From: Rhizobiaceae bacterium
GTDB lineage: Bacteria > Pseudomonadota > Alphaproteobacteria > Rhizobiales > Rhizobiaceae
Assembly (NCBI GenBank): GCA_019635715.1
Contig: JAHBYY010000007.1
Location: 30,055 to 94,054, forward strand
Direction: 5' to 3'
Length of the DNA stretch: 64,000 nucleotides
Shown here: in pieces, positions 1 to 64,000 of the stretch
Layout of the letters: each line of letters opens with the position of its first letter
Position numbering within the stretch: the first letter of the stretch is position 1
Notes under the pieces: model-generated
Database searches by the model: none
What the model saw: only the letters and a program-made list of their open reading frames with translations
What the model was told of the DNA's origin: nothing
Position numbers and translations under genes: made by a program

Positions 1-1
1 G

Positions 2-1087
2 GCGGACGCCTTCGAGCCGCTGCCGGGCGTCGGCGCACAGGAGCTCGCCGCGGCGGCGCTTCTCGCCTCGCTCTCCGACGAGACGCCGGAGGGCCGGTCG
101 ATCGTCGACTTCGCGCGCAAGCAGATCGGCCGCGGGCTCGACGCAGCGGACACGGTAGCGCAGACCATAGCGTTCTCCGCCAACACCCGCATCTCCGGCG
201 CGGACCTCGTCGACGGCACGCAACTCCGCAAGGGGGCGTCCGATTCCATCCTCGCCTGGTGCGGCGTCTCCGCCGGCAACGAGCTGCGCGCCACCGTCGA
301 GCGAATCGCGAAATCGGGCGGCACGCCGCTGCTCGTCGCCCGCGACAGGCGGGTCCTGGGCGTCGTCCATCTCAAGGACATCGTGAAGCCCGGGATTCGC
401 GAGCGGTTCGCCGAACTGCGCCGCATGGGCGTTCGCACGGTGATGATCACCGGCGACAATCCGCTCACGGCGGCGGCGATCGCCGCGGAGGCCGGCGTCG
501 ACGACTTCCTCGCCGAGGCCACGCCCGAGCGGAAGCTCGAGCTGATCCGCAAGGAACAGGCGGAGGGCAAGCTCGTCGCGATGTGCGGAGACGGCTCCAA
601 CGACGCGCCGGCGCTGGCCCAGGCCGATGTGGGCGTGGCCATGAATACCGGGACGCCGGCGGCCAAGGAGGCCGGAAACCTGATCGACCTCGACAGCGAC
701 CCGACGAAGCTCATCGAGATCGTGCTCGTCGGCAAGCAGTTGCTGATCAGCCGTGGCTCGCTGACGACGTTCTCGGTCGCCAACGACGTCGCGAAGTATT
801 TTGCGATCCTCCCGGCCTTGTTCGTGACGGCCTATCCGGCCCTGGACGCGCTCAACGTCATGCAGCTCGAAAGCCCGGGAAGCGCGATCCTGTCGGCGGT
901 GATCTTCAACGCCCTGATCATCATCGCGCTGATCCCGCTCGCGCTGCGCGGCGTGGCCTACAAGCCGGCGACCGCGGCGAGCCTGCTGCGCCGCAACCTC
1001 CTGATCTACGGCCTCGGCGGCCTGATCGTCCCCTTCGTCGGCATCAAGGCGATCGACCTGATTGTCAACGCCGCCGGCATCGTATGA
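2..1087 (+). CDS. kdpB: Potassium-transporting P-type ATPase subunit B (3' part)
   Basis: This is the C-terminal 361 residues of the catalytic subunit of the KdpFABC potassium pump; the start and the DKTGT phosphorylation site lie upstream of the window. The reading frame is open from base 2. Visible P-type ATPase landmarks are TGDNPLT and the hinge motif [10 protein letters not shown], followed by the KdpB-typical stretch around [12 protein letters not shown] and then the C-terminal membrane helices. It ends 9 bases before kdpC, as expected for one kdpABC transcript. Family identity is certain; only the truncation by the window edge limits the entry. Confidence 0.97.
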
Positions 1088-1096
1088 GGTGATCCC

Positions 1097-1687
1097 ATGT
1101 TTTCGGAAATCAGACCCGCGATCGCCATGATCGGGCTTTTCACCGCCCTGACCGGCATCGCCTACCCCCTGGCCATGACAGGCGCGGCCCAGCTCCTTTT
1201 CCCCGTGCAGGCAAATGGCAGCCTGATCGAGCGGAACGGCGTCGTCATCGGGTCGACGCTGGTCGGCCAGGCTTTCGGAGGCCCGGCCTATTTCCACGGC
1301 CGCCCCTCCGCCGCCGGCAGCGGCGGGTACGATGCGTCCTCGACCGGCGGCAGCAATCTCGGCCCCACGTCGAAGGCGCTGATCGGACGGATCACCGCCG
1401 ACGCGGCGCGCATCAGCGCCGAGAACGGCGGTGCGCGCGTGCCGGTCGACCTGGTCACCGCGTCCGGCTCCGGCCTCGATCCGCACATCTCGCCCGAGGC
1501 GGCGCTGATCCAGGTCGCGCGGGTCGCGGCCGCGCGGAGGGTCGATCCGGCAGCGGTGCGCAGCGTGCTTGACGCAACCGTCGAAGGCCGCACCTTCGGC
1601 GTGCTCGGCGAGCCGCGCGTCAACGTGCTGGCGCTGAACCTCGCGCTGGATGAGCGGTTCCCGCCGGAGGTCCGACACGACCGATGA
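1097..1687 (+). CDS. kdpC: Potassium-transporting ATPase subunit C
   Basis: A 196-residue KdpC, the usual length for the subunit that stabilises the KdpAB complex and its ATP binding at the inner membrane. One N-terminal membrane helix (about residues 7-30) is followed by a periplasmic domain with conserved blocks such as GSTLVGQAF and [18 protein letters not shown] ribosome site lies just upstream and overlaps the kdpB stop. It sits between kdpB and kdpD in the standard order. Confidence 0.97.
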
Positions 1688-1745
1688 GCCGCTTCGCTGC
1701 CATGCCCCCGCCCTCGACCCGCCGCAAAGCGGACGGCGGCCGCTG

Positions 1746-4439
1746 ATGCCTGCCGTCGACGCGCGCCCCGAGCCCGAGGCCCTTCTCGCGGAAGCGAGGA
1801 AGGAAGGGCGCGGTCGGCTGAAGATCTTCCTCGGCGCAGCTCCCGGCGTCGGAAAGACCTACGCCATGCTGGAGGCGGCGCAGCGGCGCCGGACCGACGG
1901 CGTCGACGTCGTGGTCGGGGTCGTCGAGACCCATGGCCGCAGCGAAACCGAGCGGCTTGTCGCCGGACTGGAGGTCTTGTCTCGGGCGGAGATCGCCTAT
2001 GGCGGCCGGCCGCTGGCCGAAATGCATCTCGACGGACTGCTCGCGCGCCGGCCGCGCCTTGCCCTGGTCGATGAGCTCGCCCATACGAATGTTCCCGGCA
2101 GCCGCCACGCCAAGCGCTGGCAGGACGTCGAGGAACTGCTGGACGCCGGCATCGACGTCTATTCGACGCTCAACATCCAGCATCTGGAAAGCCTCAACGA
2201 CGTCGTCGCCCGCATCGTCCGCGTCAAGGTGCGCGAGACCGTGCCCGACAAGGTGCTGGAACTCGCCGACGAGATCGAACTGATCGACCTGCCGCCGGAG
2301 GAACTGATCGAGCGGCTGCGGCAGGGCAAGATCTATGTGCCGGAGCAGATCGCGCGGGCGATCCAGAACTTTTTCGCCAAGGGCAACCTGACGGCGCTGC
2401 GCGAACTCGCCATGCGGGTCGCGGCCGACCGCGTCGACGCGCAGATGGCGGCGCATATGAAAAGCCATGCGATTCCCGGGCCGTGGCCGGCGCAGGATCG
2501 CGTGCTGGTCTGCGTCAACGAGGCGCCGGTGTCGAAGGCGCTGGTGCGGGCGGCCAAGCGCATGGCCGAGCGGTCGCGCACGGACTGGATCGCCGCCAGC
2601 GTCGCCACTCCGCAATCGGAGCATCTGCCGGACGCCGCCAAGGACGCGATCGCGGAGACCCTGCGCCTGGCCGAGGCGCTGGGCGCCGAGATCGCCACCA
2701 TCAACGCGGAAAGCCACGTCGCGGACGAGATCCTCGCCCTGGCGCGCAGCCGGAACGTCTCGCGCATCGTCATCGGCCGCCCCCGGCCGCGCCTGTTCAC
2801 CGCCCGGTTCTCGCGCGAGACGGTGGCCGAGGAACTCATCCGCAAGGCCGGGGATTTCGAGGTGACGATCGTCTCCGCCGATCCCGGCGAGGCCCGCAAG
2901 GCCGCCATCCGTGGTGCCGTCCTCGTCCCGGAGCGCGACCCGAAGGCCTATCTCTGGACGGCCGCCACGGTCGCCGCCGCGACGGCCGTCGCGATTTTCG
3001 TCAACCGCGTGTTTCCGGTCGAGAGCCTGTCGCTGTTCTTTCTCGTCGCGGTGCTGGGCGTCGCCGCACGGTTCGGCCTGTGGCCCTCGATCTTCGCCAG
3101 CGGCCTCGCCTTCCTCAGCTACAACTTCTTCCTGACCGAGCCGTTCTTCAGCTTCGAGATCGCCAACCAGGATCTGGTGCTGACGCTTTTCCTGTTCCTC
3201 CTCGTGGCGATCGTCACCGGCAACCTCGCGGCACGGCTGCGCGATCAGGCGCGTGCGCAGCGCGCCATCGCGAAACGCACGGCAAACCTCTTCGACTTCT
3301 CCCGCAAGGTCGCCAGCGTCGCCTCGCTGGACGATGTCGTGTGGGCGGCCGTCACCCATGTCGCCTCCACCATGCAGTGTTCCTCGATGATCCTGATGCC
3401 GGACACATCCGGGCAACTCGTCATCGTCGGCGGCATGCCGCCCGAGGACCATCTGGAGCCGCGCGACCGCGGCGCCGCCGAATGGGCCTGGGAGAAGCGC
3501 GAGCCGGCCGGCTGGTCGTCGCCGACCCTGCCGTCGGCGACCTGGCTGTTTCTGCCGATGAAGAGCGCCGACCGGATCCACGGGCTGCTCGGCGTCCAGT
3601 TCGGCACCCGCCAGTACATTACGACGGAGGAGCGCCGCCTGCTCGATTCGCTGGTGGACCAGGTCGGTCTGGCGATCGAGCGGACAAAGCTCGCTTCCGA
3701 CATGGAGCAGTCCCGTCTGCTGGCCGAGACCGAAAGCCTGCGCGCGGCCCTGCTGTCGTCGGTCAGCCACGATCTCAGGACGCCGCTGGTCTCGATCATC
3801 GGCGCGGCGACGTCGCTGGTCGATGCGGACGAGGCGCTGGGCAGGTCCGGCCGGCAGGCCATGGCCGAGACCATCCGCGACGAGGGGGAGCGTCTCAACC
3901 GCTACGTCCAGAACCTTCTCGACATGACGCGGCTCGGCTACGGTGCGCTCAAGCTGGCCCGCCAGCCGGTCGACCTGCGCGAGGTGGTGGGGCGCGCCCT
4001 GCGGCGCCTGGAACGCGACCTCGCCGGTCACCGCATCGTGCGCGACCTGCCGGCGGGTCTTCCGGAAATGTCCGGGGATGCGGTGCTTCTGGAGCAGGTG
4101 GTGACGAATATCCTCGACAACGCCGCGAAATACGCCCCGGCCGGCTCGCAGGTCACGCTCTCAGCAGAAGCGGCCGGCGAGCATCTGACGCTGGCGATCG
4201 CCGACCAGGGGCCGGGCATACCGGAAGGCGACCGCGGCCATGTGTTCGACATGTTCTTCCGGGTCCGCGCCGGTGACGGCCGGCCCGGCGGCACGGGCCT
4301 CGGACTCGCCATCGCCAAGGGGATCGTCGACGCGCATGGCGGATCGATCCGCGCGGAGGCCGCAATGGCGGACGGCACCGGCACGCGGATCGTGCTGACC
4401 CTGCCGACCGGTGCGGGAACCTCCGGAGGCCCGGCATGA
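1746..4439 (+). CDS. kdpD: Osmosensitive K+ channel sensor histidine kinase
   Basis: Membrane sensor kinase that controls kdp expression in response to potassium limitation. I chose the ATG at 1746 (897 residues), because the family normally begins a few residues before the sentence-like block EALLAEA; an upstream in-frame ATG at 1650 would run back into kdpC. Order of domains: N-terminal KdpD sensor domain with Walker A GAAPGVGKT (residues 30-38), a Usp domain (about 250-375), four membrane helices of the DUF4118 type (about 390-500), a GAF region, then HisKA with the phospho-acceptor His675 in SSVSHDLRTPL, and HATPase with DNAAKYAP, DQGPGIP and GTGLGLAIAKG. It overlaps kdpE by four bases. 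Confidence 0.95.
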   Translation: MPAVDARPEPEALLAEARKEGRGRLKIFLGAAPGVGKTYAMLEAAQRRRTDGVDVVVGVVETHGRSETERLVAGLEVLSRAEIAYGGRPLAEMHLDGLLARRPRLALVDELAHTNVPGSRHAKRWQDVEELLDAGIDVYSTLNIQHLESLNDVVARIVRVKVRETVPDKVLELADEIELIDLPPEELIERLRQGKIYVPEQIARAIQNFFAKGNLTALRELAMRVAADRVDAQMAAHMKSHAIPGPWPAQDRVLVCVNEAPVSKALVRAAKRMAERSRTDWIAASVATPQSEHLPDAAKDAIAETLRLAEALGAEIATINAESHVADEILALARSRNVSRIVIGRPRPRLFTARFSRETVAEELIRKAGDFEVTIVSADPGEARKAAIRGAVLVPERDPKAYLWTAATVAAATAVAIFVNRVFPVESLSLFFLVAVLGVAARFGLWPSIFASGLAFLSYNFFLTEPFFSFEIANQDLVLTLFLFLLVAIVTGNLAARLRDQARAQRAIAKRTANLFDFSRKVASVASLDDVVWAAVTHVASTMQCSSMILMPDTSGQLVIVGGMPPEDHLEPRDRGAAEWAWEKREPAGWSSPTLPSATWLFLPMKSADRIHGLLGVQFGTRQYITTEERRLLDSLVDQVGLAIERTKLASDMEQSRLLAETESLRAALLSSVSHDLRTPLVSIIGAATSLVDADEALGRSGRQAMAETIRDEGERLNRYVQNLLDMTRLGYGALKLARQPVDLREVVGRALRRLERDLAGHRIVRDLPAGLPEMSGDAVLLEQVVTNILDNAAKYAPAGSQVTLSAEAAGEHLTLAIADQGPGIPEGDRGHVFDMFFRVRAGDGRPGGTGLGLAIAKGIVDAHGGSIRAEAAMADGTGTRIVLTLPTGAGTSGGPA

Positions 4440-5119
4440 TGACCGGACGGATCCTCCTGATCGAAGACGACCCGGGCATCCGGAAATTCCTGCGCGTCGC
4501 GCTCGAAGCGCAGGGGCTGGTTCTTGAAGAGGAAGCTTCGGGCAGGAGCGGCATCGCCCGCGCCGCGACCGCGCAGCCCGACCTCGTCATCCTCGACCTC
4601 GGCCTGCCGGACATGGACGGCAAGGCGGTCATCGCCCGCATCCGCGAATGGTCGGAGGTGCCGATCCTGATCCTGTCGGTGCGCCAGGCCGAGGAGGAAA
4701 AGGTAGCCGCGCTCGACGCCGGCGCCAACGACTACGTCGTCAAGCCCTTCGGCATCGCCGAACTGATGGCCCGCGTCAGGGCGCTGCTGCGGTCGGGCGG
4801 GCCGGGCACTTCGCCCGAGGCCGAGATCGTCCGCGGAGACCTTCGCGTCGATCTGGCCCGCCACGAGGTCGTGCTCGCCGGCGAGCCGATCAGGCTGACC
4901 CGCAAGGAGTTCGACCTGCTCGCGCTGCTCGCCCGCAATGCCGGCCGCATCGTCACCCACCGGCAGTTGCTTGCCGATGTCTGGGGCCCGGCCCATGAGC
5001 ACGATCTGCAGTATCTGCGGGTGTTCATCGGCCGCCTGCGCGCCAAGCTGGGCGACGATCCGTCCGTGCCGCGGTTCATCCTCAACGAGCCCGGCGTGGG
5101 CTACAGGTTCCTGGGGTGA
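4436..5119 (+). CDS. kdpE: OmpR-type response regulator of the kdp operon
   Basis: A 227-residue response regulator that binds the kdp promoter after phosphorylation by KdpD. Receiver landmarks are the acidic pair D11/D12, phospho-acceptor D54 in LVILDLGLPDMDG, S81 and K103 in VVKPFG; the C-terminal half is an OmpR-type winged helix. Its ATG overlaps the kdpD stop (ATGA), so translation is probably coupled. Two adjacent ATGs (4436, 4439) make the exact start uncertain by one residue. Confidence 0.96.
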   Translation: MMTGRILLIEDDPGIRKFLRVALEAQGLVLEEEASGRSGIARAATAQPDLVILDLGLPDMDGKAVIARIREWSEVPILILSVRQAEEEKVAALDAGANDYVVKPFGIAELMARVRALLRSGGPGTSPEAEIVRGDLRVDLARHEVVLAGEPIRLTRKEFDLLALLARNAGRIVTHRQLLADVWGPAHEHDLQYLRVFIGRLRAKLGDDPSVPRFILNEPGVGYRFLG

Positions 5120-5237
5120 GCAGGGTCTTCGCCAGCGGGCAGCCGGGCCTGGGAGAGGGGCTGCTGCGCCGCCTCATCCCGGACTGCCCGCGTCGGTTGT
5201 TCAGCCGGGGCGCCCGCCGCACTGCTCCGGCTCGCCC

Positions 5238-6539
5238 CTATTGGTGGAAGAAGGCGAATTTCACGACGAACAACAGTGCAATGATCCACGTCGCGGCATG
5301 GACTTCCTTGGCACGGCCGGTGGTGAGCATAAGTACCGCGTAGGAGATGAAGCCGAATGCGAGGCCGTTTGCGATCGAATAGGTGAAAGGCATCGCCAGT
5401 GCCGTCAGGGCAGCGGACGCTGCGACGGGCGTGTCCGACCACTCGACCTCGGTCAGCTCGCGCATCATCAAGGTTGCGACGAAGAGCAGCGCAGGCGCGG
5501 TGGCGCAGGCAGGCACGGCGCCGGCCAGCGGCGAAAAGAAGGTGGCCAGCAGGAACAGCGCGGCGATGACCAGCGCGGTCAGCCCGGTGCGGCCGCCGGC
5601 CTGGACGCCCGACGCGCTCTCGACATAGGCGGTGGTCGACGAGGTGCCGAGCATCGAGCCCGCGAGAATTGCGCTGCTGTCGGCCATCAGCGCGCGGCCA
5701 AGCCCGACATTGGTGTGCGTCGGACCTTCGGTCAGCAGGCCGGCGCGCTTGGCAACGCCGATCAGTGTGCCGGTCGCATCGAATACCTCGACCAGGACCA
5801 TGACCAGGATGACCTGGATGATGCCGTGATTGAGAGCGCCCATGATGTCCAGTTGCAGGAAGGTCGGCGCGATGGACGGCGGGGCCGAGACAATGCCGCT
5901 GAACGTCGCGTCGCCGGTGAACATGGCCAGGATCGTGACGACCAGAATACCGATCAGGATCGCGCCCTTGACCCTGAGCGTGTCCAGGGTCGCGATCAGC
6001 AGGAAGCCGAAGATGGCGAGCAGCGTGGCGCTCGTCGTCATATCGCCGAGGCCGACCAGCGTGGCCGGATTGTCCACAACGATGCCGGCGCTCTTGAGCG
6101 CGATGATCGCCAGGAACATGCCGATGCCGGCGGCGATGGCGCTGCGCATCGAGACGGGAATGCCCGCCACCAGCCATCGCCGTACCCCCGTGACGGTGAG
6201 GAGCAGGAAGATGACGCCGGAGATGAATACGGCGCCCAAGGCCTGCTGCCAGGTGAAACCGAGCGCTGCGACGACCGTGAAGGCGAAGAACGCGTTGAGC
6301 CCCATTCCCGGCGCCATGCCGATCGGCCAGTTCGCCCACAGCGCCATGATCGCCGAGCCGAGCGCGGCGGCAAGGCAGGTCGCGACGAACACGGCGTTCC
6401 TGTCCATGCCGGTGCTCGACAGGATGTCGGGGTTGACGAAGATGATATAGGCCATGGTCAGGAAGGTCGTCAGTCCCGCGACGAGCTCGGTGCGGACGTT
6501 CGTTCCCATTTCCGACAGCTTGAAGAATCGTTCCAGCAT
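5238..6539 (-). CDS. NCS2 family nucleobase permease (AzgA-like)
   Basis: A 433-residue inner-membrane protein with about a dozen hydrophobic helices. N-terminal landmarks LTTFLTMAYIIFVNPDIL and the block GMAPGMGLNAFF place it in the AzgA branch of NCS2 (COG2252), which imports adenine, guanine or hypoxanthine by proton symport. The ATG at 6539 has a strong AAGGAGGAG site. It converges with kdpE and is followed by the bhc genes on the same strand, but an 88-base gap separates it from bhcD. The exact purine is not visible from sequence. Confidence 0.9.
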   Translation of the reverse strand: MLERFFKLSEMGTNVRTELVAGLTTFLTMAYIIFVNPDILSSTGMDRNAVFVATCLAAALGSAIMALWANWPIGMAPGMGLNAFFAFTVVAALGFTWQQALGAVFISGVIFLLLTVTGVRRWLVAGIPVSMRSAIAAGIGMFLAIIALKSAGIVVDNPATLVGLGDMTTSATLLAIFGFLLIATLDTLRVKGAILIGILVVTILAMFTGDATFSGIVSAPPSIAPTFLQLDIMGALNHGIIQVILVMVLVEVFDATGTLIGVAKRAGLLTEGPTHTNVGLGRALMADSSAILAGSMLGTSSTTAYVESASGVQAGGRTGLTALVIAALFLLATFFSPLAGAVPACATAPALLFVATLMMRELTEVEWSDTPVAASAALTALAMPFTYSIANGLAFGFISYAVLMLTTGRAKEVHAATWIIALLFVVKFAFFHQ

Positions 6540-6627
6540 TTCTCCTCCTTCGACGCGCTCCGCCGCCCATTCCTCCGGGGGCGACCCAAGCCGGCCGCAA
6601 CCAATTTCGGCTGGCGTCCGGCGTGGG

Positions 6628-7593
6628 TTAGATTTCCACCTCTTGCGCTAGGCCCCGGGCCTTTGCGGCCTCGACCGCCGCGGCCGCGACCGCGAGATCC
6701 TGCAGGCCGACGCCCGTTCCGTCGAAAAGCGTAATGTCCTCCGGGGCCAATCGGCCCTTGGCCAGTCCGGCAATCACCGCGCCGATCGGCGTGATGTCGG
6801 CGGCGTCGATCAGGCCCTGAGCGACCGCATGCTGCGCCTCGCCGATGGTCACGGACTGCCCGACTTCGTCAGTGAAGACGCGGGCGCGTTTGAGCAGCGC
6901 GGCATCCACTTCCTGCTTGCCCTTCGTGTCGGTGCCCATGCAGGCCAGGTGCGTGCCGGGACGGACAAAATCGGCCATGACGAGCGGAGCGAAGCTCGAT
7001 GTGATGGTGATGATCACATCCGCCTGCGCCCCGAGTTCGGGCAGCGTCACCGCCTCGAACGGCAGGCCGAGCCCGGCCGCGGTCTCGGCGAGGCGCGGCA
7101 GCATCTCCGGGTGGAGGTTCCAGCCGACGATCCTGTCGAATGTCCTCACCCGCGCCGCGGCGCGCAACTGGAACGCCGACTGGTGCCCCGCTCCGACCAT
7201 GCCGAGAACCCGCGCGTCGGGCCGGGCCAGATGCTGGATGGAAACGGCTGAGGCTGCCGCGGTGCGCAGCGCCGTCAGCAGATTGCCGCCGACGGCGGCC
7301 GTGGCGCGGCCGGTATCGGGATCGAACAGGAAGACAGTCGACTGGTGGTTGGTCAGCCCCTTCGCCATATTGCCCGGCCAATAGCCACCGGACTTCAGTC
7401 CGAGCACCAGACCTGCCCGGTCAAATCCGGACTTGAAGCCGTAGATCGCGTCGGCATGGTCCAGCCCCTCGCGGATGACCGCGAAGTTGCGTGCCTCGCC
7501 GCGCGCCATGGCGGCGAACACGTTCTCGATGGCTGCAAAGACCGCAGCTTCGGTCAACAGGCCGGCGATCGCCTTTTCCGGTACGACGAGCAT
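6628..7593 (-). CDS. bhcD: Iminosuccinate reductase of the beta-hydroxyaspartate cycle
   Basis: A 321-residue ornithine-cyclodeaminase/mu-crystallin family protein. In the beta-hydroxyaspartate cycle BhcD reduces iminosuccinate to L-aspartate with NAD(P)H, regenerating the amino donor. It matches the Paracoccus BhcD pattern as I remember it, including INHQSTVFLFDPDTGR-like and GAGHQSAFQ blocks and the end AQEVEI; the Rossmann glycines are in GMVGAGHQS. The ATG at 7593 was chosen because it has a GGAG site and gives the family N-terminus MLVV; an upstream GTG (7665) would add 24 unconserved residues. Last gene of the bhcABCD run. Confidence 0.93.
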   Translation of the reverse strand: MLVVPEKAIAGLLTEAAVFAAIENVFAAMARGEARNFAVIREGLDHADAIYGFKSGFDRAGLVLGLKSGGYWPGNMAKGLTNHQSTVFLFDPDTGRATAAVGGNLLTALRTAAASAVSIQHLARPDARVLGMVGAGHQSAFQLRAAARVRTFDRIVGWNLHPEMLPRLAETAAGLGLPFEAVTLPELGAQADVIITITSSFAPLVMADFVRPGTHLACMGTDTKGKQEVDAALLKRARVFTDEVGQSVTIGEAQHAVAQGLIDAADITPIGAVIAGLAKGRLAPEDITLFDGTGVGLQDLAVAAAAVEAAKARGLAQEVEI

Positions 7594-7668
7594 GGGACGG
7601 AACTCCGATGCGGGAATGCCTGGGTGAGGTTGGGGCCGCGCCGGCGGTGCGGCCGGCGATGTCACCGG

Positions 7669-8832
7669 TCAATAGGCCTTGCCGCGCGCCGACACGGGCC
7701 AGACGGTCTCGACCTTGCCGTCGCGGACGCCCACATACCAATCGTGGACATTGCAGGTCGGATCGCAGTGACCCGGCACGAGGCGCAGCTTTTCATTCAC
7801 CTTGAGGGCGCCATCGGGGTCGTCGATGACGCCGTGTTCGTCGCTGCACTTGACGTATTTCACGTCGTCGCGGCCGTAGACGAACGGCAGTCCGCTATCG
7901 ACCGATTGGGCCTTCAGGCCAGCGTCGCAGACGGCGCGGTCGGACGTCGGGTGGCTCATGATGCTGGTCAGGATGAACAGCGCGTTCTCCCATTCGCCCT
8001 TGTCGATGCGCTGGCCGCTCGCATCGAGGATGCGGCCATAGTCCGCGTCCATGAAGGCGTAGGAGCCGCATTGCAGCTCGTTGAAGACGCCCGAGGCGGA
8101 TTCGAAATAATAGGAGCCCGTCCCACCACCCGAGACGAGTTCCGGCTCCAGGCCAACGGCCTTGAGGCCGGCGACCGCGTCCTTCACCATGGCGATCGCC
8201 ACGTCGAGCTTTTCCTTGCGGGCATCGTAGCGGTCGATGTGCTGCATTGCGCCCTGATAGGCCTGGAGGCCGGTGAACTTGAGATTTGGCGCGGCGTCGA
8301 CGGCCTTGGCGATGTCGACCACGGCGGCCGTGGTCGTAACGCCACAACGGCCTGCGCCGCAGTCGATCTCGACGAACACCTCCAGCGTCGTGCCATGCTT
8401 TTGGGCTGCCGCCGACAGGTCGGCAACATTGGCGAGGTCATCAACGCATACGATGATCCGCGCGCCGGACTTCGGCAGTCGTGCGAGCCGATCGATCTTT
8501 ACCGGATCGCGCACCTGATTTGAAACCAGCACGTCCTTGATGCCGCCGCGCACGAACACTTCGGCCTCGCTGACCTTCTGGCAGCAGACGCCGGCCGCGC
8601 CGCCGAGACTTTCCTGCAGCTTCTGGACGTCGACCGATTTGTGCATCTTGCCGTGGCTGCGATGGCGCATGCCATGCGCCTTCGCGTAGTCGCCCATCTT
8701 CTTGATGTTGCGCTCAAGCGCGTCGAGATCGAGGATCAGGCAGGGTGTCTGGATGTCCTGTTCCAGCATGCCCGGAACAGCGGGGACGTCGAAGCCGACG
8801 TCGAGCTTGTCGAAAGATGTCACTGCGTTCAC
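7669..8832 (-). CDS. bhcC: beta-Hydroxyaspartate aldolase
   Basis: A 387-residue PLP enzyme of the D-threonine aldolase-like/alanine racemase fold. BhcC condenses glycine with a second glyoxylate to (2R,3S)-beta-hydroxyaspartate. Probable Schiff-base lysine is K62 in RSHGKMHKS; the C-terminal GHCDPTC holds the His-x-Asp metal pair of this family, and the protein ends in ARGKAY. The start is a GTG at 8832 with a GAGGAG site that overlaps the bhcB stop codon; a TTG at 8847 is in frame but would lack that site. Spacing of 11 bases to bhcB implies one operon. Confidence 0.94.
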   Translation of the reverse strand: MNAVTSFDKLDVGFDVPAVPGMLEQDIQTPCLILDLDALERNIKKMGDYAKAHGMRHRSHGKMHKSVDVQKLQESLGGAAGVCCQKVSEAEVFVRGGIKDVLVSNQVRDPVKIDRLARLPKSGARIIVCVDDLANVADLSAAAQKHGTTLEVFVEIDCGAGRCGVTTTAAVVDIAKAVDAAPNLKFTGLQAYQGAMQHIDRYDARKEKLDVAIAMVKDAVAGLKAVGLEPELVSGGGTGSYYFESASGVFNELQCGSYAFMDADYGRILDASGQRIDKGEWENALFILTSIMSHPTSDRAVCDAGLKAQSVDSGLPFVYGRDDVKYVKCSDEHGVIDDPDGALKVNEKLRLVPGHCDPTCNVHDWYVGVRDGKVETVWPVSARGKAY

Positions 8833-8843
8833 GATTGGACTCC

Positions 8844-9791
8844 TCAATTCCAGGGCAGCTTGTCGAGGTCGACATTGCCGCCGGTGACGACGACGCCGAC
8901 GCGCCTGCCGGCGAAGATGGCGGGGTTTTTCAGGATTGTGGCGAGCGGCACGGCGCTCGACGGTTCCATGACGATCTTCATACGTTTCCAGATCAGCTTC
9001 ATCGCATCAATGATCTCCTGTTCCGATGCGGTCAGGATATCGGCGACGTGGTTGCTGACGAAGTGCCAGGTCAGTTCCTTCAGCGGCACCTTCAGCCCAT
9101 CGGCAACCGTATCCGGAGCGTCATCGGCAATGATGTGGCCGGCCTTGAAGCTGCGACAGGCATCGTCGGCCTGCTCGGGCTCCGCCGCGAAGATCTTGAT
9201 GCCAGGGGCCAGATTGGACAACGTCAGGCAGGTCCCCGACACCATGCCGCCGCCGCCGATCGGCGCGACCATGGTGTCCAGATCGTCGACCTGTTCGATC
9301 AGTTCGGCCGAACAGGTCGCCTGACCGGCGATGACGCGCGGGTCGTTGTAGGGATGCACGAACTCGGCGCCGGTTTCGGCGACGACCTCGGCAAACACCG
9401 CCTCACGCGACGACGTCGACGGTTCGCACTCGACCACGCGCCCGCCATAGCCCTTCACGGCGTCCTTCTTGGCCTGTGGCGCGGTGCGCGGCATGACGAC
9501 GGTGCAGGGCACGCCACGGCGGCCGGCAGCATAGGAAAGGCAGGTGCCGTGATTGCCCGACGAGTGCGTCGCGACGCCCTTTTCCGCCTGCTTGTCACTG
9601 AGGCCAAACACCGCATTGGAAGCGCCACGCGCCTTGAAGGCGCCCGCCTTCTGCAGATTCTCGCATTTGAAGAACAGCTCGGCCCCGGCAAGCCCGTTGA
9701 TGAAGCTCGATGTCAGGACAGGCGTGCGATGAACGTGCGGTGCGATCCGCTGGCGTGCCGCAAGCATGTCGTCCAGAGTTGGGATGTACAT
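8844..9791 (-). CDS. bhcB: beta-Hydroxyaspartate dehydratase
   Basis: A 315-residue PLP enzyme of the serine/threonine dehydratase (fold type II) family. In this cluster it is BhcB, which removes water from beta-hydroxyaspartate to give iminosuccinate. K53 in KAGAFKARGA is the PLP lysine, SSGNHG the substrate loop and PIGGGGMVSG the phosphate-binding glycine loop. On its own it could be called threonine dehydratase or serine racemase; the ordered neighbours bhcA, bhcC and bhcD decide the function. It starts 15 bases after the bhcA stop. Confidence 0.93.
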   Translation of the reverse strand: MYIPTLDDMLAARQRIAPHVHRTPVLTSSFINGLAGAELFFKCENLQKAGAFKARGASNAVFGLSDKQAEKGVATHSSGNHGTCLSYAAGRRGVPCTVVMPRTAPQAKKDAVKGYGGRVVECEPSTSSREAVFAEVVAETGAEFVHPYNDPRVIAGQATCSAELIEQVDDLDTMVAPIGGGGMVSGTCLTLSNLAPGIKIFAAEPEQADDACRSFKAGHIIADDAPDTVADGLKVPLKELTWHFVSNHVADILTASEQEIIDAMKLIWKRMKIVMEPSSAVPLATILKNPAIFAGRRVGVVVTGGNVDLDKLPWN

Positions 9792-9806
9792 GATGACGCC
9801 TCGTTC

Positions 9807-10997
9807 CTACGCCGCCGCCTTCAGCCGTGCAGCGGTCGTCGACCGATAGAACTCCTGTGCGGCGGCGACGCCGGAACCGAGGCGAACCGGCAGGCCGAGA
9901 TCGGCCATGGCCATCTCGGCGGTGGCAATTCCCGACAGCGCCAGAACATCGCTCAGGCAGCCGAGATGGCCGATGCGGAACACCTTGCCCTCAACTTCGC
10001 CGAGACCGACGCCAAAGGCGACGTCATAGACTTCAGCCGCATGGGAGACGAGCTTCGTCGCGTTGAAACCATCCGGCGTGCGGATGGCGCTGACCGTATC
10101 GGACTGAACCGACGGGCTTGCAGCACACAATTCCATGCCCCAGGCCGAAACGGCGGCCCGGATGCCATCGGCGATGCGGCGGTGGCGAGCGAAGACATTC
10201 TCCAGGCCTTCGGCCAGCAACAGTTCGGTCGACACCTTCAATCCGTTCAGCAGGCCGACGGCCGGCGTATAGGGATAGGCATTGTTCTGATAGCTGCGGC
10301 CCATGTCGCGAACATCAAAGAAGGTGCGCGGCAGCTTCGCCATATCGAGCGCCGCCATGGCCCGTGGCGAGAACCCGACGATGGCGAGGCCGGTCGGCAG
10401 CATAAAGCCCTTCTGCGATCCGGTGACGGCAATGTCGACGCCCCATTCATCCATGCGGAAGTCCATGCAGGCGATCGAACTGACACCGTCGACATAGAGC
10501 AGCGCAGGATGGCTGGCCGCGTCGATGGCGCGGCGAACCGCGCCGATGTCGGACCGCACGCCGGTGGCGGTCTCATTGTGCGTCGCGAGCACGACCTTGA
10601 TCCGATGCGCCCTGTCGGCGGCGAGAACTTCCTCGAACCTGTCGGCGGGGATGCCTTCGCCCCAGGGCGTTTCAACGACGATGACCTCGAGGCCATGGCG
10701 CGTGCACATGTCGATCCAGCGATGGCTGAACATGCCGTTGCGTGCTGCGAGGACCTTGTCGCCCGGCGACAGCGTGTTGGTGATCGCGGTTTCCCAGCCG
10801 CCGGTGCCGGTGGACGGAAACACGAAGATCTCCGCGCTCCTGCTTTTCAGGACGCGCTTCACGCCGCCCAATGCCGGTTGCAGAATCTCGCGGAAGAGCG
10901 ACGAGCGGTGATCGAGGGTCGGCATGTCGACAGCCCTGCGCAGCGACTCCGGCAGGTTGGTCGGTCCAGGTATGAAAACCGGGTTCTGGCAGCGCAT
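9807..10997 (-). CDS. bhcA: L-aspartate-glyoxylate aminotransferase
   Basis: A 396-residue class V aminotransferase. BhcA moves the amino group of L-aspartate to glyoxylate, giving glycine and oxaloacetate, the first step and the output step of the cycle. The PLP lysine is K196 in VTGSQKGF; FIPGPTNLPE near the N-terminus and PSTGTGGWE are family landmarks. The ATG at 10997 has an excellent GGAGGAG site; a longer frame to 11054 would run into the regulatory region. It is the first gene of bhcABCD and is divergent from bhcR. Confidence 0.94.
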   Translation of the reverse strand: MRCQNPVFIPGPTNLPESLRRAVDMPTLDHRSSLFREILQPALGGVKRVLKSRSAEIFVFPSTGTGGWETAITNTLSPGDKVLAARNGMFSHRWIDMCTRHGLEVIVVETPWGEGIPADRFEEVLAADRAHRIKVVLATHNETATGVRSDIGAVRRAIDAASHPALLYVDGVSSIACMDFRMDEWGVDIAVTGSQKGFMLPTGLAIVGFSPRAMAALDMAKLPRTFFDVRDMGRSYQNNAYPYTPAVGLLNGLKVSTELLLAEGLENVFARHRRIADGIRAAVSAWGMELCAASPSVQSDTVSAIRTPDGFNATKLVSHAAEVYDVAFGVGLGEVEGKVFRIGHLGCLSDVLALSGIATAEMAMADLGLPVRLGSGVAAAQEFYRSTTAARLKAAA

Positions 10998-11190
10998 ATC
11001 CGCTCTCCTCCTCGAAACTGACGCCAGCCTACTCACCGGCGAAAAGGGTTGCAATTTTTTTGAAAAAATCTTCCGACCAATAGAAAAATCGCAATTGTCG
11101 TATGATTTTCAATGGCGTATGATTTTTCAGCACTCGGAATCCATTGTTTCGGTTGTCTAGAAACTGTCTCTCCGTTTGCATCGAAAGCGC
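10998..11190. promoter_or_regulatory. Divergent bhcA/bhcR control region
   Basis: A 193-base AT-rich stretch between the divergent starts of bhcA and bhcR. It holds four copies of a GAAAAATC-type word: GAAAAAATC (11062-11070), GAAAAATC (11083-11090) and, inverted, GATTTTC (11104-11110) and GATTTTTC (11121-11128). They nest almost symmetrically around CAATTG (11092-11097). CGTATGATTTT also occurs twice as a direct repeat (11099 and 11116, 17 bases apart). IclR regulators bind as dimers or tetramers, so this is the best candidate BhcR operator. No convincing -35/-10 pair could be assigned. Confidence 0.65.
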
Positions 11191-12003
11191 ATGGCCTCAG
11201 CACATCGACCGCGCGGTCGCCCACGGAATGCGGCGGGTTCGTCCGCGAACACCATCCAGGCGCTCGACAGGGCGCTCGATGTGCTGAACCTGCTAGCGTC
11301 TGCCGCGGGGCTGACGCTGACCGAGATATGCAACCGCCTGTCGCAGTCGCCCGCGACGATGCATCGCGTTCTCGCCTCGCTCGAATCCCGGCGCATGGTG
11401 GAAATCGATCCGACCACCCAGACCTGGCACATAGGTTCCGGGGCGTTTGGCGTCGGATCGGCATTTCTTCGGCGGACCAATCTGATCGATCGCGCAAGAC
11501 CGGTCATGCATCGGATGATGGAGGCGACAGGTGAAACCTGCAATCTGGGGATCGAGCGGGATGGAGCCGTGGTCTTCATCAGCCAGGTCGAGACGCATCA
11601 ATCGATCCGGGCTTTCTTCCCGCCCGGGACCCGGTCACACATCCACGCATCCGGGATCGGCAAGGCGATATTGGCGAACCTGCGCTCGGACCAGCTCGAC
11701 CGCATGCTGGCCCGGGTTCAGTTCAAGGTCTTTACGCCGCATACGCTTGTCGACGCGGGCAGCCTCCGACGCGAACTGGACCTTACCCGCATGCGCGGAT
11801 TTGCGGTCGATGACCAGGAGCACACATTGGGCATGCGCTGCGTCGCGGCGGCTATCCGCAACCACCATGGAGAGGCCTTCGCGGGAATATCGGTTTCCGG
11901 ACCCGTGCAAAGGATGGACGGAGAGCGATTGTCGGCCATCGGCGTCGAAGTGGCCCGATCGGCCAAGGAGCTTTCCCGCATGCTCGGCGGCGATGCGATC
12001 TGA
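11191..12003 (+). CDS. bhcR: IclR-family regulator of the bhc genes
   Basis: A 270-residue IclR-type regulator: N-terminal winged helix (about residues 25-85, with LTLTEICNRLSQSPATMHRV) and C-terminal effector domain with blocks GIGKAILA and GMRCVAAAI. Its place divergent from bhcA is that of BhcR in Paracoccus, where it binds the bhc promoter and senses glyoxylate (established there, inferred here). The ATG at 11191 was preferred to an in-frame TTG at 11176. No strong ribosome site is visible. Confidence 0.9.
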   Translation: MASAHRPRGRPRNAAGSSANTIQALDRALDVLNLLASAAGLTLTEICNRLSQSPATMHRVLASLESRRMVEIDPTTQTWHIGSGAFGVGSAFLRRTNLIDRARPVMHRMMEATGETCNLGIERDGAVVFISQVETHQSIRAFFPPGTRSHIHASGIGKAILANLRSDQLDRMLARVQFKVFTPHTLVDAGSLRRELDLTRMRGFAVDDQEHTLGMRCVAAAIRNHHGEAFAGISVSGPVQRMDGERLSAIGVEVARSAKELSRMLGGDAI

Positions 12004-12205
12004 TTGATCCGGCAGCGGCGGCGAGACCGATTCGGAATTCCTCGCCGGAGGGCGTATTGCCTCGCCGCGCACACTGCCGGCAACCCGACATTTGCGTTAG
12101 CTTTCGGGTGAAATGGCACGGCGGTAGCGTCGATGTTCGTGAAGCAACTCGGGGATGGACGGCGGCTGATGCTGACGGAGAAGCTCGCCGGTCGAAAGGT
12201 CCGCA

Positions 12206-13495
12206 TTACCTGCCGGACGTCCATCGCGACGCTGTCAGCAGAAGGACCTCGGTCAGCGATACCAGTGACTCCACACTGACCCATTCGTCGGGCCCGTGGG
12301 CATTGCCGCCACTCGGCCCCAGATGAACGGTCGGAGTGTCGAAATATCTATTGAAAAGGTATCCGTCGCCGCCGAAATTGGCTCCCGTCGGCTCGATGTC
12401 CTGTTGCAGAAGATCGCGACAGGCGCCGAGCACCTCCACAACGCCAGGATGATCGACGGGCGTATCGGCGCCGAAAAGATACCGGCTCGCGCGCTCCAGA
12501 TGCAGTTCTCCGCCGTCCCGGGCTACCAACAAATGCTTCAGTGCCTGATCGAGTTCGGCACGGAGAGCCGCTTCGTCCATGCCCGGCAAAGTTTGTACAA
12601 AAAACTCCGCAAAAGCCTCGACCGGAATGCCGATATTGCCCCCTTCGGAAAGGTCGCCCGCCGCAATCTTGGCCATGACGAGGTCGCGGGGATGCGGTGA
12701 ATTCCGGTAGAGCCCCTTGGCCGGTCTGGTGGCGTTGATCTCTGTCTCGTACTCCTGCAGCCGAAGGATGGCGCGCGCAATCAGCACGGCGGGATTGACC
12801 GTGCGCTCCCCCGCATAGGCGACGCCGCCCTGGCCTCGCGCCCGCAGATGAAACACCTGCCCGCCGCGCGTGTGGGGGCATACTTGCATGTTGGTCGGCT
12901 CAGGAATGATGCCGAGATCGCCCGTATGGCCGCGCAGCAGGCAGGCGAGGGTTCCGTTCGCGCCGGCATTCTCCTCGTCCACCACGCTGTGGAGAAGAAT
13001 CCTTCCTGGGAGCTGGATCCCCTTGCTCGCCAGGATTTTGATGACGGTCGCGCAGGCTGCCACGCCGCCCTTCATATCGTAACCGCCGCGTCCGTAAAGC
13101 CGGTCGCCGTCGACGTGACCGGAGAACGGATCGCCGGTTCGCCACGGCAGCGGCGCCCGGCCGACCGTATCCATATGGCCGTTGAAAACCAGCGAGCGCC
13201 CGTTGCCATGGCCGGGCAACGTGACCACGACGTTCGGACGGTCCTGGTAGTCACGCCCCGGCCACCACGCCTCGTGTTGCTCGATGCCGGCGACCTGCGT
13301 AGGCTCGAACTCATCGATTTCGACGCCGGTGTCCGCGAAGAAGGCCTTCAAGACCCTCTGCCCCGCCGCTTCGTCGCCATAGGGCGCCCGGTTCTCGGTC
13401 GGTGTCCGTACCAGATCAACCGCGAGCGCCAGCAGATCGGATCGAAACTCACGGACCAGTTCCCTTGCCTGCGCCGGCTCGATCGGACCAACCAT
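12206..13495 (-). CDS. M20-family metallopeptidase / amidohydrolase
   Basis: A 429-residue M20 (ArgE/DapE/ACY1-like) zinc hydrolase, probably cytoplasmic since no signal peptide is seen. Metal ligands are visible in FNGHMDTVG, RGGYDMKGG and DEENAG, with a late His in GGNAHGPDE. The family cleaves N-acyl groups or peptide bonds; the substrate is not readable. It is divergent from the PfkB kinase gene and next to a sugar importer, so an N-deacylating step on an imported compound is possible (inference). The ATG at 13495 has AGGAGAG upstream. Confidence 0.85.
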   Translation of the reverse strand: MVGPIEPAQARELVREFRSDLLALAVDLVRTPTENRAPYGDEAAGQRVLKAFFADTGVEIDEFEPTQVAGIEQHEAWWPGRDYQDRPNVVVTLPGHGNGRSLVFNGHMDTVGRAPLPWRTGDPFSGHVDGDRLYGRGGYDMKGGVAACATVIKILASKGIQLPGRILLHSVVDEENAGANGTLACLLRGHTGDLGIIPEPTNMQVCPHTRGGQVFHLRARGQGGVAYAGERTVNPAVLIARAILRLQEYETEINATRPAKGLYRNSPHPRDLVMAKIAAGDLSEGGNIGIPVEAFAEFFVQTLPGMDEAALRAELDQALKHLLVARDGGELHLERASRYLFGADTPVDHPGVVEVLGACRDLLQQDIEPTGANFGGDGYLFNRYFDTPTVHLGPSGGNAHGPDEWVSVESLVSLTEVLLLTASRWTSGR

Positions 13496-13670
13496 CTATC
13501 TCTCCTGCTGCGCCTGAGCGAAATGCGATAACAACATCTCATATGTTTAAAATCAACATTTCTGTTCGCTATCCGGTCGACCAGATGCGATATTTTTATC
13601 AGATTGTCTATTTGAATGTTGTAATTCAAGAAAAATAATGTGGAAATAACATTTTGGCGGAAATGGAACC
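13496..13670. promoter_or_regulatory. Divergent promoter region with two inverted repeats
   Basis: AT-rich 175 bases between the divergent M20 and PfkB genes. It holds ATGTT-N7-AACAT (13543-13559) and TTGAAT-N6-ATTCAA (13612-13629). The first, read as TGTTTAAAATCAACATTT, resembles the palindrome at 20381-20401 upstream of the ABC operon (TGTGAAAATCACATTTT) apart from one inserted base, which suggests the same DeoR protein may bind both. Confidence 0.45.
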
Positions 13671-14639
13671 GTGACCAGGCAGAAAGACATCGTCGTGGCG
13701 GGTAGCCACGTTTACGGCGCCTACATAGGGTGCGCCGACCTTCCGCAACCCGGTGAAACCGTGGCCGGGCAGGGCTTCGACGGTTGCGTGCTTGATGACG
13801 GCGGCAAGGGATCGAATCAGGCGTTCTGCGCGGCTCGGCTCGGTGCGTCGACGACCTTTCTTGGGGTAGTCGGAAGCGATCCTCAGGGCGCCGCTGCGAT
13901 GGACGTCCTTCAACGGCAAGGCTGCGATGTGTCGTATGTCGAGCGGCACACCTCGATACCGACCGGCGTATCGGTGGCCATCGTCGACCGCCGGGGCCTG
14001 TCGATGATCGTGACAGACCCTGGTGCCAACCAGGCGCTCGATCCGGTCCTGATCGACAAGCATAGGGATGTGATCGCGGCGCATCGCTGGTGCCTGCTTC
14101 AGTTCGAGACACCGCTACAGACCGTTCTCCATACCAGCCGCGTGACACGGGAGCTAGGCGTGCGGACCCTGTTGACCCCGGGTCCCATGCTCGCGCTGCG
14201 GCCGGGCGATCTTGCGAACATCGATGTGCTGATACCGAACGAGACGGAAGCCGCCGATCTGCTGGCAGTAAGATCGCTGGATGGATCGCCGGTGGATGTG
14301 GCGCGCAGCATCGCAAAGAAGTGGCATGTGCCGAACGTGGTCCTGACGCGTGGTGCAAGCGGTGTGGCGGCTTGGTGGGACGGGCGAGGATATGAGATAC
14401 CCGCCTTCAAGGTCGAAGCCCGAAACACCATCGGAGCGGGGGACGGATTTTCTGCGGCGCTGGCTACCGCGCTTTCACGGAATGCCGGCATCGCGGAGGC
14501 CTTGTCCTTCGCTTCGGCCGTCGCCGCACTCGCCGTGTCGCATGCCGGTGCGCCGTGGAGTTCGTATCCCGAGCCGGCGGTGGTCCGTGACTTTCTGCAG
14601 GAGCGCCGACTGTCCTCGCTCGCACACAAGATTCTGTAG
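13671..14639 (+). CDS. PfkB-family carbohydrate kinase (ribokinase-like)
   Basis: A 322-residue ribokinase-type kinase. N-terminal substrate region includes the DDGGKGSNQAF block typical of ribokinases, and the C-terminal signature NTIGAGDGFSAALATAL carries the catalytic Asp and anion hole. It probably phosphorylates a sugar, sugar acid or nucleoside brought in by the ABC importer encoded convergently downstream. The start is GTG at 13671 with only a weak upstream GGAAATGGAA site. Substrate unknown. Confidence 0.88.
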   Translation: MTRQKDIVVAGSHVYGAYIGCADLPQPGETVAGQGFDGCVLDDGGKGSNQAFCAARLGASTTFLGVVGSDPQGAAAMDVLQRQGCDVSYVERHTSIPTGVSVAIVDRRGLSMIVTDPGANQALDPVLIDKHRDVIAAHRWCLLQFETPLQTVLHTSRVTRELGVRTLLTPGPMLALRPGDLANIDVLIPNETEAADLLAVRSLDGSPVDVARSIAKKWHVPNVVLTRGASGVAAWWDGRGYEIPAFKVEARNTIGAGDGFSAALATALSRNAGIAEALSFASAVAALAVSHAGAPWSSYPEPAVVRDFLQERRLSSLAHKIL

Positions 14640-14686
14640 GCCATGATGATCGCCGCGGTGCCGGACCACCGCGGCGATTATTCATT

Positions 14687-15517
14687 TCAGACCGCGGACA
14701 TGATGTCGGCGGTGAACTGCGGCATGCCCGCGGTCAGACCGCCGTCGACGGTCAGGCTCGTACCGGTGATGAAGGCCGCCTCCTGGCTGGCCAGGAACAA
14801 GATGGCGGCGGCGAGATCCTCGGCTTCGCCGACGCGTCCGACCGGATACCAACGGCGAAGCGCATCGAGAAGTTTTGGCTCGCGCGTCAGGCGATCGTCC
14901 CACCAGGGCGTGCGCACCGAACCAGGAATGATGGTGTTGGCGCGGATATTGTGCGGTCCGTATTCGACGGCGAGTTGCCGTGCGAACTGGAGGAGACCCG
15001 CTTTGCCGGCGCTGTAGGCCGGCTCGGCCAACGCGACCAGAGCATTGACGGTGGCGACGCAGACGATGGCCCCGCCGCCGCGCTTGACCATCGAGGGTAT
15101 GGCGGCCCGCGTCACGAAATAGGCGCCGTTGAGGTTCAACTCGACATCCGCGCGCCAGTTTTCCGGTGTTGAGTCCGAGAAGGTCTGGGCACGAGCTGCG
15201 CCGGCGTTGTTGATGAGCACCGACAGTGGCCCGAGCTCTTCAACCGCGCGGTTCACGGCCTTTTCCACACCTTCGGGGTCGGTGATGTCGGCGGCCAGGG
15301 CAACGGCGCGCCGGCCCTTTTCCCGGACGGCGCTGGCCACGGTCTCGGCCGCGGCGCCGTTGCGATCCAGGATTGCTACGTCGCCACCCTCGCGCGCAAA
15401 CCTCTCCACAACGGCGCGGCCGATACCGCTTCCGCCGCCGGTCACGAGCCCGACCGCCCCGGTGAAGCGGCCGGTGAAGGTTTTTGCCTCTATGTTCGCA
15501 GACACGGACTCAGTCAT
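14687..15517 (-). CDS. SDR-family oxidoreductase
   Basis: A 276-residue classical short-chain dehydrogenase. TGGGSGIG binds NAD(P), NNAG is present, and the YSAGK motif gives the catalytic Tyr and Lys. The usual catalytic Ser appears to be replaced by Thr (VATVNAL region). The ATG at 15517 is preceded by AAAGGAAA. It is the last gene of the run NagB-like, binding protein, ATPase, permease, SDR, so it likely oxidises or reduces the imported carbohydrate. Substrate cannot be named. Confidence 0.9.
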   Translation of the reverse strand: MTESVSANIEAKTFTGRFTGAVGLVTGGGSGIGRAVVERFAREGGDVAILDRNGAAAETVASAVREKGRRAVALAADITDPEGVEKAVNRAVEELGPLSVLINNAGAARAQTFSDSTPENWRADVELNLNGAYFVTRAAIPSMVKRGGGAIVCVATVNALVALAEPAYSAGKAGLLQFARQLAVEYGPHNIRANTIIPGSVRTPWWDDRLTREPKLLDALRRWYPVGRVGEAEDLAAAILFLASQEAAFITGTSLTVDGGLTAGMPQFTADIMSAV

Positions 15518-15555
15518 GCCAAATTTCCTTTGGGTTGCATGTGTTTTCGGGGTCG

Positions 15556-16542
15556 TCAGGCGTGGCGGCTGCGACCGATATAGATGGCGAGCAAGATGAT
15601 GGCCCCCTTGATGACGCCCTGCACATAGGGATCGACGCCCATCAGGTTTAACCCGTTGTTCAGGATGCCCAGGAGGATCACGCCGATCAGTGTCCCTATG
15701 ATCGAGCCGCGTCCGCCCATGATGGAAGTGCCGCCCAGCACCACGGCAGCGATCGCGTCGAGTTCGAAGCCTACCCCAGCGCTGGGCTGGCCGCTCATCA
15801 GGCGCGATGTCATGACGACGGCGGCGACCGCCGTGGTCAGCCCGGAGATTGCGTAGACGAACAGCTTGACGCGATCGACCTTGACGCCGCTGAGGCGGGT
15901 CGCCCGCTCGTTCCCGCCGATCGCGTAGACATGGCGTCCAAACGAGGTGCGCTCGAGCACCACCCAGGCCAGAAGATAGACGGCCAGCATGATCAGGACG
16001 GGAACGGGGATGCCGACGATGCGGCCGCTGCCGAACCAGGACATCCAACCAGGCAGGCCCGAAATCGGATAGCCTCCCGAATACATAAGCGCGAAGCCGC
16101 GCGCCATGCCCATTGTCGCCAGCGTTACGATGATGGGCGGCATGCCGCCAAAGGCCACCAGCGCCCCGTTCAGGACGCCGAAGCCAACGCCGACGCCGAG
16201 TCCGGCCAATAGCGCGAGCGCGGGATCGAGCCCCCCGACCATGAGCCCGGCCATGATGGTGCCGGTGAGTGCCACCACCGAGCCCACCGAAAGATCAATG
16301 CCGCCCGTCAGGATCACGCAGGTCATGCCGATGGCGATGATGCCGATGATCGACACCTGTCGCATGACGTTCATCAGATTGGAGAATTGGAGAAAATTGT
16401 CCGAGGCCAGGCTCATCAGCACGCTGATGGCCACGAGCCCGAGCAGCGGCAAGGCCAGATCGGATTGCCGCAGGCGGGTCCACAGGCGGAAGGTGAATTG
16501 CTCCCCGACACGCTCCGGTGAAGCGTTTTCAGTGGATGGCAT
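15556..16542 (-). CDS. Ribose-type ABC transporter permease
   Basis: A 328-residue RbsC-like inner-membrane permease with about eight to ten hydrophobic helices. The conserved EAA-like region [15 protein letters not shown] and the C-terminal [14 protein letters not shown] are characteristic of carbohydrate (CUT2) importers. It overlaps the ATPase gene by 14 bases, implying coupled translation. It forms the channel of the importer encoded at 15556-19106. Confidence 0.92.
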
Positions 16543-18094
16543 CAGACCCTCCCGCGGTTGCGTGCTTCATCACCTCCTGGGCAGTAACGTCCTCTCCCGC
16601 CAAGGTTTTCACGATACGGCCCGCCCGGAACACACAAACGCGGTCGGACATGCCGACCACCTCCGGCAATTCGGACGATATCATGATGATCGAGACCCCC
16701 CGCCTCGTGAGGTCGCGCATCAAGTGGTAGATTTCGACCTTGGCGCCGACATCGATCCCACGCGTCGGTTCGTCGAAGATCAGGATGTCGACATCGTGGT
16801 TGAGCCAGCGGGCAATCACCACCTTCTGTTGGTTTCCCCCCGACAATTCCTCCAGCCGCGTCTCGGGGCCTGGCGCCTTGACACGCACCATCGCCATTGC
16901 CGCGCCTACATCCGCGCTCTCGCGTTTGCCGTCGATGAAGAAGCCAAGCTTGCGATATTTGCCGTAGTTGTTGAGGGAAATGTTGTGGCGAACAGAGAAG
17001 GGCACGATGAGCCCTTCGTCCTTGCGGTTCTCGGGCAACAGGCCGATGCCGCTTGCTAGTGCGTCGGCGGCGTTGGCAAGGCTACGCTGCGTTCCATGCA
17101 GTTCCACACGACGCGAGGCCGCGTCGAATTCTCCAAGCAGCGCAAGCGCCATCTCCGTGCGCCCTGAGCCGACAAGGCCGGCGAATCCCAAGATCTCGCC
17201 GCGCCGCAACTCGAACTCGCTCGGCGGCATGTTCTTGTGCAAGCGCATTTCCCGTGCGCGAAGCACCACCTGCGCCGTGTCATCCGGATCCGGCTTGTCC
17301 GGGAAGCCCGCTTCAATCCGCCGCCCCACCATCATCAGCACCAATCGGTCGATATCGGTCTCAGCGACGGACGTGGTGTCGACGTAGTGTCCGTCGCGCA
17401 GCACCGTAATGCGGTCACAGATCTCGAAGATCTCGTCGAGGTGATGCGAAATGAAGACGATGGCGACACCCTCGGCGCGGAGTTGGCGCATCACGACAAA
17501 GAGATGCTCCACTTCCACGGGGGTTAATGTGGCGGTCGGCTCGTCGAGGACGAGGATGCGCGCGTCGAGTGCGAGCGCCTTGGCAATCTCAACGAATTGT
17601 TGCTGCGCGACACTCAGCTTGTGGATCGGCATGTCGAGGTCGATCTGGATGCCGAGACGACCGAGAAGCTCTCGCGTGCGGGTGCGCATCGCGGTTCGAT
17701 CCAGAAGGCCGAAGCGGTTGTGCTTCTCGCGCCCGAGAAAAACGTTCTCGACGGCGTTGAGATACGGGATCAAGCTGAACTCCTGGAAGACGATCCCTAT
17801 TCCGGCCTTGACCGCGTCGTCATAGTCCATGAAGCGCCGCTGCTGTCCGTTCAGCCGCATCTCGCCCTCATCGAAGGAGAGGATGCCGCACAGAATCTTC
17901 GACAGCGTCGACTTTCCCGCGCCGTTTTCACCGAGCAGCGCATGCACCTCGCCGGCAAACAATTGCAGATCCACCCCGTGCAGCACCTGGACCGGGCCAA
18001 AGCTCTTGCGGATGCCCTTTAGCTCCAGAGCCGGCTCGCGCTCGATCGAGCGCGGCCGGCCCAAGGGGAAAGGCCGTTCTTCCTGGAGCGTCAT
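16529..18094 (-). CDS. Ribose-type ABC transporter ATP-binding protein (two ATPase domains)
   Basis: A 521-residue CUT2 ATPase with two fused ABC domains. Domain 1 has Walker [10 protein letters not shown], signature-like KLSVAQQQ and Walker [13 protein letters not shown]. Domain 2 has the usual degenerate Walker A (GLVGSGRTE), signature LSGGNQQK and Walker [13 protein letters not shown]. This asymmetry is normal for RbsA/MglA. It lies between the binding protein and the permease and follows a strong intercistronic hairpin. Confidence 0.95.
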
Positions 18095-18137
18095 GACGGC
18101 ATCTCCTTCCGTTCATGCGTATGAAAGCGCGCGGCCT

Positions 18138-18172
18138 CCCCCGCAGGAACGCCAACGGTGTTCCTGCGGGGG
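18138..18172 (-). terminator. Intercistronic hairpin between binding protein and ATPase genes
   Basis: A perfect 13-base inverted repeat (18138-18150 and 18160-18172; arms CCCCCGCAGGAAC / GTTCCTGCGGGGG) with a 9-base loop, 10 bases after the binding-protein stop in the direction of transcription. No T-run follows, so it more likely protects the upstream message or causes partial read-through, which would make the binding protein more abundant than ATPase and permease. Confidence 0.6.
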
Positions 18173-18182
18173 TTGATCACGC

Positions 18183-19106
18183 CTACCAGCTGAAATCGGC
18201 GGCGTTGGCGGCGTCCACCACCATCACATCCACGGGCACCTCGGTGGGCACCACCTTGGCACCCCAGAACTTGGCGAGCGCCATGCCAAGGCCGATGCGG
18301 ATCTGGTCGCGGGGGAACTGGGCCGTCGTTTCGATAAACGCTCCTCCGCGTTTGATCGCTTCCACCGCCTCAGGCGCACCGTCGACGGAAGTCAGCTTGA
18401 TTTCCTTGCCGGAGGCTTCGATCGCACCGAGCGCGCCCATTGCCGCGCCATCCATGACCGAGAAAATCCCTTTCAGATCAGGATGTGCCTGGATCATGTT
18501 CTCGGTGATGCTGAGCGCCGCCGCACGATCGGCCTTGGCGTTCTGGACATCGACCAGCTTCATTTCCGGATGCTCTTCGAGCGCCTTCTTGCAGCCAGCC
18601 ACCCGCTCGAGGATAGGGACGACGGCGATGCCGTCGATGATGGCAACATCGCCCTTGCCGCCCAAGGCCTCGGCAAGATATTTGCACGACTTGTAGCCGG
18701 CGTCGGTGTTCTTCGAACCGACGAAGCTGTCGACAGGGCCGGCCGCATTGGCGTCGACGGCGACGATCACGACACCTGCGCTGTGAGCGGTCTCGATGGC
18801 GGATTGAATGCCATTGGTGTCGGCCGGGTTCACCACCAGAATATTGATGCCCCTCTGCACCATGTCTTCGATATCGGAGATCTGCTTCGCGACATCCAGG
18901 CCGGCGTCGGTGATGATGAGTTCCTTGGCGCCGACGGACTTGCTCGCCTCCGTCAAAGCCTCCTGCATGCTGACGAAATAGGGATTGTTCAAGGTCTGGA
19001 ACGACATTCCAATTTTCAGACCGCCGTCCTGCGCAAAGGCGGACGACAAGGCCGCGGCCGACACGATTGTGCCGATTCCCAGAAGTTTCGCTACTTTATA
19101 CAACAT
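18183..19106 (-). CDS. Sugar-type ABC transporter substrate-binding protein
   Basis: A 307-residue periplasmic binding protein of the ribose/galactose (Peripla_BP_4) family. A signal peptide of about 25 residues ends at SAFA before QDGG. Family blocks include NPYFVSMQ near the N-terminus and a hinge region DGAAMGALGAIEASGK. The ATG at 19106 has GGGAGAGGAAA upstream. It should define the ligand of the CUT2 importer; the residues around the cleft do not let me name it. Confidence 0.93.
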   Translation of the reverse strand: MLYKVAKLLGIGTIVSAAALSSAFAQDGGLKIGMSFQTLNNPYFVSMQEALTEASKSVGAKELIITDAGLDVAKQISDIEDMVQRGINILVVNPADTNGIQSAIETAHSAGVVIVAVDANAAGPVDSFVGSKNTDAGYKSCKYLAEALGGKGDVAIIDGIAVVPILERVAGCKKALEEHPEMKLVDVQNAKADRAAALSITENMIQAHPDLKGIFSVMDGAAMGALGAIEASGKEIKLTSVDGAPEAVEAIKRGGAFIETTAQFPRDQIRIGLGMALAKFWGAKVVPTEVPVDVMVVDAANAADFSW

Positions 19107-19160
19107 TGAATTTCCTCTCCCTAGATTTGATAGTTAGTATCATCGCAAGAATAAAGTCAT

Positions 19161-20063
19161 CTATTCTTGTGATTCCAGACTTCCGACTGGAGGCTTTGCG
19201 GTCTTCTCGTCCACCCAGACCTCGCAATTCGAGTGCTCCTGCGCCAACGTGCATGGATAGAGAACCGTGGGTTCATGCATCAGCAGCACCCGCAGGGAAT
19301 GTTGCTTCCATGGACCGCCGTCGCTGATCAGCAGGAGTCGCTTGGAACTCAGGACGTCCTCCATGCCGATCGTCACCGCCATCGGCGGAATGGCCTTCGT
19401 GTCGCCACCTGAGGTCCTGTGGGCGAACGCGATCAGCGTCTCGTCGTTGAGCGCGAGGATCCTGGTCCGCGAGCGCCGCATCTCGTCGAGCGTGATGTTC
19501 CACCAGCGTGACTGCGGCGGTTCGTTGTTGGCGATGTGTCCCGAATAGCCGAAGCCCGCATAGCAAAGATCCGGCTGTCCAGCCGCGCGGATCATGTCGG
19601 AATAGGCGCTCATATTGGCCGGGGTGGGGAAGTGCAGGTTTTCCTCCAGCGGCCGCAGATCTTCGTCAATGCGCGCGAACAGGTTGCGGCGCATGAAGCC
19701 CTGGAAAGACCATTTGTGATCGAGCGGAAGCAGCCTGCATTCCCAGGTCATCCACTCGTCCATGTTGAAACAAACAACATTCCGCCAGGAGATGCGCTCG
19801 CGGTTCGTGATCTCGACAAGTTCGGCATGGTGCCTGATCGGCCCGACAGGGAGGATCAGCACAGTCCGCTCGCCCTCGGCGTTGCGACGCTTGATCAGAT
19901 CCGCAACCTCGCGCGCCAGGGCCGAGAACATCTCTGCCGCCTGGCCATAGATTCTGACGGGAAGGAAACTGTGCTGATCAAGTTCTCCCGCCGGTAGGCG
20001 CATGATCTCCTCCCAGCCGAGCCGGCCGCGAGGCGTGTCTGTTTCTTGTGCCGCAAACTGCAT
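19161..20063 (-). CDS. Glucosamine-6-phosphate isomerase/deaminase-like protein (NagB family)
   Basis: A protein of about 300 residues related to NagB/6-phosphogluconolactonase. FNMDEW corresponds to the NagB catalytic Asp region, and GFGYSGHIANNEP to the GIGxDGHIAFNEP motif of the family, with the central Asp replaced by Ser. It likely acts on a phosphorylated (amino)sugar made by the nearby kinase. I chose ATG 20063 (AAGGG upstream); in-frame ATG 20129 and GTG 20147 are alternatives. First gene of the ABC operon. Confidence 0.8.
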   Translation of the reverse strand: MQFAAQETDTPRGRLGWEEIMRLPAGELDQHSFLPVRIYGQAAEMFSALAREVADLIKRRNAEGERTVLILPVGPIRHHAELVEITNRERISWRNVVCFNMDEWMTWECRLLPLDHKWSFQGFMRRNLFARIDEDLRPLEENLHFPTPANMSAYSDMIRAAGQPDLCYAGFGYSGHIANNEPPQSRWWNITLDEMRRSRTRILALNDETLIAFAHRTSGGDTKAIPPMAVTIGMEDVLSSKRLLLISDGGPWKQHSLRVLLMHEPTVLYPCTLAQEHSNCEVWVDEKTAKPPVGSLESQE

Positions 20064-20490
20064 CCGGAAACCCTTGCCGTTGACCGCGGTGGTGTCTCCT
20101 GCGGCGCTAACAAAATGTTTATTCCACATAAAATAGTTTGTAAACACATATCTTGCTCGTCTCCAACGCGACCCGATCTCGGCACGGTTGGCCGAGATTT
20201 AGACCAGGCGGCGGCGATTTTGAGATGCTGAGGGGAATATTTTCGTAGTCAGATGTACAAACTCTGCGCTACTTCGAGTATTTTACGAGGAAATTGCCGG
20301 CTGAGCAGAGGGTCCCGAAACGTCAGCCTCGGCGGCGACAGGCTGCTGCCCTGGCATGGATGAACAGGATTCCAATCATGAAAGTGTGAAAATCACATTT
20401 TGAATAATGCGCGGCCTGATGCGCCCCGAAAAGGCCCCGCCGTCGCGGTGGGAGCTGGATTGCATTGCCGGGCAGGTGGCGACCTTCAGG
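20064..20490. promoter_or_regulatory. Operon promoter region with candidate DeoR operator
   Basis: No gene is seen in these 427 bases between the DeoR gene and the ABC operon. It contains a near-perfect 21-base palindrome at 20381-20401 (core TGTGA-AAA-TCACA) and a looser TGTTTA / TAAACA pair (20116-20121 and 20141-20146) near the operon start. The position suits an operator for the DeoR protein encoded next door. Promoter elements were not assigned. Confidence 0.45.
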
Positions 20491-21252
20491 TCAGCCGGCA
20501 ATCTCGATGCGGACACCTTCAAACATAGCCCGGTAGTTGCCGCTGGGTTCACAATCCGTAACCAGGATGTCGATCGAGCGCGGGTCCGCGATCGTCACTA
20601 GCCCCGAACGTCCGAACTTCATCCGGTCGGCGGCGAGAATGACGTTCTCTGCCCGTGAAATGACGGCCCGGCTGAAATTGGCTTCCGAAACGCGCTGCGA
20701 CATCAGCCCGTCGCGCAGATCAATCCCCGCCACCGAAAAGATCGCGTACTTGACCCGAAACTGGGAAATATAGGCGATGGCCGACTCGTCGAGCGCCGCC
20801 CCGTCGTCGGCCGTCAGCCGCCCACCTGCCATGAAGACCGCGTTGTCCGACTGAAATGCCAGGCTTCGGGCCACGTCGACCGAATTCGTGACGACCGTAA
20901 GCCGTCTGCGAACGCTCAGGGCCTGGGCTACAAAAGTTGCGGTCGTCCCGGTCTCGATGATCATGGAATCGCCGTCCTTGACGATCTCGGCGATGGCTTG
21001 ACCGATTCGCAGCTTGCCCTCGCCGTTTTCCCGGAGGCGCTCATGGAAGGGGGTGTCAAAAAATGCCGACGGCAACGCCGCGCCGCCGTGGATCTTGTTC
21101 AGGAGGCCCTTCCGCTGCAGTTCCTTGACGTCGCGCCGGATGGTTTCTCCCGAGACCTGAAGCCGCTCGGCCAGGGTGGCGATCTCGATCGACCCGTCCT
21201 TGGACACAACCTCAACGATCTGGGACTGCCTAAACGTCTTCTTCGTTTGCAC
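20491..21252 (-). CDS. DeoR/GlpR-family transcriptional regulator
   Basis: A 253-residue DeoR-type repressor. The N-terminal helix-turn-helix (about residues 8-55) includes LAERLQVSGETIRRDVKEL, typical of DeoR proteins, followed by KIHGGA and the sugar-phosphate sensing domain with the ETGTTATFVAQAL loop. DeoR proteins usually sense a phosphosugar of the pathway they control, which fits the kinase and NagB-like genes nearby. It is transcribed toward the ABC operon. Confidence 0.92.
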   Translation of the reverse strand: MQTKKTFRQSQIVEVVSKDGSIEIATLAERLQVSGETIRRDVKELQRKGLLNKIHGGAALPSAFFDTPFHERLRENGEGKLRIGQAIAEIVKDGDSMIIETGTTATFVAQALSVRRRLTVVTNSVDVARSLAFQSDNAVFMAGGRLTADDGAALDESAIAYISQFRVKYAIFSVAGIDLRDGLMSQRVSEANFSRAVISRAENVILAADRMKFGRSGLVTIADPRSIDILVTDCEPSGNYRAMFEGVRIEIAG

Positions 21253-21656
21253 GCGTCAAATCCCGCCAGGCTGCGCTCGCCAGCTCTTCCCGAAACAAGT
21301 GTTAGATGAATCGAATGGCTTTCTCCAGCCTGTCCGATCTGAACCGGAACGGGTCCACCTTCTCAAGGGTTGCATCCGCCGGCAAACTCGGGCGGTTCAC
21401 GCAAACTCCAGGTGGAGGAAAACTCAGGGGCAGGTCAGCATCGATGCATTTGGTCGCATGTTCGCCGTCGGTGGCGGCATCGTCCTCGTCGCGGGCATCC
21501 CGCTATTGCCGGGGCTCGTCGCCCGCGGCATTCTCGACCGGAGGCTTTGTGGCCAGAGGCCTTTTCCCCGCCCGCCCGCGGGCGGTATCCTGATGACCTG
21601 CGGATGGCGGTTCGTGGCCGCCGCCTTTGGCCGGCCCGCCGGTTCACACCAGTCTG
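21253..21656. other. Gap without a recognised gene
   Basis: About 404 bases between the DeoR start and the stop of the dehydrogenase gene. Several plus-strand frames are open but none has a recognisable domain, a good ribosome site or a family match I know. I see no RNA gene, strong hairpin or repeat here. Confidence 0.4.
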
Positions 21657-22553
21657 TTAGTCCTTCGGCCGGCGATCGATGCCGGCCATCTGCTCCAATA
21701 CCGCGCAGACGCTGGCCGTGTCCTGGAGTTCGCGTCCGGTGGCGGCGCCGACGTGATAGAGTTGCCCCGCCGCGGCGAAGACCGGCGTGGAGACGTTCAG
21801 CCCGGCCGCGAAATCGCCGATGATGGCGAGGTCCTTGAGATGGGTGCGGACGGTCGCGGTGGCCTTGTCGTAGCTGTTGTCGCGCATCAGCGGGCCGCGC
21901 ACCTGGAACATGCGCGAGGAGCCGGCGCTGTCGGCGAGCGTGTCGTAGATCAGGGCCGGGTCGAGGCCGGCCTTCATGCCGAGCACCATCGCCTCGCCGG
22001 CCGCGACATTGTGGATGGTCACCAGCAGGTTGGCGACATATTTCATGATGCTGCCGTTGCCGAACGCGCCGAGATAGCGCTGCGCGCGGGACATGCCGTG
22101 CATCGCCGGCAGGGCCGTCCGGTAGGCCGCCTCGTCGCCGCTGGCGAAGACGACCAGATCCCTGTTCATGGCCTGTGCGCCCGTGCCGCTCAGCGGGCAG
22201 TCGAGCAGGGTCTTGCCTGACGCGGCGAGCCTCGCCTCAGCCGCGCGCTTGTCGGCGAGCGGCAGGGTCGAACATTCGATCAGGATCGCCGGCCCGGACG
22301 CGGCGGCGAGGCCGTCAGGCCCATCGATCGCGGCATGCAGGGCGGCCGGGGAGGGCAGGGAGAGGAAGATGATCTGCGCCGCCTCGGCAACCGCGCGGGG
22401 CGACGGGCAGGGCGTGCCGCCCTCGCGCTGCAGGCGGGCCATCGCTTCCGAGGACGGATCGTAGCCCGCGACTGCGAAGCCGTGCTTCAGCAGGTTGTGG
22501 CTCATGGCGAAGCCCATGACGCCGACGCCCACCATGCCGATCGTTTGTGACAT
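21657..22553 (-). CDS. NAD(P)-dependent beta-hydroxyacid dehydrogenase (HIBADH family)
   Basis: A 298-residue member of the 3-hydroxyisobutyrate/6-phosphogluconate dehydrogenase family. The Rossmann glycines are in GMVGVGVMG; DCPLSGTGAQA is the substrate loop and the conserved Lys is in NGSIMKYVANLL. Such enzymes oxidise beta-hydroxyacids (3-hydroxyisobutyrate, threonate, tartronate). The ATG at 22553 has AGGAG that directly abuts a MITE. Without the MITE it would start 9 bases after the fused transporter gene, so it was part of that operon. Confidence 0.88.
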   Translation of the reverse strand: MSQTIGMVGVGVMGFAMSHNLLKHGFAVAGYDPSSEAMARLQREGGTPCPSPRAVAEAAQIIFLSLPSPAALHAAIDGPDGLAAASGPAILIECSTLPLADKRAAEARLAASGKTLLDCPLSGTGAQAMNRDLVVFASGDEAAYRTALPAMHGMSRAQRYLGAFGNGSIMKYVANLLVTIHNVAAGEAMVLGMKAGLDPALIYDTLADSAGSSRMFQVRGPLMRDNSYDKATATVRTHLKDLAIIGDFAAGLNVSTPVFAAAGQLYHVGAATGRELQDTASVCAVLEQMAGIDRRPKD

Positions 22554-22563
22554 TGCCTGCTCC

Positions 22564-22864
22564 TAGAGCGAGATGAGGTTGGATTGAACCATTCTGCCGG
22601 CGATGGTTTGGGGCAAGGTCGAGGGCTTCTGCGCGGTCGTACCGGCGGTACGGCCAATGCAGAAGACCGAAGGATTTGACCCAAGCCAGCCCGGCCCTGC
22701 GGGTTTGCGTTCGACGGGCGCCCGCGGCGTCGGCTTGCTCGGCCGTACCACCGGTACGACCTTCGCCATTGGGCGAGCCGCTTGTCTCGCCGTCCTTCGG
22801 ACTCTGGCGGATCGCCGCCTCGAACGCCAAACTGAATGGCTCAATCCAGCCTCATCTCGCTCTA
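22564..22864. mobile_element. MITE-like element, about 297 bp with TA target duplication
   Basis: Terminal inverted repeats of 29 bases (22566-22594 and 22834-22862, outer end GAGCGAGATGAGG) match with two differences and are flanked on both sides by TA. Inside lies a further inverted pair of 20 bases (22636-22655 and 22741-22760, one difference). It has no transposase, so it is a non-autonomous element of a type that uses TA targets (IS630/Tc1-like, inferred). It lies exactly between the stop codon of the fused transporter gene and the ribosome site of the dehydrogenase gene. Confidence 0.82.
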
Positions 22865-25345
22865 ATGTGCCGCTGCGGTGCGGGCGCGGGTGCGCGAATA
22901 CATCGCCGTCGCCGCCAGGATCAGCAGGCCGGGCAGCCAGTACTGCCATGCCGTGCCGAGACCGAGGAAGCCGGATGTGGCGGTGATCTCCTGCACCAGG
23001 ATGACGCCCGCCAGCGCCCCGAGGAACGAACCACGCCCGCCGAAGATGCTGGCCCCGCCGAGAACGACGGCGGAGATGCTCTGCAGCGTGTAGTTCTGGC
23101 CGACCGTCGGATCGCCGACGCCGACCTGCGCCGCCAGCATGAAACCGCCGATCGCCGTCAGCACCGAGCAGGACACATAGGCCAGGATGACGCTGCGGTT
23201 GACGCGGGCGCCGGCGCGGTGCGCGGCGACCTCGCTCGAGCCGATGGCGCGCAGCTCCATGCCATAGCGCGTCTTGCGAAGGGCCCATTCCAGCAGCAGC
23301 GCGGTGGCGACTGCGGCGAGGAAGGCGAGCGGCAGCGGCCCGATCCGCATGGTCAGCGTCTGGACGATCTCGCGCCGGAAAAAGCCGTCCGGCACGGAGC
23401 GCAGCACGAGCGAGACGCCCTGCAGGGCGATGAACATGGCAAGGGTGGTGATCAGCGGCGACAGGCCGACGATGCGTATGAGCACTCCGTTGACCAGCCC
23501 CACGAGTGCCGCCGCGCCGATCGCCACCACCAGGCCGAGGAGGAATTCCGGAGGCGAGTTCAATTCCGTGGCAAAGAATGAGAGGATGACGACCGTTAGG
23601 CCCGTCAGCGGGCCGACCGACAGATCTATGCCGCCGGTCAACAGGACGATGAGCTGGCCCATCGCGATGAAGGCCAGCGCGCTGGCGAGGAAGAGCGTGC
23701 CGTTGAGACTTCGGACGCTGAGGAAACGCTCGTTGACAGTCGTCGTGTAGAGGCCGAGCACGACGATCAGCGCCAGCAGAATCAGCGTCGGGGCGAGATC
23801 GCCGGAGAAGAAGCGCTTCAGCCCCTCATGGCCGGACTTGTGGACGTCGGCCTCGCGATGGCCGGCAGCGCCGATCGCGGCGCCGGTGATCTTCTCTTCG
23901 GTCAGATCGTCGCCGGTCAGCTCGCGCACGACCTTGCCGCGCGAAAATACCAGCACCCGGTCACAAAGACCCTGAAGCTCGATAGCGTCCGAGGACAGCA
24001 CCACGACGCCTGCGCCCTTGGCGGCGATCTCGCGGATCACCCGGTAGAGTTCGACGCGCGCACCGGCATCGACGCCGCGCGTCGGCTCGTCGGCGAGAAA
24101 CACGGACGGCTCGGCGGCCATCGAACGGGCGAACAGCACCTTCTGCTGGTTGCCGCCCGACAAGGTCGATATCGCTACCTCCGGCGACGGCGTCTTCACT
24201 GCCAGTGAACGGATGAATGAGCCGACCAGGCTCGTCTCGGCATTGCGCGAGACGAAGCCGAAGCCCGCGAGCCTGTCGAGCACCAGCGCCGTGGCGTTCT
24301 CGCGCACCGTCAGCGGCAGGAAGGCACCCTCGGTGTGGCGATCGCCAGGCAGATAGATGATGCCGCCATCCTGCGCCGCGACGGGATTGGACAGCCGCAC
24401 CGCCTTTCCATCGACGGACAGCTCGCCACTGACGGAGACGAGACCGGCAAGCGCGCGGATGAAGTCGCGCTGGCCATTGCCTTCGACGCCGGCCAGGCCG
24501 ACCACCTCTCCAGGGCGAAGCTGCAGGTCGACGCCCTGCAGCTTGCCGCCACGCAGGGCCTTGGCATCCAGAATCGGTGCGCCCGCGTCGCGCTGCGTCG
24601 TCTTGTCAGGAAAGGCGCGCCCGACGGAGCGGCCGATGATGAGTGCGAGGATTTCCTCTTCCGAAATGCCGGTGGCGGGGAATGTGCCGCGCATCCGGCC
24701 GTCACGCAGGATCGTTATCCGGTCGGCCACACGGCGCACCTCCGGCAGGCGATGCGAGATGTAGACGACGGCCGTGCCCTGCGCCTTGATGCGTGCAATC
24801 TGGTCGAAAAGCCTTTCCGTTTCGACGGCGGTGAGCGCCTCCGTCGGCTCGTCGAGTACCAGCACCTTCGGCTGGAGGGCCAGTGCCCGGGCGATCTCGA
24901 CCAGTTGCCGCTCGGCGATGCTGAGGTCCGAGACGCGCAGGCGCTTGTCGAAGTCGGCGCCGACTTCGGCAAGCTGCCGGTCTATCCATTCCGACGACGA
25001 GGCGGCCGATGCGCGCCGTTCGGCAGGGACGCAATAGAGGAGGTTCTCGGCGACGGTAAGGTCGTCGAGAACCGACGTATGCTGGTAGACGACGCTCAGG
25101 CCGAGCGCCTGGGCACGGGCCGGATCGGCCTCGCCCAGCGCCTCGCCGCCGATCTCGATGGTTCCGGAGTCCGGGGCGGTGGCACCGGCCGCCACCGCCA
25201 TCAGCGTCGACTTGCCCGCACCGTTCTCGCCCAGGAGCGCGTGCACCTCGCCCTCGACCACCTCCAGCGTGACGCCGCCGAGGGCGGTCACGCCTGGATA
25301 GGTCTTGACGACGTTGACGAGGCGGAGGACGGGAAGGCCGGGCAT
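22862..25345 (-). CDS. Fused ABC transporter ATPase-permease (ribose type)
   Basis: An 827-residue fusion. Residues 1 to about 500 are a double ABC ATPase: Walker [10 protein letters not shown], signature-like DLSIAERQ, Walker B VLVLDEPTEALT, then a degenerate second site (GVEGNGQRD) with LSGGNQQK and ADEPTRGVD. From about 520 on it is an RbsC-like permease with [13 protein letters not shown] and VVLGGASIFGGRGS. These parts are normally separate proteins. The frame is continuous with no sign of frameshift. Its TAG stop is made by the TA target and first base of the MITE. It follows its binding-protein gene by 12 bases. Confidence 0.93.
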   Translation of the reverse strand: MPGLPVLRLVNVVKTYPGVTALGGVTLEVVEGEVHALLGENGAGKSTLMAVAAGATAPDSGTIEIGGEALGEADPARAQALGLSVVYQHTSVLDDLTVAENLLYCVPAERRASAASSSEWIDRQLAEVGADFDKRLRVSDLSIAERQLVEIARALALQPKVLVLDEPTEALTAVETERLFDQIARIKAQGTAVVYISHRLPEVRRVADRITILRDGRMRGTFPATGISEEEILALIIGRSVGRAFPDKTTQRDAGAPILDAKALRGGKLQGVDLQLRPGEVVGLAGVEGNGQRDFIRALAGLVSVSGELSVDGKAVRLSNPVAAQDGGIIYLPGDRHTEGAFLPLTVRENATALVLDRLAGFGFVSRNAETSLVGSFIRSLAVKTPSPEVAISTLSGGNQQKVLFARSMAAEPSVFLADEPTRGVDAGARVELYRVIREIAAKGAGVVVLSSDAIELQGLCDRVLVFSRGKVVRELTGDDLTEEKITGAAIGAAGHREADVHKSGHEGLKRFFSGDLAPTLILLALIVVLGLYTTTVNERFLSVRSLNGTLFLASALAFIAMGQLIVLLTGGIDLSVGPLTGLTVVILSFFATELNSPPEFLLGLVVAIGAAALVGLVNGVLIRIVGLSPLITTLAMFIALQGVSLVLRSVPDGFFRREIVQTLTMRIGPLPLAFLAAVATALLLEWALRKTRYGMELRAIGSSEVAAHRAGARVNRSVILAYVSCSVLTAIGGFMLAAQVGVGDPTVGQNYTLQSISAVVLGGASIFGGRGSFLGALAGVILVQEITATSGFLGLGTAWQYWLPGLLILAATAMYSRTRARTAAAH

Positions 25346-25357
25346 GCGTGTCGTCCG

Positions 25358-26464
25358 TTACTCGGTCTTGCCGAACTCGGCGAGTTCGCCCGGCTTGAAC
25401 CCGGACGAGGCGAAGGTGTCGGGAGCCTCGTTCGGATCGCAGGCCGGCGCCTTGCCGCCCGGCAGCGAGCTTTCGAAGATGCCGAGGTCGAAACGCAGCG
25501 GCTCCTTGTTCTCGATGCCCTGGAAGGCCGCGATGGCCTTGCGGGCGGCGACGCGCCCGATCCAGTTGCGGCCGGAGATCGTGCCGATCTGGAAATTCGG
25601 ATTGTCGCCCTTCAGCTTCTCGTACTCGCAGGACAGTGCGTTCGCCTCGAGCGAGGTGACCGGCACCAGCGGCTTGTTGGCGGCCTGGTAGGCGCGGATG
25701 ACGCCCAAGGTCGCGAAGCCGTCGCTGTCGTTGATGACGGCGTCGATCTTCGGATATTTCGCCAGCATCGCCGACATCGCCTGCTGGACCTGCGCGGCAT
25801 CCCAGTTGGTCACCGGCCAGTCGGCATAGCCGGTCAGCAGCGTCATCTTGGGATGGTTCTTGAAGGTGTCCTCGATGCCCTTCAACGCATTGCCCGAGAC
25901 CGGGTTGCCGGCCGGGCCGCCGAGGAACACGACGTTGCCTTCGCCGCCCGTCGCCTCGATCACCCAGTTGGCCCAGGACACGCCCGCGGCGTGCTCGTCC
26001 CAGTCGAGATACTCGACATAGTCCTTGCCGTTCTCGCCGCCCGGATCGGCTGCCCACGGCACAACCTTGACGCCGGCGTCTGTGGCGCCCTGCAGCGACG
26101 GCAGTTGCGCCTTGCCCCAGTCGGGGATGATGACGAGCGCGTCGATGCCTTCCGAGACCATGCCGTTGACGTCGGCGATCGACTTCTGCAGGTCCATCTG
26201 GCCGATGCGCACGAGCTGCTTGACGTTGGCGCACTTGGCCGCCTCGGAGCGGACAGCCGCCATCGACGCCTTCGACCAGCCGTTGACGCCGAAGCCGTCG
26301 TGGATGCCGAGCACCATCTCCTTGTCGCCGCAGAAGGCCGTGTCGTCGGTCTTGCCGGCCGCCTGGACGACGGCGGCGGCGTCCTGCGCCATCGACGCCG
26401 GGGCGCCGAGCAGAAGGGCCGCGAGCGAACTCGCCGCCAGCAGGGTCGAGCGTGAGAATGCCAT
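25358..26464 (-). CDS. ABC transporter substrate-binding protein (sugar-type)
   Basis: A 368-residue periplasmic binding protein with a signal peptide ending at ASMA before QD (about residue 26). It belongs to the Peripla_BP_4/ribose-type group, with two lobes linked by hinge segments. Two or more cysteines (FCGDKE, AAKCANV, LSCEYEK, APACDPN) could form disulfides in the periplasm. The ATG at 26464 has GGGAGGAATAG upstream. It supplies ligand to the fused ATPase-permease and the second permease. Confidence 0.9.
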   Translation of the reverse strand: MAFSRSTLLAASSLAALLLGAPASMAQDAAAVVQAAGKTDDTAFCGDKEMVLGIHDGFGVNGWSKASMAAVRSEAAKCANVKQLVRIGQMDLQKSIADVNGMVSEGIDALVIIPDWGKAQLPSLQGATDAGVKVVPWAADPGGENGKDYVEYLDWDEHAAGVSWANWVIEATGGEGNVVFLGGPAGNPVSGNALKGIEDTFKNHPKMTLLTGYADWPVTNWDAAQVQQAMSAMLAKYPKIDAVINDSDGFATLGVIRAYQAANKPLVPVTSLEANALSCEYEKLKGDNPNFQIGTISGRNWIGRVAARKAIAAFQGIENKEPLRFDLGIFESSLPGGKAPACDPNEAPDTFASSGFKPGELAEFGKTE

Positions 26465-26543
26465 GATGTCTATTCCTCCCGTTGGTTCTGTTTCGAATCC
26501 GTTCGAGCCGCTGCGACCGCCCGGCCGCGGCGGCGTCGTTGCC

Positions 26544-27557
26544 TCATCCCGGCGCATCCCGATTGTCCGGCGCGAGCTGCTGCGCCGGTTGCGGTCGCCG
26601 GCTTGGCCTGAGCATCGCCTGCCACGGCACCAGCCGGATCGACATGCCGAGAATGATGATCAGCGCCTGGATGATGAACTGCGCCGAGGTCGGTGCGCCG
26701 AGCCCGATGGTGAGCTGCTGGAGCTGCACCAGGAAGATGGCACCGAGTCCCGTCGCCGCCACGCTGCCGGCGCCGCCGAGCAGCGACGTTCCCCCGAGCA
26801 CCACGACGGTGATGACCGGCAGCAGATAGGAGTGGCCGACCAGCAGGCTGGGGACGCCGAGATAGCCGGCGAGCAGCACGCCGGCGAGCGCATAGAAGAA
26901 GCCCGCGGCGGCATAGGTGGCGATCTTGTAGCCGGTGACGCGCATGCCGGCGGCGCGCGCCGCGCGTGCGCTGGTGCCGACCGCGACAAAGCGGCGGCCC
27001 ACCACCGTGGCCCGCACGAACACTTCGACGATCACGATCGCCGCCAGTGCGAACAGCGCGAGATACGGGATCCCGGCGGCGCGGCCGACGGCGAAGCCAC
27101 TCAGCAGCGACGGGACCGCGTTGGTCGAGGTGCCCTTGGTCAGGTAGAAAACGGTGCCGTAGAGCAGGGCGTTCACCGCCAGGGTGGCCACGAGGGGGGT
27201 CACGAAGAAGCGGGTGATGGCGATGCCGCAGATCACGCCGGAGATCATGCCGCTGGCCAGCGCCATGGCGATCCAGAGCGGCAGGGATGCGTTGCTGCCG
27301 AGCGGGAACTGGCTCACCAGCACTGCGGCCAGCGAGATCACGCCCGGCACCGACAGATCGAGGCCGCCCTGCTGGATGACCAGCGTCTGGCCGGTCGCCG
27401 CAATGGCGAGAATTCCCGCGAAGGACAGTACCGTGAGCAGCGAGCTCGCCGAAACGCTGCCCTGCGCCAGCAAGGGGCTGACCGCAAACAGGATGATCGT
27501 GGCCGGCAGGATGAGCAGGAACTGCGGCGGCAGGAACGCCCGGATGCGGTCGATCAT
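26544..27557 (-). CDS. Ribose-type ABC transporter permease
   Basis: A 337-residue RbsC-like permease with QQGGLDLSVPGVISL and VVLGGTSLLGGAGS, the two conserved cytoplasmic loops of CUT2 permeases. With the permease half of the fused protein this gives a heterodimeric channel. The ATG at 27557 follows GGGGGAAG; an upstream GTG at 27617 would add 20 polar residues before the first helix. It starts the transporter part of the operon. Confidence 0.9.
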   Translation of the reverse strand: MIDRIRAFLPPQFLLILPATIILFAVSPLLAQGSVSASSLLTVLSFAGILAIAATGQTLVIQQGGLDLSVPGVISLAAVLVSQFPLGSNASLPLWIAMALASGMISGVICGIAITRFFVTPLVATLAVNALLYGTVFYLTKGTSTNAVPSLLSGFAVGRAAGIPYLALFALAAIVIVEVFVRATVVGRRFVAVGTSARAARAAGMRVTGYKIATYAAAGFFYALAGVLLAGYLGVPSLLVGHSYLLPVITVVVLGGTSLLGGAGSVAATGLGAIFLVQLQQLTIGLGAPTSAQFIIQALIIILGMSIRLVPWQAMLRPSRRPQPAQQLAPDNRDAPG

Positions 27558-27624
27558 GGGGAAGCTTCCCCCGGACCGCGGCGAAGCGGGCCGCGGCGCG
27601 GCGCGAGCGTCGGCCACGTCCCTG

Positions 27625-27930
27625 TCACGGCCGGTCCAGGAATGACGTGGAAGCCGGCGCCTTCGCCCGCTTCGGCGCGCCGAGCGCGACGGCCTCGGCT
27701 TTCAGGCCCTTGCGCGCGGGCGGCGTGCAGCAGCCGCAGCCGACGCGATGCGCCTTGCCAGATCTGGCGACGGCCTTCGGCTGCGCGCCGAAGCCGAGCT
27801 GTGCGCTCGCGAGCTGCCGCGGCGACAGGTGCCCGCACGCCGGACAGGCGCAGGGCTCCGCGAACAGCGCGACGGAGCGAAACTCCTCGAACGAGCCGCA
27901 CCGATCGCAGTCGTAGGCATAGAGCGGCAT
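27625..27930 (-). CDS. FmdB-family zinc-ribbon protein
   Basis: A 101-residue protein beginning MPLYAYDC with a zinc ribbon CDRC (C8, C11) and CPAC (C29, C32), the pattern of FmdB, a putative regulator first seen beside formamidase genes. The tail is basic and has an extra Cys-rich patch GCGCC. It lies between the amidohydrolase and permease genes on the same strand, which fits a role with amide or N-ring metabolism. Regulatory function is inferred only from the family. Confidence 0.75.
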   Translation of the reverse strand: MPLYAYDCDRCGSFEEFRSVALFAEPCACPACGHLSPRQLASAQLGFGAQPKAVARSGKAHRVGCGCCTPPARKGLKAEAVALGAPKRAKAPASTSFLDRP

Positions 27931-28016
27931 CCGGCAACTCCGTCCCGGCTGGCAACCCGGGGATGCGGGCCGCAACCCGGTCCGCGCCTTGGAACACTCT
28001 TGGACTCCGGACCCGA

Positions 28017-29405
28017 TCAGCTTTCGGCGTCCGTCCCCCCTGTATACGGCTTGGGCAGCCAGTTGCCGTCGCGCGGTACGCCCGCGCGGTCGAACAGCCC
28101 GTCTACCGCGGTCTCCATGCGGCGGCGCAGCGCCTTCACGTCGACGTCGACCAGCTTGCCGTGTCGCTTGACCGCCCGACCGCGGACGAAAACCGAGTCG
28201 ATATTGCCGACATGAGCGTCCTCGATCACCACGCCGACCGGGTTGTTGATCGGGAACATGTTGAGCGAGTCGGTATTGATGATGAGCAGGTCGGCATCCT
28301 TGCCGGGGGTCAGCGAACCGGTCTTGTGGTCGAGGTTCGCCGTGCGCGCGCCCTGGAGCGTGGCGAAGTCCAGCATGTCGCGGGCGGTCAGCGGCAGCGG
28401 ATCGAGCAGTTTCCTCGCTTTCAGAGCCTCGGCGTTGACCACGCCGCGCGTCGCCGCCATCAGGATGCGGATCTGCGTGAACATGTCGCCGCCGACCGAG
28501 GTACAGATGTCGATCGAGATCGACGGGCGGATGCCGTGCTTCAGCGAGGAAAGCGTCGCCGGGTTGCCGTGGCCCATGTTGAGCTCGACCTCGGCGGCGA
28601 TGGAAACGGTGCCTCCGGTATCGGCGATGAGCTGGAATTCGTCGTCGTCGAGGGCCGAGCAGTGGACGTAGGTGGTGCGCGGCCCGCACAGTCCCAGCCT
28701 GTACATCTGCTCGACGGGCCGGTTCAGCCCCCACAGGCCGTCGCCGGCATGGACCGTGATCGGCAGGTTGAGCTCGCGGGCACATTCCTGCTCGCGCAGG
28801 GTCTGCTCCACCGTCGCGAACTGGATGCCGCGCGGGGCGAGCGCCATGGTGCACAGCCCGTCGTCGGAGCTGAAGTAGCGCTTCCTGACCCGGGCCACAT
28901 CCTCAAGGTCCATCGGCAGGTCGCTGATCGGGAACCATTCCTTGTTGGCGTTGCCGTAGGCGAAGACGCCGCGGATGCCGGAGTCCATCAGGCCCTTGAC
29001 CGCCATGTCGGAATGGTCGGGCGAGTTGTTGTTGTGCGACCAGTCGACCAGCGTGGTGATGCCGGCGTCGAGTGCCTCGAGCGCGCCGATATAGTTGCCG
29101 ACATACATGTCGTCGGGCGTATAGAGCCCACCCATCACGCCCCGCACGCCGCCGAAATACTGCGCCAGGCTCCAGTCCGCGGCCGCGTTGCGCAACAGGC
29201 ACTGCCAGGTATGGCGGTGTGTGTCGACGAAGCCGGGCAGCACGATCGAGCCCTTGCCGTCGATCTCGTGAGCATCGACCGGGCCGAGATTCGGCCCCAC
29301 GGCCGCGATCTTGGTGCCATCGATCAGCACGTCGGCGTCGAGATGCTCGCCGATGTCCTTGTCCATCGAAAGCACGATGGCGTTGCGGATGATGGTGCGA
29401 TTCAT
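28017..29405 (-). CDS. Amidohydrolase-superfamily deaminase/hydrolase (TrzA/AtzB/SsnA-like)
   Basis: A 462-residue metal-dependent hydrolase. DTHRHTW supplies the first two metal histidines (H63, H65); further ligands are likely the His of TVHAGDG, the His of YVHCSALDD and the Asp of SVGGDMF. This subgroup includes chlorohydrolases, 8-oxoguanine and guanine deaminases and related enzymes that act on N-heterocycles. The ATG at 29405 has a full AGGAGG site. It probably opens or deaminates an imported ring compound (inference). Confidence 0.85.
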   Translation of the reverse strand: MNRTIIRNAIVLSMDKDIGEHLDADVLIDGTKIAAVGPNLGPVDAHEIDGKGSIVLPGFVDTHRHTWQCLLRNAAADWSLAQYFGGVRGVMGGLYTPDDMYVGNYIGALEALDAGITTLVDWSHNNNSPDHSDMAVKGLMDSGIRGVFAYGNANKEWFPISDLPMDLEDVARVRKRYFSSDDGLCTMALAPRGIQFATVEQTLREQECARELNLPITVHAGDGLWGLNRPVEQMYRLGLCGPRTTYVHCSALDDDEFQLIADTGGTVSIAAEVELNMGHGNPATLSSLKHGIRPSISIDICTSVGGDMFTQIRILMAATRGVVNAEALKARKLLDPLPLTARDMLDFATLQGARTANLDHKTGSLTPGKDADLLIINTDSLNMFPINNPVGVVIEDAHVGNIDSVFVRGRAVKRHGKLVDVDVKALRRRMETAVDGLFDRAGVPRDGNWLPKPYTGGTDAES

Positions 29406-29588
29406 GCAACTCCTCCTGCCGCAGCCCGCCGCTGCGAGCTCTCCTCCCCGCAGCGCGACCACAGCCACTTCCGATCGTTCAGACGACCGAACCTCGAATG
29501 CGAGCAATCAGCTTCCGAGGTCAAATCCGAACTGCGATAACGATAACAGCCGAAATTTGTGCCTTCAAATCAATAGACCTGATACCCC

Positions 29589-30188
29589 TTATTCGGGGTC
29601 TTGATGGACTGCCGACAGCCGACCGAGGTCGGCGAAGGGCTCCACCGCGCCGGCCGGCACGGGCACGTGGAAGGCATTGATGGTCATGGAGATCAGCGTG
29701 TAGTAGCCGAGGATCCCGACCAGATCGACGGTGGCCTCGAGACCGAGCGTCGAGACCGCCTGCCGGTAGGTCGGCTCCGCTACCTCGCGGCGCCTCACGA
29801 GTTCCGTCGCGAAGCCGTAGACCGCGCGCGCCTCGGCGTCGTCGAGCCTCGGCGCCGCGCCGGTGCGGATCGCCTCCGCGACCGCCTGCGGAACGCCGGC
29901 CTTGATCGCGATCGGCGCGTGGACGTGCCATTCGAAACCGGAGCGCCAGTGCGCGCCCACGACGAGAATCGCCAGCTCGGAAAGACGGGGCGCAAGGCGC
30001 GTCCCGTAGCGGCAGTAGGCGCCCAGCGCCTGCGCCTTGTCGGCCAGTCCGGGATTGACTAGCCACACCCGGAGCGGACCTTCGACGATGCCGCGCGGCC
30101 CGGACATGATGTCGTCGTAGATGCGGCGCTGATCGGCCGTCAGCGCCGACTCGTCGAGCGTCGGCGGACGGGAAATCTCATCGCTCAT
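29589..30188 (-). CDS. Carboxymuconolactone decarboxylase family protein
   Basis: A 199-residue CMD-fold protein. It has the pattern LAILVVGAHWRSGFEWHVH, the EWxxH form of gamma-carboxymuconolactone decarboxylase, and lacks the CxxC of AhpD peroxidases. It may decarboxylate or isomerise a ring-cleavage product. It follows the flavin reductase gene by 12 bases, so the two are cotranscribed. A short ACCCC/GGGGT hairpin covers its stop codon. Confidence 0.85.
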   Translation of the reverse strand: MSDEISRPPTLDESALTADQRRIYDDIMSGPRGIVEGPLRVWLVNPGLADKAQALGAYCRYGTRLAPRLSELAILVVGAHWRSGFEWHVHAPIAIKAGVPQAVAEAIRTGAAPRLDDAEARAVYGFATELVRRREVAEPTYRQAVSTLGLEATVDLVGILGYYTLISMTINAFHVPVPAGAVEPFADLGRLSAVHQDPE

Positions 30189-30200
30189 GGGTATTCGGCC

Positions 30201-30728
30201 TCAGGAAAACGTAGTGAACTGGCCGAAGCGGCCCTTGGCGAAAATGAGCGGATGGCGGTCGCTGCTGTGCGTGCGCACGGTGCGGCCGATATAGAGTTCG
30301 TGGTCCCCGCCGTCGTCGCGGCGCTCCATCTCGCACTCGATGTGCGCGACCGCGCCCTGGATCAGCGGCACGCCGCCAAGGCCCTCGGTGGTGGCGACGC
30401 CGACGAACTTGTCCTCCGCGCCGCGGGCGAACTGCAGCGCGAGTTCGGCCTGGTCCTCCGCGAGGATGTTGACCGCGAAGCGGCCGGCATCGCGGAACAC
30501 CGAGAGGCTCGGTGCCTTCAGGGCGAGGCTCCACAGCACCAGCGGCGGGTCGAGCGACAGGGTGTTGAAGGAACTCACCGTCACGCCGGCGCGGCGCCCC
30601 TGCGGGCACACGGTGGTCATCACGGTCACGCCGGTCGCGAAGCGCCCGAGCACCGTCCGGTACTCGGTCGGGTGCACACCCGGAGGCGGAGCGCTGTTCG
30701 AGGTCTTGGTCATTTGGAGGCTGTTCAT
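30201..30728 (-). CDS. Flavin reductase-like protein (FMN-binding)
   Basis: A 175-residue flavin reductase of the HpaC/RutF type, with GVTVSSFNTLSLDPPLVLW and FAVNILAEDQ, which bind FMN. It probably supplies reduced FMN to the luciferase-like monooxygenase encoded on the other side of the LysR gene, making a two-component oxygenase. The ATG at 30728 has GAGGAAAG; a second in-frame ATG lies 15 bases on. Confidence 0.88.
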   Translation of the reverse strand: MNSLQMTKTSNSAPPPGVHPTEYRTVLGRFATGVTVMTTVCPQGRRAGVTVSSFNTLSLDPPLVLWSLALKAPSLSVFRDAGRFAVNILAEDQAELALQFARGAEDKFVGVATTEGLGGVPLIQGAVAHIECEMERRDDGGDHELYIGRTVRTHSSDRHPLIFAKGRFGQFTTFS

Positions 30729-30832
30729 GCCGATCTTTCCTCGGATGCCGCTTGCATGAACGACAATAAAGCGATAGCCGACCCTTGAGGAAATGATATT
30801 ATCAGGACGAACATATCAGAAGTCGTGATGTC
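30729..30832. promoter_or_regulatory. Divergent flavin reductase/LysR control region
   Basis: The 104 bases between the divergent starts hold the palindrome TGATA-T-TATCA (30794-30804), a direct repeat of TATCAG (30800 and 30814) and GAACATATC (30809-30817). The 17-mer at 30790-30806 recurs with two changes at 36230-36246, and GAACATATC recurs at 31794-31802 ahead of the monooxygenase gene. These are likely LysR target sites. Confidence 0.55.
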
Positions 30833-31765
30833 ATGCTGAACATCAAGCAACTGATGGCCTTCGTCGGCGTCTACGAGGAACGCTCCTTCTCCAGGGCGGC
30901 GAAGCGGCTGAACGCCACGCAGTCCGGACTGTCGATGCAGACGCAGCAACTGGAGCAGCGGGTCGGCATCAAGCTGTTCGACCGGTCGCCGCGCGGCGTC
31001 GTCCCCACCTTCGCGGGGCACAGGCTCTACGAACTTGGCGTTGACCTGATCCGCAGGCTCGACGAGGCCGATTCGGAAATCAGGGCACTTTCCAGCGGCA
31101 TCTCGGGTGACATCCGCATCGGGCTGATGCCTACCTTCACGCGCGGCGTCCTGGCACCGGCGCTGGCCGAGTTCATGGCGGACTACCGGAACGTGAAGGT
31201 GTCGATCCTCGAGGCCTACAGCGCGGTCCTCACCGAGGGCGTGGCCAATGGCGAGTTCGACTTCGCGATCGTGCCGCGCGCGCCGCACCGCGACGGACTG
31301 CGCACGCGCCTGCTCGGCTCGGACCGGGAAATCCTGGTCTGCCGGCCGAATCCGGGGCTCCGGCACCTGGCCCCGGTGCGCCTGGCCGAGCTGCCCCCGC
31401 TCAAGCTCGTGCTGCCGGCCCGGGGGAATGCGCGCCGCGACGCCTTCGAGAGCTATGCCGAACTCCATGGAATCCGGATCGCCACCATCCTCAGCATGGA
31501 TGCGATGATCGCGACGCTGGAGTTCGTCACGCATTCCGATTTCGTGACCATCCTTCCCGAAACGATCTGCGTGAATGATTTCGACGGCAAGGCGCGCTCG
31601 CTGCATCCCATCGTCGGGCCTGTGCTGACGGTCGACTACGCTGTGATCGAGCCGGCGCGGTCGGCCATGCACCCCGCCGCGCAGCTCTTCCTCAAGGGGC
31701 TGGAGGTCCAGTACCGCAAGCTCAACGAGGTGTGGTCGCGCTATGACGAGGGTCTCGCGCAATAG
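30833..31765 (+). CDS. LysR-family transcriptional regulator
   Basis: A 310-residue LysR-type regulator: N-terminal winged helix (about residues 1-60, with FSRAAKRLNATQSGLSMQ) and a two-lobed effector domain. It is divergent from the flavin reductase/CMD genes and 99 bases upstream of the monooxygenase gene, so it probably controls both. No good ribosome site is seen, and its ATG may sit close to the transcript start. The inducer is unknown. Confidence 0.92.
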   Translation: MLNIKQLMAFVGVYEERSFSRAAKRLNATQSGLSMQTQQLEQRVGIKLFDRSPRGVVPTFAGHRLYELGVDLIRRLDEADSEIRALSSGISGDIRIGLMPTFTRGVLAPALAEFMADYRNVKVSILEAYSAVLTEGVANGEFDFAIVPRAPHRDGLRTRLLGSDREILVCRPNPGLRHLAPVRLAELPPLKLVLPARGNARRDAFESYAELHGIRIATILSMDAMIATLEFVTHSDFVTILPETICVNDFDGKARSLHPIVGPVLTVDYAVIEPARSAMHPAAQLFLKGLEVQYRKLNEVWSRYDEGLAQ

Positions 31766-31774
31766 ATATCACGC

Positions 31775-31797
31775 GTTCTGATTGGTTACATCAGAAC
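31775..31797. promoter_or_regulatory. Inverted repeat upstream of the monooxygenase gene
   Basis: A perfect inverted repeat GTTCTGAT-N7-ATCAGAAC, 9 bases after the LysR stop and about 70 bases before the monooxygenase start. It is followed by ATATCG, so it includes the GAACATATC word shared with the LysR promoter. There is no T-run, so an operator is likelier than a terminator. Confidence 0.55.
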
Positions 31798-31864
31798 ATA
31801 TCGTTTCTTCTGACATCGCCGATTCCGATAGCCTTTACCGTGTCGAAATGCCGGAGCAGCACGG

Positions 31865-32974
31865 ATGCAACTCGGATTCTTCACCATGCCTATCCACCCG
31901 CTGGATCGGGATTGGCGCGAGACGCTGCGTGAGGACCAGGAGGCCTTCTTCCTCGCCGAGGAACTGGGCTTCGCGGAGGCCTATGTCGGCGAGCACATCA
32001 CCGACCAGGCCGAGAACATCCCGTCCTGCATCGTCTTCCTGGCCAGCATCGCGGACCGCATCAAGCGCATGCGCCTCGGCACCGGCACGGTGAACCTGCC
32101 GAACTCCCATCCGGCGCATGTCGCCTCGCAGGTCGCCATGCTCGACCATCTGCTCGACGGTCGGCTGAACTTCGGAATCAGCCCTGGCGGGCTGCTTTCC
32201 GATGCGGAGATCTTCGGCAATCTCGACGCCGACCGCAACGCGATGTTCGTCGAGGGCATCAATGCCGTGCTGGACCTCTGGACCAAGGAGCCCCCCTACG
32301 ATCTCGACGGCAAGTACTGGAAGATCTCGACGAAGCGCACGCTGATCCCGGAGATCGGCCAGGGCATCGTCTCGAAGCCGCTGCAGAAGCCGCATCCGCC
32401 GGTCGTGGTCACCGCGGTTGCGCCCTTCTCGAAGGGTGTCTCGGCGGCGGCGGCGCGCGGCTGGGATCCCATCTCCGCAAACTTCCTGATGCCGAAATGG
32501 GTCGCCACGCACCGCGATTCCTACGCCGAGGGCTGCAGGCAGGGCGGGCGCGCGGTCGACTTCTCGAACTGGCGGGTCGCCAAGAGCATCTTCGTGGCCA
32601 ACGACCGGAACACGGCGCGGGACTATGCGAGGGGCGAGGGCAGTCCCTATGTCCACTACTTCCGGTCGCTGTTCACCAAGCTGGTGAGGAACGGCCGGTC
32701 AAACCTCTTCAAGGAGGACCCGGACATGAAGGATTCGGACCTGTCGCTCGAAAGCGTCATGGACCGCCTCGTCATCCACGGCACACCGGACGAGGTGGCC
32801 GACAAGCTGCTCGCCTTCCGCGAGGAAGTCGGGCCGTTCGGCACGCTTCTCTATGCCGGCCATGACTGGCGGGATGCCGCGCTCGGCAAGCAGTCGATGC
32901 GGCTGCTTGCCGAGAAGGTGCTGCCGAAGGTCAATGCAGGCATCGGCGCGGCGGAGGTGAGGGGGGCGGCATGA
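31865..32974 (+). CDS. Luciferase-like (LLM class) flavin-dependent monooxygenase
   Basis: A 369-residue TIM-barrel flavin monooxygenase of the bacterial luciferase family. Landmarks are the N-terminal FFTMPIHP, the block YVGEHITD, GTGTVNLPNSHP and HLLDGRLNFGISPGG. Such enzymes use FMNH2 and O2; the reduced flavin should come from the reductase at 30201-30728. It overlaps the alpha/beta hydrolase gene (ATGA). It is not RutA, whose N-terminal motifs differ, and the substrate is unknown. Confidence 0.9.
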   Translation: MQLGFFTMPIHPLDRDWRETLREDQEAFFLAEELGFAEAYVGEHITDQAENIPSCIVFLASIADRIKRMRLGTGTVNLPNSHPAHVASQVAMLDHLLDGRLNFGISPGGLLSDAEIFGNLDADRNAMFVEGINAVLDLWTKEPPYDLDGKYWKISTKRTLIPEIGQGIVSKPLQKPHPPVVVTAVAPFSKGVSAAAARGWDPISANFLMPKWVATHRDSYAEGCRQGGRAVDFSNWRVAKSIFVANDRNTARDYARGEGSPYVHYFRSLFTKLVRNGRSNLFKEDPDMKDSDLSLESVMDRLVIHGTPDEVADKLLAFREEVGPFGTLLYAGHDWRDAALGKQSMRLLAEKVLPKVNAGIGAAEVRGAA

Positions 32975-33774
32975 CCGAGATGCGGAAAGTCGGTTCGGGC
33001 GATGCCACGCTGCATGTCGAGATCGAGGGTGACGAGGGTCTGCCCTGGCTGATCGCCAGCAACTCGCTCGCCGCCGACCTCTCCATGTGGGACCCGCAGA
33101 TGCGGGAGCTGACGAAGCGCCGCCGCGTGATCCGTTATGACACCCGGGGCCATGGACGCAGCAGCGCGCCGGTCGGACCCTACTCTTTCGACATCCTCGT
33201 TGCGGATATGGTCGCGGTGCTCGATGCGCTGGAGGTCGGCGAGGCCGACATCCTCGGCCTCTCGCTCGGCGGCATGACGGCGCTCGGCATCGCGCTCGAA
33301 CATCCGGGCCGCGTGCGGCGGCTGGTCTGCGCGCAGGCGCGCGGCATGTTTCCGCCGCCGGGCCTCGCCATGTGGGACCAGCGTGCCCAGGCGGTCCGCG
33401 ACGGCGGGATGGCGGCGGTCGTGGACGACACGCTGTCGCGCTGGTTCACGCCGGAAACCCATCGCGATCGCCCAGACGTGGTCGCGCTTGCCCGCGCGAT
33501 GATCCTCGCCACCTCGCCCGACGGCTACATCGCCTGCACGGCGGCGCTGAAGGGCCTCGACTATCTGCGCCGTCTCGGCGACATCAAGAGGCCGGCGCTC
33601 TACATCGCGGGCGAACTGGACGGCGGTGCCCCGGTCGACGTCATGCGCGAGATGGCCGACGCCACGCCCGGCAGCCGCTTCGAGGTGCTCGCGGGCGTCG
33701 CCCATATCGGCAATATGGAGGCGGCCGCCGCCTTCGACGCCGCCGTCGCCGGCTTCCTGTTCGGCGGCGACTGA
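32971..33774 (+). CDS. Alpha/beta hydrolase (3-oxoadipate enol-lactonase-like)
   Basis: A 267-residue alpha/beta hydrolase. The nucleophile elbow is GLSLGGM, the Asp lies in the AGELDGGAPVD region and the His in GVAHIGNME. The N-terminal part (DTRGHGRSSAP) resembles PcaD-type enol-lactonases. It overlaps the monooxygenase gene by four bases with GAGGTGAGG upstream, so it likely hydrolyses the monooxygenase product. Confidence 0.88.
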   Translation: MTEMRKVGSGDATLHVEIEGDEGLPWLIASNSLAADLSMWDPQMRELTKRRRVIRYDTRGHGRSSAPVGPYSFDILVADMVAVLDALEVGEADILGLSLGGMTALGIALEHPGRVRRLVCAQARGMFPPPGLAMWDQRAQAVRDGGMAAVVDDTLSRWFTPETHRDRPDVVALARAMILATSPDGYIACTAALKGLDYLRRLGDIKRPALYIAGELDGGAPVDVMREMADATPGSRFEVLAGVAHIGNMEAAAAFDAAVAGFLFGGD

Positions 33775-33955
33775 AGCGGTCCGGAGGACCCGGCGTGGCA
33801 GCACCGACGGTGGCCGGCTTTTAGGGCCGGGGCGTCCTGGGGGTGCGTCGCCGTCAAGCTGATGGCCGGCACGGCGCGCGACAAGCCCGCTGGACGAGGT
33901 TTTACCGGGAGACCGGGATCCCGCGCCGGACCGGCGCGAAACGGAGGAGACGGGC

Positions 33956-34726
33956 ATGGCAAAGCTTGACGGGAAGGTGGCCTTCATCACCGGAGGATCG
34001 CAGGGCATCGGCGAGCAGACGGCTCTGCTGTTCGCACGCGAGGGTGCGACCGTCGCCGTCCTGGCGAGCAGCGATCTCGTGAAGGCGGAAGGGGTCGCCA
34101 CGCAGATCCGCGCCGCCGGCGGCAAGGCGAGCGCCCATGCGGCGGACGTGCGGGACGCCGCTGCGCTGGCGACGGTCGTGGCGGAGATCGAGAAGCTGCA
34201 CGGTCCGATCGACATCCTGGTCAATTGCGCCGGCGTCTTTCCGCCGACGCCATGCGGCTCCACGCCCGACGAGGTCTACGCGACCGTCATGGACATCAAC
34301 GTCAAGGGTACGTGGAACGCCATCGCTTCCGTCTCTCCGGGCATGCGGGCGCGCAGGACCGGCTGGATCGTCAACGTCTCGTCCGTTCTGGGTGCGATGG
34401 CGCTGGCCAACTACGCCGTCTACTGCGCCTCGAAGGCGGCGGTGAACATGCTGACCCGGTCGCTGTCGATCGAATTTGGCCGTGACGGCGTGCATGTCAA
34501 CGCCATCGCACCGGGCAATACGGCGACGCCGATGAACGCCAATCTGCGCACCGAGGAGCAGTACAAGGGCTTCGTCGAGGCCATGGGCGCGCGCACGCCG
34601 AGCGGCCGCACCTATTCGAAACCCGAGGAGATGGCGCAGGCCATCCTCTATCTGTCCTGCCCCGACAGCCAGCCCGTCCACGGGGCAATCCTCACGCTGG
34701 ACGAGGGCTTTTCGCTCGGCTTCTGA
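33956..34726 (+). CDS. SDR-family oxidoreductase
   Basis: A 256-residue classical SDR: TGGSQGIG for the cofactor, NCAGV, catalytic Ser in VNVSSVLG and YCASK. The ATG at 33956 has GAGGAGA. It lies 181 bases after the hydrolase gene on the same strand, probably in the same regulon. It ends at a strong hairpin shared with the converging MetE-like gene. Confidence 0.9.
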   Translation: MAKLDGKVAFITGGSQGIGEQTALLFAREGATVAVLASSDLVKAEGVATQIRAAGGKASAHAADVRDAAALATVVAEIEKLHGPIDILVNCAGVFPPTPCGSTPDEVYATVMDINVKGTWNAIASVSPGMRARRTGWIVNVSSVLGAMALANYAVYCASKAAVNMLTRSLSIEFGRDGVHVNAIAPGNTATPMNANLRTEEQYKGFVEAMGARTPSGRTYSKPEEMAQAILYLSCPDSQPVHGAILTLDEGFSLGF

Positions 34727-34746
34727 TCCCCCCGGCCTGCCGAACG

Positions 34747-34782
34747 GCAAAGGCCCGCGGGATCGCTCCCGCGGGCCTTTGC
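34747..34782. terminator. Bidirectional terminator hairpin
   Basis: A perfect 16-base stem (34747-34762 and 34767-34782; core AAAGGCCCGCGGGA) with the tetraloop TCGC between two converging genes. The arms start and end in A/T, so it can work as a factor-independent terminator on both strands. Confidence 0.8.
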
Positions 34783-34811
34783 ATATAGCTTACCCTCGAA
34801 GCCGACCGGTC

Positions 34812-35996
34812 TCAGCCCCAGAGCCGCTTCGTCGCCACCCGGGCGCCCTCGACCAGCGTGCCGAGCTTGGCCCAGACGATGTCCTCGGCGATGAATTCGT
34901 AGCTGGCGAAGGTGCCGAAGCCGCAATCGGTGCCGGCGATCACCCGCTCGCGGTCGCCGACGGAATCGACCGTGGCGCAGATGCGGTTCGCCACCAGTTC
35001 GGGATGCTCGAGATAGTTGGTCGTCACGTCGATGACGCCGGGAATGATGACCATGCCGTCGGGCGGCGGCAGCTTCTTGAAGACGCCGATCTCGTGCTCG
35101 TGGCGCGGATTGCCGAACGGGATCGACAGCGCCCCGACATTGGCCTTGTAGAGATGCGGCAGCAGGTCGGCGAGGTCCGGGTCGTCCTGGTGCGGGCCGT
35201 TCCAGTTGCCGTAGCAGACATGCAGGCGCACCCGGTCGCGCGGAATGTCGGCCAGCGCGACGTTCATGGCCGCGATGTGCAGGTCGACGCTGTCCAGGAA
35301 AACGTTGAGAGGCTGGTCGCCGAACATGATGACACGCTCCATGGCGAGGTCCGGCGCGTCGAGCTGCAGCACGTAGCCCTGGCTGACGATATAGTCGTAT
35401 TCCTTCTTCAGCTCCCTGGCGATCGCCATGACGTAGTCCTCGTCCGTCTTGTAGACGGGGTTGGACGGCGACAGCAGCATGGTCGCCGAGACGATGCCCG
35501 GCGAGGCGGCCGACATGAAGTTCTCGACGAATTTGACGCCGGTGCGCGCGGACGCCTCACGGAATAGCTGGCTCTCCTCCTTGGCCTCCGTCAGGTTCTC
35601 GTCATAGGACAGCGCGTCGACGCATTGCGGCGCGTTCCATACCTTGGCGAGGTCGTCGGAGACGCCGATCTGGCGGCGCATGAAGTCGGCGAAGCCCGGA
35701 TATTTGATCGTGTCCAGCGTCGGCTTGCGCCGCGACTCGCCGCCAAAACCCTTCATCCGCTCCGTCGGATAGGTCGAGAAGCCGACACGCGGCGTCTCGC
35801 CGTCATTGCCGATGTCGACGCCGGCGTCGGCCTGCCGGCGCAGGTTGGCGTCCATGTTGCTGGCGATCTCGGCCGCGAAGGCGTCACGGTCGAAGGGCTT
35901 GCGCTGCTCGCGCTTGACCAGCATCGCCGACAGCGCCTTGCTGCGCGGCAGGCTGCCCGTGTGGGTCGTCAGAATGCGGTCCGTGCTCGTCTTCAA
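34812..35996 (-). CDS. Cobalamin-independent methionine synthase (MetE C-domain)-like protein
   Basis: A 394-residue protein of the MetE/UROD superfamily that matches only the catalytic half of MetE. THTGSLPR is near the N-terminus; HVCYGNW and GTDCGFG carry the zinc His/Cys ligands. Single-domain relatives include epoxyalkane:coenzyme M transferase and methyl transferases acting on xenobiotics. The start is TTG at 35996, backed by a very strong GGAGGGAGGAAAAAC site. A motif shared with the LysR promoter lies 234 bases upstream, which ties it to the neighbouring catabolic genes. Confidence 0.85.
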   Translation of the reverse strand: MKTSTDRILTTHTGSLPRSKALSAMLVKREQRKPFDRDAFAAEIASNMDANLRRQADAGVDIGNDGETPRVGFSTYPTERMKGFGGESRRKPTLDTIKYPGFADFMRRQIGVSDDLAKVWNAPQCVDALSYDENLTEAKEESQLFREASARTGVKFVENFMSAASPGIVSATMLLSPSNPVYKTDEDYVMAIARELKKEYDYIVSQGYVLQLDAPDLAMERVIMFGDQPLNVFLDSVDLHIAAMNVALADIPRDRVRLHVCYGNWNGPHQDDPDLADLLPHLYKANVGALSIPFGNPRHEHEIGVFKKLPPPDGMVIIPGVIDVTTNYLEHPELVANRICATVDSVGDRERVIAGTDCGFGTFASYEFIAEDIVWAKLGTLVEGARVATKRLWG

Positions 35997-36229
35997 GTTT
36001 TTCCTCCCTCCATCGTGCCCCCGGCGTTCGGAGGCAATGTCTCGGGCTGGCCGGCGGGGCCGGCGCTGCTAGGCAAAAGCCTTGCCCGTTTTCTCGTTCG
36101 GGCGGGACAGTCCGGCGTTGCCGGGGTGATCGCCGCATCCGGGGAACCGGCGAAAAACCATCGCGCGGCCGCGAGCGTTGCGCGCCGGCTCCTCCCGTCC
36201 AAGCTATAGGCCGTGCGACCAGCGTGGCA

Positions 36230-36246
36230 GAAATGATAATATCTGG
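36230..36246. promoter_or_regulatory. Copy of the LysR-region motif
   Basis: GAAATGATAATATCTGG here matches GAAATGATATTATCAGG at 30790-30806 at 15 of 17 positions. It is the only such AT-rich word in the 295-base gap upstream of the MetE-like gene. A shared regulator site is inferred. Confidence 0.45.
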
Positions 36247-36291
36247 GAGTGGCTATCGGTTTTGCTGATGGTGTCCGTCAGAGGCGGCATT

Positions 36292-37239
36292 TCAGGCCCG
36301 GCAGGCGCCGCGCGGTTCCGCGGCGTCGATCCCGAAGCTGCGCAGAGAATCGGCAAGCGCGGCGGCATCGAAACCGCGGCCGATCACCACAAGTCCGTCC
36401 GTCGCCTCCCGGTCCTCCGCCTTCAATTCGGAGAGTTCGACGGACCGGCCCGCCGCCTGCAGCAGGATCCGCCGTCCTCCCGAAGCGACGACGCCCTTCA
36501 CCCGCAGGACCGACTCGCCGCGCGCATGCAGCAGGGCCGAGAGCCAGAGGGCAAGGGCGGAAAGATCGGGCGCGGGACCGAGGTCGAGCGTCGCCGCGAC
36601 GATTTCACCGCCGCTGGCGCGGGCATCCGGCCCATCCAGCGGCTCCGGTACGATGTCGTCCGCCACAGGCAGCTCGACCTCGACGCCGCGCTCGGCCGCG
36701 AAGAGGTGGGCGCGGGGCACGAAGGCGCGCAGCGAGGCGACGAGCCGCGCCGCATCGCCGGGCAAGGCGGCGGGCAGCTTGGTCAGGATGATGGCGTCCG
36801 CCGCCTCGACCTGCCTGAGCGCGAGTGGCTCGGAGCGCAGCAGATCGCGCGCCGCGGCGGCATCGAGCGTCGACACCGTCTCGCCGACCAGGATCCGGTC
36901 GGCGAGTTTCGGGTCGCCTCGCACGGCCTCGACGATGCGGGCCGGCTCTGCCAGTCCGCTCGTCTCCAGGACGATGTGGCGCGCGCCGCCGTCGAGCATG
37001 GTGCCGAGCAGGTCGAGCAGGGGCTGGCGCTGCGTGCAGCAGGCGCAGCCGCCGGCCAGGATATGCAGCCGGCGTGCCGGCAGCAGGCGGTCGTCGACGG
37101 GCAGGTCCGCCGCCTCGTTGACGATGACGTCGACGCCGTCGAACGCTCCGTGGCGAAGCTGATGCGCCAGCCATGTCGTCTTTCCGGAGCCGAGGAAGCC
37201 GGAGAGGATGGTGAGCCGGGCGGGCGCGGCGTGGTTCAA
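36292..37239 (-). CDS. CobW/COG0523-family GTP-binding metallochaperone
   Basis: A 315-residue G3E GTPase. P-loop SGFLGSGKTTW lies near the N-terminus, the metal-binding GGCACC (CxCC type) follows, ETSGLAEP is the switch region and ILTKLP takes the place of the NKxD motif. A C-terminal CobW domain is present. The start appears to be TTG at 37239, which overlaps the TGA of the preceding gene (TTGA), suggesting coupled translation. Members deliver Zn, Co or other metals; which one is not visible. Confidence 0.85.
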   Translation of the reverse strand: MNHAAPARLTILSGFLGSGKTTWLAHQLRHGAFDGVDVIVNEAADLPVDDRLLPARRLHILAGGCACCTQRQPLLDLLGTMLDGGARHIVLETSGLAEPARIVEAVRGDPKLADRILVGETVSTLDAAAARDLLRSEPLALRQVEAADAIILTKLPAALPGDAARLVASLRAFVPRAHLFAAERGVEVELPVADDIVPEPLDGPDARASGGEIVAATLDLGPAPDLSALALWLSALLHARGESVLRVKGVVASGGRRILLQAAGRSVELSELKAEDREATDGLVVIGRGFDAAALADSLRSFGIDAAEPRGACRA

Positions 37240-37538
37240 AACGCAGGCCTGCGAACCGTCGAAAGCGTTGAGGCCGCCAGAGGATCGAGCGGGTGGCCGA
37301 GCAACGCCTCCGCCGCCTCCCACACGCCGTCGAGATCGCGAATTCGCACCTGGCGCCCGCCGCGCGTGGCCACCCTCAGGTCGCCCGGCCCCACCTTCAG
37401 GTCGAGGCCGTGGGCGGCAAGCACGGACCGGGCGGTCGCGATGCCGCGTGCCGACCAGCCGGCCGGATCCTGCCCGGCAACCACGCAGGCTTGCACCCAC
37501 AGACCCGTCGTTCGATCTGTTCCGCATACGAGGCACAT
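37236..37538 (-). CDS. Small cysteine-containing protein coupled to cobW
   Basis: A frame of 100 residues from ATG 37538, beginning MCLVCGTDRT (CxxC) with a third Cys in QACVVAG. I do not recognise a family. It overlaps the cobW start by four bases, which supports a real gene and a link to metal handling. The frame continues upstream to 37721 without recognisable content. It might be a remnant of a longer gene. Confidence 0.45.
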   Translation of the reverse strand: MCLVCGTDRTTGLWVQACVVAGQDPAGWSARGIATARSVLAAHGLDLKVGPGDLRVATRGGRQVRIRDLDGVWEAAEALLGHPLDPLAASTLSTVRRPAF

Positions 37539-38012
37539 GCCTGCTCGACCTCTGGAATTCGCGCCCGGATACTGATCCGCCAACGGCCGCCGGCCACGCG
37601 AAGCGCCCTCCGAGCTGGACACGGATCTGATGTTGGTCCCGACAGGAGCCGACGACAGCATACTGTCCGGTGATCCGGCTTGTCCACCGGCCGACGGCGC
37701 CCTGAAGATACGGCCGACCAATCTGCGCCTGCCTTGAAGCGCTTGTCTTCAAGATCGATCGCTACCCGTCGAACACGCTCGACGAAGGCATTTCCCAACG
37801 ATTCGTCGTTTGGAGAGTGGCGATGGTAGCGGAGGTCTGTTTTGCCACAACCCTCCGACCGAAAATCACGTTACTTTTGCATGGTGTGAGGCGATTCGGC
37901 GACGATGCAGCAAGAAAGTAGCCTAGGTTTCATCCAAGGCAACGTCGGTATTGAACATCTGACTTCGATGGGTGCTCAATGGTCGCGCGAATAGTAGCAT
38001 CGGGGCCAGAAA
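37539..38012. other. Gap with the left end of a low-GC insertion
   Basis: No gene is recognised in these 474 bases. GC is high up to about 37820 and falls after the sequence TGGTAGCGGAGG (37824-37835), a copy of the tRNA-Met 3' end. A plus-strand frame crossing the repeat is open to a stop near 37920 but resembles nothing I know. Confidence 0.4.
37824..37835. repeat. attachment-site-like direct repeat (distal copy)
   Basis: TGGTAGCGGAGG here is identical to the complement of the tRNA-Met 3' end at 39114-39125; allowing one mismatch the match extends to 15 bases (37821-37835). Both copies have the same orientation, as attL/attR of an element inserted at a tRNA 3' end would. Confidence 0.65.
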
Positions 38013-39017
38013 TTGCAGTTCGAATATACTGATCCACAAACTGAGTTCGAGGCACTGATCGGAGGCCACTTCTCTATTAACGCCTTCGGCGTGATCGAAC
38101 CCGGAGGTGAGGCCAGATTTCATGATTTTTTAGAACGGTCATCTCCTCCACCAAGGACGACTGTGTATATCGACTCCTCCGGCGGTGATGTGAATGCGGC
38201 CATTGGGATCGGCCGATTGATCCGAGCGGCGTGGATGCATACGGCAATAGGCAATTATGTGCTTCGGGGAAGGAATGAATTCGTAGCAGAGAGAGAACAT
38301 CTACCCGGGCGGTGCATGAGCGCGGCTACTCTAATTTACCTCGGCGGAAAGCTTAGGTATTTCAATGCAGATGCTCAATTTGGCGTGCATCAATTTTCCT
38401 TCCGAAACCCATCTCCAGACGATTTGGGGCGATCACAGATCCTGTCCGCGAAGATAGCATTGTATGTGGTTGAAATGGAGGTATCACCCGAGTTTCTAGA
38501 ATTGTCATCTTCGGTTCTCAGCAACCAGATCAAGCTTGTGGATGAGGTGATCTTACGCCGCTTGAAAGTCGTTACCGGTGGGGAAACTGATGTCACTTGG
38601 AGCGTACAAGGGCGAGCTGGTGGTCTGTACGTTCGAGGCGAGCGGGATTCGCTTTATGGTCACCACAAAGTGATGCTGCACTATCATAAGGGTTCCGGGT
38701 TCCTCTTTCATGCAGTGATCGAGGCACAAGGTCGTGAACGAGAACTTACGACATTTCCACTGGTAGAGATCGTTGTTAACGGCGAGGACAATCGCATCGA
38801 CATCTCGCAGCGAGCCTTACGAACGAGTGTGGGAATCTATGTCAATGTGATGTGCAACCTGTCGCAGGTAGAAGCGCGCATGCTGGCATTTTCAAACAGC
38901 TTTGGTGTTCAAGTAAGAGCTTCGAACGAAGCGCCGGTGTTTCTTGGAATAGCTGCGATGTCCACAGAAGGCGGAAAAGAGCAGTTGGCGTCCTTTTTCG
39001 AGACTCTTTGCAAGTAG
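38013..39017 (+). CDS. ClpP-fold serine protease-like protein with unknown C-terminal domain
   Basis: A 334-residue protein. The N-terminal half has a ClpP/crotonase-like pattern: YIDSSGGDVNAAIGIGRLI, the probable nucleophile S103 in GRCMSAATLIYLGG and H126 in FGVHQFSF. Residues from about 180 to the end form a domain I do not recognise. No signal peptide is seen. Start is TTG at 38013: an in-frame stop lies 5 codons upstream and no ATG is available before the protease motif. Codon use and base composition differ from neighbours, pointing to transfer. Function unknown; a cargo or defence role would be a guess. Confidence 0.75.
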   Translation: MQFEYTDPQTEFEALIGGHFSINAFGVIEPGGEARFHDFLERSSPPPRTTVYIDSSGGDVNAAIGIGRLIRAAWMHTAIGNYVLRGRNEFVAEREHLPGRCMSAATLIYLGGKLRYFNADAQFGVHQFSFRNPSPDDLGRSQILSAKIALYVVEMEVSPEFLELSSSVLSNQIKLVDEVILRRLKVVTGGETDVTWSVQGRAGGLYVRGERDSLYGHHKVMLHYHKGSGFLFHAVIEAQGRERELTTFPLVEIVVNGEDNRIDISQRALRTSVGIYVNVMCNLSQVEARMLAFSNSFGVQVRASNEAPVFLGIAAMSTEGGKEQLASFFETLCK

Positions 39018-39113
39018 CCGGCGCAGCCGATTAACGGATCAGGTGTTGGAGGCAGTGTCGGGGAGATGGCCGACAATGGGTGCAAAATCCGCTAAGATAT
39101 TGATTTTAAACGT

Positions 39114-39190
39114 TGGTAGCGGAGGAGGGATTCGAACCCCCGACACAAGGATTATGATTCCTCTGCTCTAACCGACTGAGCTACTCCGCC
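39114..39190 (-). tRNA. tRNA-Met (anticodon CAT, elongator type)
   Basis: A full 77-base cloverleaf with encoded CCA: acceptor GGCGGAG / CTCCGCT (one G-U pair), D-stem GCTC/GAGC, anticodon loop ATCATAA, T-loop TTCGAAT. The CAT anticodon could mean Met or lysidine-Ile; the body matches the alphaproteobacterial elongator Met form. Its 3' end serves as the boundary repeat of the insertion just downstream. Confidence 0.95.
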
Positions 39191-39528
39191 ACACCGGCGC
39201 GCGCCGGAAGCAGGCGCGGTATAGGGGGCGCGGCGGAACGATGTCAAGCCGTCCTCGGCGTCGTGTCGCCCGCATCCGAATTGTCCGGGACTGGCACCGC
39301 GCGGGTCGTCCTGTCTTGCCGGCCCGGTGGCGGGAGTTGCCGATCAACCGGACGGCGTCGCCGTGGCGTCTTGCCATGTGGTCCGTGCGGCGCGTCCGCC
39401 GCGAATGAATTCGCGTATGCGCCTGAAACCAAACGTGCGCGCCACGGGGTTGAGCTTCGGGGGCCGGCTGGGCTATTGCGGGCCAGCGTTCCACCTGTCC
39501 GGGGTTCGACATTCAAAGCTATGCCTGC
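39191..39528. other. Gap without a recognised gene
   Basis: About 338 high-GC bases between the tRNA 5' end and the oxidoreductase gene. They should hold the promoter of the tRNA (minus) and of the oxidoreductase (plus). I see no gene, strong palindrome or repeat. Confidence 0.4.
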
Positions 39529-40491
39529 ATGAAGCCGCGTATCGCCGTTCTCGGATGCGGATATTGGGGGGCGAACCATGTCCGGACGCTGAAGTCGCTC
39601 GGACATCTCCATGCCGTCTCCGACGCGAATCCCGCCCGCGCCGAAGGCTTTGCCGTCGACCATGATTGCCTGGCGATCGCGCCCGACGCGCTGTTCGACG
39701 ATCCGGCGATCGACGCGGTCGTCATCGCGCTGCCGCCGCAATTCCACGCCGACATGGCCATCCGCGCCATCAGGGGCGGCAAGGACGTGCTGGTCGAAAA
39801 GCCGATCGCGCTGACGGTCGCCGATGCCGAGCGCGCCGTGGCAGAGGCCAGGGCGGCGGGGCGCCTGTTCATGACCGGCCATGTGCTGCGCTTCCATCCG
39901 GCCTTCGAGACCCTCAAGACGCTGATCGACGCGGGCGAGCTCGGCGAGGTGCGCTACATCCACTCGCATCGTCTCGGGCTCGGCAAGTTCCACACCGAGA
40001 ACGACGCGCTGTGGGATCTCGCCCCGCACGATCTGTCGATGATCCTGGCCATCACGGCGCAGTCGCCGTCCGAGGTGCGGGGGGAGGGCGCGGCGCTGCT
40101 CGACCGGCTGAGCGATTTCGCGCATCTGCACATGCTCTTTCCGAGCGGCCTGCGCAGCCATCTCTTCGCCTCACGGCTCAACCCCTATCGCGAACGCCGC
40201 CTGACGGTGGTCGGCGACAAGGCGATGGCGGTGTTCGACGACGTCGAGCCGTGGGCGCGCAAGCTCGCCGTCTACCGGCACGCGATCTGGCAGGACAACG
40301 GCCAGTGGGCGGCGACGACCAACGAGCCGACCTACATTCCCGTGGCCGACGGCATGCCGCTGACGCGGGAGCTCGAGCACTTCATCGATTGCATCCGCAC
40401 ACGCACGCAGCCGCGCACCAGCGGCGAGGAAGGCATCGAGGTTTTGCGGATCCTGACGGCCGGCACGGTCGCACATGGCGGCGAGCGGTAG
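39529..40491 (+). CDS. Gfo/Idh/MocA-family oxidoreductase
   Basis: A 320-residue NAD(P)-dependent sugar or nucleotide-sugar dehydrogenase-like protein. GCGYWGANHVR is the N-terminal dinucleotide site and VEKPIALT holds the catalytic Lys of the EKP motif; a His in APHDLSMI fits the catalytic pair. It resembles WlbA-type UDP-GlcNAc-uronate dehydrogenases, which act in surface polysaccharide synthesis, but no polysaccharide genes are nearby. Start ATG 39529 lacks a clear ribosome site. Confidence 0.87.
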   Translation: MKPRIAVLGCGYWGANHVRTLKSLGHLHAVSDANPARAEGFAVDHDCLAIAPDALFDDPAIDAVVIALPPQFHADMAIRAIRGGKDVLVEKPIALTVADAERAVAEARAAGRLFMTGHVLRFHPAFETLKTLIDAGELGEVRYIHSHRLGLGKFHTENDALWDLAPHDLSMILAITAQSPSEVRGEGAALLDRLSDFAHLHMLFPSGLRSHLFASRLNPYRERRLTVVGDKAMAVFDDVEPWARKLAVYRHAIWQDNGQWAATTNEPTYIPVADGMPLTRELEHFIDCIRTRTQPRTSGEEGIEVLRILTAGTVAHGGER

Positions 40492-40565
40492 ATCGGCCGC
40501 CGGGCGGTCCGGACGGCCGCGGGCCGGGATCGCCGAGCGTCCGGCCTGCGTCGCGGATGCCCGGC

Positions 40566-41756
40566 CTATATGGCGGCGATGCCCGGACGCTGCCCGTCCA
40601 CACGGGCGACTGCGCCGTCCAGAACCCCGGCGCGCTCCGTCCGCTCGATGAAGCCGCCGCCGAACACCCGCGCGTCCTTGCCGTCGCCGTCGTAGAGCAC
40701 GCAGGCCTGTCCAGGAGACACGCCCGCCTCGCCCTCGGCGAGCTCGATCCAGGTGACGCCGTCGCGCCTGCAAAGCACGGCCGGCCGCGGCGGCCGGGTG
40801 GAACGGACCTTGGCGTGGAGCTCGATGCCGGTCCGGCCCGCGTCGTCGAGATCGGCGTCGCCGAGCCAGTTCAGGCCGCGCAGATAGAGCCGGCGGGTCT
40901 CCAGCGCGGCGCGCGGTCCGACGACGACGCGCGCCAGGTCGGCGTCGAGACGGACGACGTAGAGCGGTTCGCCGGACGCGATGCCGATGCCGCGGCGCTG
41001 GCCGACCGTGTAGCGCAGGATGCCCTCGTGGCGGCCGAGCACGCGGCCGTCGACATGGACGATGTCTCCCGGCGTCGCGGCGGTCGGGCGCAGCTTGGCG
41101 ATGATGTCGGTGTACCTGCCCTGCGGAACGAAACAGATATCCTGGCTGTCCTGCTTGTCGGCGACCGACAGGCCGAGTTCGGCGGCGATGGCGCGCACCT
41201 CGGCCTTGCCGAGATGGCCGAGCGGGAAGCGCAGATAGTCGACCTGCTCCTGCGTGGTGGCGAACAGGAAATAGCTCTGGTCGCGGTCGGTGTCGACGGG
41301 CCGGTAGAGCGCCCGGTGGGGGCCGTTCGGACGGCTGCGGATGTAGTGGCCGGTCGCCAGCGCGGCCGCGCCAAGCTCGCGCGCCGTGCCGAGCAGGTCG
41401 GCAAACTTGACCGTCTGGTTGCAGGCGACGCAGGGGATCGGCGTCTCGCCGGCCAGGTAGCTCGCGGCGAAGGGATCGATGACCGCCTCGCGGAAGCGCT
41501 GCTCGTAGTCGAGCACGTAGTGGGGAATGCCCAGCGTCTCGGCGACGCGGCGCGCATCGTCGATGTCGCGGCCGGCGCAGCACGAGCCCGGGCGGTGCGT
41601 CGCCGCGCCATGGTCGTAGAGCTGCAGCGTCATGCCGACGACGTCGTAGCCTTCCCGCTTCAGCAGGCCCGCGACCACGGAGGAATCGACCCCGCCGGAC
41701 ATCGCCACCACGACGCGGGTGTCCTCGGGCCGTCCGGGCAGGTCTAGGCTGTTCAT
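40566..41756 (-). CDS. mnmA: tRNA 2-thiouridylase MnmA
   Basis: A 396-residue MnmA, which puts sulfur on U34 of tRNA-Lys, -Glu and -Gln. PP-loop MSGGVDSSV binds ATP; the catalytic cysteines are in PCVACNQ and [12 protein letters not shown], and GHYIRS binds tRNA. The ATG at 41756 gives the usual start [12 protein letters not shown]; an upstream ATG at 41819 would add 21 unconserved residues. It is divergent from sciP, a common rhizobial arrangement. Confidence 0.96.
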
Positions 41757-41959
41757 CGCGCCGGTTTCCAAGGGTTGCAGCGTGGCGTTTTGCCAATCTG
41801 CGGGAGATAGGTCAAGCAATCCACCGGTTCCAGACCGGAACTCGGGCCGTCCTTGCCGGGGTCGACGGGATATGCGGCTTTTGAAAGGCGGGCTTAGGCA
41901 ATTTTTAAAGCTAACGGCGTATGGTGGCTGCGATTAGGTCTGCGCATTTTGTAGAGAGT

Positions 41960-42238
41960 ATGATGACCGATCTGGTTAGGCCGCGAGTCAAGTATGTCAT
42001 TGGGCCCGACGGCAGTCCGCTTACCATTGCCGATCTTCCGCCCACGAATACGCGGCGGTGGGTCATACGGCGCAAGGCCGAAGTGGTTGCGGCGGTGCGC
42101 GGCGGTCTTCTCAGCCTCGAGGAAGCCTGTCAGCGCTACAAGCTGACGACCGAGGAATTTCTGTCCTGGCAGGCGTCGATCGACGAGTATGGGCTTGCCG
42201 GCCTCAGGACGACCCGCATCCAGCAATATCGCCACTGA
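41960..42238 (+). CDS. sciP: CtrA inhibitor SciP (DUF1153)
   Basis: A 92-residue DUF1153 protein, small and basic with a helix-turn-helix core (RWVIRRKAEVVAAV, LSLEEACQRYKLT) and the conserved end TTRIQQYRH. In Caulobacter SciP binds CtrA and blocks RNA polymerase recruitment at CtrA promoters. Two adjacent ATGs (41960, 41963) follow AGAGAG. ctrA itself lies 2.4 kb away in this window. Confidence 0.93.
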   Translation: MMTDLVRPRVKYVIGPDGSPLTIADLPPTNTRRWVIRRKAEVVAAVRGGLLSLEEACQRYKLTTEEFLSWQASIDEYGLAGLRTTRIQQYRH

Positions 42239-42497
42239 CCCGCCGCCGCATCGGCGGCCAGCTTGCGGCCGCTGTTCCGGGCCGCCACCGATTGCGACGC
42301 CGGCCGTCCCCGGCGGCCGACAGCCAGCGGGACCCCGGCAATGCCGCCGGGTTCCAGAGCATGTTGCAGGCTACCGGATCCGGGGGATGATCGGATCGGA
42401 CCTGCGCTCCCTCCACCACTTCGTGGTCCCCGCTTCGCAAAGGAGGATTGCAGGTGCGGCTTGCACGCCCATCCAGGCCGAGCCGTCCCGACACGCT

Positions 42498-42893
42498 CTA
42501 GAGAAGCCAATCGGGCCGCGTTTTATCCAGCAAAATCATGAATATAAGGCCGCCGACGATCGAAATGTTCTTGCAGATCTGAACGTATTGCGGGAAGACG
42601 AAGGCGCCATGCTCGTCATAGATATGACGATGTTCGAGCCAGGTTGCCCAGACGGTGAACCCCACCCAGACCAGCGCAACGGCCCAGACGGCGAAGTCAA
42701 AAGCGAGGCAGAGGCTGCCGACCAGTTCCATTGTGATGACGATCGCCGCGCACAGCGCGGGATACGGGAAGTTGAAACCCTTCATCTTCTCGGTGAAGCC
42801 GGCGAAATGGAAGAGCTTGAACAGGCCCGCGCCCGTCCAGATACCGCAGGTCAGCAGGCGTCCGACGAGATATGCGATTTCCTGGTCTTCCAT
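42498..42893 (-). CDS. DoxX-family membrane protein
   Basis: A 131-residue inner-membrane protein with four hydrophobic helices of the DoxX type, including GRLLTCGIWTGAGLFKLF and an acidic/His loop EHRHIYDEHG. DoxX proteins are linked to thiol or redox homeostasis, but roles vary. It stands alone between sciP and a repeat-bearing gap. Confidence 0.8.
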   Translation of the reverse strand: MEDQEIAYLVGRLLTCGIWTGAGLFKLFHFAGFTEKMKGFNFPYPALCAAIVITMELVGSLCLAFDFAVWAVALVWVGFTVWATWLEHRHIYDEHGAFVFPQYVQICKNISIVGGLIFMILLDKTRPDWLL

Positions 42894-43303
42894 GTCTCGA
42901 CACCCCCCTGTCGTCGCCGGTGCGAGGACCGTTGCGGCCGGAAGCGCGATCGGCGCCGGGCGGCGTCAACCGGCAAGGGCCGGAAGCGATCATCGTAGGG
43001 CCGTTCCTGCCCAGGTGAAATCGCTCTGTTTCCCGTTTTGGCCAATTGACCGGCTGGGTGCGATGGACAGGCGTGGAGCGCTTTGCGCCAAGCTGTCCGG
43101 ATGGATCGGCCCGCCCGCCCGTCGCCGTGCGAGCAAATGCCGCGAAGTCGCCCGCCCGGGACCGGATGGTTTTCCCGACCTGCGTTTCCGGGCCGTGATG
43201 CCAAAGCGCGTCGCGTCAAACCGGACTCAGGCGACGAGCTTTACGTTTTGTTTCGATGCATGTCGTTGTCCCGAAACCGGTTCCCACGTTCGGGCGACGT
43301 GCA
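42894..43303. other. Gap holding a rhizobial palindromic repeat
   Basis: Of these 410 bases the first 360 show no gene or clear structure. The last about 50 form an imperfect palindrome listed separately, which ends on the stop codon of the PqiA-like gene. Confidence 0.45.
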
Positions 43304-43304
43304 T
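43256..43304. repeat. Intergenic palindromic repeat
   Basis: Arms ATGCATGTCG + CCCGAA (43256-43275, split by a TTGT bulge) and TTCGGG + CGACGTGCAT (43289-43304) pair with one mismatch. I recognise it as a common Rhizobiales intergenic repeat type (memory, not a search). It reaches the stop codon of the gene at 43304-43750 and may act as a transcript-end hairpin. Confidence 0.65.
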
Positions 43305-43750
43305 TAGGATTGCTCGTCCCGACGTTTCGCCAGGCCGGACGCCGCCGCGGTCAGCACCGCCGACGCCGCGAAAAACCATAGGCCCGGCCGGGTGAAGGCC
43401 GTGGCGACCCCGCTGGTCTTGGCGGCGAAGACGACAAGTGCCACCAGCACCACGTCCAGCATCGACCAGTTTGACAGGGTCCGGAACCAGCCGGGGACGC
43501 GGGCCGTGCTCGTGGCATAGGAAGCGACGTGCAGCAGGCCGAGCTTGAGTGCCGGGCAGACGATCGAGACGAGCGCGATCACCGCCGCGAGCAGGACGTC
43601 GCCATCGTCGAACAGCCCACGGACGATGCCGACAAGCGACGGCTCGTCGCTGAACAGAAACAGCCTGTCGACCCGGATCAACGGCAGGGCGATGCCGAGG
43701 GCGAAGCAGAAGGTCGCCAGGAACAGCACGATCGGCAGAAGAAGCGGCAT
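43304..43750 (-). CDS. PqiA-like (paraquat-inducible protein A) membrane protein
   Basis: A 148-residue protein with four hydrophobic helices and the PqiA-type blocks PALKLG and LSNWSMLDVVLVALVV. Full PqiA has two such domains; this is a single one. PqiA proteins work with MCE proteins in lipid transport across the envelope, but no MCE gene is adjacent. Start ATG 43750 has only a weak ribosome site. Confidence 0.75.
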   Translation of the reverse strand: MPLLLPIVLFLATFCFALGIALPLIRVDRLFLFSDEPSLVGIVRGLFDDGDVLLAAVIALVSIVCPALKLGLLHVASYATSTARVPGWFRTLSNWSMLDVVLVALVVFAAKTSGVATAFTRPGLWFFAASAVLTAAASGLAKRRDEQS

Positions 43751-43802
43751 CGCGCCGCTCTACAGGAAGCGCGGGCCCTGCGGAAGCCGCGGCCGCGCGG
43801 CC

Positions 43803-44180
43803 TCAGCCGATCATGGCGCTGCGGGCATGCGGCTCGGCCTCGCGGACCTTGCCGTCGCGCGTCTCCAGCGCCTGCGCCTTGGAAAGCTCCGCTTCAGCTT
43901 CACGCAGTAGAGCTTGCGCGGTCGTCCTTTGATCGGCGAGGTCCGTCTGGGAGTTCTTCAGATTGTCGCGGCGCAGGCGGGCGGCCTTGGCGAAGGTTGG
44001 ATAGGCGAAGTGATTGACGTCGACGATGCCGGACTTCTTTTCCTCCGCGAGGATCTGCGCGTCGAGTTCGTTGGCCATTCGCTCGAACTCGGCGATCATG
44101 AGGTCGAGCTGGGCGAGTTGACGGCGCTTCTCGTTGACCTGGAACTGTTTCAAGCGAACCAGATTCCCACGTGACTTCAT
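43803..44180 (-). CDS. fliJ: FliJ-like flagellar export chaperone
   Basis: A 125-residue, highly charged, mostly coiled-coil protein beginning MKSRGNLVRLKQFQV. Size, start and location beside ctrA match the protein annotated as FliJ in rhizobia and Caulobacter relatives. FliJ helps the flagellar type III export ATPase. No other flagellar gene is in the window, so the symbol rests on resemblance and context. Confidence 0.7.
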   Translation of the reverse strand: MKSRGNLVRLKQFQVNEKRRQLAQLDLMIAEFERMANELDAQILAEEKKSGIVDVNHFAYPTFAKAARLRRDNLKNSQTDLADQRTTAQALLREAEAELSKAQALETRDGKVREAEPHARSAMIG

Positions 44181-44616
44181 GTCCTCAAACTCCGACGACG
44201 CAACGCATTACTCGACACACCCGACCGAGGACGAGGCGCAACCGCACTCCCGGCTGCGAACCCCGCCACTTGGCAAACGAAACCCTAAGAAAAACGCAGG
44301 GCGGTAACCATTCGTTTACGGGCATCGTTAATCATATGGGGCAGGGCTTAAGGGGCGGTAAAAATCGCCGACCTGACGGCCAGTTGGTTGGCAGGAAATT
44401 CGGTCGAATCACCTAATGTGGTCCCGGGACGCCGGTCGAAGCGAGTTAACCCTGATTTTCTGGCGGAAATCAGGATGGTAGAGCCGAAGGTTGACGTGCA
44501 GAATGCGGAAAGCCGTCACGAGCAGGTTTTGTTAACCATTGCGTGGCAGCCTTCGGAACGGACAATTGCTGCTCCTGCGCCCAGCGAGGGGCGCGGCGGC
44601 AGAAAAGGGGACCTAG
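44181..44616. promoter_or_regulatory. ctrA promoter region
   Basis: A 436-base gap upstream of ctrA, divergent from the FliJ-like gene. It contains a GANTC site for CcrM (GAATC, 44406-44410) and several CtrA-like words: TAAC-N7-TTAC (44305-44319), GTTAAC (44445-44450) and GTTAACCAT (44531-44539). In Caulobacter ctrA is controlled by CtrA itself and by CcrM methylation; the same logic is inferred here. Confidence 0.6.
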
Positions 44617-45312
44617 ATGCGCGTTCTGCTGATTGAAGACGACAGTGCAACCGCTCAGAGCATCGAGCTGATGCTGAAGTCGGAGAGCTTCAACGTCTAC
44701 ACGACGGACCTGGGCGAAGAGGGCGTCGATCTCGGCAAGCTCTACGACTACGACATCATCCTCCTCGACCTGAACCTGCCCGACATGTCGGGCTACGAGG
44801 TTCTGCGCACGCTGCGGCTCTCCAAGGTCAAGACCCCGATCCTGATCCTGTCCGGCATGGCCGGCATCGAGGACAAGGTGCGCGGCCTCGGTTTCGGCGC
44901 CGACGATTACATGACCAAGCCGTTCCACAAGGACGAGCTGGTCGCGCGCATCCATGCGATCGTTCGCCGCTCCAAGGGCCATGCGCAGTCGGTCATCGCC
45001 ACGGGCGACCTGATCGTCAATCTCGATGCAAAGACCGTCGAGGTCGGCGGGCAGCGCGTCCATCTGACCGGCAAGGAGTACCAGATGCTGGAGCTCCTTT
45101 CGCTGCGCAAGGGCACCACGCTGACCAAGGAAATGTTCCTCAACCACCTCTACGGCGGCATGGACGAGCCCGAGCTGAAGATCATCGACGTCTTCATCTG
45201 CAAGCTGCGCAAGAAGCTGGACCATGCGTCCGGCGGCCAGAACTACATCGAGACGGTCTGGGGGCGCGGCTATGTCCTGCGCGAACCGGAAGACATCCGC
45301 GAAAGCGCCTGA
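44617..45312 (+). CDS. ctrA: Cell-cycle master regulator CtrA
   Basis: A 231-residue OmpR-type response regulator whose sequence is almost diagnostic: [20 protein letters not shown] at the start, D51 in [15 protein letters not shown] as phospho-acceptor, KPFHKDEL, and a DNA-binding domain with [19 protein letters not shown]. It controls cell division, DNA replication start and flagellum genes. It receives phosphate through ChpT (47271-47927) and is inhibited by SciP (41960-42238). AGGGGA precedes its ATG. Confidence 0.97.
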
Positions 45313-45528
45313 CGCGGCCCAACCGCCATCCCGCAGGATCGCCGCGGCTCACTGCCCCGGCGTGTCGTCCCGGAGGCGGCGATGGATGTCCCCGGAGTGG
45401 TCTCGGTCCATCTCTCGGAAGTCTGACGACGCCATTGGCCAAGGCACGACCGCCGGCCCGCCGCCCTCCGAAAAAACCTGACGCAGCGCGACGATCCGTG
45501 CCTGCGACGCCGCGCCATCCGGCGTCGG

Positions 45529-46467
45529 TCAGTAAACCGCCAGAGGCATGCTGATCGACAGGTAGACCGCGTCGCCCTCCAGCCGGTTGACGGGGTTGAA
45601 CTCGTGGTAGTAGCGGAGTCGCGTGGCGACCGGCGCCTCGCCGATCTTGAAGTCATAGCCGATCATGCCCCCGACGGCGGCGACCTGGCCCTCGAAATCG
45701 CCGAGGATCGCCTGGGTCAGCGGCGGAGCCTTGTCCGGCGTCAACTGCCGGTAGTAATAGCCGACCACGCCGGCCATGAAGTTGTCGTTGAACCGCTTGG
45801 CGACGGCGCCTTCCCAATGAAACTCGGTCCCCGTCGTGTAGTCGGTCGCCTGGTTCTTGGCGTTGAAGGTGATGCCGACCGTGTTCGAAATGTCTATTCC
45901 CGTCGCCGGATCGAGCCATGTGACGGCTGCGTAGACATCGGCGGCAAGCCGGTGCCGCGCCACGTTGGCAATCGCACCCTTGGTATAGTCACCGATCGGG
46001 ATATAGGTGGTGACGCCGGATTGGATGTGGAAATTGCCGCTGTTCCAGCCGAGAAACGCCGCGACGGCGGGATCGCCAAACGAGGTGGCGCTGTCGCTCG
46101 TGCTGAGGAACGGCAACACATCTCCCTCGACGTTGACGCCGCCGAACGGCGTCGTGACGGAGAAGCCAAGTTTCGCACCCATCAGTTCGGCCGGCGTCAC
46201 CCAGACGAGCGTCGGGATGTTGATGACCGCCGACGCCTCGGCGTTTGCGATCAGCCCGCCGCCGACGAGAGGTTCGACGCCTGATCTGGAGCCGCTGTAG
46301 ACGTAAAGCTGATTGGAGAAGAACAGGCCGGGAGGAGGGGTCATGCCGGCCCCCGTGCTGCGCAGGCCGAGCAGATAAACGCCGCCGCCGCCTTCGGCCG
46401 CCTCGGCTGCCGCCGCCGCCCAAAGGCTTCCGATGGCTGCGCACAGCACCACTGCGAAACGGGTCAT
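45529..46467 (-). CDS. Outer-membrane protein, MetA-pathway-of-phenol-degradation family
   Basis: A 312-residue protein with a signal peptide of about 22-24 residues (ending AAEA) and many alternating hydrophobic beta-strands, ending in a hydrophobic strand (LSISMPLAVY). Belongs to COG4313/PF13557, predicted outer-membrane channels found near aromatic degradation genes, although none is adjacent here. The ATG at 46467 starts the signal peptide; a longer upstream frame has no support. Confidence 0.82.
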   Translation of the reverse strand: MTRFAVVLCAAIGSLWAAAAAEAAEGGGGVYLLGLRSTGAGMTPPPGLFFSNQLYVYSGSRSGVEPLVGGGLIANAEASAVINIPTLVWVTPAELMGAKLGFSVTTPFGGVNVEGDVLPFLSTSDSATSFGDPAVAAFLGWNSGNFHIQSGVTTYIPIGDYTKGAIANVARHRLAADVYAAVTWLDPATGIDISNTVGITFNAKNQATDYTTGTEFHWEGAVAKRFNDNFMAGVVGYYYRQLTPDKAPPLTQAILGDFEGQVAAVGGMIGYDFKIGEAPVATRLRYYHEFNPVNRLEGDAVYLSISMPLAVY

Positions 46468-46643
46468 GGGATCTCCGAGACTGCAAACGCCTATCGCAGC
46501 GCTGGTGATCCTAAGCGGGACCGCAGGTCTCAGCAATCGCGAAGATCGAAATGGGTCGGCGCCTGCGACGGTCTTGCGGGTGCGGGCCGCGTGGGCCGGT
46601 TGCGCCGGGCCGGGGCGCCGGCTTCTCGTGCCGCGAACCGGCC

Positions 46644-47021
46644 TCAGGCGGCCCGGCTGGGTGCGTTCAGCGCGCGGAAGCGTTCGAGCAACTGGGCCCG
46701 GTTGAACGGCTTGAGGATGAAACTGTGCGCGCCGGCGCGCTTGGCGCGCATGATCACCGGCACGTCGACTTCGGTGAGGCAGATCGCGATCTGCGGAACG
46801 ATCGGGCTGCGGATCGCCTTGATGCGCCGGATCAGATCCTCGGCGGACATGTCGGGCAGGCCGGAATCGATCACGATGATGTCCGGCATGTCGGCCTCGC
46901 ACATGCGATAGGCGTCGTTGCCGGTCGAGGCCTCGATGATGACCATGTCCGGGCCGCCGAGGATCCGTTTCGCGACCTTGCGGATCACGCTGGAATCGTC
47001 GACGAACATGCAACGTCTCAT
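46644..47021 (-). CDS. Single-domain response regulator (CheY-like)
   Basis: A 125-residue receiver-only protein: acidic pair D8/D9, phospho-acceptor D52 in IIVIDSGLPDM, Thr in CLTEVDV and the Lys of FILKPFN. The ATG at 47021 has GAGGGGA. It lies beside chpT, so it may be a phosphotransfer partner or output of the same circuit. It is not a clear match to CpdR or DivK. Confidence 0.88.
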   Translation of the reverse strand: MRRCMFVDDSSVIRKVAKRILGGPDMVIIEASTGNDAYRMCEADMPDIIVIDSGLPDMSAEDLIRRIKAIRSPIVPQIAICLTEVDVPVIMRAKRAGAHSFILKPFNRAQLLERFRALNAPSRAA

Positions 47022-47270
47022 GGCTGTCCCCTCGGGCAATGCGATTGGCCCAGACAAATCCGAACACCGACAGACTAAACTGGTCCAGTAAAGAAGCGGC
47101 GAAGCGGTTAGGTAAAATTTTCCATAATCGTCCGCCGCTCGAAAAGGGTCGATTGGCGGGCGCGGCTTCGACAGGGCAGTCTCGTGAACGGCCGTTGCCT
47201 CGCCTCATTCCAACCGGTTCGGATCAAGCACTCCTCGGGCAAGCCGGGGCATGGCGACCGCGCCGACGTC

Positions 47271-47927
47271 TCAGGCGATCGCCCTGGCGGCTTCGGTCCG
47301 GGCCGCCGTGAAGACGATCTCCTCCGGCGTCGCATGGATGGTGATCGACATTGCCGCTTCGCGCGCCAGCAACAGCGTATAGTAGGGCTGCACGGCGTGG
47401 GCGTCGATCGCCTCTTCCGGCCTGTGGCCGGAATGCAGTTCAAGGAATTTCGGCGGCACGCGCAGCATCGGCCCACGCGACGAGATGATGAAGCGCGGTT
47501 CCGTCTCAAGGGTTTCCAGGGTCACCGCGATCTTCCCGCCGCGCGGGATCGCGGCGTTGGCGATCAGGATCATGTTGAGCAGAAGCTTGACCTGATTCTT
47601 GGGAAGCAGGGCGCGCGGCCCCGCCCAGGAAAGGTCGGGCTTCTCGTTCTTCAGGAAGGCCGTGGCGACCGCCTCTGCGTCGCCGGTGTCGATGACCATG
47701 CCGGCCGAGCCGGCCGCGCCGAAGGCGATGCGCGCGAACTGCAGCCGGGCCGAGGCGTTGCGGGCGCTGGTCCGGATCAGGTTCATGGCATCTTCGTCGG
47801 CGCCGCCCTCGTCGAGAAGTTCGAGGCCGTTGTTGATCGCGCCGACCGGCGAAATGATGTCGTGACACACGCGGCTGCACAGGAGTGCCGCGAGGTCAGG
47901 GGCGGTCAGGGTGAAAATGTCGGCCAT
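47271..47927 (-). CDS. chpT: Histidine phosphotransferase ChpT
   Basis: A 218-residue ChpT, which passes phosphate from CckA to CtrA and CpdR. H22 in CSRVCHDIISPVGAINNGLE is the phospho-acceptor in a DHp-like helix, followed by a degenerate ATPase-like domain that binds receivers. I chose ATG 47927 because the His box belongs near the N-terminus; the frame upstream is arginine-rich and unsupported. Divergent from eipA. Confidence 0.93.
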   Translation of the reverse strand: MADIFTLTAPDLAALLCSRVCHDIISPVGAINNGLELLDEGGADEDAMNLIRTSARNASARLQFARIAFGAAGSAGMVIDTGDAEAVATAFLKNEKPDLSWAGPRALLPKNQVKLLLNMILIANAAIPRGGKIAVTLETLETEPRFIISSRGPMLRVPPKFLELHSGHRPEEAIDAHAVQPYYTLLLAREAAMSITIHATPEEIVFTAARTEAARAIA

Positions 47928-48252
47928 GGCACGTCGGTCCCGGGCAATCTCGTCAAATATCGGGCGATGCCGTGACTGCCGCGCCGGCCGGCCCGTTGAT
48001 GCGCCTCGATTCGAGTCACCATAGCGCAACGGGCCCGCGGGCTGCGAGCCCACTTCCGTCGTCCCCCGGCCCGCACAGGCTCACCGCGTCCCGAAGCCTT
48101 CGGGCCGCCATGTTCATGTGAGAGCTTAATCGTTGAAAAAGAATTACGGCATAGGGTGAACCGGTCGTAACGGACATAAACCCGAGCCGCCGATCAGAGC
48201 GGCAGGGCAACAGGCGCGTCGGCGAAGCGGCTCACGGACGGAGACGAAGAGC
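47928..48252. promoter_or_regulatory. chpT/eipA divergent intergenic region
   Basis: 325 bases between two divergent genes. A short hairpin CCCGAA-GCC-TTCGGG (48090-48104) and one TTAA word (48126-48129) about 120 bases before eipA are visible. In Brucella eipA is reported to be a CtrA target, but only a half-site of the TTAA-N7-TTAA box is present here. Confidence 0.4.
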
Positions 48253-48834
48253 ATGCTTTCCCGATTTTTCAACCGGATAGCCGTCCGGTTTGCCGCGACC
48301 GCGCTGCTGGTCGCCTGCGTGGCGATGTCTGGCGTGTCGCGGGTCGAGGCCCAGCAATACACGGCACAGGAAATCGTCGATTCCGGGCATCGATTCTTCG
48401 GCGCGACATCGGGCGGACTGGCGTCGGTGGTGGAGAAGATCTTCTCCTCCTACGGCCTGCCGAACGGATACGTGCTGGGCGAGGAAGCCTCCGGCGCGTT
48501 CATCGGCGGCCTGACCTACGGCGAAGGCACCTTGTACACGAAGAATGCCGGCGACCACAAAGTGTACTGGCAGGGGCCTTCGCTGGGGCTCGACGTGGGC
48601 GGCCAGGGCTCCCGCATCATGATGCTGGTCTACAATCTCAACGATGTCGGCGCCGTCTACAGCCGCTTCGCCGGTGTCGCCGGGTCGGCCTATGTCGTGG
48701 CCGGCGTGGGCTTCACCGTGCTGCGGCGCGGCGACGTGCTGCTGGTGCCGATCCGCACCGGTCTGGGCGCGCGCCTCGGCATCAATCTCGGCTATCTCAA
48801 GCTGACCCAGCAGCCAACCTGGAATCCGCTCTGA
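48253..48834 (+). CDS. eipA: EipA-like DUF1134 periplasmic envelope protein
   Basis: A 193-residue DUF1134 protein with a signal peptide of about 33 residues ending VEA before QQ. The mature part is rich in Gly and beta-strand patterns (GEEASGAFIGGLTYGEG), fitting the small beta-barrel of Brucella EipA, a periplasmic protein needed for envelope integrity. GGAG precedes its ATG. It is next to chpT, in keeping with a link to the CtrA circuit. Confidence 0.88.
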   Translation: MLSRFFNRIAVRFAATALLVACVAMSGVSRVEAQQYTAQEIVDSGHRFFGATSGGLASVVEKIFSSYGLPNGYVLGEEASGAFIGGLTYGEGTLYTKNAGDHKVYWQGPSLGLDVGGQGSRIMMLVYNLNDVGAVYSRFAGVAGSAYVVAGVGFTVLRRGDVLLVPIRTGLGARLGINLGYLKLTQQPTWNPL

Positions 48835-48889
48835 TGCAGGTCTGCCGACGGCCGTCGGTCAAGCCGGCCCGTCCCGCGGGGCGGTCGCC

Positions 48890-50122
48890 TTGACCGGCCA
48901 GATCCTCTACGTGGCGCTGGGATTCCTCAGCGCGGCGCTGCTCGTCGCGCTGGTCGCGCCGGCGTTCTGGCGCCGCGCCGTCAGGCTGACGCGCCAGCGC
49001 GTGGTGGCCACCATGCCGATGACGCTGGAGGAAATCCAGGCGCAGAAGGATGCCGTGCGGGCGGAATTCGCCATGGCGACGCGCAGGCTTGAGCTGTCGC
49101 TCAAGGCGCAGCAGGACCGGTCGGCCGCGCAGGCGATCGAGATGGGCCGCGTCAGGGAGGATCTCAAGGCGGTCGCGGCGGCCCGCGACGAGCGCGACGC
49201 GAGCATCAAGTCGTTGCGCGACGCGATGTCCGGGCTCGAAGATGAGCTCGCCAAGCGGGACGCCCGCATCGAGAAGCTCACCGCCGATCTTGCCGAGGCG
49301 AGGGAGCAGGCGAGCCGGCAGGCCCGCCAGGGCCGGGAGGCCCTTCAGCGCCTCGAGGAGGCAAGTCTGGCGGCCAGCAGCCGGCAGGTCGAGGTGGTGG
49401 CGCGCGAGCACGACATTGCCGGGCTCCGGCGCGTGCTGGAGACCCTGGAAGCCGAACGGAAGCTTTCCGACGAACGTTTCGAGGGACAGGAGACGGATCT
49501 GAAGGCGGCCCTCGAAGCCGTGCGGACCGAACGCCGGAAGGCGCTGGAGCTCGAGGAGAAGCTGGAGCGGATGTACGCCGTCGTCGCCGATCGCGAAGAG
49601 ACGCTGGAACGGCGCGCCAAGGACATCGCCCAGTTGCGCGAGGCGGTGAGCGGCAGTGTGCGCACCGAGAGCGAGCTGAACGGCCGCGTCGCCGCCGCGC
49701 TCGCGGCGCAGTCGCGGCTGGAGGCCAGGCTCGCCGAGACCGAACAGCGCCTGGCGCGCTCACGCTCCGGCGATGTTCCGGAGGACGGCAACGGCGCCTT
49801 CGCCGGCATGACCGCGGACAGGAAGCGGCTGGAGGAACGTCTGGCGACGCTGACGCGCCAGAACCAGAAGCTGCGCGCCGATCTCGCCGTGAAGGCCGCC
49901 ATGGCCGGCGGAGGAGGCGAGGCGCCCGCCGGCGGCGCGTCGCCGCTGCGCGATCAAATGAGCCAGCTCGCGGCGGAAGTCGTCCATCTGGTCGAATTGC
50001 TGGAAGGGCCGGGCTCGCCCATCCAGGCGATCATCCCCGCGGCGGCCGGCGGCGACGCCGCGCCGTCGCCGAGCCTCGCCGACCGCATCCGCGCGCTGCG
50101 TCAGGCCGCGGCGGCGGGCTGA
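48890..50122 (+). CDS. Membrane-anchored coiled-coil protein
   Basis: A 410-residue protein with one N-terminal membrane helix (about residues 5-27) and long heptad-patterned, charged helices from about 45 to 300, then a linker rich in Gly/Ala and a short C-terminal helix. I do not recognise a named family; it follows eipA on the same strand by 55 bases and may be cotranscribed. The start is TTG at 48890 after GCGGGGCGG. A structural or division-related envelope role would be a guess. Confidence 0.75.
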   Translation: MTGQILYVALGFLSAALLVALVAPAFWRRAVRLTRQRVVATMPMTLEEIQAQKDAVRAEFAMATRRLELSLKAQQDRSAAQAIEMGRVREDLKAVAAARDERDASIKSLRDAMSGLEDELAKRDARIEKLTADLAEAREQASRQARQGREALQRLEEASLAASSRQVEVVAREHDIAGLRRVLETLEAERKLSDERFEGQETDLKAALEAVRTERRKALELEEKLERMYAVVADREETLERRAKDIAQLREAVSGSVRTESELNGRVAAALAAQSRLEARLAETEQRLARSRSGDVPEDGNGAFAGMTADRKRLEERLATLTRQNQKLRADLAVKAAMAGGGGEAPAGGASPLRDQMSQLAAEVVHLVELLEGPGSPIQAIIPAAAGGDAAPSPSLADRIRALRQAAAAG

Positions 50123-50126
50123 GGGC

Positions 50127-50924
50127 TCATCCGCCGAAGCGGTGCAGCGCGATCGCCGAGGCTGCCGAAACGTTGAGGCTGTCGAAGCCCGGCGCCATCG
50201 CAATGCGCACCGTGCGCATCGCCTGCATCAGAGTCGGCGGCAGGCCTTCGCCCTCCGTGCCGAGAAACAGCGCCGTGCGTTCGCTGCGCCGGGCCTCGGC
50301 AATGCTTTCCTGTCCGCGCGGCGAGAGCGCCACGGGATCGAACGCATGGTCCAGGACGGTTCGCAGCATCGTTCCGGCGTCCGGCAGAACGGCATAGGGA
50401 ACGCGGAAGACGCCTCCCACCGATACGCGGATCGCCTTGCGGTAGAGCGGATCGCAGCAGCCCGCGTCGAGCAGCACCGCATCGGCGCCGAAGGCGGCGG
50501 CGTTGCGGAACATGGCGCCGACATTGTCATGGTTCGCGATGCCGACCAATGCCAGCACGAGCGCCCGGGAGGGCAGCGACGCAAGCAGCGTCCCGGCATC
50601 GCCGGCCTGGCGTCGGCGGCCGAGCGCGAGGATGCCGCGGTGCATCGGGAACCCCGCTATGGCATCGATCACGGCGCGGTCGGCGACGTGGACGGGGATC
50701 GCTGCAGGAAGGGACGCGAGCAGGTCTTCGAGGCCGGCGACGCGATTTTCGAGCAGCAGGATCGACACGATCTCGAACCGGTCGGAGCGGCGCAGCACGT
50801 CGAGCACGACCTTGCCCTCGGCGATGAACAGACCGCGCCGCCCGACCAGGTCGCGCTCGCGGATGTCGCGGAACGCGGCGATCCGCGTGTCGTCTGGATC
50901 GGAGATGCGGATCAGGCTGCGCAC
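50127..50924 (-). CDS. TrmH/SpoU-family RNA methyltransferase
   Basis: A 265-residue 2'-O-ribose methyltransferase. Motif 1 GIANHDNVGAMFRNA with the catalytic Arg, motif 2 LFLGTEGEGLP and motif 3 around MAPGFDSLNVSAASAIALH form the SPOUT knot. It likely methylates rRNA or tRNA; the exact site cannot be told. Starts with GTG at 50924, 6 bases after the HugZ-like gene. Confidence 0.9.
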   Translation of the reverse strand: MRSLIRISDPDDTRIAAFRDIRERDLVGRRGLFIAEGKVVLDVLRRSDRFEIVSILLLENRVAGLEDLLASLPAAIPVHVADRAVIDAIAGFPMHRGILALGRRRQAGDAGTLLASLPSRALVLALVGIANHDNVGAMFRNAAAFGADAVLLDAGCCDPLYRKAIRVSVGGVFRVPYAVLPDAGTMLRTVLDHAFDPVALSPRGQESIAEARRSERTALFLGTEGEGLPPTLMQAMRTVRIAMAPGFDSLNVSAASAIALHRFGG

Positions 50925-50930
50925 GCGTCG

Positions 50931-51698
50931 TCAGGCGGAGGCTTGCGCCTCGCGCGCCTGCTGGGCCATGGCGACGAGCGCCTTGCGCATGTCGCGCGGG
51001 TCCGAGAGCGGCTGCGGGAAGTCGATGCGGGCCACCGCGTCGCCCAGGACGAGGTCGAAGCCGTCCGGATCGATGCCGGTCATCGTCCAGCCGCTGCCGG
51101 CCGCCTTGCCGAAATGGCGGGCATAGAGATCGACGGCGTCGCGATGGTCGGCGTTCATGTGCTCGACGGCGCCGGCCTCCGCCGCCGCCAGCGCCGCGGA
51201 CATCGCCGCATCGCTGAGCAGGTCGTTCCGGGTCAGCAGATAGGCCTTTCCGAAACCGCCATTGAGGCTGGCGCGCTCGGGTTCCAGCCGGAACAGCCGG
51301 AAATCGCCGAGGCCGGCATAGAGGTTTGCCTTGGGATTGCGCGCCAGATAGCGGCGCTGCGCCTGCGCATGGTCCGCGCCGCCGACTTTCAGCAGGCGCG
51401 CCTCGCAGGCGATCGACATGCGCGGATGCGCCAGCGCGTCGCCCTTTCCCGGTTCGCCGACCAGCAGCGAGCATCGCGGATCGGCCAGGATCGCGCCGGT
51501 ATGGGCGGCAAGCAGCGAGACCAGGATGATCGGCGCGCCGTCGATGTCGGTCGCCACGCCGACGCGGCTCGCCAGAGGGGCGCCGCCGTCCGGATCGAGG
51601 ACGGCGATGGCGCCGTGGCGGGCGCTGCGAAGCAGGGCTTTGGCGAGCCGGATCGAGGCCGGGTCCGTTTCGCGGATGACGTCGCGCTTCTCAGTCAT
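50931..51698 (-). CDS. HugZ-like pyridoxamine-phosphate-oxidase-fold protein
   Basis: A 255-residue protein with an N-terminal split-barrel (SARHGAIAVLDPDGGAP, SRVGVATDIDG) and a C-terminal DUF2470 domain with HMNADHRDAV. This layout is that of HugZ-type heme-handling enzymes and of FMN-binding relatives. Heme degradation is possible but not proven by sequence. Start ATG 51698 follows AGGAC. Confidence 0.82.
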   Translation of the reverse strand: MTEKRDVIRETDPASIRLAKALLRSARHGAIAVLDPDGGAPLASRVGVATDIDGAPIILVSLLAAHTGAILADPRCSLLVGEPGKGDALAHPRMSIACEARLLKVGGADHAQAQRRYLARNPKANLYAGLGDFRLFRLEPERASLNGGFGKAYLLTRNDLLSDAAMSAALAAAEAGAVEHMNADHRDAVDLYARHFGKAAGSGWTMTGIDPDGFDLVLGDAVARIDFPQPLSDPRDMRKALVAMAQQAREAQASA

Positions 51699-51709
51699 CG
51701 CGCCCCGTC

Positions 51710-52471
51710 CTACTTCGGAGCCATGCGGATGGCGCCGTCCAGCCTGATCGTCTCGCCATTCAGCATCTGGTTGGAGACGATGTGCAGCGCCAGCGACGCA
51801 TACTCGGCCGGTTCGCCGAGGCGCGGCGGGAACGGCACCGCCGCCCCCAGCGAATCCTGCACCTCCTGCGGCATGCCGGCCATCATCGGTGTCCGGAAGA
51901 TGCCGGGCGCGATGGTCACGACGCGGATGCCGGCGCGCGACAGGTCGCGGGCGAGCGGCAGCGTCATGCCGGCGACGCCGGCCTTCGATGCGGCATAGGC
52001 GGCCTGGCCGATCTGGCCGTCGAACGCCGCCACCGAGGCGGTGTTGACGATCACGCCGCGTTCGCCGCCCTCCAGCGGATCGAGGTCCGAGGCCGCCGCC
52101 GCGAAAAGCCGGATCATGTTGAAGGTGCCGACCAGGTTCACCTGGATCACCCTGTTGAACAGGTCGAGAGGATGCGGGCCGTCCCGGCCGACGGTGCGCG
52201 AGCCGACGGCGATGCCGGCGCAGTTGACCAGGATGCGCGGCCTGCCGAGCCGGCTCGCGGCCTGTGCCAGGGCGCCAGCGGCGCTGTCGGCGTCCGAGAC
52301 GTCGCAGGCAAGGCCGAGCCCGCCGATCGATGCGGCCACGGCCTCGGCGCGCGCGGCGTTGAGATCGAGAACGGCAACCTTGGCGCCGGCGGCGGCCAGC
52401 CCGCGGGCGGTGGCCTCCCCGAGCCCGGACCCGGCGCCGGTGACGATGGCCGTCTGTCCGTCGATCTTCAT
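51710..52471 (-). CDS. SDR dehydrogenase, type-2 3-hydroxyacyl-CoA (HSD10-like)
   Basis: A 253-residue SDR: TGAGSGLGEATA for NAD, NCAGIAVGSRTVGRDG, Ser in VNTASVAAFDGQIGQ and YAASK. The pattern AAFDGQIGQAAYAASKAGV is typical of 3-hydroxy-2-methylbutyryl-CoA dehydrogenases (HSD10), which act in isoleucine and fatty-acid breakdown. AGGAG precedes the ATG. It lies 11 bases from the HugZ-like gene on the same strand. Confidence 0.9.
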   Translation of the reverse strand: MKIDGQTAIVTGAGSGLGEATARGLAAAGAKVAVLDLNAARAEAVAASIGGLGLACDVSDADSAAGALAQAASRLGRPRILVNCAGIAVGSRTVGRDGPHPLDLFNRVIQVNLVGTFNMIRLFAAAASDLDPLEGGERGVIVNTASVAAFDGQIGQAAYAASKAGVAGMTLPLARDLSRAGIRVVTIAPGIFRTPMMAGMPQEVQDSLGAAVPFPPRLGEPAEYASLALHIVSNQMLNGETIRLDGAIRMAPK

Positions 52472-52530
52472 GCCGATACTCCTGCGGTTGGCTTGCGATC
52501 CAGTGAAGCGGGCACCCGCGGCGCAAACGT

Positions 52531-53070
52531 TCAGGCGACGGCGGCGGCGACCCCGACCAGGTCCTCGTGTATCACCTCGCCGGTGAGCGAGGCCACCGCG
52601 CCGGCCTCAAGTTCACAGGCCAGCAGCCGGTTGAGGTCGACCGGCCGCGGCATGGCGATCTGGCCGCGCGGGATGCGCTTGAAGCCGAGCGGCCCGTAAT
52701 AGGGCTCGTCGCCGACCAGGATCACCGCGCCGGCGCCGGCCCTGGCGGCGGCCTCGACCGCCATGGCGACGAGCCTGCGTCCGATGCCAAGGTTTTTCAG
52801 CACCGGCCGCACCGCCAGCGGGCCGAGCAGCAGGGCGCGGCCTTGGCCGGCCGCGACCCGCGTCATGCGCACGGAGGCGACGACCTGGCCGCCGCGCATC
52901 GCGACGAACGACATGGAACGCTCGTGCGGGCCGCCCTCGCGGATGGCATAGGCGGCGCGCGCGAAACGGCCCGGGCCGAAGGCGCCTTCGTTGATGTGTT
53001 CGATTTCGGTGTCGTGCGCCGGGGTCTCCGGCAGGAATTCGACGTCGGCGGGAATCATGATGACGGGCAT
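52531..53070 (-). CDS. GNAT-family N-acetyltransferase
   Basis: A 179-residue GNAT protein. The acetyl-CoA binding block LGPLAVRPVLKNLGIGRRLV (motif A) and GDEPYYGPLGFKR near the C-terminal side match the YhbS-like group, of unknown substrate. Alternative ATG at 53058 is possible. Confidence 0.85.
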   Translation of the reverse strand: MPVIMIPADVEFLPETPAHDTEIEHINEGAFGPGRFARAAYAIREGGPHERSMSFVAMRGGQVVASVRMTRVAAGQGRALLLGPLAVRPVLKNLGIGRRLVAMAVEAAARAGAGAVILVGDEPYYGPLGFKRIPRGQIAMPRPVDLNRLLACELEAGAVASLTGEVIHEDLVGVAAAVA

Positions 53071-53341
53071 CCGGTCGTTCGAGAAGGGAAGACGGTGCCG
53101 CGCATGGCAGCCCCGCCGGTCAGCGCCTGGTCAAGCGCGGGCGCCCATTCGTCGTCGGTCGATCCGGTACTGCATGATGCACGATGCCATGAATGGGCCG
53201 GCTAGCATCAATTCTTGCCGCCGTCCATCGCCAACATGCCCGTTTTGCGCGCCGGGCGCGACAAAGTGTTCATCGCGCCGCCGGTTCAACCCGCCGGAGG
53301 TCGATCCTATATCGACGCCAGGTGAACGTCGGAGGTTTACG

Positions 53342-54379
53342 ATGGGCCAGTTGGTCGACGGAAAATGGCATGACATCTGGTACGATACGAAGTCGTCCGG
53401 CGGCCGGTTCGTCCGCTCGGAGGCGCCGTGGCGCGACTGGGTGACGCCTGACGGAAGCCCGGCGGAGGGGCGAACCCGAGGGTTCAAGGCAGAGCCCGGC
53501 CGCTACCATCTGTACGTGTCGCTGGCCTGCCCCTGGGCGCATCGCACGCTGATCTTCCGCAAGCTGAAGCGGCTGGAAGACGTCGTCTCGGTGTCGATCG
53601 TCCATCATCACATGGGCAAGAACGGCTGGACCTTCCTCGCCGAGGACGGGGCGACGGGCGACCCGCTGTACCACAGCGAGTTCCTGCACCAGATCTACAC
53701 CCGCGCCGACCCGGCCTACACCGGCCGCGTCACCGTGCCGGTGCTTTGGGATCGCCGCGAAGAGACGATCGTCTCCAACGAATCCTCCGAGATCATCCGC
53801 ATGCTGAATTCGGCGTTCGACCAATGGGGCGATCCGACGGTCGACTTCTATCCGGCCGCGTTGCGCGCCGAGATCGAGGCGGTCAACGACCTCGTCTACC
53901 CGGCGGTCAACAACGGCGTCTATCGCGCCGGTTTCGCCACCTCGCAGACTGCCTATGAAGAGGCCTTCGCCGAGCTGTTCTCGGCGCTCGACCTGCTCGA
54001 CGGCCGGCTTGCGGGCCAGCGCTATCTTGCCGGCGACCGCCTGACGGAGGCCGACTGGCGTCTGTTCACCACGCTGGTGCGCTTCGACGCGGTCTATGTC
54101 GGACACTTCAAATGCAACCGGCAGCGCATCGCCGATTTCCCGCAGCTCTCCAACTACCTGCGCGACCTCTACCAGGTGCCGGGCGTCGCGGAGACGGTCG
54201 ATCTCCACCACATCAAGTCGCACTATTACGGCAGCCACGCCGCCATCAATCCGACGGGCATCGTGCCGGCGGGCCCGAAGCTGGACTTTTCCGCGCCGCA
54301 TGATCGAGCATCCCGGTTTCGTCATCCTCGGGCAAGCGACGCCAAGCGGAGCGCGACCCGGGGATCCATGCCGGAGTAG
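53342..54379 (+). CDS. Glutathionyl-hydroquinone reductase (ECM4/YqjG family)
   Basis: A 345-residue Xi-class glutathione transferase-like enzyme that reduces glutathionyl-hydroquinones. The catalytic Cys63 is in SLACPWAHRTL; downstream helical domain blocks include NESSEIIRMLN and HIKSHYYGSH. GGAGG precedes ATG 53342. The family usually ends near GPKLDFSAPHDR; here a basic tail of about 20 further residues (ending RGSMPE) is encoded by the intergenic repeat at 54321-54504. Confidence 0.92.
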   Translation: MGQLVDGKWHDIWYDTKSSGGRFVRSEAPWRDWVTPDGSPAEGRTRGFKAEPGRYHLYVSLACPWAHRTLIFRKLKRLEDVVSVSIVHHHMGKNGWTFLAEDGATGDPLYHSEFLHQIYTRADPAYTGRVTVPVLWDRREETIVSNESSEIIRMLNSAFDQWGDPTVDFYPAALRAEIEAVNDLVYPAVNNGVYRAGFATSQTAYEEAFAELFSALDLLDGRLAGQRYLAGDRLTEADWRLFTTLVRFDAVYVGHFKCNRQRIADFPQLSNYLRDLYQVPGVAETVDLHHIKSHYYGSHAAINPTGIVPAGPKLDFSAPHDRASRFRHPRASDAKRSATRGSMPE

Positions 54380-54504
54380 TGATCAGACGCGCTGCGGCGC
54401 AGGTCTGGCGTTCTCCGCCCGCCGTCGAGCGCTGCCGTGCCGTTCCGGCATGGATCCCGGGGTCTTCGCGACGCCGCTTCGCGGCTGCTCCGCCCTGGGA
54501 TGAC
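54321..54504. repeat. Rhizobiales-type inverted-repeat element overlapping a gene end
   Basis: Imperfect arms of about 55-60 bases (54321-54375 and 54444-54504) start GTCATCC and end with GGGATCCATGCCGGA, pairing exactly at the 15-base inner end; the spacer is 68 bases. I know similar GTCATCC...GGATCCATGCC repeats from many rhizobial genomes. It provides the last codons and stop of the preceding gene. Confidence 0.75.
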
Positions 54505-54545
54505 GAGTATGATGGCGGTTCCGATCGACGTATTCCGGGTAGCCC

Positions 54546-55052
54546 CTACCAATAGGGCGAAGCCGGCATCCCGCCGATCGCCTCGGCGATCCTTTGGCGG
54601 GTGCTGGAGGTGGTGTCCGGCGGCAGGTCGGCCAGCGGAAAGAACCGCGCTTGCGCGATCTCGCGGTCGGGCTGCTTCGGCTCCGTCTGCTCGAAGTCTT
54701 CGACGACGAAGAAGGCGACGTGATCGCGGCGCGAGGCGGCGCGGTTGAAATGCATCGATTTCAGCACGGGAGTGCCGGTCACCCGGATGTTCCCTTCCTC
54801 CCGGCATTCGCGGGCGAGCGCCTCCTCGACGGTCTGGCCGAGCTCGACGCCGCCGCCCGGCAGATGCCAGCCGCCGACATAGGTGTGACGCACGAGAAAG
54901 ATCGTGCCGTCGGCGCGGTCATGGATCAGGCCGCGCACGCCGAGCGTCATGGCCCGGCGCAGAAGGAAATATTTGTGGAACAGCCGGCCGCGCACACCGC
55001 CCCACGCTGGATGGCGGAGCAGCCGGCCGGCCAAACTGTCTTCATCGGTCAT
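54546..55052 (-). CDS. NUDIX hydrolase
   Basis: A 168-residue NUDIX protein with the box GGGVELGQTVEEALAREC followed by REEGNI, the Gx5Ex7REUxEExGU pattern. LPGGGVE and VRHTYVGGWHLP are typical of ADP-ribose or nucleotide-sugar NUDIX enzymes; the substrate is unknown. It converges on the repeat element. Confidence 0.9.
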   Translation of the reverse strand: MTDEDSLAGRLLRHPAWGGVRGRLFHKYFLLRRAMTLGVRGLIHDRADGTIFLVRHTYVGGWHLPGGGVELGQTVEEALARECREEGNIRVTGTPVLKSMHFNRAASRRDHVAFFVVEDFEQTEPKQPDREIAQARFFPLADLPPDTTSSTRQRIAEAIGGMPASPYW

Positions 55053-55117
55053 GCGCGAAGGGCCTCATAACGGGTTCGTGGGTGGAAAGCCCGGTGATCG
55101 TACCCTAGAAGGAGACG

Positions 55118-56059
55118 ATGTTCAGGCTTGCGCATATCTCGGACATCCATCTCGGGCCGCTTCCGGATGTATCCTACAGGGACCTCGCCTCCAAGCGCGT
55201 GGTCGGCTACGTGAACTGGCGGCGCAACCGCCGCAAGCTCCTGACGGAAGGCACGCTCGGGGCGATCCTTCAATCCATCCGGCACGAGGCGCCCGATCAC
55301 CTGGCGGTGACCGGCGATCTCGTGAACCTCGCCCTGGATGCCGAACTCGACCTCGCCCGCCTGTGGCTGGAGGCGCTCGGCAAGCCGGAGAACGTGTCGG
55401 TGGTTCCCGGCAATCACGACGCCTATGTGCCGGGCGCCTTCGACAAGGCCTGCAAGCTCTGGGCCCCCTGGATGACCGGCGACGGCTTCACCGGGAGGAT
55501 CGACCGCGAGGCGTTCCCCTACCTGCGGGTGCGCGGCAAGGTGGCGCTGATCGGCGTTTCGACGGCGCGCGCCACGGCGCCCTTCATGGCCAACGGCTTC
55601 TTCCGCCAGCCGCAGGGCGAGCGCCTGGGACGTATCCTCGACGCCACTGCCAGGCGCAAGCTCTGCCGGATCGTGATGATCCACCATCCGCCGGTGCGCT
55701 CCGCCGTGCCTCAGCACAAGCGGCTGCTCGGCATCGGCCGCTTCCACTCGGTGATGCGGCAACATGGCGCCGAGCTCGTGCTGCACGGCCATTCGCATCT
55801 GCCGACGCTGGGTTGGATCGACGGCAAGACGGCCCCTATCCCGGTCGTCGGCGTTTCGGCCGCGGGGCAGGGCTTCGGCGGACACCATCCGCCGGCGCAG
55901 TACAATCTGATCGGCGTCGACGGCAAGGCCGGCGACTGGCATCTCAAGCTGACGCGCCGCGGTCTGACCGGTGCGAACGACACGATCGGGGACATCGAAA
56001 CGCTCGACCTTGCCCCGCAGCGGACCGGAACCGGCCCGCTGGAAGCCGAGTCGGTCTGA
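55118..56059 (+). CDS. Calcineurin-like metallophosphoesterase
   Basis: A 313-residue phosphoesterase. All metal motifs are visible: HISDIHLG, TGDLVNLA, PGNHDAY, MIHHPP and HGHSHLP. The enzymes hydrolyse phosphodiesters such as cyclic nucleotides or lipids. AAGGAGA precedes ATG 55118. It is divergent from the NUDIX gene. Confidence 0.9.
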   Translation: MFRLAHISDIHLGPLPDVSYRDLASKRVVGYVNWRRNRRKLLTEGTLGAILQSIRHEAPDHLAVTGDLVNLALDAELDLARLWLEALGKPENVSVVPGNHDAYVPGAFDKACKLWAPWMTGDGFTGRIDREAFPYLRVRGKVALIGVSTARATAPFMANGFFRQPQGERLGRILDATARRKLCRIVMIHHPPVRSAVPQHKRLLGIGRFHSVMRQHGAELVLHGHSHLPTLGWIDGKTAPIPVVGVSAAGQGFGGHHPPAQYNLIGVDGKAGDWHLKLTRRGLTGANDTIGDIETLDLAPQRTGTGPLEAESV

Positions 56060-56063
56060 GGCC

Positions 56064-56666
56064 TCAGCCGGTCAGACGGTCCCAGAGCAGCGCCACCGCC
56101 GCCGCCAGCCCGAAGCCGACGCCGGCGACCACCACCCAGATACCGGAATAGATCGAGGGCCAGCGGCTGCCGCGGCGCGCATGCAAGGGCGGCTCGGCCT
56201 CGCGCACATTGGCATGCAGCGCTCCCTCCACCGCCGGCTGCGGGCTGCCCTCCAGCAGGCGCTCGCGCTCGACGATGCGCTCGGCCACGTAGCGCGTCAC
56301 CTGATCGGCAACCACCTCCAGCGACGCCGATTCCGCCAGCACCACGCGCCCGACGCGGGTGTCCTTGAGGAAGCGATAGGTGCGGCGGTCACGGCCCATC
56401 GCGACATGGCTGACCGAATCGATCCACAGCCTCGGCTGCAGGCCCGAGGAGATGACGAAGTCGAACAGATCGAGATCCGACGGCACGTCGGCGAAGACCG
56501 GCGCGAGTTCCGCGGCGAGCAGTTGCAGGCGGGTGCGGGTCGCCTCGCGCAGCTCGACGACGACGTCCTCGCGGTCGGCCGCGGCATTCTTCACCTCGCG
56601 GATCGCGTCGGACAGCCTGCGGATGGGAACGACCGTGCCCTGTACCTCGACCCTGTCATTCATCAT
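56064..56666 (-). CDS. Conserved hypothetical protein with C-terminal membrane helix
   Basis: A 200-residue protein with a soluble, charged N-terminal part and one membrane helix near the C-terminus (about residues 172-195). I do not recognise a family with a known function. GGAG lies upstream of a double ATG (56663/56666). It converges with the phosphoesterase gene, separated by 4 bases. Confidence 0.7.
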   Translation of the reverse strand: MMNDRVEVQGTVVPIRRLSDAIREVKNAAADREDVVVELREATRTRLQLLAAELAPVFADVPSDLDLFDFVISSGLQPRLWIDSVSHVAMGRDRRTYRFLKDTRVGRVVLAESASLEVVADQVTRYVAERIVERERLLEGSPQPAVEGALHANVREAEPPLHARRGSRWPSIYSGIWVVVAGVGFGLAAAVALLWDRLTG

Positions 56667-56782
56667 CCGGCTCCGGGATCGGCGAAATTTAATCTATTGT
56701 TAACATATTTTCGCCGGCTTGCCAGAAGCCCGGTCGCCGCCAGCACCGGCCTTGGCGACAGCGGTTCTGCCTGTGGACGATC

Positions 56783-57565
56783 TCAGCGCGCAGCGTCGGC
56801 GATCAGGGCGCGGACGGTCTCGGGAGCTTCCTCGATCAGCATGTGGCCGACACCGTCGAGCGCCACCAGTTTGGCACTGGTCGGCAGATTGGCGGCTTGG
56901 TCGAAAGGCAGGACCGGATCCGACCTGCCCCATGCCACGGTCAGCGGGCAGGCGATCGACGCCAGCATCGCCGCCGGAAAGGCACCCTGACGGTCGTCCG
57001 CGGAGATGGAGTGGGCGAGCGCTTCGAGCGTCGTGGTCTGGCCGTCGCGCTGGCGCATGGCGGCGAGCGCCTCGAGCGTCGACGTCTCGACCGGCGCGGC
57101 ATCGGGCGCCGACATGGCGGCCAATGCCTCGGCGATTTCGCCTGGCGATTTCGCCCGCGCGAAGCGCCGCAGCGCCGCGCCGTTGATCTGCGGGCCGATG
57201 CCGCCCGGCGCGAGCAAGGTCAGCGAGCGGACGCGATCAGGGTCCGCGAGCGCGGCGAGAATGGCGATCGCCCCGCCCATCGAATGCCCGACGAGGCGGG
57301 CCCGGTCGATACCGCGGCGCGCGAGGTCGTCGAGCACGGCGCGCGCTGCCGCCTTGGGCGACATCATCCCGAAGGCAAGCGACGCCGCATGTCCGGGCAT
57401 GTCGTAAACGACGAGCCGGGCCCCTGCGGCGAGGTCCGTCAGGACGCCGTTCCACACGGCGCGGCAGCCGCCGAAGCCGTGCAGCAGGACGACCGCCTCG
57501 CGCCCGTCGCCGCGCTCGGCGGCGAACAGGCATGGCGCTTCGCGGTCGGGTCCGGTCGACGGCAC
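56783..57565 (-). CDS. Alpha/beta hydrolase
   Basis: A 260-residue alpha/beta hydrolase with nucleophile GHSMGGA, oxyanion loop LLHGFGGC, an Asp in WGRSDPVLP and the His in GVGHMLIEE. It resembles acyl-thioester or lactone hydrolases such as the BioH/AcoC-like group. The start is GTG at 57565, 15 bases after the leuA stop, so it may be carried on the leuA transcript. Confidence 0.85.
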   Translation of the reverse strand: MPSTGPDREAPCLFAAERGDGREAVVLLHGFGGCRAVWNGVLTDLAAGARLVVYDMPGHAASLAFGMMSPKAAARAVLDDLARRGIDRARLVGHSMGGAIAILAALADPDRVRSLTLLAPGGIGPQINGAALRRFARAKSPGEIAEALAAMSAPDAAPVETSTLEALAAMRQRDGQTTTLEALAHSISADDRQGAFPAAMLASIACPLTVAWGRSDPVLPFDQAANLPTSAKLVALDGVGHMLIEEAPETVRALIADAAR

Positions 57566-57580
57566 GGCGCGTCTGCCGTC

Positions 57581-59287
57581 CTAGGCTCTGGCCAGGATGC
57601 GATTTGCCGCCGAAACGATCGCTTCGAGGGAGGCCGCGACGATATTGGTGTTGATGCCGGCGCCGAACAGGACGCCGCCCGGATACTCGACCTCGACATA
57701 GCTTATCGCCGCGGCATTCGAGCCGTGCTGGATCGAATGTTCGGAATAGTCGCGCACCGAGAGCGCGATGCCGGCATGGCGCGACAGCGCGTCGATGAAA
57801 CCGTCGATCGGTCCGTTGCCGCTGCCCTGGATCGTCACTTCCCGGCCGCCGTCGAGGATCACCGCCTCGACGATGCGGCGGCCCTTGGCTTCCGTATCCG
57901 GAAAGGTCTGGTGGTCGACGAATTTCAGCCGGCCTGCCGGCTGGTCGACATAGACTTCACGGAAGCGGTCGTAGATGCGCTTCGACGACAGTTCCTTGCC
58001 CTCGGCATCGGTGATGGCCTGGATGTCCTTGGAGAACTCGACCTGGAGGTTGCGCGGCAGGTTGAGGCCGTAGTCGGCCTGCAGCACATAGGCGATGCCG
58101 CCCTTGCCGGACTGCGAGTTGATGCGGATGATCGCCTCGTAGCTGCGGCCGACATCCTGCGGGTCGATCGGCAGATAGGGCACCTCCCACACCGGCTTGT
58201 TGGCGACCTTCAGCGCCTTCATGCCCTTGTTGATGGCGTCCTGGTGCGAGCCGGAAAACGCCGTGTAGACCAGCTCGCCGACATAGGGATGGCGCTCCGG
58301 GATCGCCATCTCGTTGGCGTATTCGTAGACCGCCTTGATGCGCTCGATGTCGGAGCAGTCGAGCTGCGGGTCGATGCCCTGCGTGTACATGTTCAAGGCC
58401 AGCGTCACGACGTCGACATTGCCGGTGCGCTCGCCATTGCCGAACAGCGTTCCCTCGACGCGGTCGGCGCCGGCCATCAGCGCCAGTTCGGTCGCCGCGA
58501 TGCCGGTGCCGCGATCGTTGTGCGGATGCAGCGAGATCAAAACGTTGTCGCGGTTGTCGATGTTGCGGCACATCCACTCGATCTGGTCGGCATAGACGTT
58601 GGGCGTCGCCATCTCGACGGTCGACGGCAGGTTGAGGATCAGCTTGTTGTCGGGCGTCGGCCTGACGATCTCGACGACCGCGTTGCAGATCTCCAGCGCC
58701 ACCTCCAGTTCGGTGCCGGTGAAGCTCTCGGGCGAATATTCGAAGCGATAGCCGCCGCCTGCCTTGGCGGCCATGTCGGTGATCATCTTGGCGGCGTCGG
58801 TGGCGATCCGCTTGATGCCGGCGACGTCCTTGGCGAACACGACGCGGCGCTGCAACTCGCTGGTCGAGTTGTAGAAATGGATGATCGGATGGCGCGCGCC
58901 GTCGAGCGCCTCGAAGGTGCGGCTGATCAGTTCGGGCCGGCACTGCACCAGCACCTGCAGCGAGACATCGTCGGGAACGCCGCCGTCCTCGACGCACCAG
59001 CGGGCGAAGTCGAAATCCGTCTGCGACGCCGAGGGGAAGCCGATCTCGATTTCCTTGAAGCCCATTTCCAGCAGGAGCTGGAACATGCGGGCCTTGCGGT
59101 CGTGACCCATCGGGTTGACCAGCGACTGGTTGCCGTCGCGCAGGTCCACCGAGCACCAGATCGGCGCGGTCTCGATGCGCTTGCCGGGCCAGGTGCGGTC
59201 CGGCAGGTTGATCACGGGGTAGGGTTCGTATTTGGTGGCGGCGCCCGGCATGCCGTGGACGGCGCGGGCCTTGCTGAACTGATTCAT
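57581..59287 (-). CDS. leuA: 2-Isopropylmalate synthase (LeuA type 2)
   Basis: A 568-residue enzyme for the first step of leucine synthesis, joining acetyl-CoA and 2-oxoisovalerate. The HMGL-like barrel has DLRDGNQ (metal Asp), HPHNDRGTG (metal His pair) and GNGERTGN; a C-terminal regulatory domain for leucine feedback follows. The length fits the long type-2 branch. It is preceded by a leader peptide and hairpin (59391-59528), suggesting leucine-controlled attenuation. Confidence 0.97.
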   Translation of the reverse strand: MNQFSKARAVHGMPGAATKYEPYPVINLPDRTWPGKRIETAPIWCSVDLRDGNQSLVNPMGHDRKARMFQLLLEMGFKEIEIGFPSASQTDFDFARWCVEDGGVPDDVSLQVLVQCRPELISRTFEALDGARHPIIHFYNSTSELQRRVVFAKDVAGIKRIATDAAKMITDMAAKAGGGYRFEYSPESFTGTELEVALEICNAVVEIVRPTPDNKLILNLPSTVEMATPNVYADQIEWMCRNIDNRDNVLISLHPHNDRGTGIAATELALMAGADRVEGTLFGNGERTGNVDVVTLALNMYTQGIDPQLDCSDIERIKAVYEYANEMAIPERHPYVGELVYTAFSGSHQDAINKGMKALKVANKPVWEVPYLPIDPQDVGRSYEAIIRINSQSGKGGIAYVLQADYGLNLPRNLQVEFSKDIQAITDAEGKELSSKRIYDRFREVYVDQPAGRLKFVDHQTFPDTEAKGRRIVEAVILDGGREVTIQGSGNGPIDGFIDALSRHAGIALSVRDYSEHSIQHGSNAAAISYVEVEYPGGVLFGAGINTNIVAASLEAIVSAANRILARA

Positions 59288-59390
59288 CGTGCTTCTCTTC
59301 TCATCCGTCGCCCGGACCTTTGGCGTCCGCAGCGCGTCATTCGCCTGGTTTTGTGAAGTTCGACGAGGAGCGGGGGCTCTGGCGGCCTAA

Positions 59391-59427
59391 CGACCGCCGG
59401 GCGCTCCTTCAGCGAGCCCGGCGGTCG
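59391..59427 (-). terminator. leuA leader hairpin (possible attenuator)
   Basis: A perfect 12-base stem (CGACCGCCGGGC / GCCCGGCGGTCG) with a 13-base loop just after the leucine codons of the leader peptide. The segment GGCCTTATCGGCGACCGCC inside the leader can also pair with GGCGGTCGTTAGGCC of the 3' side, giving alternative folds. No clear U-run follows. Confidence 0.55.
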
Positions 59428-59528
59428 CCGATAAGGCCGAGAAGCAGGATAGCCGACGACAGGGCGCGCAGGGTCGCCGACGCGAAGGCGCCCGAGCGTT
59501 TGCCAGCCATGTTGCCGTGGGTCATCAT
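59409..59528 (-). CDS. Leucine-rich leader peptide upstream of leuA
   Basis: A 39-residue frame, from ATG 59528 (or 59525) to a TGA inside the following hairpin. It holds six leucines, four of them in AILLLGLIGD with codons CTG, CTT, CTC and CTT. It begins 241 bases before leuA on the same strand. Leader peptides with runs of the product amino acid ahead of biosynthetic genes are the mark of transcription attenuation. A weak AGGA site precedes the start. Confidence 0.6.
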   Translation of the reverse strand: MMTHGNMAGKRSGAFASATLRALSSAILLLGLIGDRRAR

Positions 59529-59663
59529 GGGGGTCCTGATACAGGAGAGGCGCGGATCAGGCAAGGGCGCAACGGCGACGGCTCTGCCGGCGCTTGATGT
59601 CGCGGCGCAACCGGCCTATCTGCTGCCGGCCGCCCATCGGGGGCCGCGAGCGATCGGAACGGC

Positions 59664-60704
59664 ATGGCTTCTCTGAGACGATGGCTGGACGAGCGCCTCG
59701 AGCGCCGCGCCGCATCCATCCCGAACGTCCGCCTTCCGCGCGACGACAGGCTGGCGCTGGTGCGGGCGCATGGCGATTTCTCGCTGGCCTATTCGACGGC
59801 GGTCCAGGACGACCTTTCCTATTTTGGAGACGGCGGCGGCTACATCGCCTTCGGCTACCGGATGACCGGTGTGTTCGCGCTCGGCGATCCGGTCGCGCCG
59901 CAGGCCGAGCGGGCCCGGCTCGTCCGCGATTTCGTTCACGCCGGGGCCGGACCGACCTTCGTGCAGGCGGGAGAGGCGACGGCCCGCACGCTCGCCGAGC
60001 TCGGCTACCGCGTCAACCGCATGGGGATCGATTCGCGCATTGCGCTTTCGCCGTCGATGTTCGCCGGCCGCCGCAACGAGACGGTGCGCTATTCGGAGCG
60101 CTGGCTCGTCAAGAACGGCTATGTCCTCATGGAAGACGACGGCGCGCGCGACCTGACGGCCGAGATGCACGCGCTGTCCGAACGCTGGCGCGCCGAGCGG
60201 GTGGTCAAGAAGCGCGAGATGCGCTTCCTCAACCGGCCGTTCGCCGTGACGCCGGGTCCGGGCATGCGCCGCTTCCTGCTGATCTCGCCGCAGGGCGAGG
60301 CGGTGGCGCTGCTCGACCTCGACCCGATGCACGGCGACGGCGAGGTCACCGGCTACACCACCTCCTTCAAGCGCAAGCTGCCCGGCGTGACGCCGCATGC
60401 CGAGATCGGGCTGACAAAATTCGCCGCCGACCGGCTTCTGGCCGAGGGGCGGCGCGACCTGACTCTGGGGCTGTCGCCGCTCGCCGCCGTCGAACCCAGC
60501 GGCCTGCGCGAGAGCGCGATGCTGCGCGCCTCGATGCAGCGGCTGTTCCGCTCGCCGGTGATCAACCGGCGGATCTTCAATCTCGAAGGGCAGGCGGCGT
60601 TCAAGCGGCGGTTCCATGGCGCCGAGGAGCCGGTCTACCTCGCCTTCCGAAAGCTGTCGCCGGTGCAGATCATCGCGCTGCTGCGGCTGTGCCGGGCGTT
60701 CTGA
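59664..60704 (+). CDS. DUF2156 domain protein (aminoacyl-phospholipid transferase-like)
   Basis: A 346-residue soluble protein of the DUF2156 family, similar to the GNAT-fold catalytic half of phosphatidylglycerol lysyltransferase (MprF), but with no membrane domain. Blocks include FALGDPVAP, RYSERWLVKN and EGLxLGLSPLA-like GLSPLAAVEPS. A role in aminoacyl transfer to a membrane lipid is possible but not shown. Divergent from the leuA leader. Confidence 0.8.
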   Translation: MASLRRWLDERLERRAASIPNVRLPRDDRLALVRAHGDFSLAYSTAVQDDLSYFGDGGGYIAFGYRMTGVFALGDPVAPQAERARLVRDFVHAGAGPTFVQAGEATARTLAELGYRVNRMGIDSRIALSPSMFAGRRNETVRYSERWLVKNGYVLMEDDGARDLTAEMHALSERWRAERVVKKREMRFLNRPFAVTPGPGMRRFLLISPQGEAVALLDLDPMHGDGEVTGYTTSFKRKLPGVTPHAEIGLTKFAADRLLAEGRRDLTLGLSPLAAVEPSGLRESAMLRASMQRLFRSPVINRRIFNLEGQAAFKRRFHGAEEPVYLAFRKLSPVQIIALLRLCRAF

Positions 60705-60705
60705 G

Positions 60706-61791
60706 CTACGGCTTGATGCTGCGCGCCACGAGGCGCGCCAGGGCCGGCCCGCAGACCAGCACGAACAGGAAGCGCGCCGTCTGCAGCGTCATGATCAGCG
60801 ACAGGTCGACGTTCGGCGAGGCGGCCGCGATGATGGCGACGGAATCCATCCCTCCGGGGCTGGTCGCCAGATAGGCGGTGAGCGGGTCGATGCCGAGCTC
60901 GTGCGCCAGCAGCCAGGCGATGGCGCCGCAGAAGGCCATCAGGATCAGGATGGACAGCACGATCTGCGGCATGGCGCGCGCCGCCTGCCTGAGCACCGTC
61001 CTGTCGAAGCGCAGGCCGATGGTCCAGCCGATCAGCGCGTAGCTGGCCGCCAGCAGCCATTGCGGGTGCTGGAAGGACAGGTAGCCGCCGAGATTGAGCG
61101 CCACCCCGAGAATGAACGAGCCGAGGAAGAAGGGCGACGGCAGGCGCACCAGGTGTCCGACCACGCCCCCCGCCAGCGCCACCGCGACGGTCGCCCCGAA
61201 GCCGTGGGGGCTGAGCGCCGGAAACCAGTCGATCGCCGCGGACGGGACGCCGGACGTGTCGACCCACAGCCGGGCGACCAGCGCAGCGGCGACCGTCACC
61301 ATCACCACCCGCAGATACTGCATGAAGGCGACGAGGCGGGCGTCGGCGCCGAATGTCGCCGCCATCAGCACCATGGCGGTCGATGCGCCCGGCGCCGCGC
61401 CCCATACGCCGGTCGTGCCGGGGAGGATCTTCAGGCGGCTGATCGACCAGCCGAGGAAGCTCGACGCCGCCACCGTCGAGACGACGGCGATCAGCACGAT
61501 CAGCCAGTCCTCGACGATGTAGCCGATCACCTCGATGCGGATGGAAGCGGCGATCAGCGTGCCCATCACCGCCTGCGACGCCGCGAATCCGAGCGACGGG
61601 ACGCGGATGCCGAAGCCGTAGGTGCCGAAGGCAATGGCCGTCAGCATGCTGCCGATCAGCACGGCCGCCGGCAGCGAGACGGCCTCGAAGGCGGCAACGA
61701 CGGCGAGCGACGCGACGGCGAGCAACATCCACTGGACGGGCCTTGACAACCCGGCGAGCGGGCCCGGCGCAGACGGGGCAGGGGAAGACAT
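60706..61791 (-). CDS. AbrB-family membrane protein
   Basis: A 361-residue inner-membrane protein with about ten helices in two similar halves, each with a glycine/proline-rich kink: WGAAPGASTAMVLMA and ATSPGGMDSVAII. This is the AbrB/ammonia monooxygenase-associated (PF05145) pattern, of unclear transport function. AAGGAAGG precedes the ATG. It converges with the DUF2156 gene, one base apart. Confidence 0.85.
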   Translation of the reverse strand: MSSPAPSAPGPLAGLSRPVQWMLLAVASLAVVAAFEAVSLPAAVLIGSMLTAIAFGTYGFGIRVPSLGFAASQAVMGTLIAASIRIEVIGYIVEDWLIVLIAVVSTVAASSFLGWSISRLKILPGTTGVWGAAPGASTAMVLMAATFGADARLVAFMQYLRVVMVTVAAALVARLWVDTSGVPSAAIDWFPALSPHGFGATVAVALAGGVVGHLVRLPSPFFLGSFILGVALNLGGYLSFQHPQWLLAASYALIGWTIGLRFDRTVLRQAARAMPQIVLSILILMAFCGAIAWLLAHELGIDPLTAYLATSPGGMDSVAIIAAASPNVDLSLIMTLQTARFLFVLVCGPALARLVARSIKP

Positions 61792-61878
61792 GGCCCTTCC
61801 TTAGCGCAATGACGCGTCCGCAGGTATGCGTTTTGCTTATGCCATCGATCCCGGAACGGCCGGACTGCCCCGCTCGGT

Positions 61879-62172
61879 TCAACCGCCGCTGATCGCCGTC
61901 AGCACGTAGACGTCGCTGCCGGGCGGCAGCGGCGTGTCGAGCCTGGCGCGTTCGCCGTCGACGAAGACGTTGATGTGGCGGCGAACGGCGGGCGTCGTGT
62001 CGCAGAGCCGGTCGCGCATTCCGGGCCACAGGCGATTGAGCGCGTCCACCATTTCCCGAACGTCGCGGGCCTTGAGCTCGACATGTCGCCGCGAGCCCGG
62101 AAACAGGTCGACGAGCGCCCCCGGAAGATGCACGGCGATCGTTGCCGGCCCGGCCTCGCGCATGGTCGCCAT
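61879..62172 (-). CDS. MoaD/ThiS-family ubiquitin-like protein
   Basis: A 97-residue beta-grasp protein ending in AISGG, the Gly-Gly tail needed for adenylation and thiocarboxylate formation in MoaD/ThiS proteins. Its ATG overlaps the TGA of the BNR-repeat gene (TGATG), so the two are translated together. This pairing recurs in many bacteria, but its function is not known to me. Confidence 0.85.
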   Translation of the reverse strand: MATMREAGPATIAVHLPGALVDLFPGSRRHVELKARDVREMVDALNRLWPGMRDRLCDTTPAVRRHINVFVDGERARLDTPLPPGSDVYVLTAISGG

Positions 62173-63251
62173 CAGCGGTCCAGCACCAGCGTCTCGACCG
62201 AGTGAACGGTCGGAAGGTGCTCGGCGACGGTGATCCAGGTGTCGCCCTCGTCGGCGCTGGCGAACAGCGTGCCGGAGCTGGTGCCGAAATAGACGCCGGC
62301 GGGCTCGCGCCTGTCCGCCGCCATCGCCTGGCGCAGCACGCCGAAGAAGGCGTTCCGCTGCGGCAGACCGGCGCGCTTGGCTTCCCAGTTGCGGCCGCCA
62401 TCGCGCGAACGCCAGACGGCGGCCTTGGCGTCGGGCACGAAGCGGCCTTCCGCCGCGCCGTTGAGCGGGATCAGGTAGACCGTGTCGGGGTCGCGCGGAT
62501 GGGACGCCGCGGGGAAGCCGAAATCGGAGGGCAGGCCCGCCTCGATGCTGTCCCAGCTTTTGCCGCCGTCGTCGCTGACATACATGCCGCAATGGTTCTG
62601 CTGGTAGAGCCGGTTTCGCATGCCCGGCGCCATGACGATGTTGTGGACGCACTGGCCGAATTCCGGATAGCGCTGGCCTTCCGGCATGAAATCGGCCCGG
62701 GTACCCCGGTTGCGCGGCTCCCAGCTCTTGCCGCCGTCCTCGGTGAAGAACACGCCGGCCGCCGAGATGCCGACCCAGATGCGCCTGGAATCCTCGGGAT
62801 CGACCACGATCGAATGAAGGATGAGACCGGCGCCACCCTCGTTCCAGTGCGGACGCGACGGGTGATCGCGCAATCCCTCGATGTGGGTCCAGGTGGCGCC
62901 GCCGTCGTCGCTGCGGAACAGGCCGGCCGGCTGCACGCCGACATAGAGTTCGCCGTCACGCGGCGCGACGCTCCAGGCAGCAGACACCGGCTCCTTGCCC
63001 GCCTCGTAAGCGAGGCCCTGGCTCGAATGCGTCCAGGTCTCGCCCAGATCCTTCGAGGTCCAGATCGCCGGGCCGAACCATTCGTTGCCGCCCGCGCCAT
63101 GGATCGCCCCGGTCGCCGGATCCGCGATGACATGATGGATCGGCCATGTGTTGCAGAACGGCCCGCGCAGCGACCAGTCCTTGCGGGCTTCGTCGCTCTC
63201 GGCGATGAAGGCGCCCTTCTTGGTGCCGACCAGAACCATCACCTTCGCCAT
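62172..63251 (-). CDS. BNR/Asp-box beta-propeller protein (exo-sialidase-like)
   Basis: A 359-residue beta-propeller with at least six Asp boxes: SKDLGETW, SDDGGATW, TEDGGKSW, SDDGGKSW, SRDGGRNW and SADEGDTW. It lacks a signal peptide, so a cytoplasmic role is likely and true sialidase activity doubtful. GGGAGGAGTGAAC precedes ATG 63251. It is divergent from a MarR gene that probably controls it. Confidence 0.88.
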   Translation of the reverse strand: MAKVMVLVGTKKGAFIAESDEARKDWSLRGPFCNTWPIHHVIADPATGAIHGAGGNEWFGPAIWTSKDLGETWTHSSQGLAYEAGKEPVSAAWSVAPRDGELYVGVQPAGLFRSDDGGATWTHIEGLRDHPSRPHWNEGGAGLILHSIVVDPEDSRRIWVGISAAGVFFTEDGGKSWEPRNRGTRADFMPEGQRYPEFGQCVHNIVMAPGMRNRLYQQNHCGMYVSDDGGKSWDSIEAGLPSDFGFPAASHPRDPDTVYLIPLNGAAEGRFVPDAKAAVWRSRDGGRNWEAKRAGLPQRNAFFGVLRQAMAADRREPAGVYFGTSSGTLFASADEGDTWITVAEHLPTVHSVETLVLDR

Positions 63252-63317
63252 GTTCACTCCTCCCATGCGATGACTGCGGGAATTCGTCGCTGTTCTTCTT
63301 ATCCTATGGACTTATCT

Positions 63318-63329
63318 GTTGATATCAAC
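63318..63329. promoter_or_regulatory. Candidate MarR operator
   Basis: A perfect 12-base palindrome GTTGATATCAAC, 12 bases before the MarR start and about 66 bases before the BNR gene start, in an 89-base divergent gap. MarR proteins often bind such palindromes over their own promoter. Confidence 0.65.
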
Positions 63330-63340
63330 GTAATCGAGAC

Positions 63341-63790
63341 ATGACTTCGAAAAAGCTGCCGGCTCCTGACATTCGCACGACGCTGCATGTGCGCGACACA
63401 TGCCTTTGCCTGCATGCCCAGCGCGCGGCGCGGGTCCTCGCCCGCCGCTTCGACGAGGCGCTGCGCCCGGCGGGTCTCACCAACGGCCAGTTCTCCATGC
63501 TGATGTCGATGAACCGGCCGGGTCAGGTCCGGATGCGCGAGGTCGCCTCTCTCCTCGGCATGGACCGCACGACGGTGACCGCCGCGCTGAAGACGCTGGA
63601 AAAGCGCGGCCTGGTGACGACCGAACCCGACCCGGAGGATCGCCGCGGCCGTCTTCTGGTCCTGACCGAGGCCGGCCGCGAACGGCTGGCCGAGGCGATG
63701 CCGATCTGGACCGCGGAACACGGCGCGCTGGAGGCCGATTTGGAGGACGCCGACCATCTTCGGGCCGGGCTGATTGCGTTGGTGAAATAG
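63341..63790 (+). CDS. MarR-family transcriptional regulator
   Basis: A 149-residue MarR protein with a winged helix: LTNGQFSMLMSMNRPG, the recognition region LLGMDRTTVTAALKTLEKRG, and the wing DPEDRRGRLLVLTEAGRE. It is divergent from the BNR/MoaD pair. Ligand unknown; two cysteines in TCLCLHAQ could serve as a redox sensor. Confidence 0.92.
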   Translation: MTSKKLPAPDIRTTLHVRDTCLCLHAQRAARVLARRFDEALRPAGLTNGQFSMLMSMNRPGQVRMREVASLLGMDRTTVTAALKTLEKRGLVTTEPDPEDRRGRLLVLTEAGRERLAEAMPIWTAEHGALEADLEDADHLRAGLIALVK

Positions 63791-63842
63791 CGACGGCAGA
63801 ACGGGTCGAGACCCGTCTACGCAGACTGCACGCTGCTCCAGG

Positions 63843-64000
63843 TCACCGCACGAACGTAACGAATTCCTCGAGCGGGGCGCGTTCGGTGCGGAAGCTGTTT
63901 TCGGGCTTCGACACGTCCTCGTAGCCGATCGCCATGCCGCAGGTGATGATCTCCTCGTCGGGAATGTCGAGCACCGGCCGGATCTGCTTGTGGTAGGGCG
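63843..64000 (-). CDS. Nitroreductase family protein (C-terminal part)
   Basis: The last 52 codons of a minus-strand gene that runs off the window. The sequence ITCGMAIGYED ... RAPLEEFVTFVR is the typical C-terminal end of NfnB/NitR-type FMN nitroreductases. The rest of the gene lies beyond base 64000. Confidence 0.8.
   Translation of the reverse strand, partial: PYHKQIRPVLDIPDEEIITCGMAIGYEDVSKPENSFRTERAPLEEFVTFVR

Follow-up and report, generated by a model that had tools for sequence, protein, structure and literature searches.

A complete bhcRABCD locus for the beta-hydroxyaspartate cycle in a Rhizobiaceae genome, and a possible link of the cycle to purine breakdown

Do five adjacent genes in a Rhizobiaceae bacterium encode the beta-hydroxyaspartate cycle, and where would the glyoxylate that feeds it come from? 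The genes lie in a window of 64,000 nucleotides, the whole stretch of DNA analysed here (contig C119, positions 30055-94054), which belongs to an assembly of 4.57 Mb in 151 contigs that is 85% complete. We observed five intact open reading frames at 6628-12003, with bhcD, bhcC, bhcB and bhcA on the minus strand and bhcR divergent from them. These and the adjoining features are as follows:

11191..12003, plus strand: bhcR, IclR-family regulator (NF045644, 389.4 bits, cut-off 350; ligand pocket 8/9)
10998..11190, no strand: bhcA-bhcR intergenic region, presumed regulatory (flanking genes divergent)
9807..10997, minus strand: bhcA, aspartate-glyoxylate aminotransferase (NF045640, 738.7 bits, cut-off 650)
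8844..9791, minus strand: bhcB, beta-hydroxyaspartate dehydratase (NF045641, 602.8 bits, cut-off 550)
7669..8847, minus strand: bhcC, 3-hydroxy-D-aspartate aldolase (NF045642, 764.1 bits, cut-off 690; PDB 6qkb)
6628..7665, minus strand: bhcD, iminosuccinate reductase (NF045643, 564.7 bits, cut-off 500; PDB 6rqa)
5238..6539, minus strand: azgA-like putative purine permease, a possible fifth operon gene (Pfam Xan_ur_permease, 173.4 bits)

The bhcA start is likely near 10997 and not at 11054, as the family profile begins at residue 20 of the longer reading frame; by the same procedure the likely starts are 11191 or 11176 for bhcR and 7665 or 7593 for bhcD. Adjoining the bhc genes, positions 383-5119 carry genes which, from their translations, we take to be the end of kdpB, kdpC, kdpD and kdpE. 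Further along, two sugar-type ABC transporter gene sets (15556-19106 and 25358-27617) and a DeoR regulator (20491-21252) make 15556-27617 look like a carbohydrate-use region.

In a profile search against NCBIfam, each of the five proteins exceeded the curated cut-off of the equivalog made for it, so that BhcA, BhcB, BhcC and BhcD are all present in the window with four equivalog cut-offs passed. The next-best NCBIfam families reached only 194 bits for BhcD, 21 for BhcC, 359 for BhcB, 174 for BhcA and 200 for BhcR. Among PDB entries, BhcD matched best the iminosuccinate reductase 6rqa (463.1 bits, next 159.2) and BhcC the D-3-hydroxyaspartate aldolase 6qkb (719.7 bits, next 325.1), while BhcB came closest to a serine racemase (6lut) and BhcA to a serine-glyoxylate aminotransferase (6pk1). 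The order and strands of the five genes equal those of bhcRABCD in Paracoccus denitrificans HAMBI_2443, with tblastn identities of 76% (A), 77% (B), 80% (C), 68% (D) and 56% (R). Thus the complete bhcABCD and bhcR set and the gene-by-gene match to the Paracoccus cluster, both proposed in an earlier note on this DNA, were confirmed. Its remark that general tools would miss the pathway was mistaken: NCBIfam models all five genes, and some plasmid annotations already use the bhcRABCD names. The locus is one more instance of a known and widespread pathway, and its five-gene kind was already known.

We then considered how far a single gene of this set is informative. In a sample of the host's order, BhcC passed its cut-off in 51 of 397 genomes, the host genome included, at 52 places; the 51 other places were all fetched, three of them repeating loci of the named set described below. 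Full bhcRABCD was found at 31 of these 51 places, and at 15 the fetched stretch contained BhcC but none of A, B and D (L125, L139, L141-L143, L148, L150-L154, L156, L159, L161 and L163), for which reason BhcC was rejected as a lone marker of the cycle. Nine of the 15 have common other neighbours, presumably genes for a dipeptide-type ABC transporter, a mannonate dehydratase and a GntR regulator. Because these nine places share non-bhc neighbours, the lone BhcC-like aldolase may serve another pathway. That the four enzymes of the window are amino-acid-catabolic paralogues merely resembling Bhc enzymes (a class V aminotransferase, threonine dehydratase, D-threonine aldolase and ornithine cyclodeaminase) is very improbable and was rejected on the five equivalog margins: those superfamilies do include all four enzymes and a single gene proves little, but here five adjacent genes each pass their own equivalog, score well above the next family, and stand in the Paracoccus order.

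The host was also called rhizobial-type by the earlier note, a fair description since the host's family group, f1, includes a genome (G023) with BhcA-D that coincide on the tree with the Rhizobium ecuadorense proteins. The window's own bhc copy may or may not be of rhizobial descent: a quick tree placed it beside a Frigidibacter/Defluviimonas group (SH-aLRT 88); constraining it with six Rhizobium-type rows lowered the log-likelihood by 66 and was not rejected (AU p 0.111).

From the identity and order of the genes, they very probably form a functional bhcABCD operon with the divergent regulator BhcR, for which we infer both enzyme activity and co-transcription. The cycle converts two glyoxylate to one oxaloacetate net, without loss of CO2. 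BhcA would transaminate glyoxylate to glycine with aspartate as donor, BhcC would condense glycine with another glyoxylate to give beta-hydroxyaspartate, BhcB would dehydrate the latter to iminosuccinate and BhcD would reduce iminosuccinate to aspartate.

The regulator was compared with the published BhcR: eight of the nine pocket residues given in Table 1 of PMC11323563 are equal, with Ser for Thr at 143, in a gapless numbering counted from one motif. A palindrome, TGAAAA-N3-TTTTCA, occurs in 22 of 96 bhc intergenic regions, against a background of any such pattern in at most one region among single-base shuffles. Its exact form is not present in the bhcA-bhcR intergenic region of the window; as a candidate BhcR operator it is a lead only.

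Glyoxylate could be derived from glycolate via GlcDEF. A check of the genome for glycolate oxidase returned glcF near the start of contig C91 (459.1 bits, cut-off 333) and a glcD piece truncated by the end of contig C149 (508.6 bits, below the cut-off of 567.9), and for glcE only a short FAD-domain match before glcF on C91. We infer that glcDEF is one operon split by the assembly. A GntR-FCD regulator, below every NCBIfam cut-off, is divergent from glcD. The corresponding check for glyoxylate carboligase gave none over the cut-off (best match 347.9 bits, required 711.2), an absence that is a weak point since the assembly is only 85% complete. On this result the glycerate pathway was rejected. 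It is improbable that glyoxylate is mainly used through malate synthase G or the glycerate pathway with bhc as a secondary route. Malate synthase G is indeed encoded on C100 (1147.9 bits, cut-off 989.15), and a reductase of the 3-hydroxyisobutyrate/6-phosphogluconate-dehydrogenase type lies at 21657-22553 of the window; however, the carboligase match falls below its cut-off, and malate synthase requires acetyl-CoA and so gives no net assimilation from glyoxylate alone. With five equivalogs, the Paracoccus order, the glycolate oxidase pieces and no carboligase over the cut-off, the reading of the locus as the beta-hydroxyaspartate cycle is supported, and the predicted gene content of the host fits glyoxylate use.

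A second supply, from purines, is suggested by the gene next to bhcD. The azgA-like permease follows bhcD after 88 bp on the same strand, has GGAGG ahead of its ATG, and is the sole match to Xan_ur_permease (PF00860) in the assembly. Its purine substrate is only presumed, because it has no NCBIfam match at E 1e-20; it might import purines together with the cycle. Contig C122 carries xdhA, uraH, a puuE-uraD fusion, ureidoglycine aminohydrolase and ureidoglycolate lyase, the last passing Pfam and subfamily cut-offs and no equivalog cut-off. The xdhB gene is in two pieces: model positions 1-218 at the start of C122, and 240-758 at the start of C8, where the match (993.3 bits) exceeds the cut-off. 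Contig C8 also has puuD, at 4384 (455.4 bits). The allantoinase of the host genome is PuuE-type; allantoinase TIGR03178 was rejected, as not one of its 14 matches, of which five were almost complete, reached the cut-off. Ureidoglycolate lyase, the last enzyme, releases glyoxylate; therefore a predicted gene set from xanthine to glyoxylate is present in the genome, as is the glycolate set, but on contigs other than that of bhc. Purines could thus be converted to glyoxylate via Xdh, PuuD, UraH, PuuE-UraD, ureidoglycine aminohydrolase and AllA.

We then examined whether purine genes accompany bhc in relatives, counting a locus as linked when it had at least two purine markers near bhc; the window has one, its azgA-like permease. 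The named set, the best 80 of at least 589 confirmed BhcC candidate loci in a genome collection, leans to close relatives, consists mostly of Rhodobacterales, and includes truncated contigs and two loci from KLH11 (L072, L073). A record, L031, titled Spirulina subsalsa (bhcB 74% and bhcC 84% identity on an 11 kb contig), is probably contamination by an alphaproteobacterium. The 12 probes were named from profile matches, except the azgA probe (similarity to the window's permease); the AllA probe passes a subfamily cut-off and no equivalog cut-off. Among these best 80 of at least 589 loci, 46 had at least one marker, 42 had at least two (41 of the 71 with all of bhcA-D), and 34 had none. In the host's order, at least two markers were found at four of 51 places (family groups f1, f42, f28 and f41), the other 47 having none, and glcD was found at three. 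Comparing 42/80 named with 4/51 order loci, with probes drawn from the named loci themselves and so favouring that set, linkage is therefore common in the named set, rich in Rhodobacterales, but uncommon in the order of the host. Controls came from the order genomes only, as stretches some 60 kb away from bhc (40 sought, 31 existed); one of the 31 had one marker and none had two.

On a BhcA-D tree of 103 rows, 87 of them labelled and the window excluded from the linked labels, linkage required at least 12 changes, versus at least 23 (mean 29.6) in 50 label shuffles: it is partly inherited and partly changed many times. One genome, G174, has two bhc loci (L120 and L123), only one of which is purine-linked.

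Individual loci differ in the genes involved. In P. denitrificans HAMBI_2443, tblastn located a pbuX-type xanthine permease about 45 bp 3′ of bhcD, followed by 8-oxoguanine deaminase, uraH and puuD, while xdh gave no match within the 31 kb stretch; in contrast, the window has an azgA-like permease after bhcD and its purine genes on other contigs. A permease within 400 bp 3′ of bhcD on the same strand was found in 16 of 115 bhcD loci, all of them Paracoccus and all pbuX-type, and the window's own order, an azgA-like gene directly 3′ of bhcD, in none of the 115. Rhizobium tropici IGFRI Rhizo-19 (L051; Rhizobiaceae in NCBI) has bhcRABCD with an azgA-like gene nearby, placed beyond bhcR on the strand opposite to bhcA-D and beside allA, puuE, uraH and xdhA; on the quick tree the window lies outside the Rhizobium group to which that strain's bhc proteins belong. 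Of 112 plasmid records with a BhcD relative, four were inspected, among them HAMBI_2443, whose stretch carries no annotation. P. ferrooxidans pFER4 shows the linkage, as P. denitrificans does: bhc is followed by a purine permease, 8-oxoguanine deaminase and uraH, and farther by xdhA, xdhB, xdhC and guaD. In Pseudosulfitobacter DSM 107133 bhcC and bhcD are separated by a gene for an NCS1 nucleobase symporter (L200:10528-11928), with xdhB, xdhC, guaD and ureidoglycine aminohydrolase upstream, and the P. marcusii plasmid bhc locus has no purine marker. A gene called cysteine desulfurase in its record (L198:17400-18647) matches the PuuD (urate oxidase type) probe at 60% identity, and its label is probably a misannotation.

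Chance, or an inherited neighbourhood with no common function, might account for the window's permease and for the purine genes near bhc in relatives, an explanation that we regard as serious if somewhat doubtful. It agrees with the clustering of linkage on the tree, with the four linked places among 51 in the host's order and with the lack of the window's exact arrangement in all 115 loci; on the other hand, none of the 31 control stretches from order genomes has two markers, the linked loci show several gene arrangements, linkage occurs in four family groups of the order and a nucleobase symporter is inserted between bhcC and bhcD in one case. Also against a purine role are the 34 marker-free loci among the best 80 of at least 589, the P. 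marcusii plasmid and the position of the window's purine degradation genes on other contigs.

Taken as a common function, the gene context suggests that the bhc pathway in many bacteria also handles glyoxylate from purine breakdown. A more specific proposal, held tentatively and as nearly evenly balanced, is that in many Alphaproteobacteria the bhc cycle would be a terminal purine (ureide) module by its operon structure and glyoxylate sensing by BhcR, keeping purine carbon as oxaloacetate; glycolate use would be only one of two roles, and the window's bhc-azgA pairing, whose purine role is deduced from this context, a reduced form. The earlier note named only glycolate, glyoxylate and C2 sources, while the context of relatives points also to purine-derived glyoxylate. 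The introduction of PMC11323563 names purines and allantoin as a glyoxylate source, and the word "xanthine" is absent from that paper. The open literature searched, which excludes the founding paper (Nature 2019), gave no account of bhc-purine linkage. The context thus offers a second role for the bhc cycle that could be tested in the organism that serves as its model, and for metagenomes it suggests caution in reading bhc genes as a sign of glycolate use alone.
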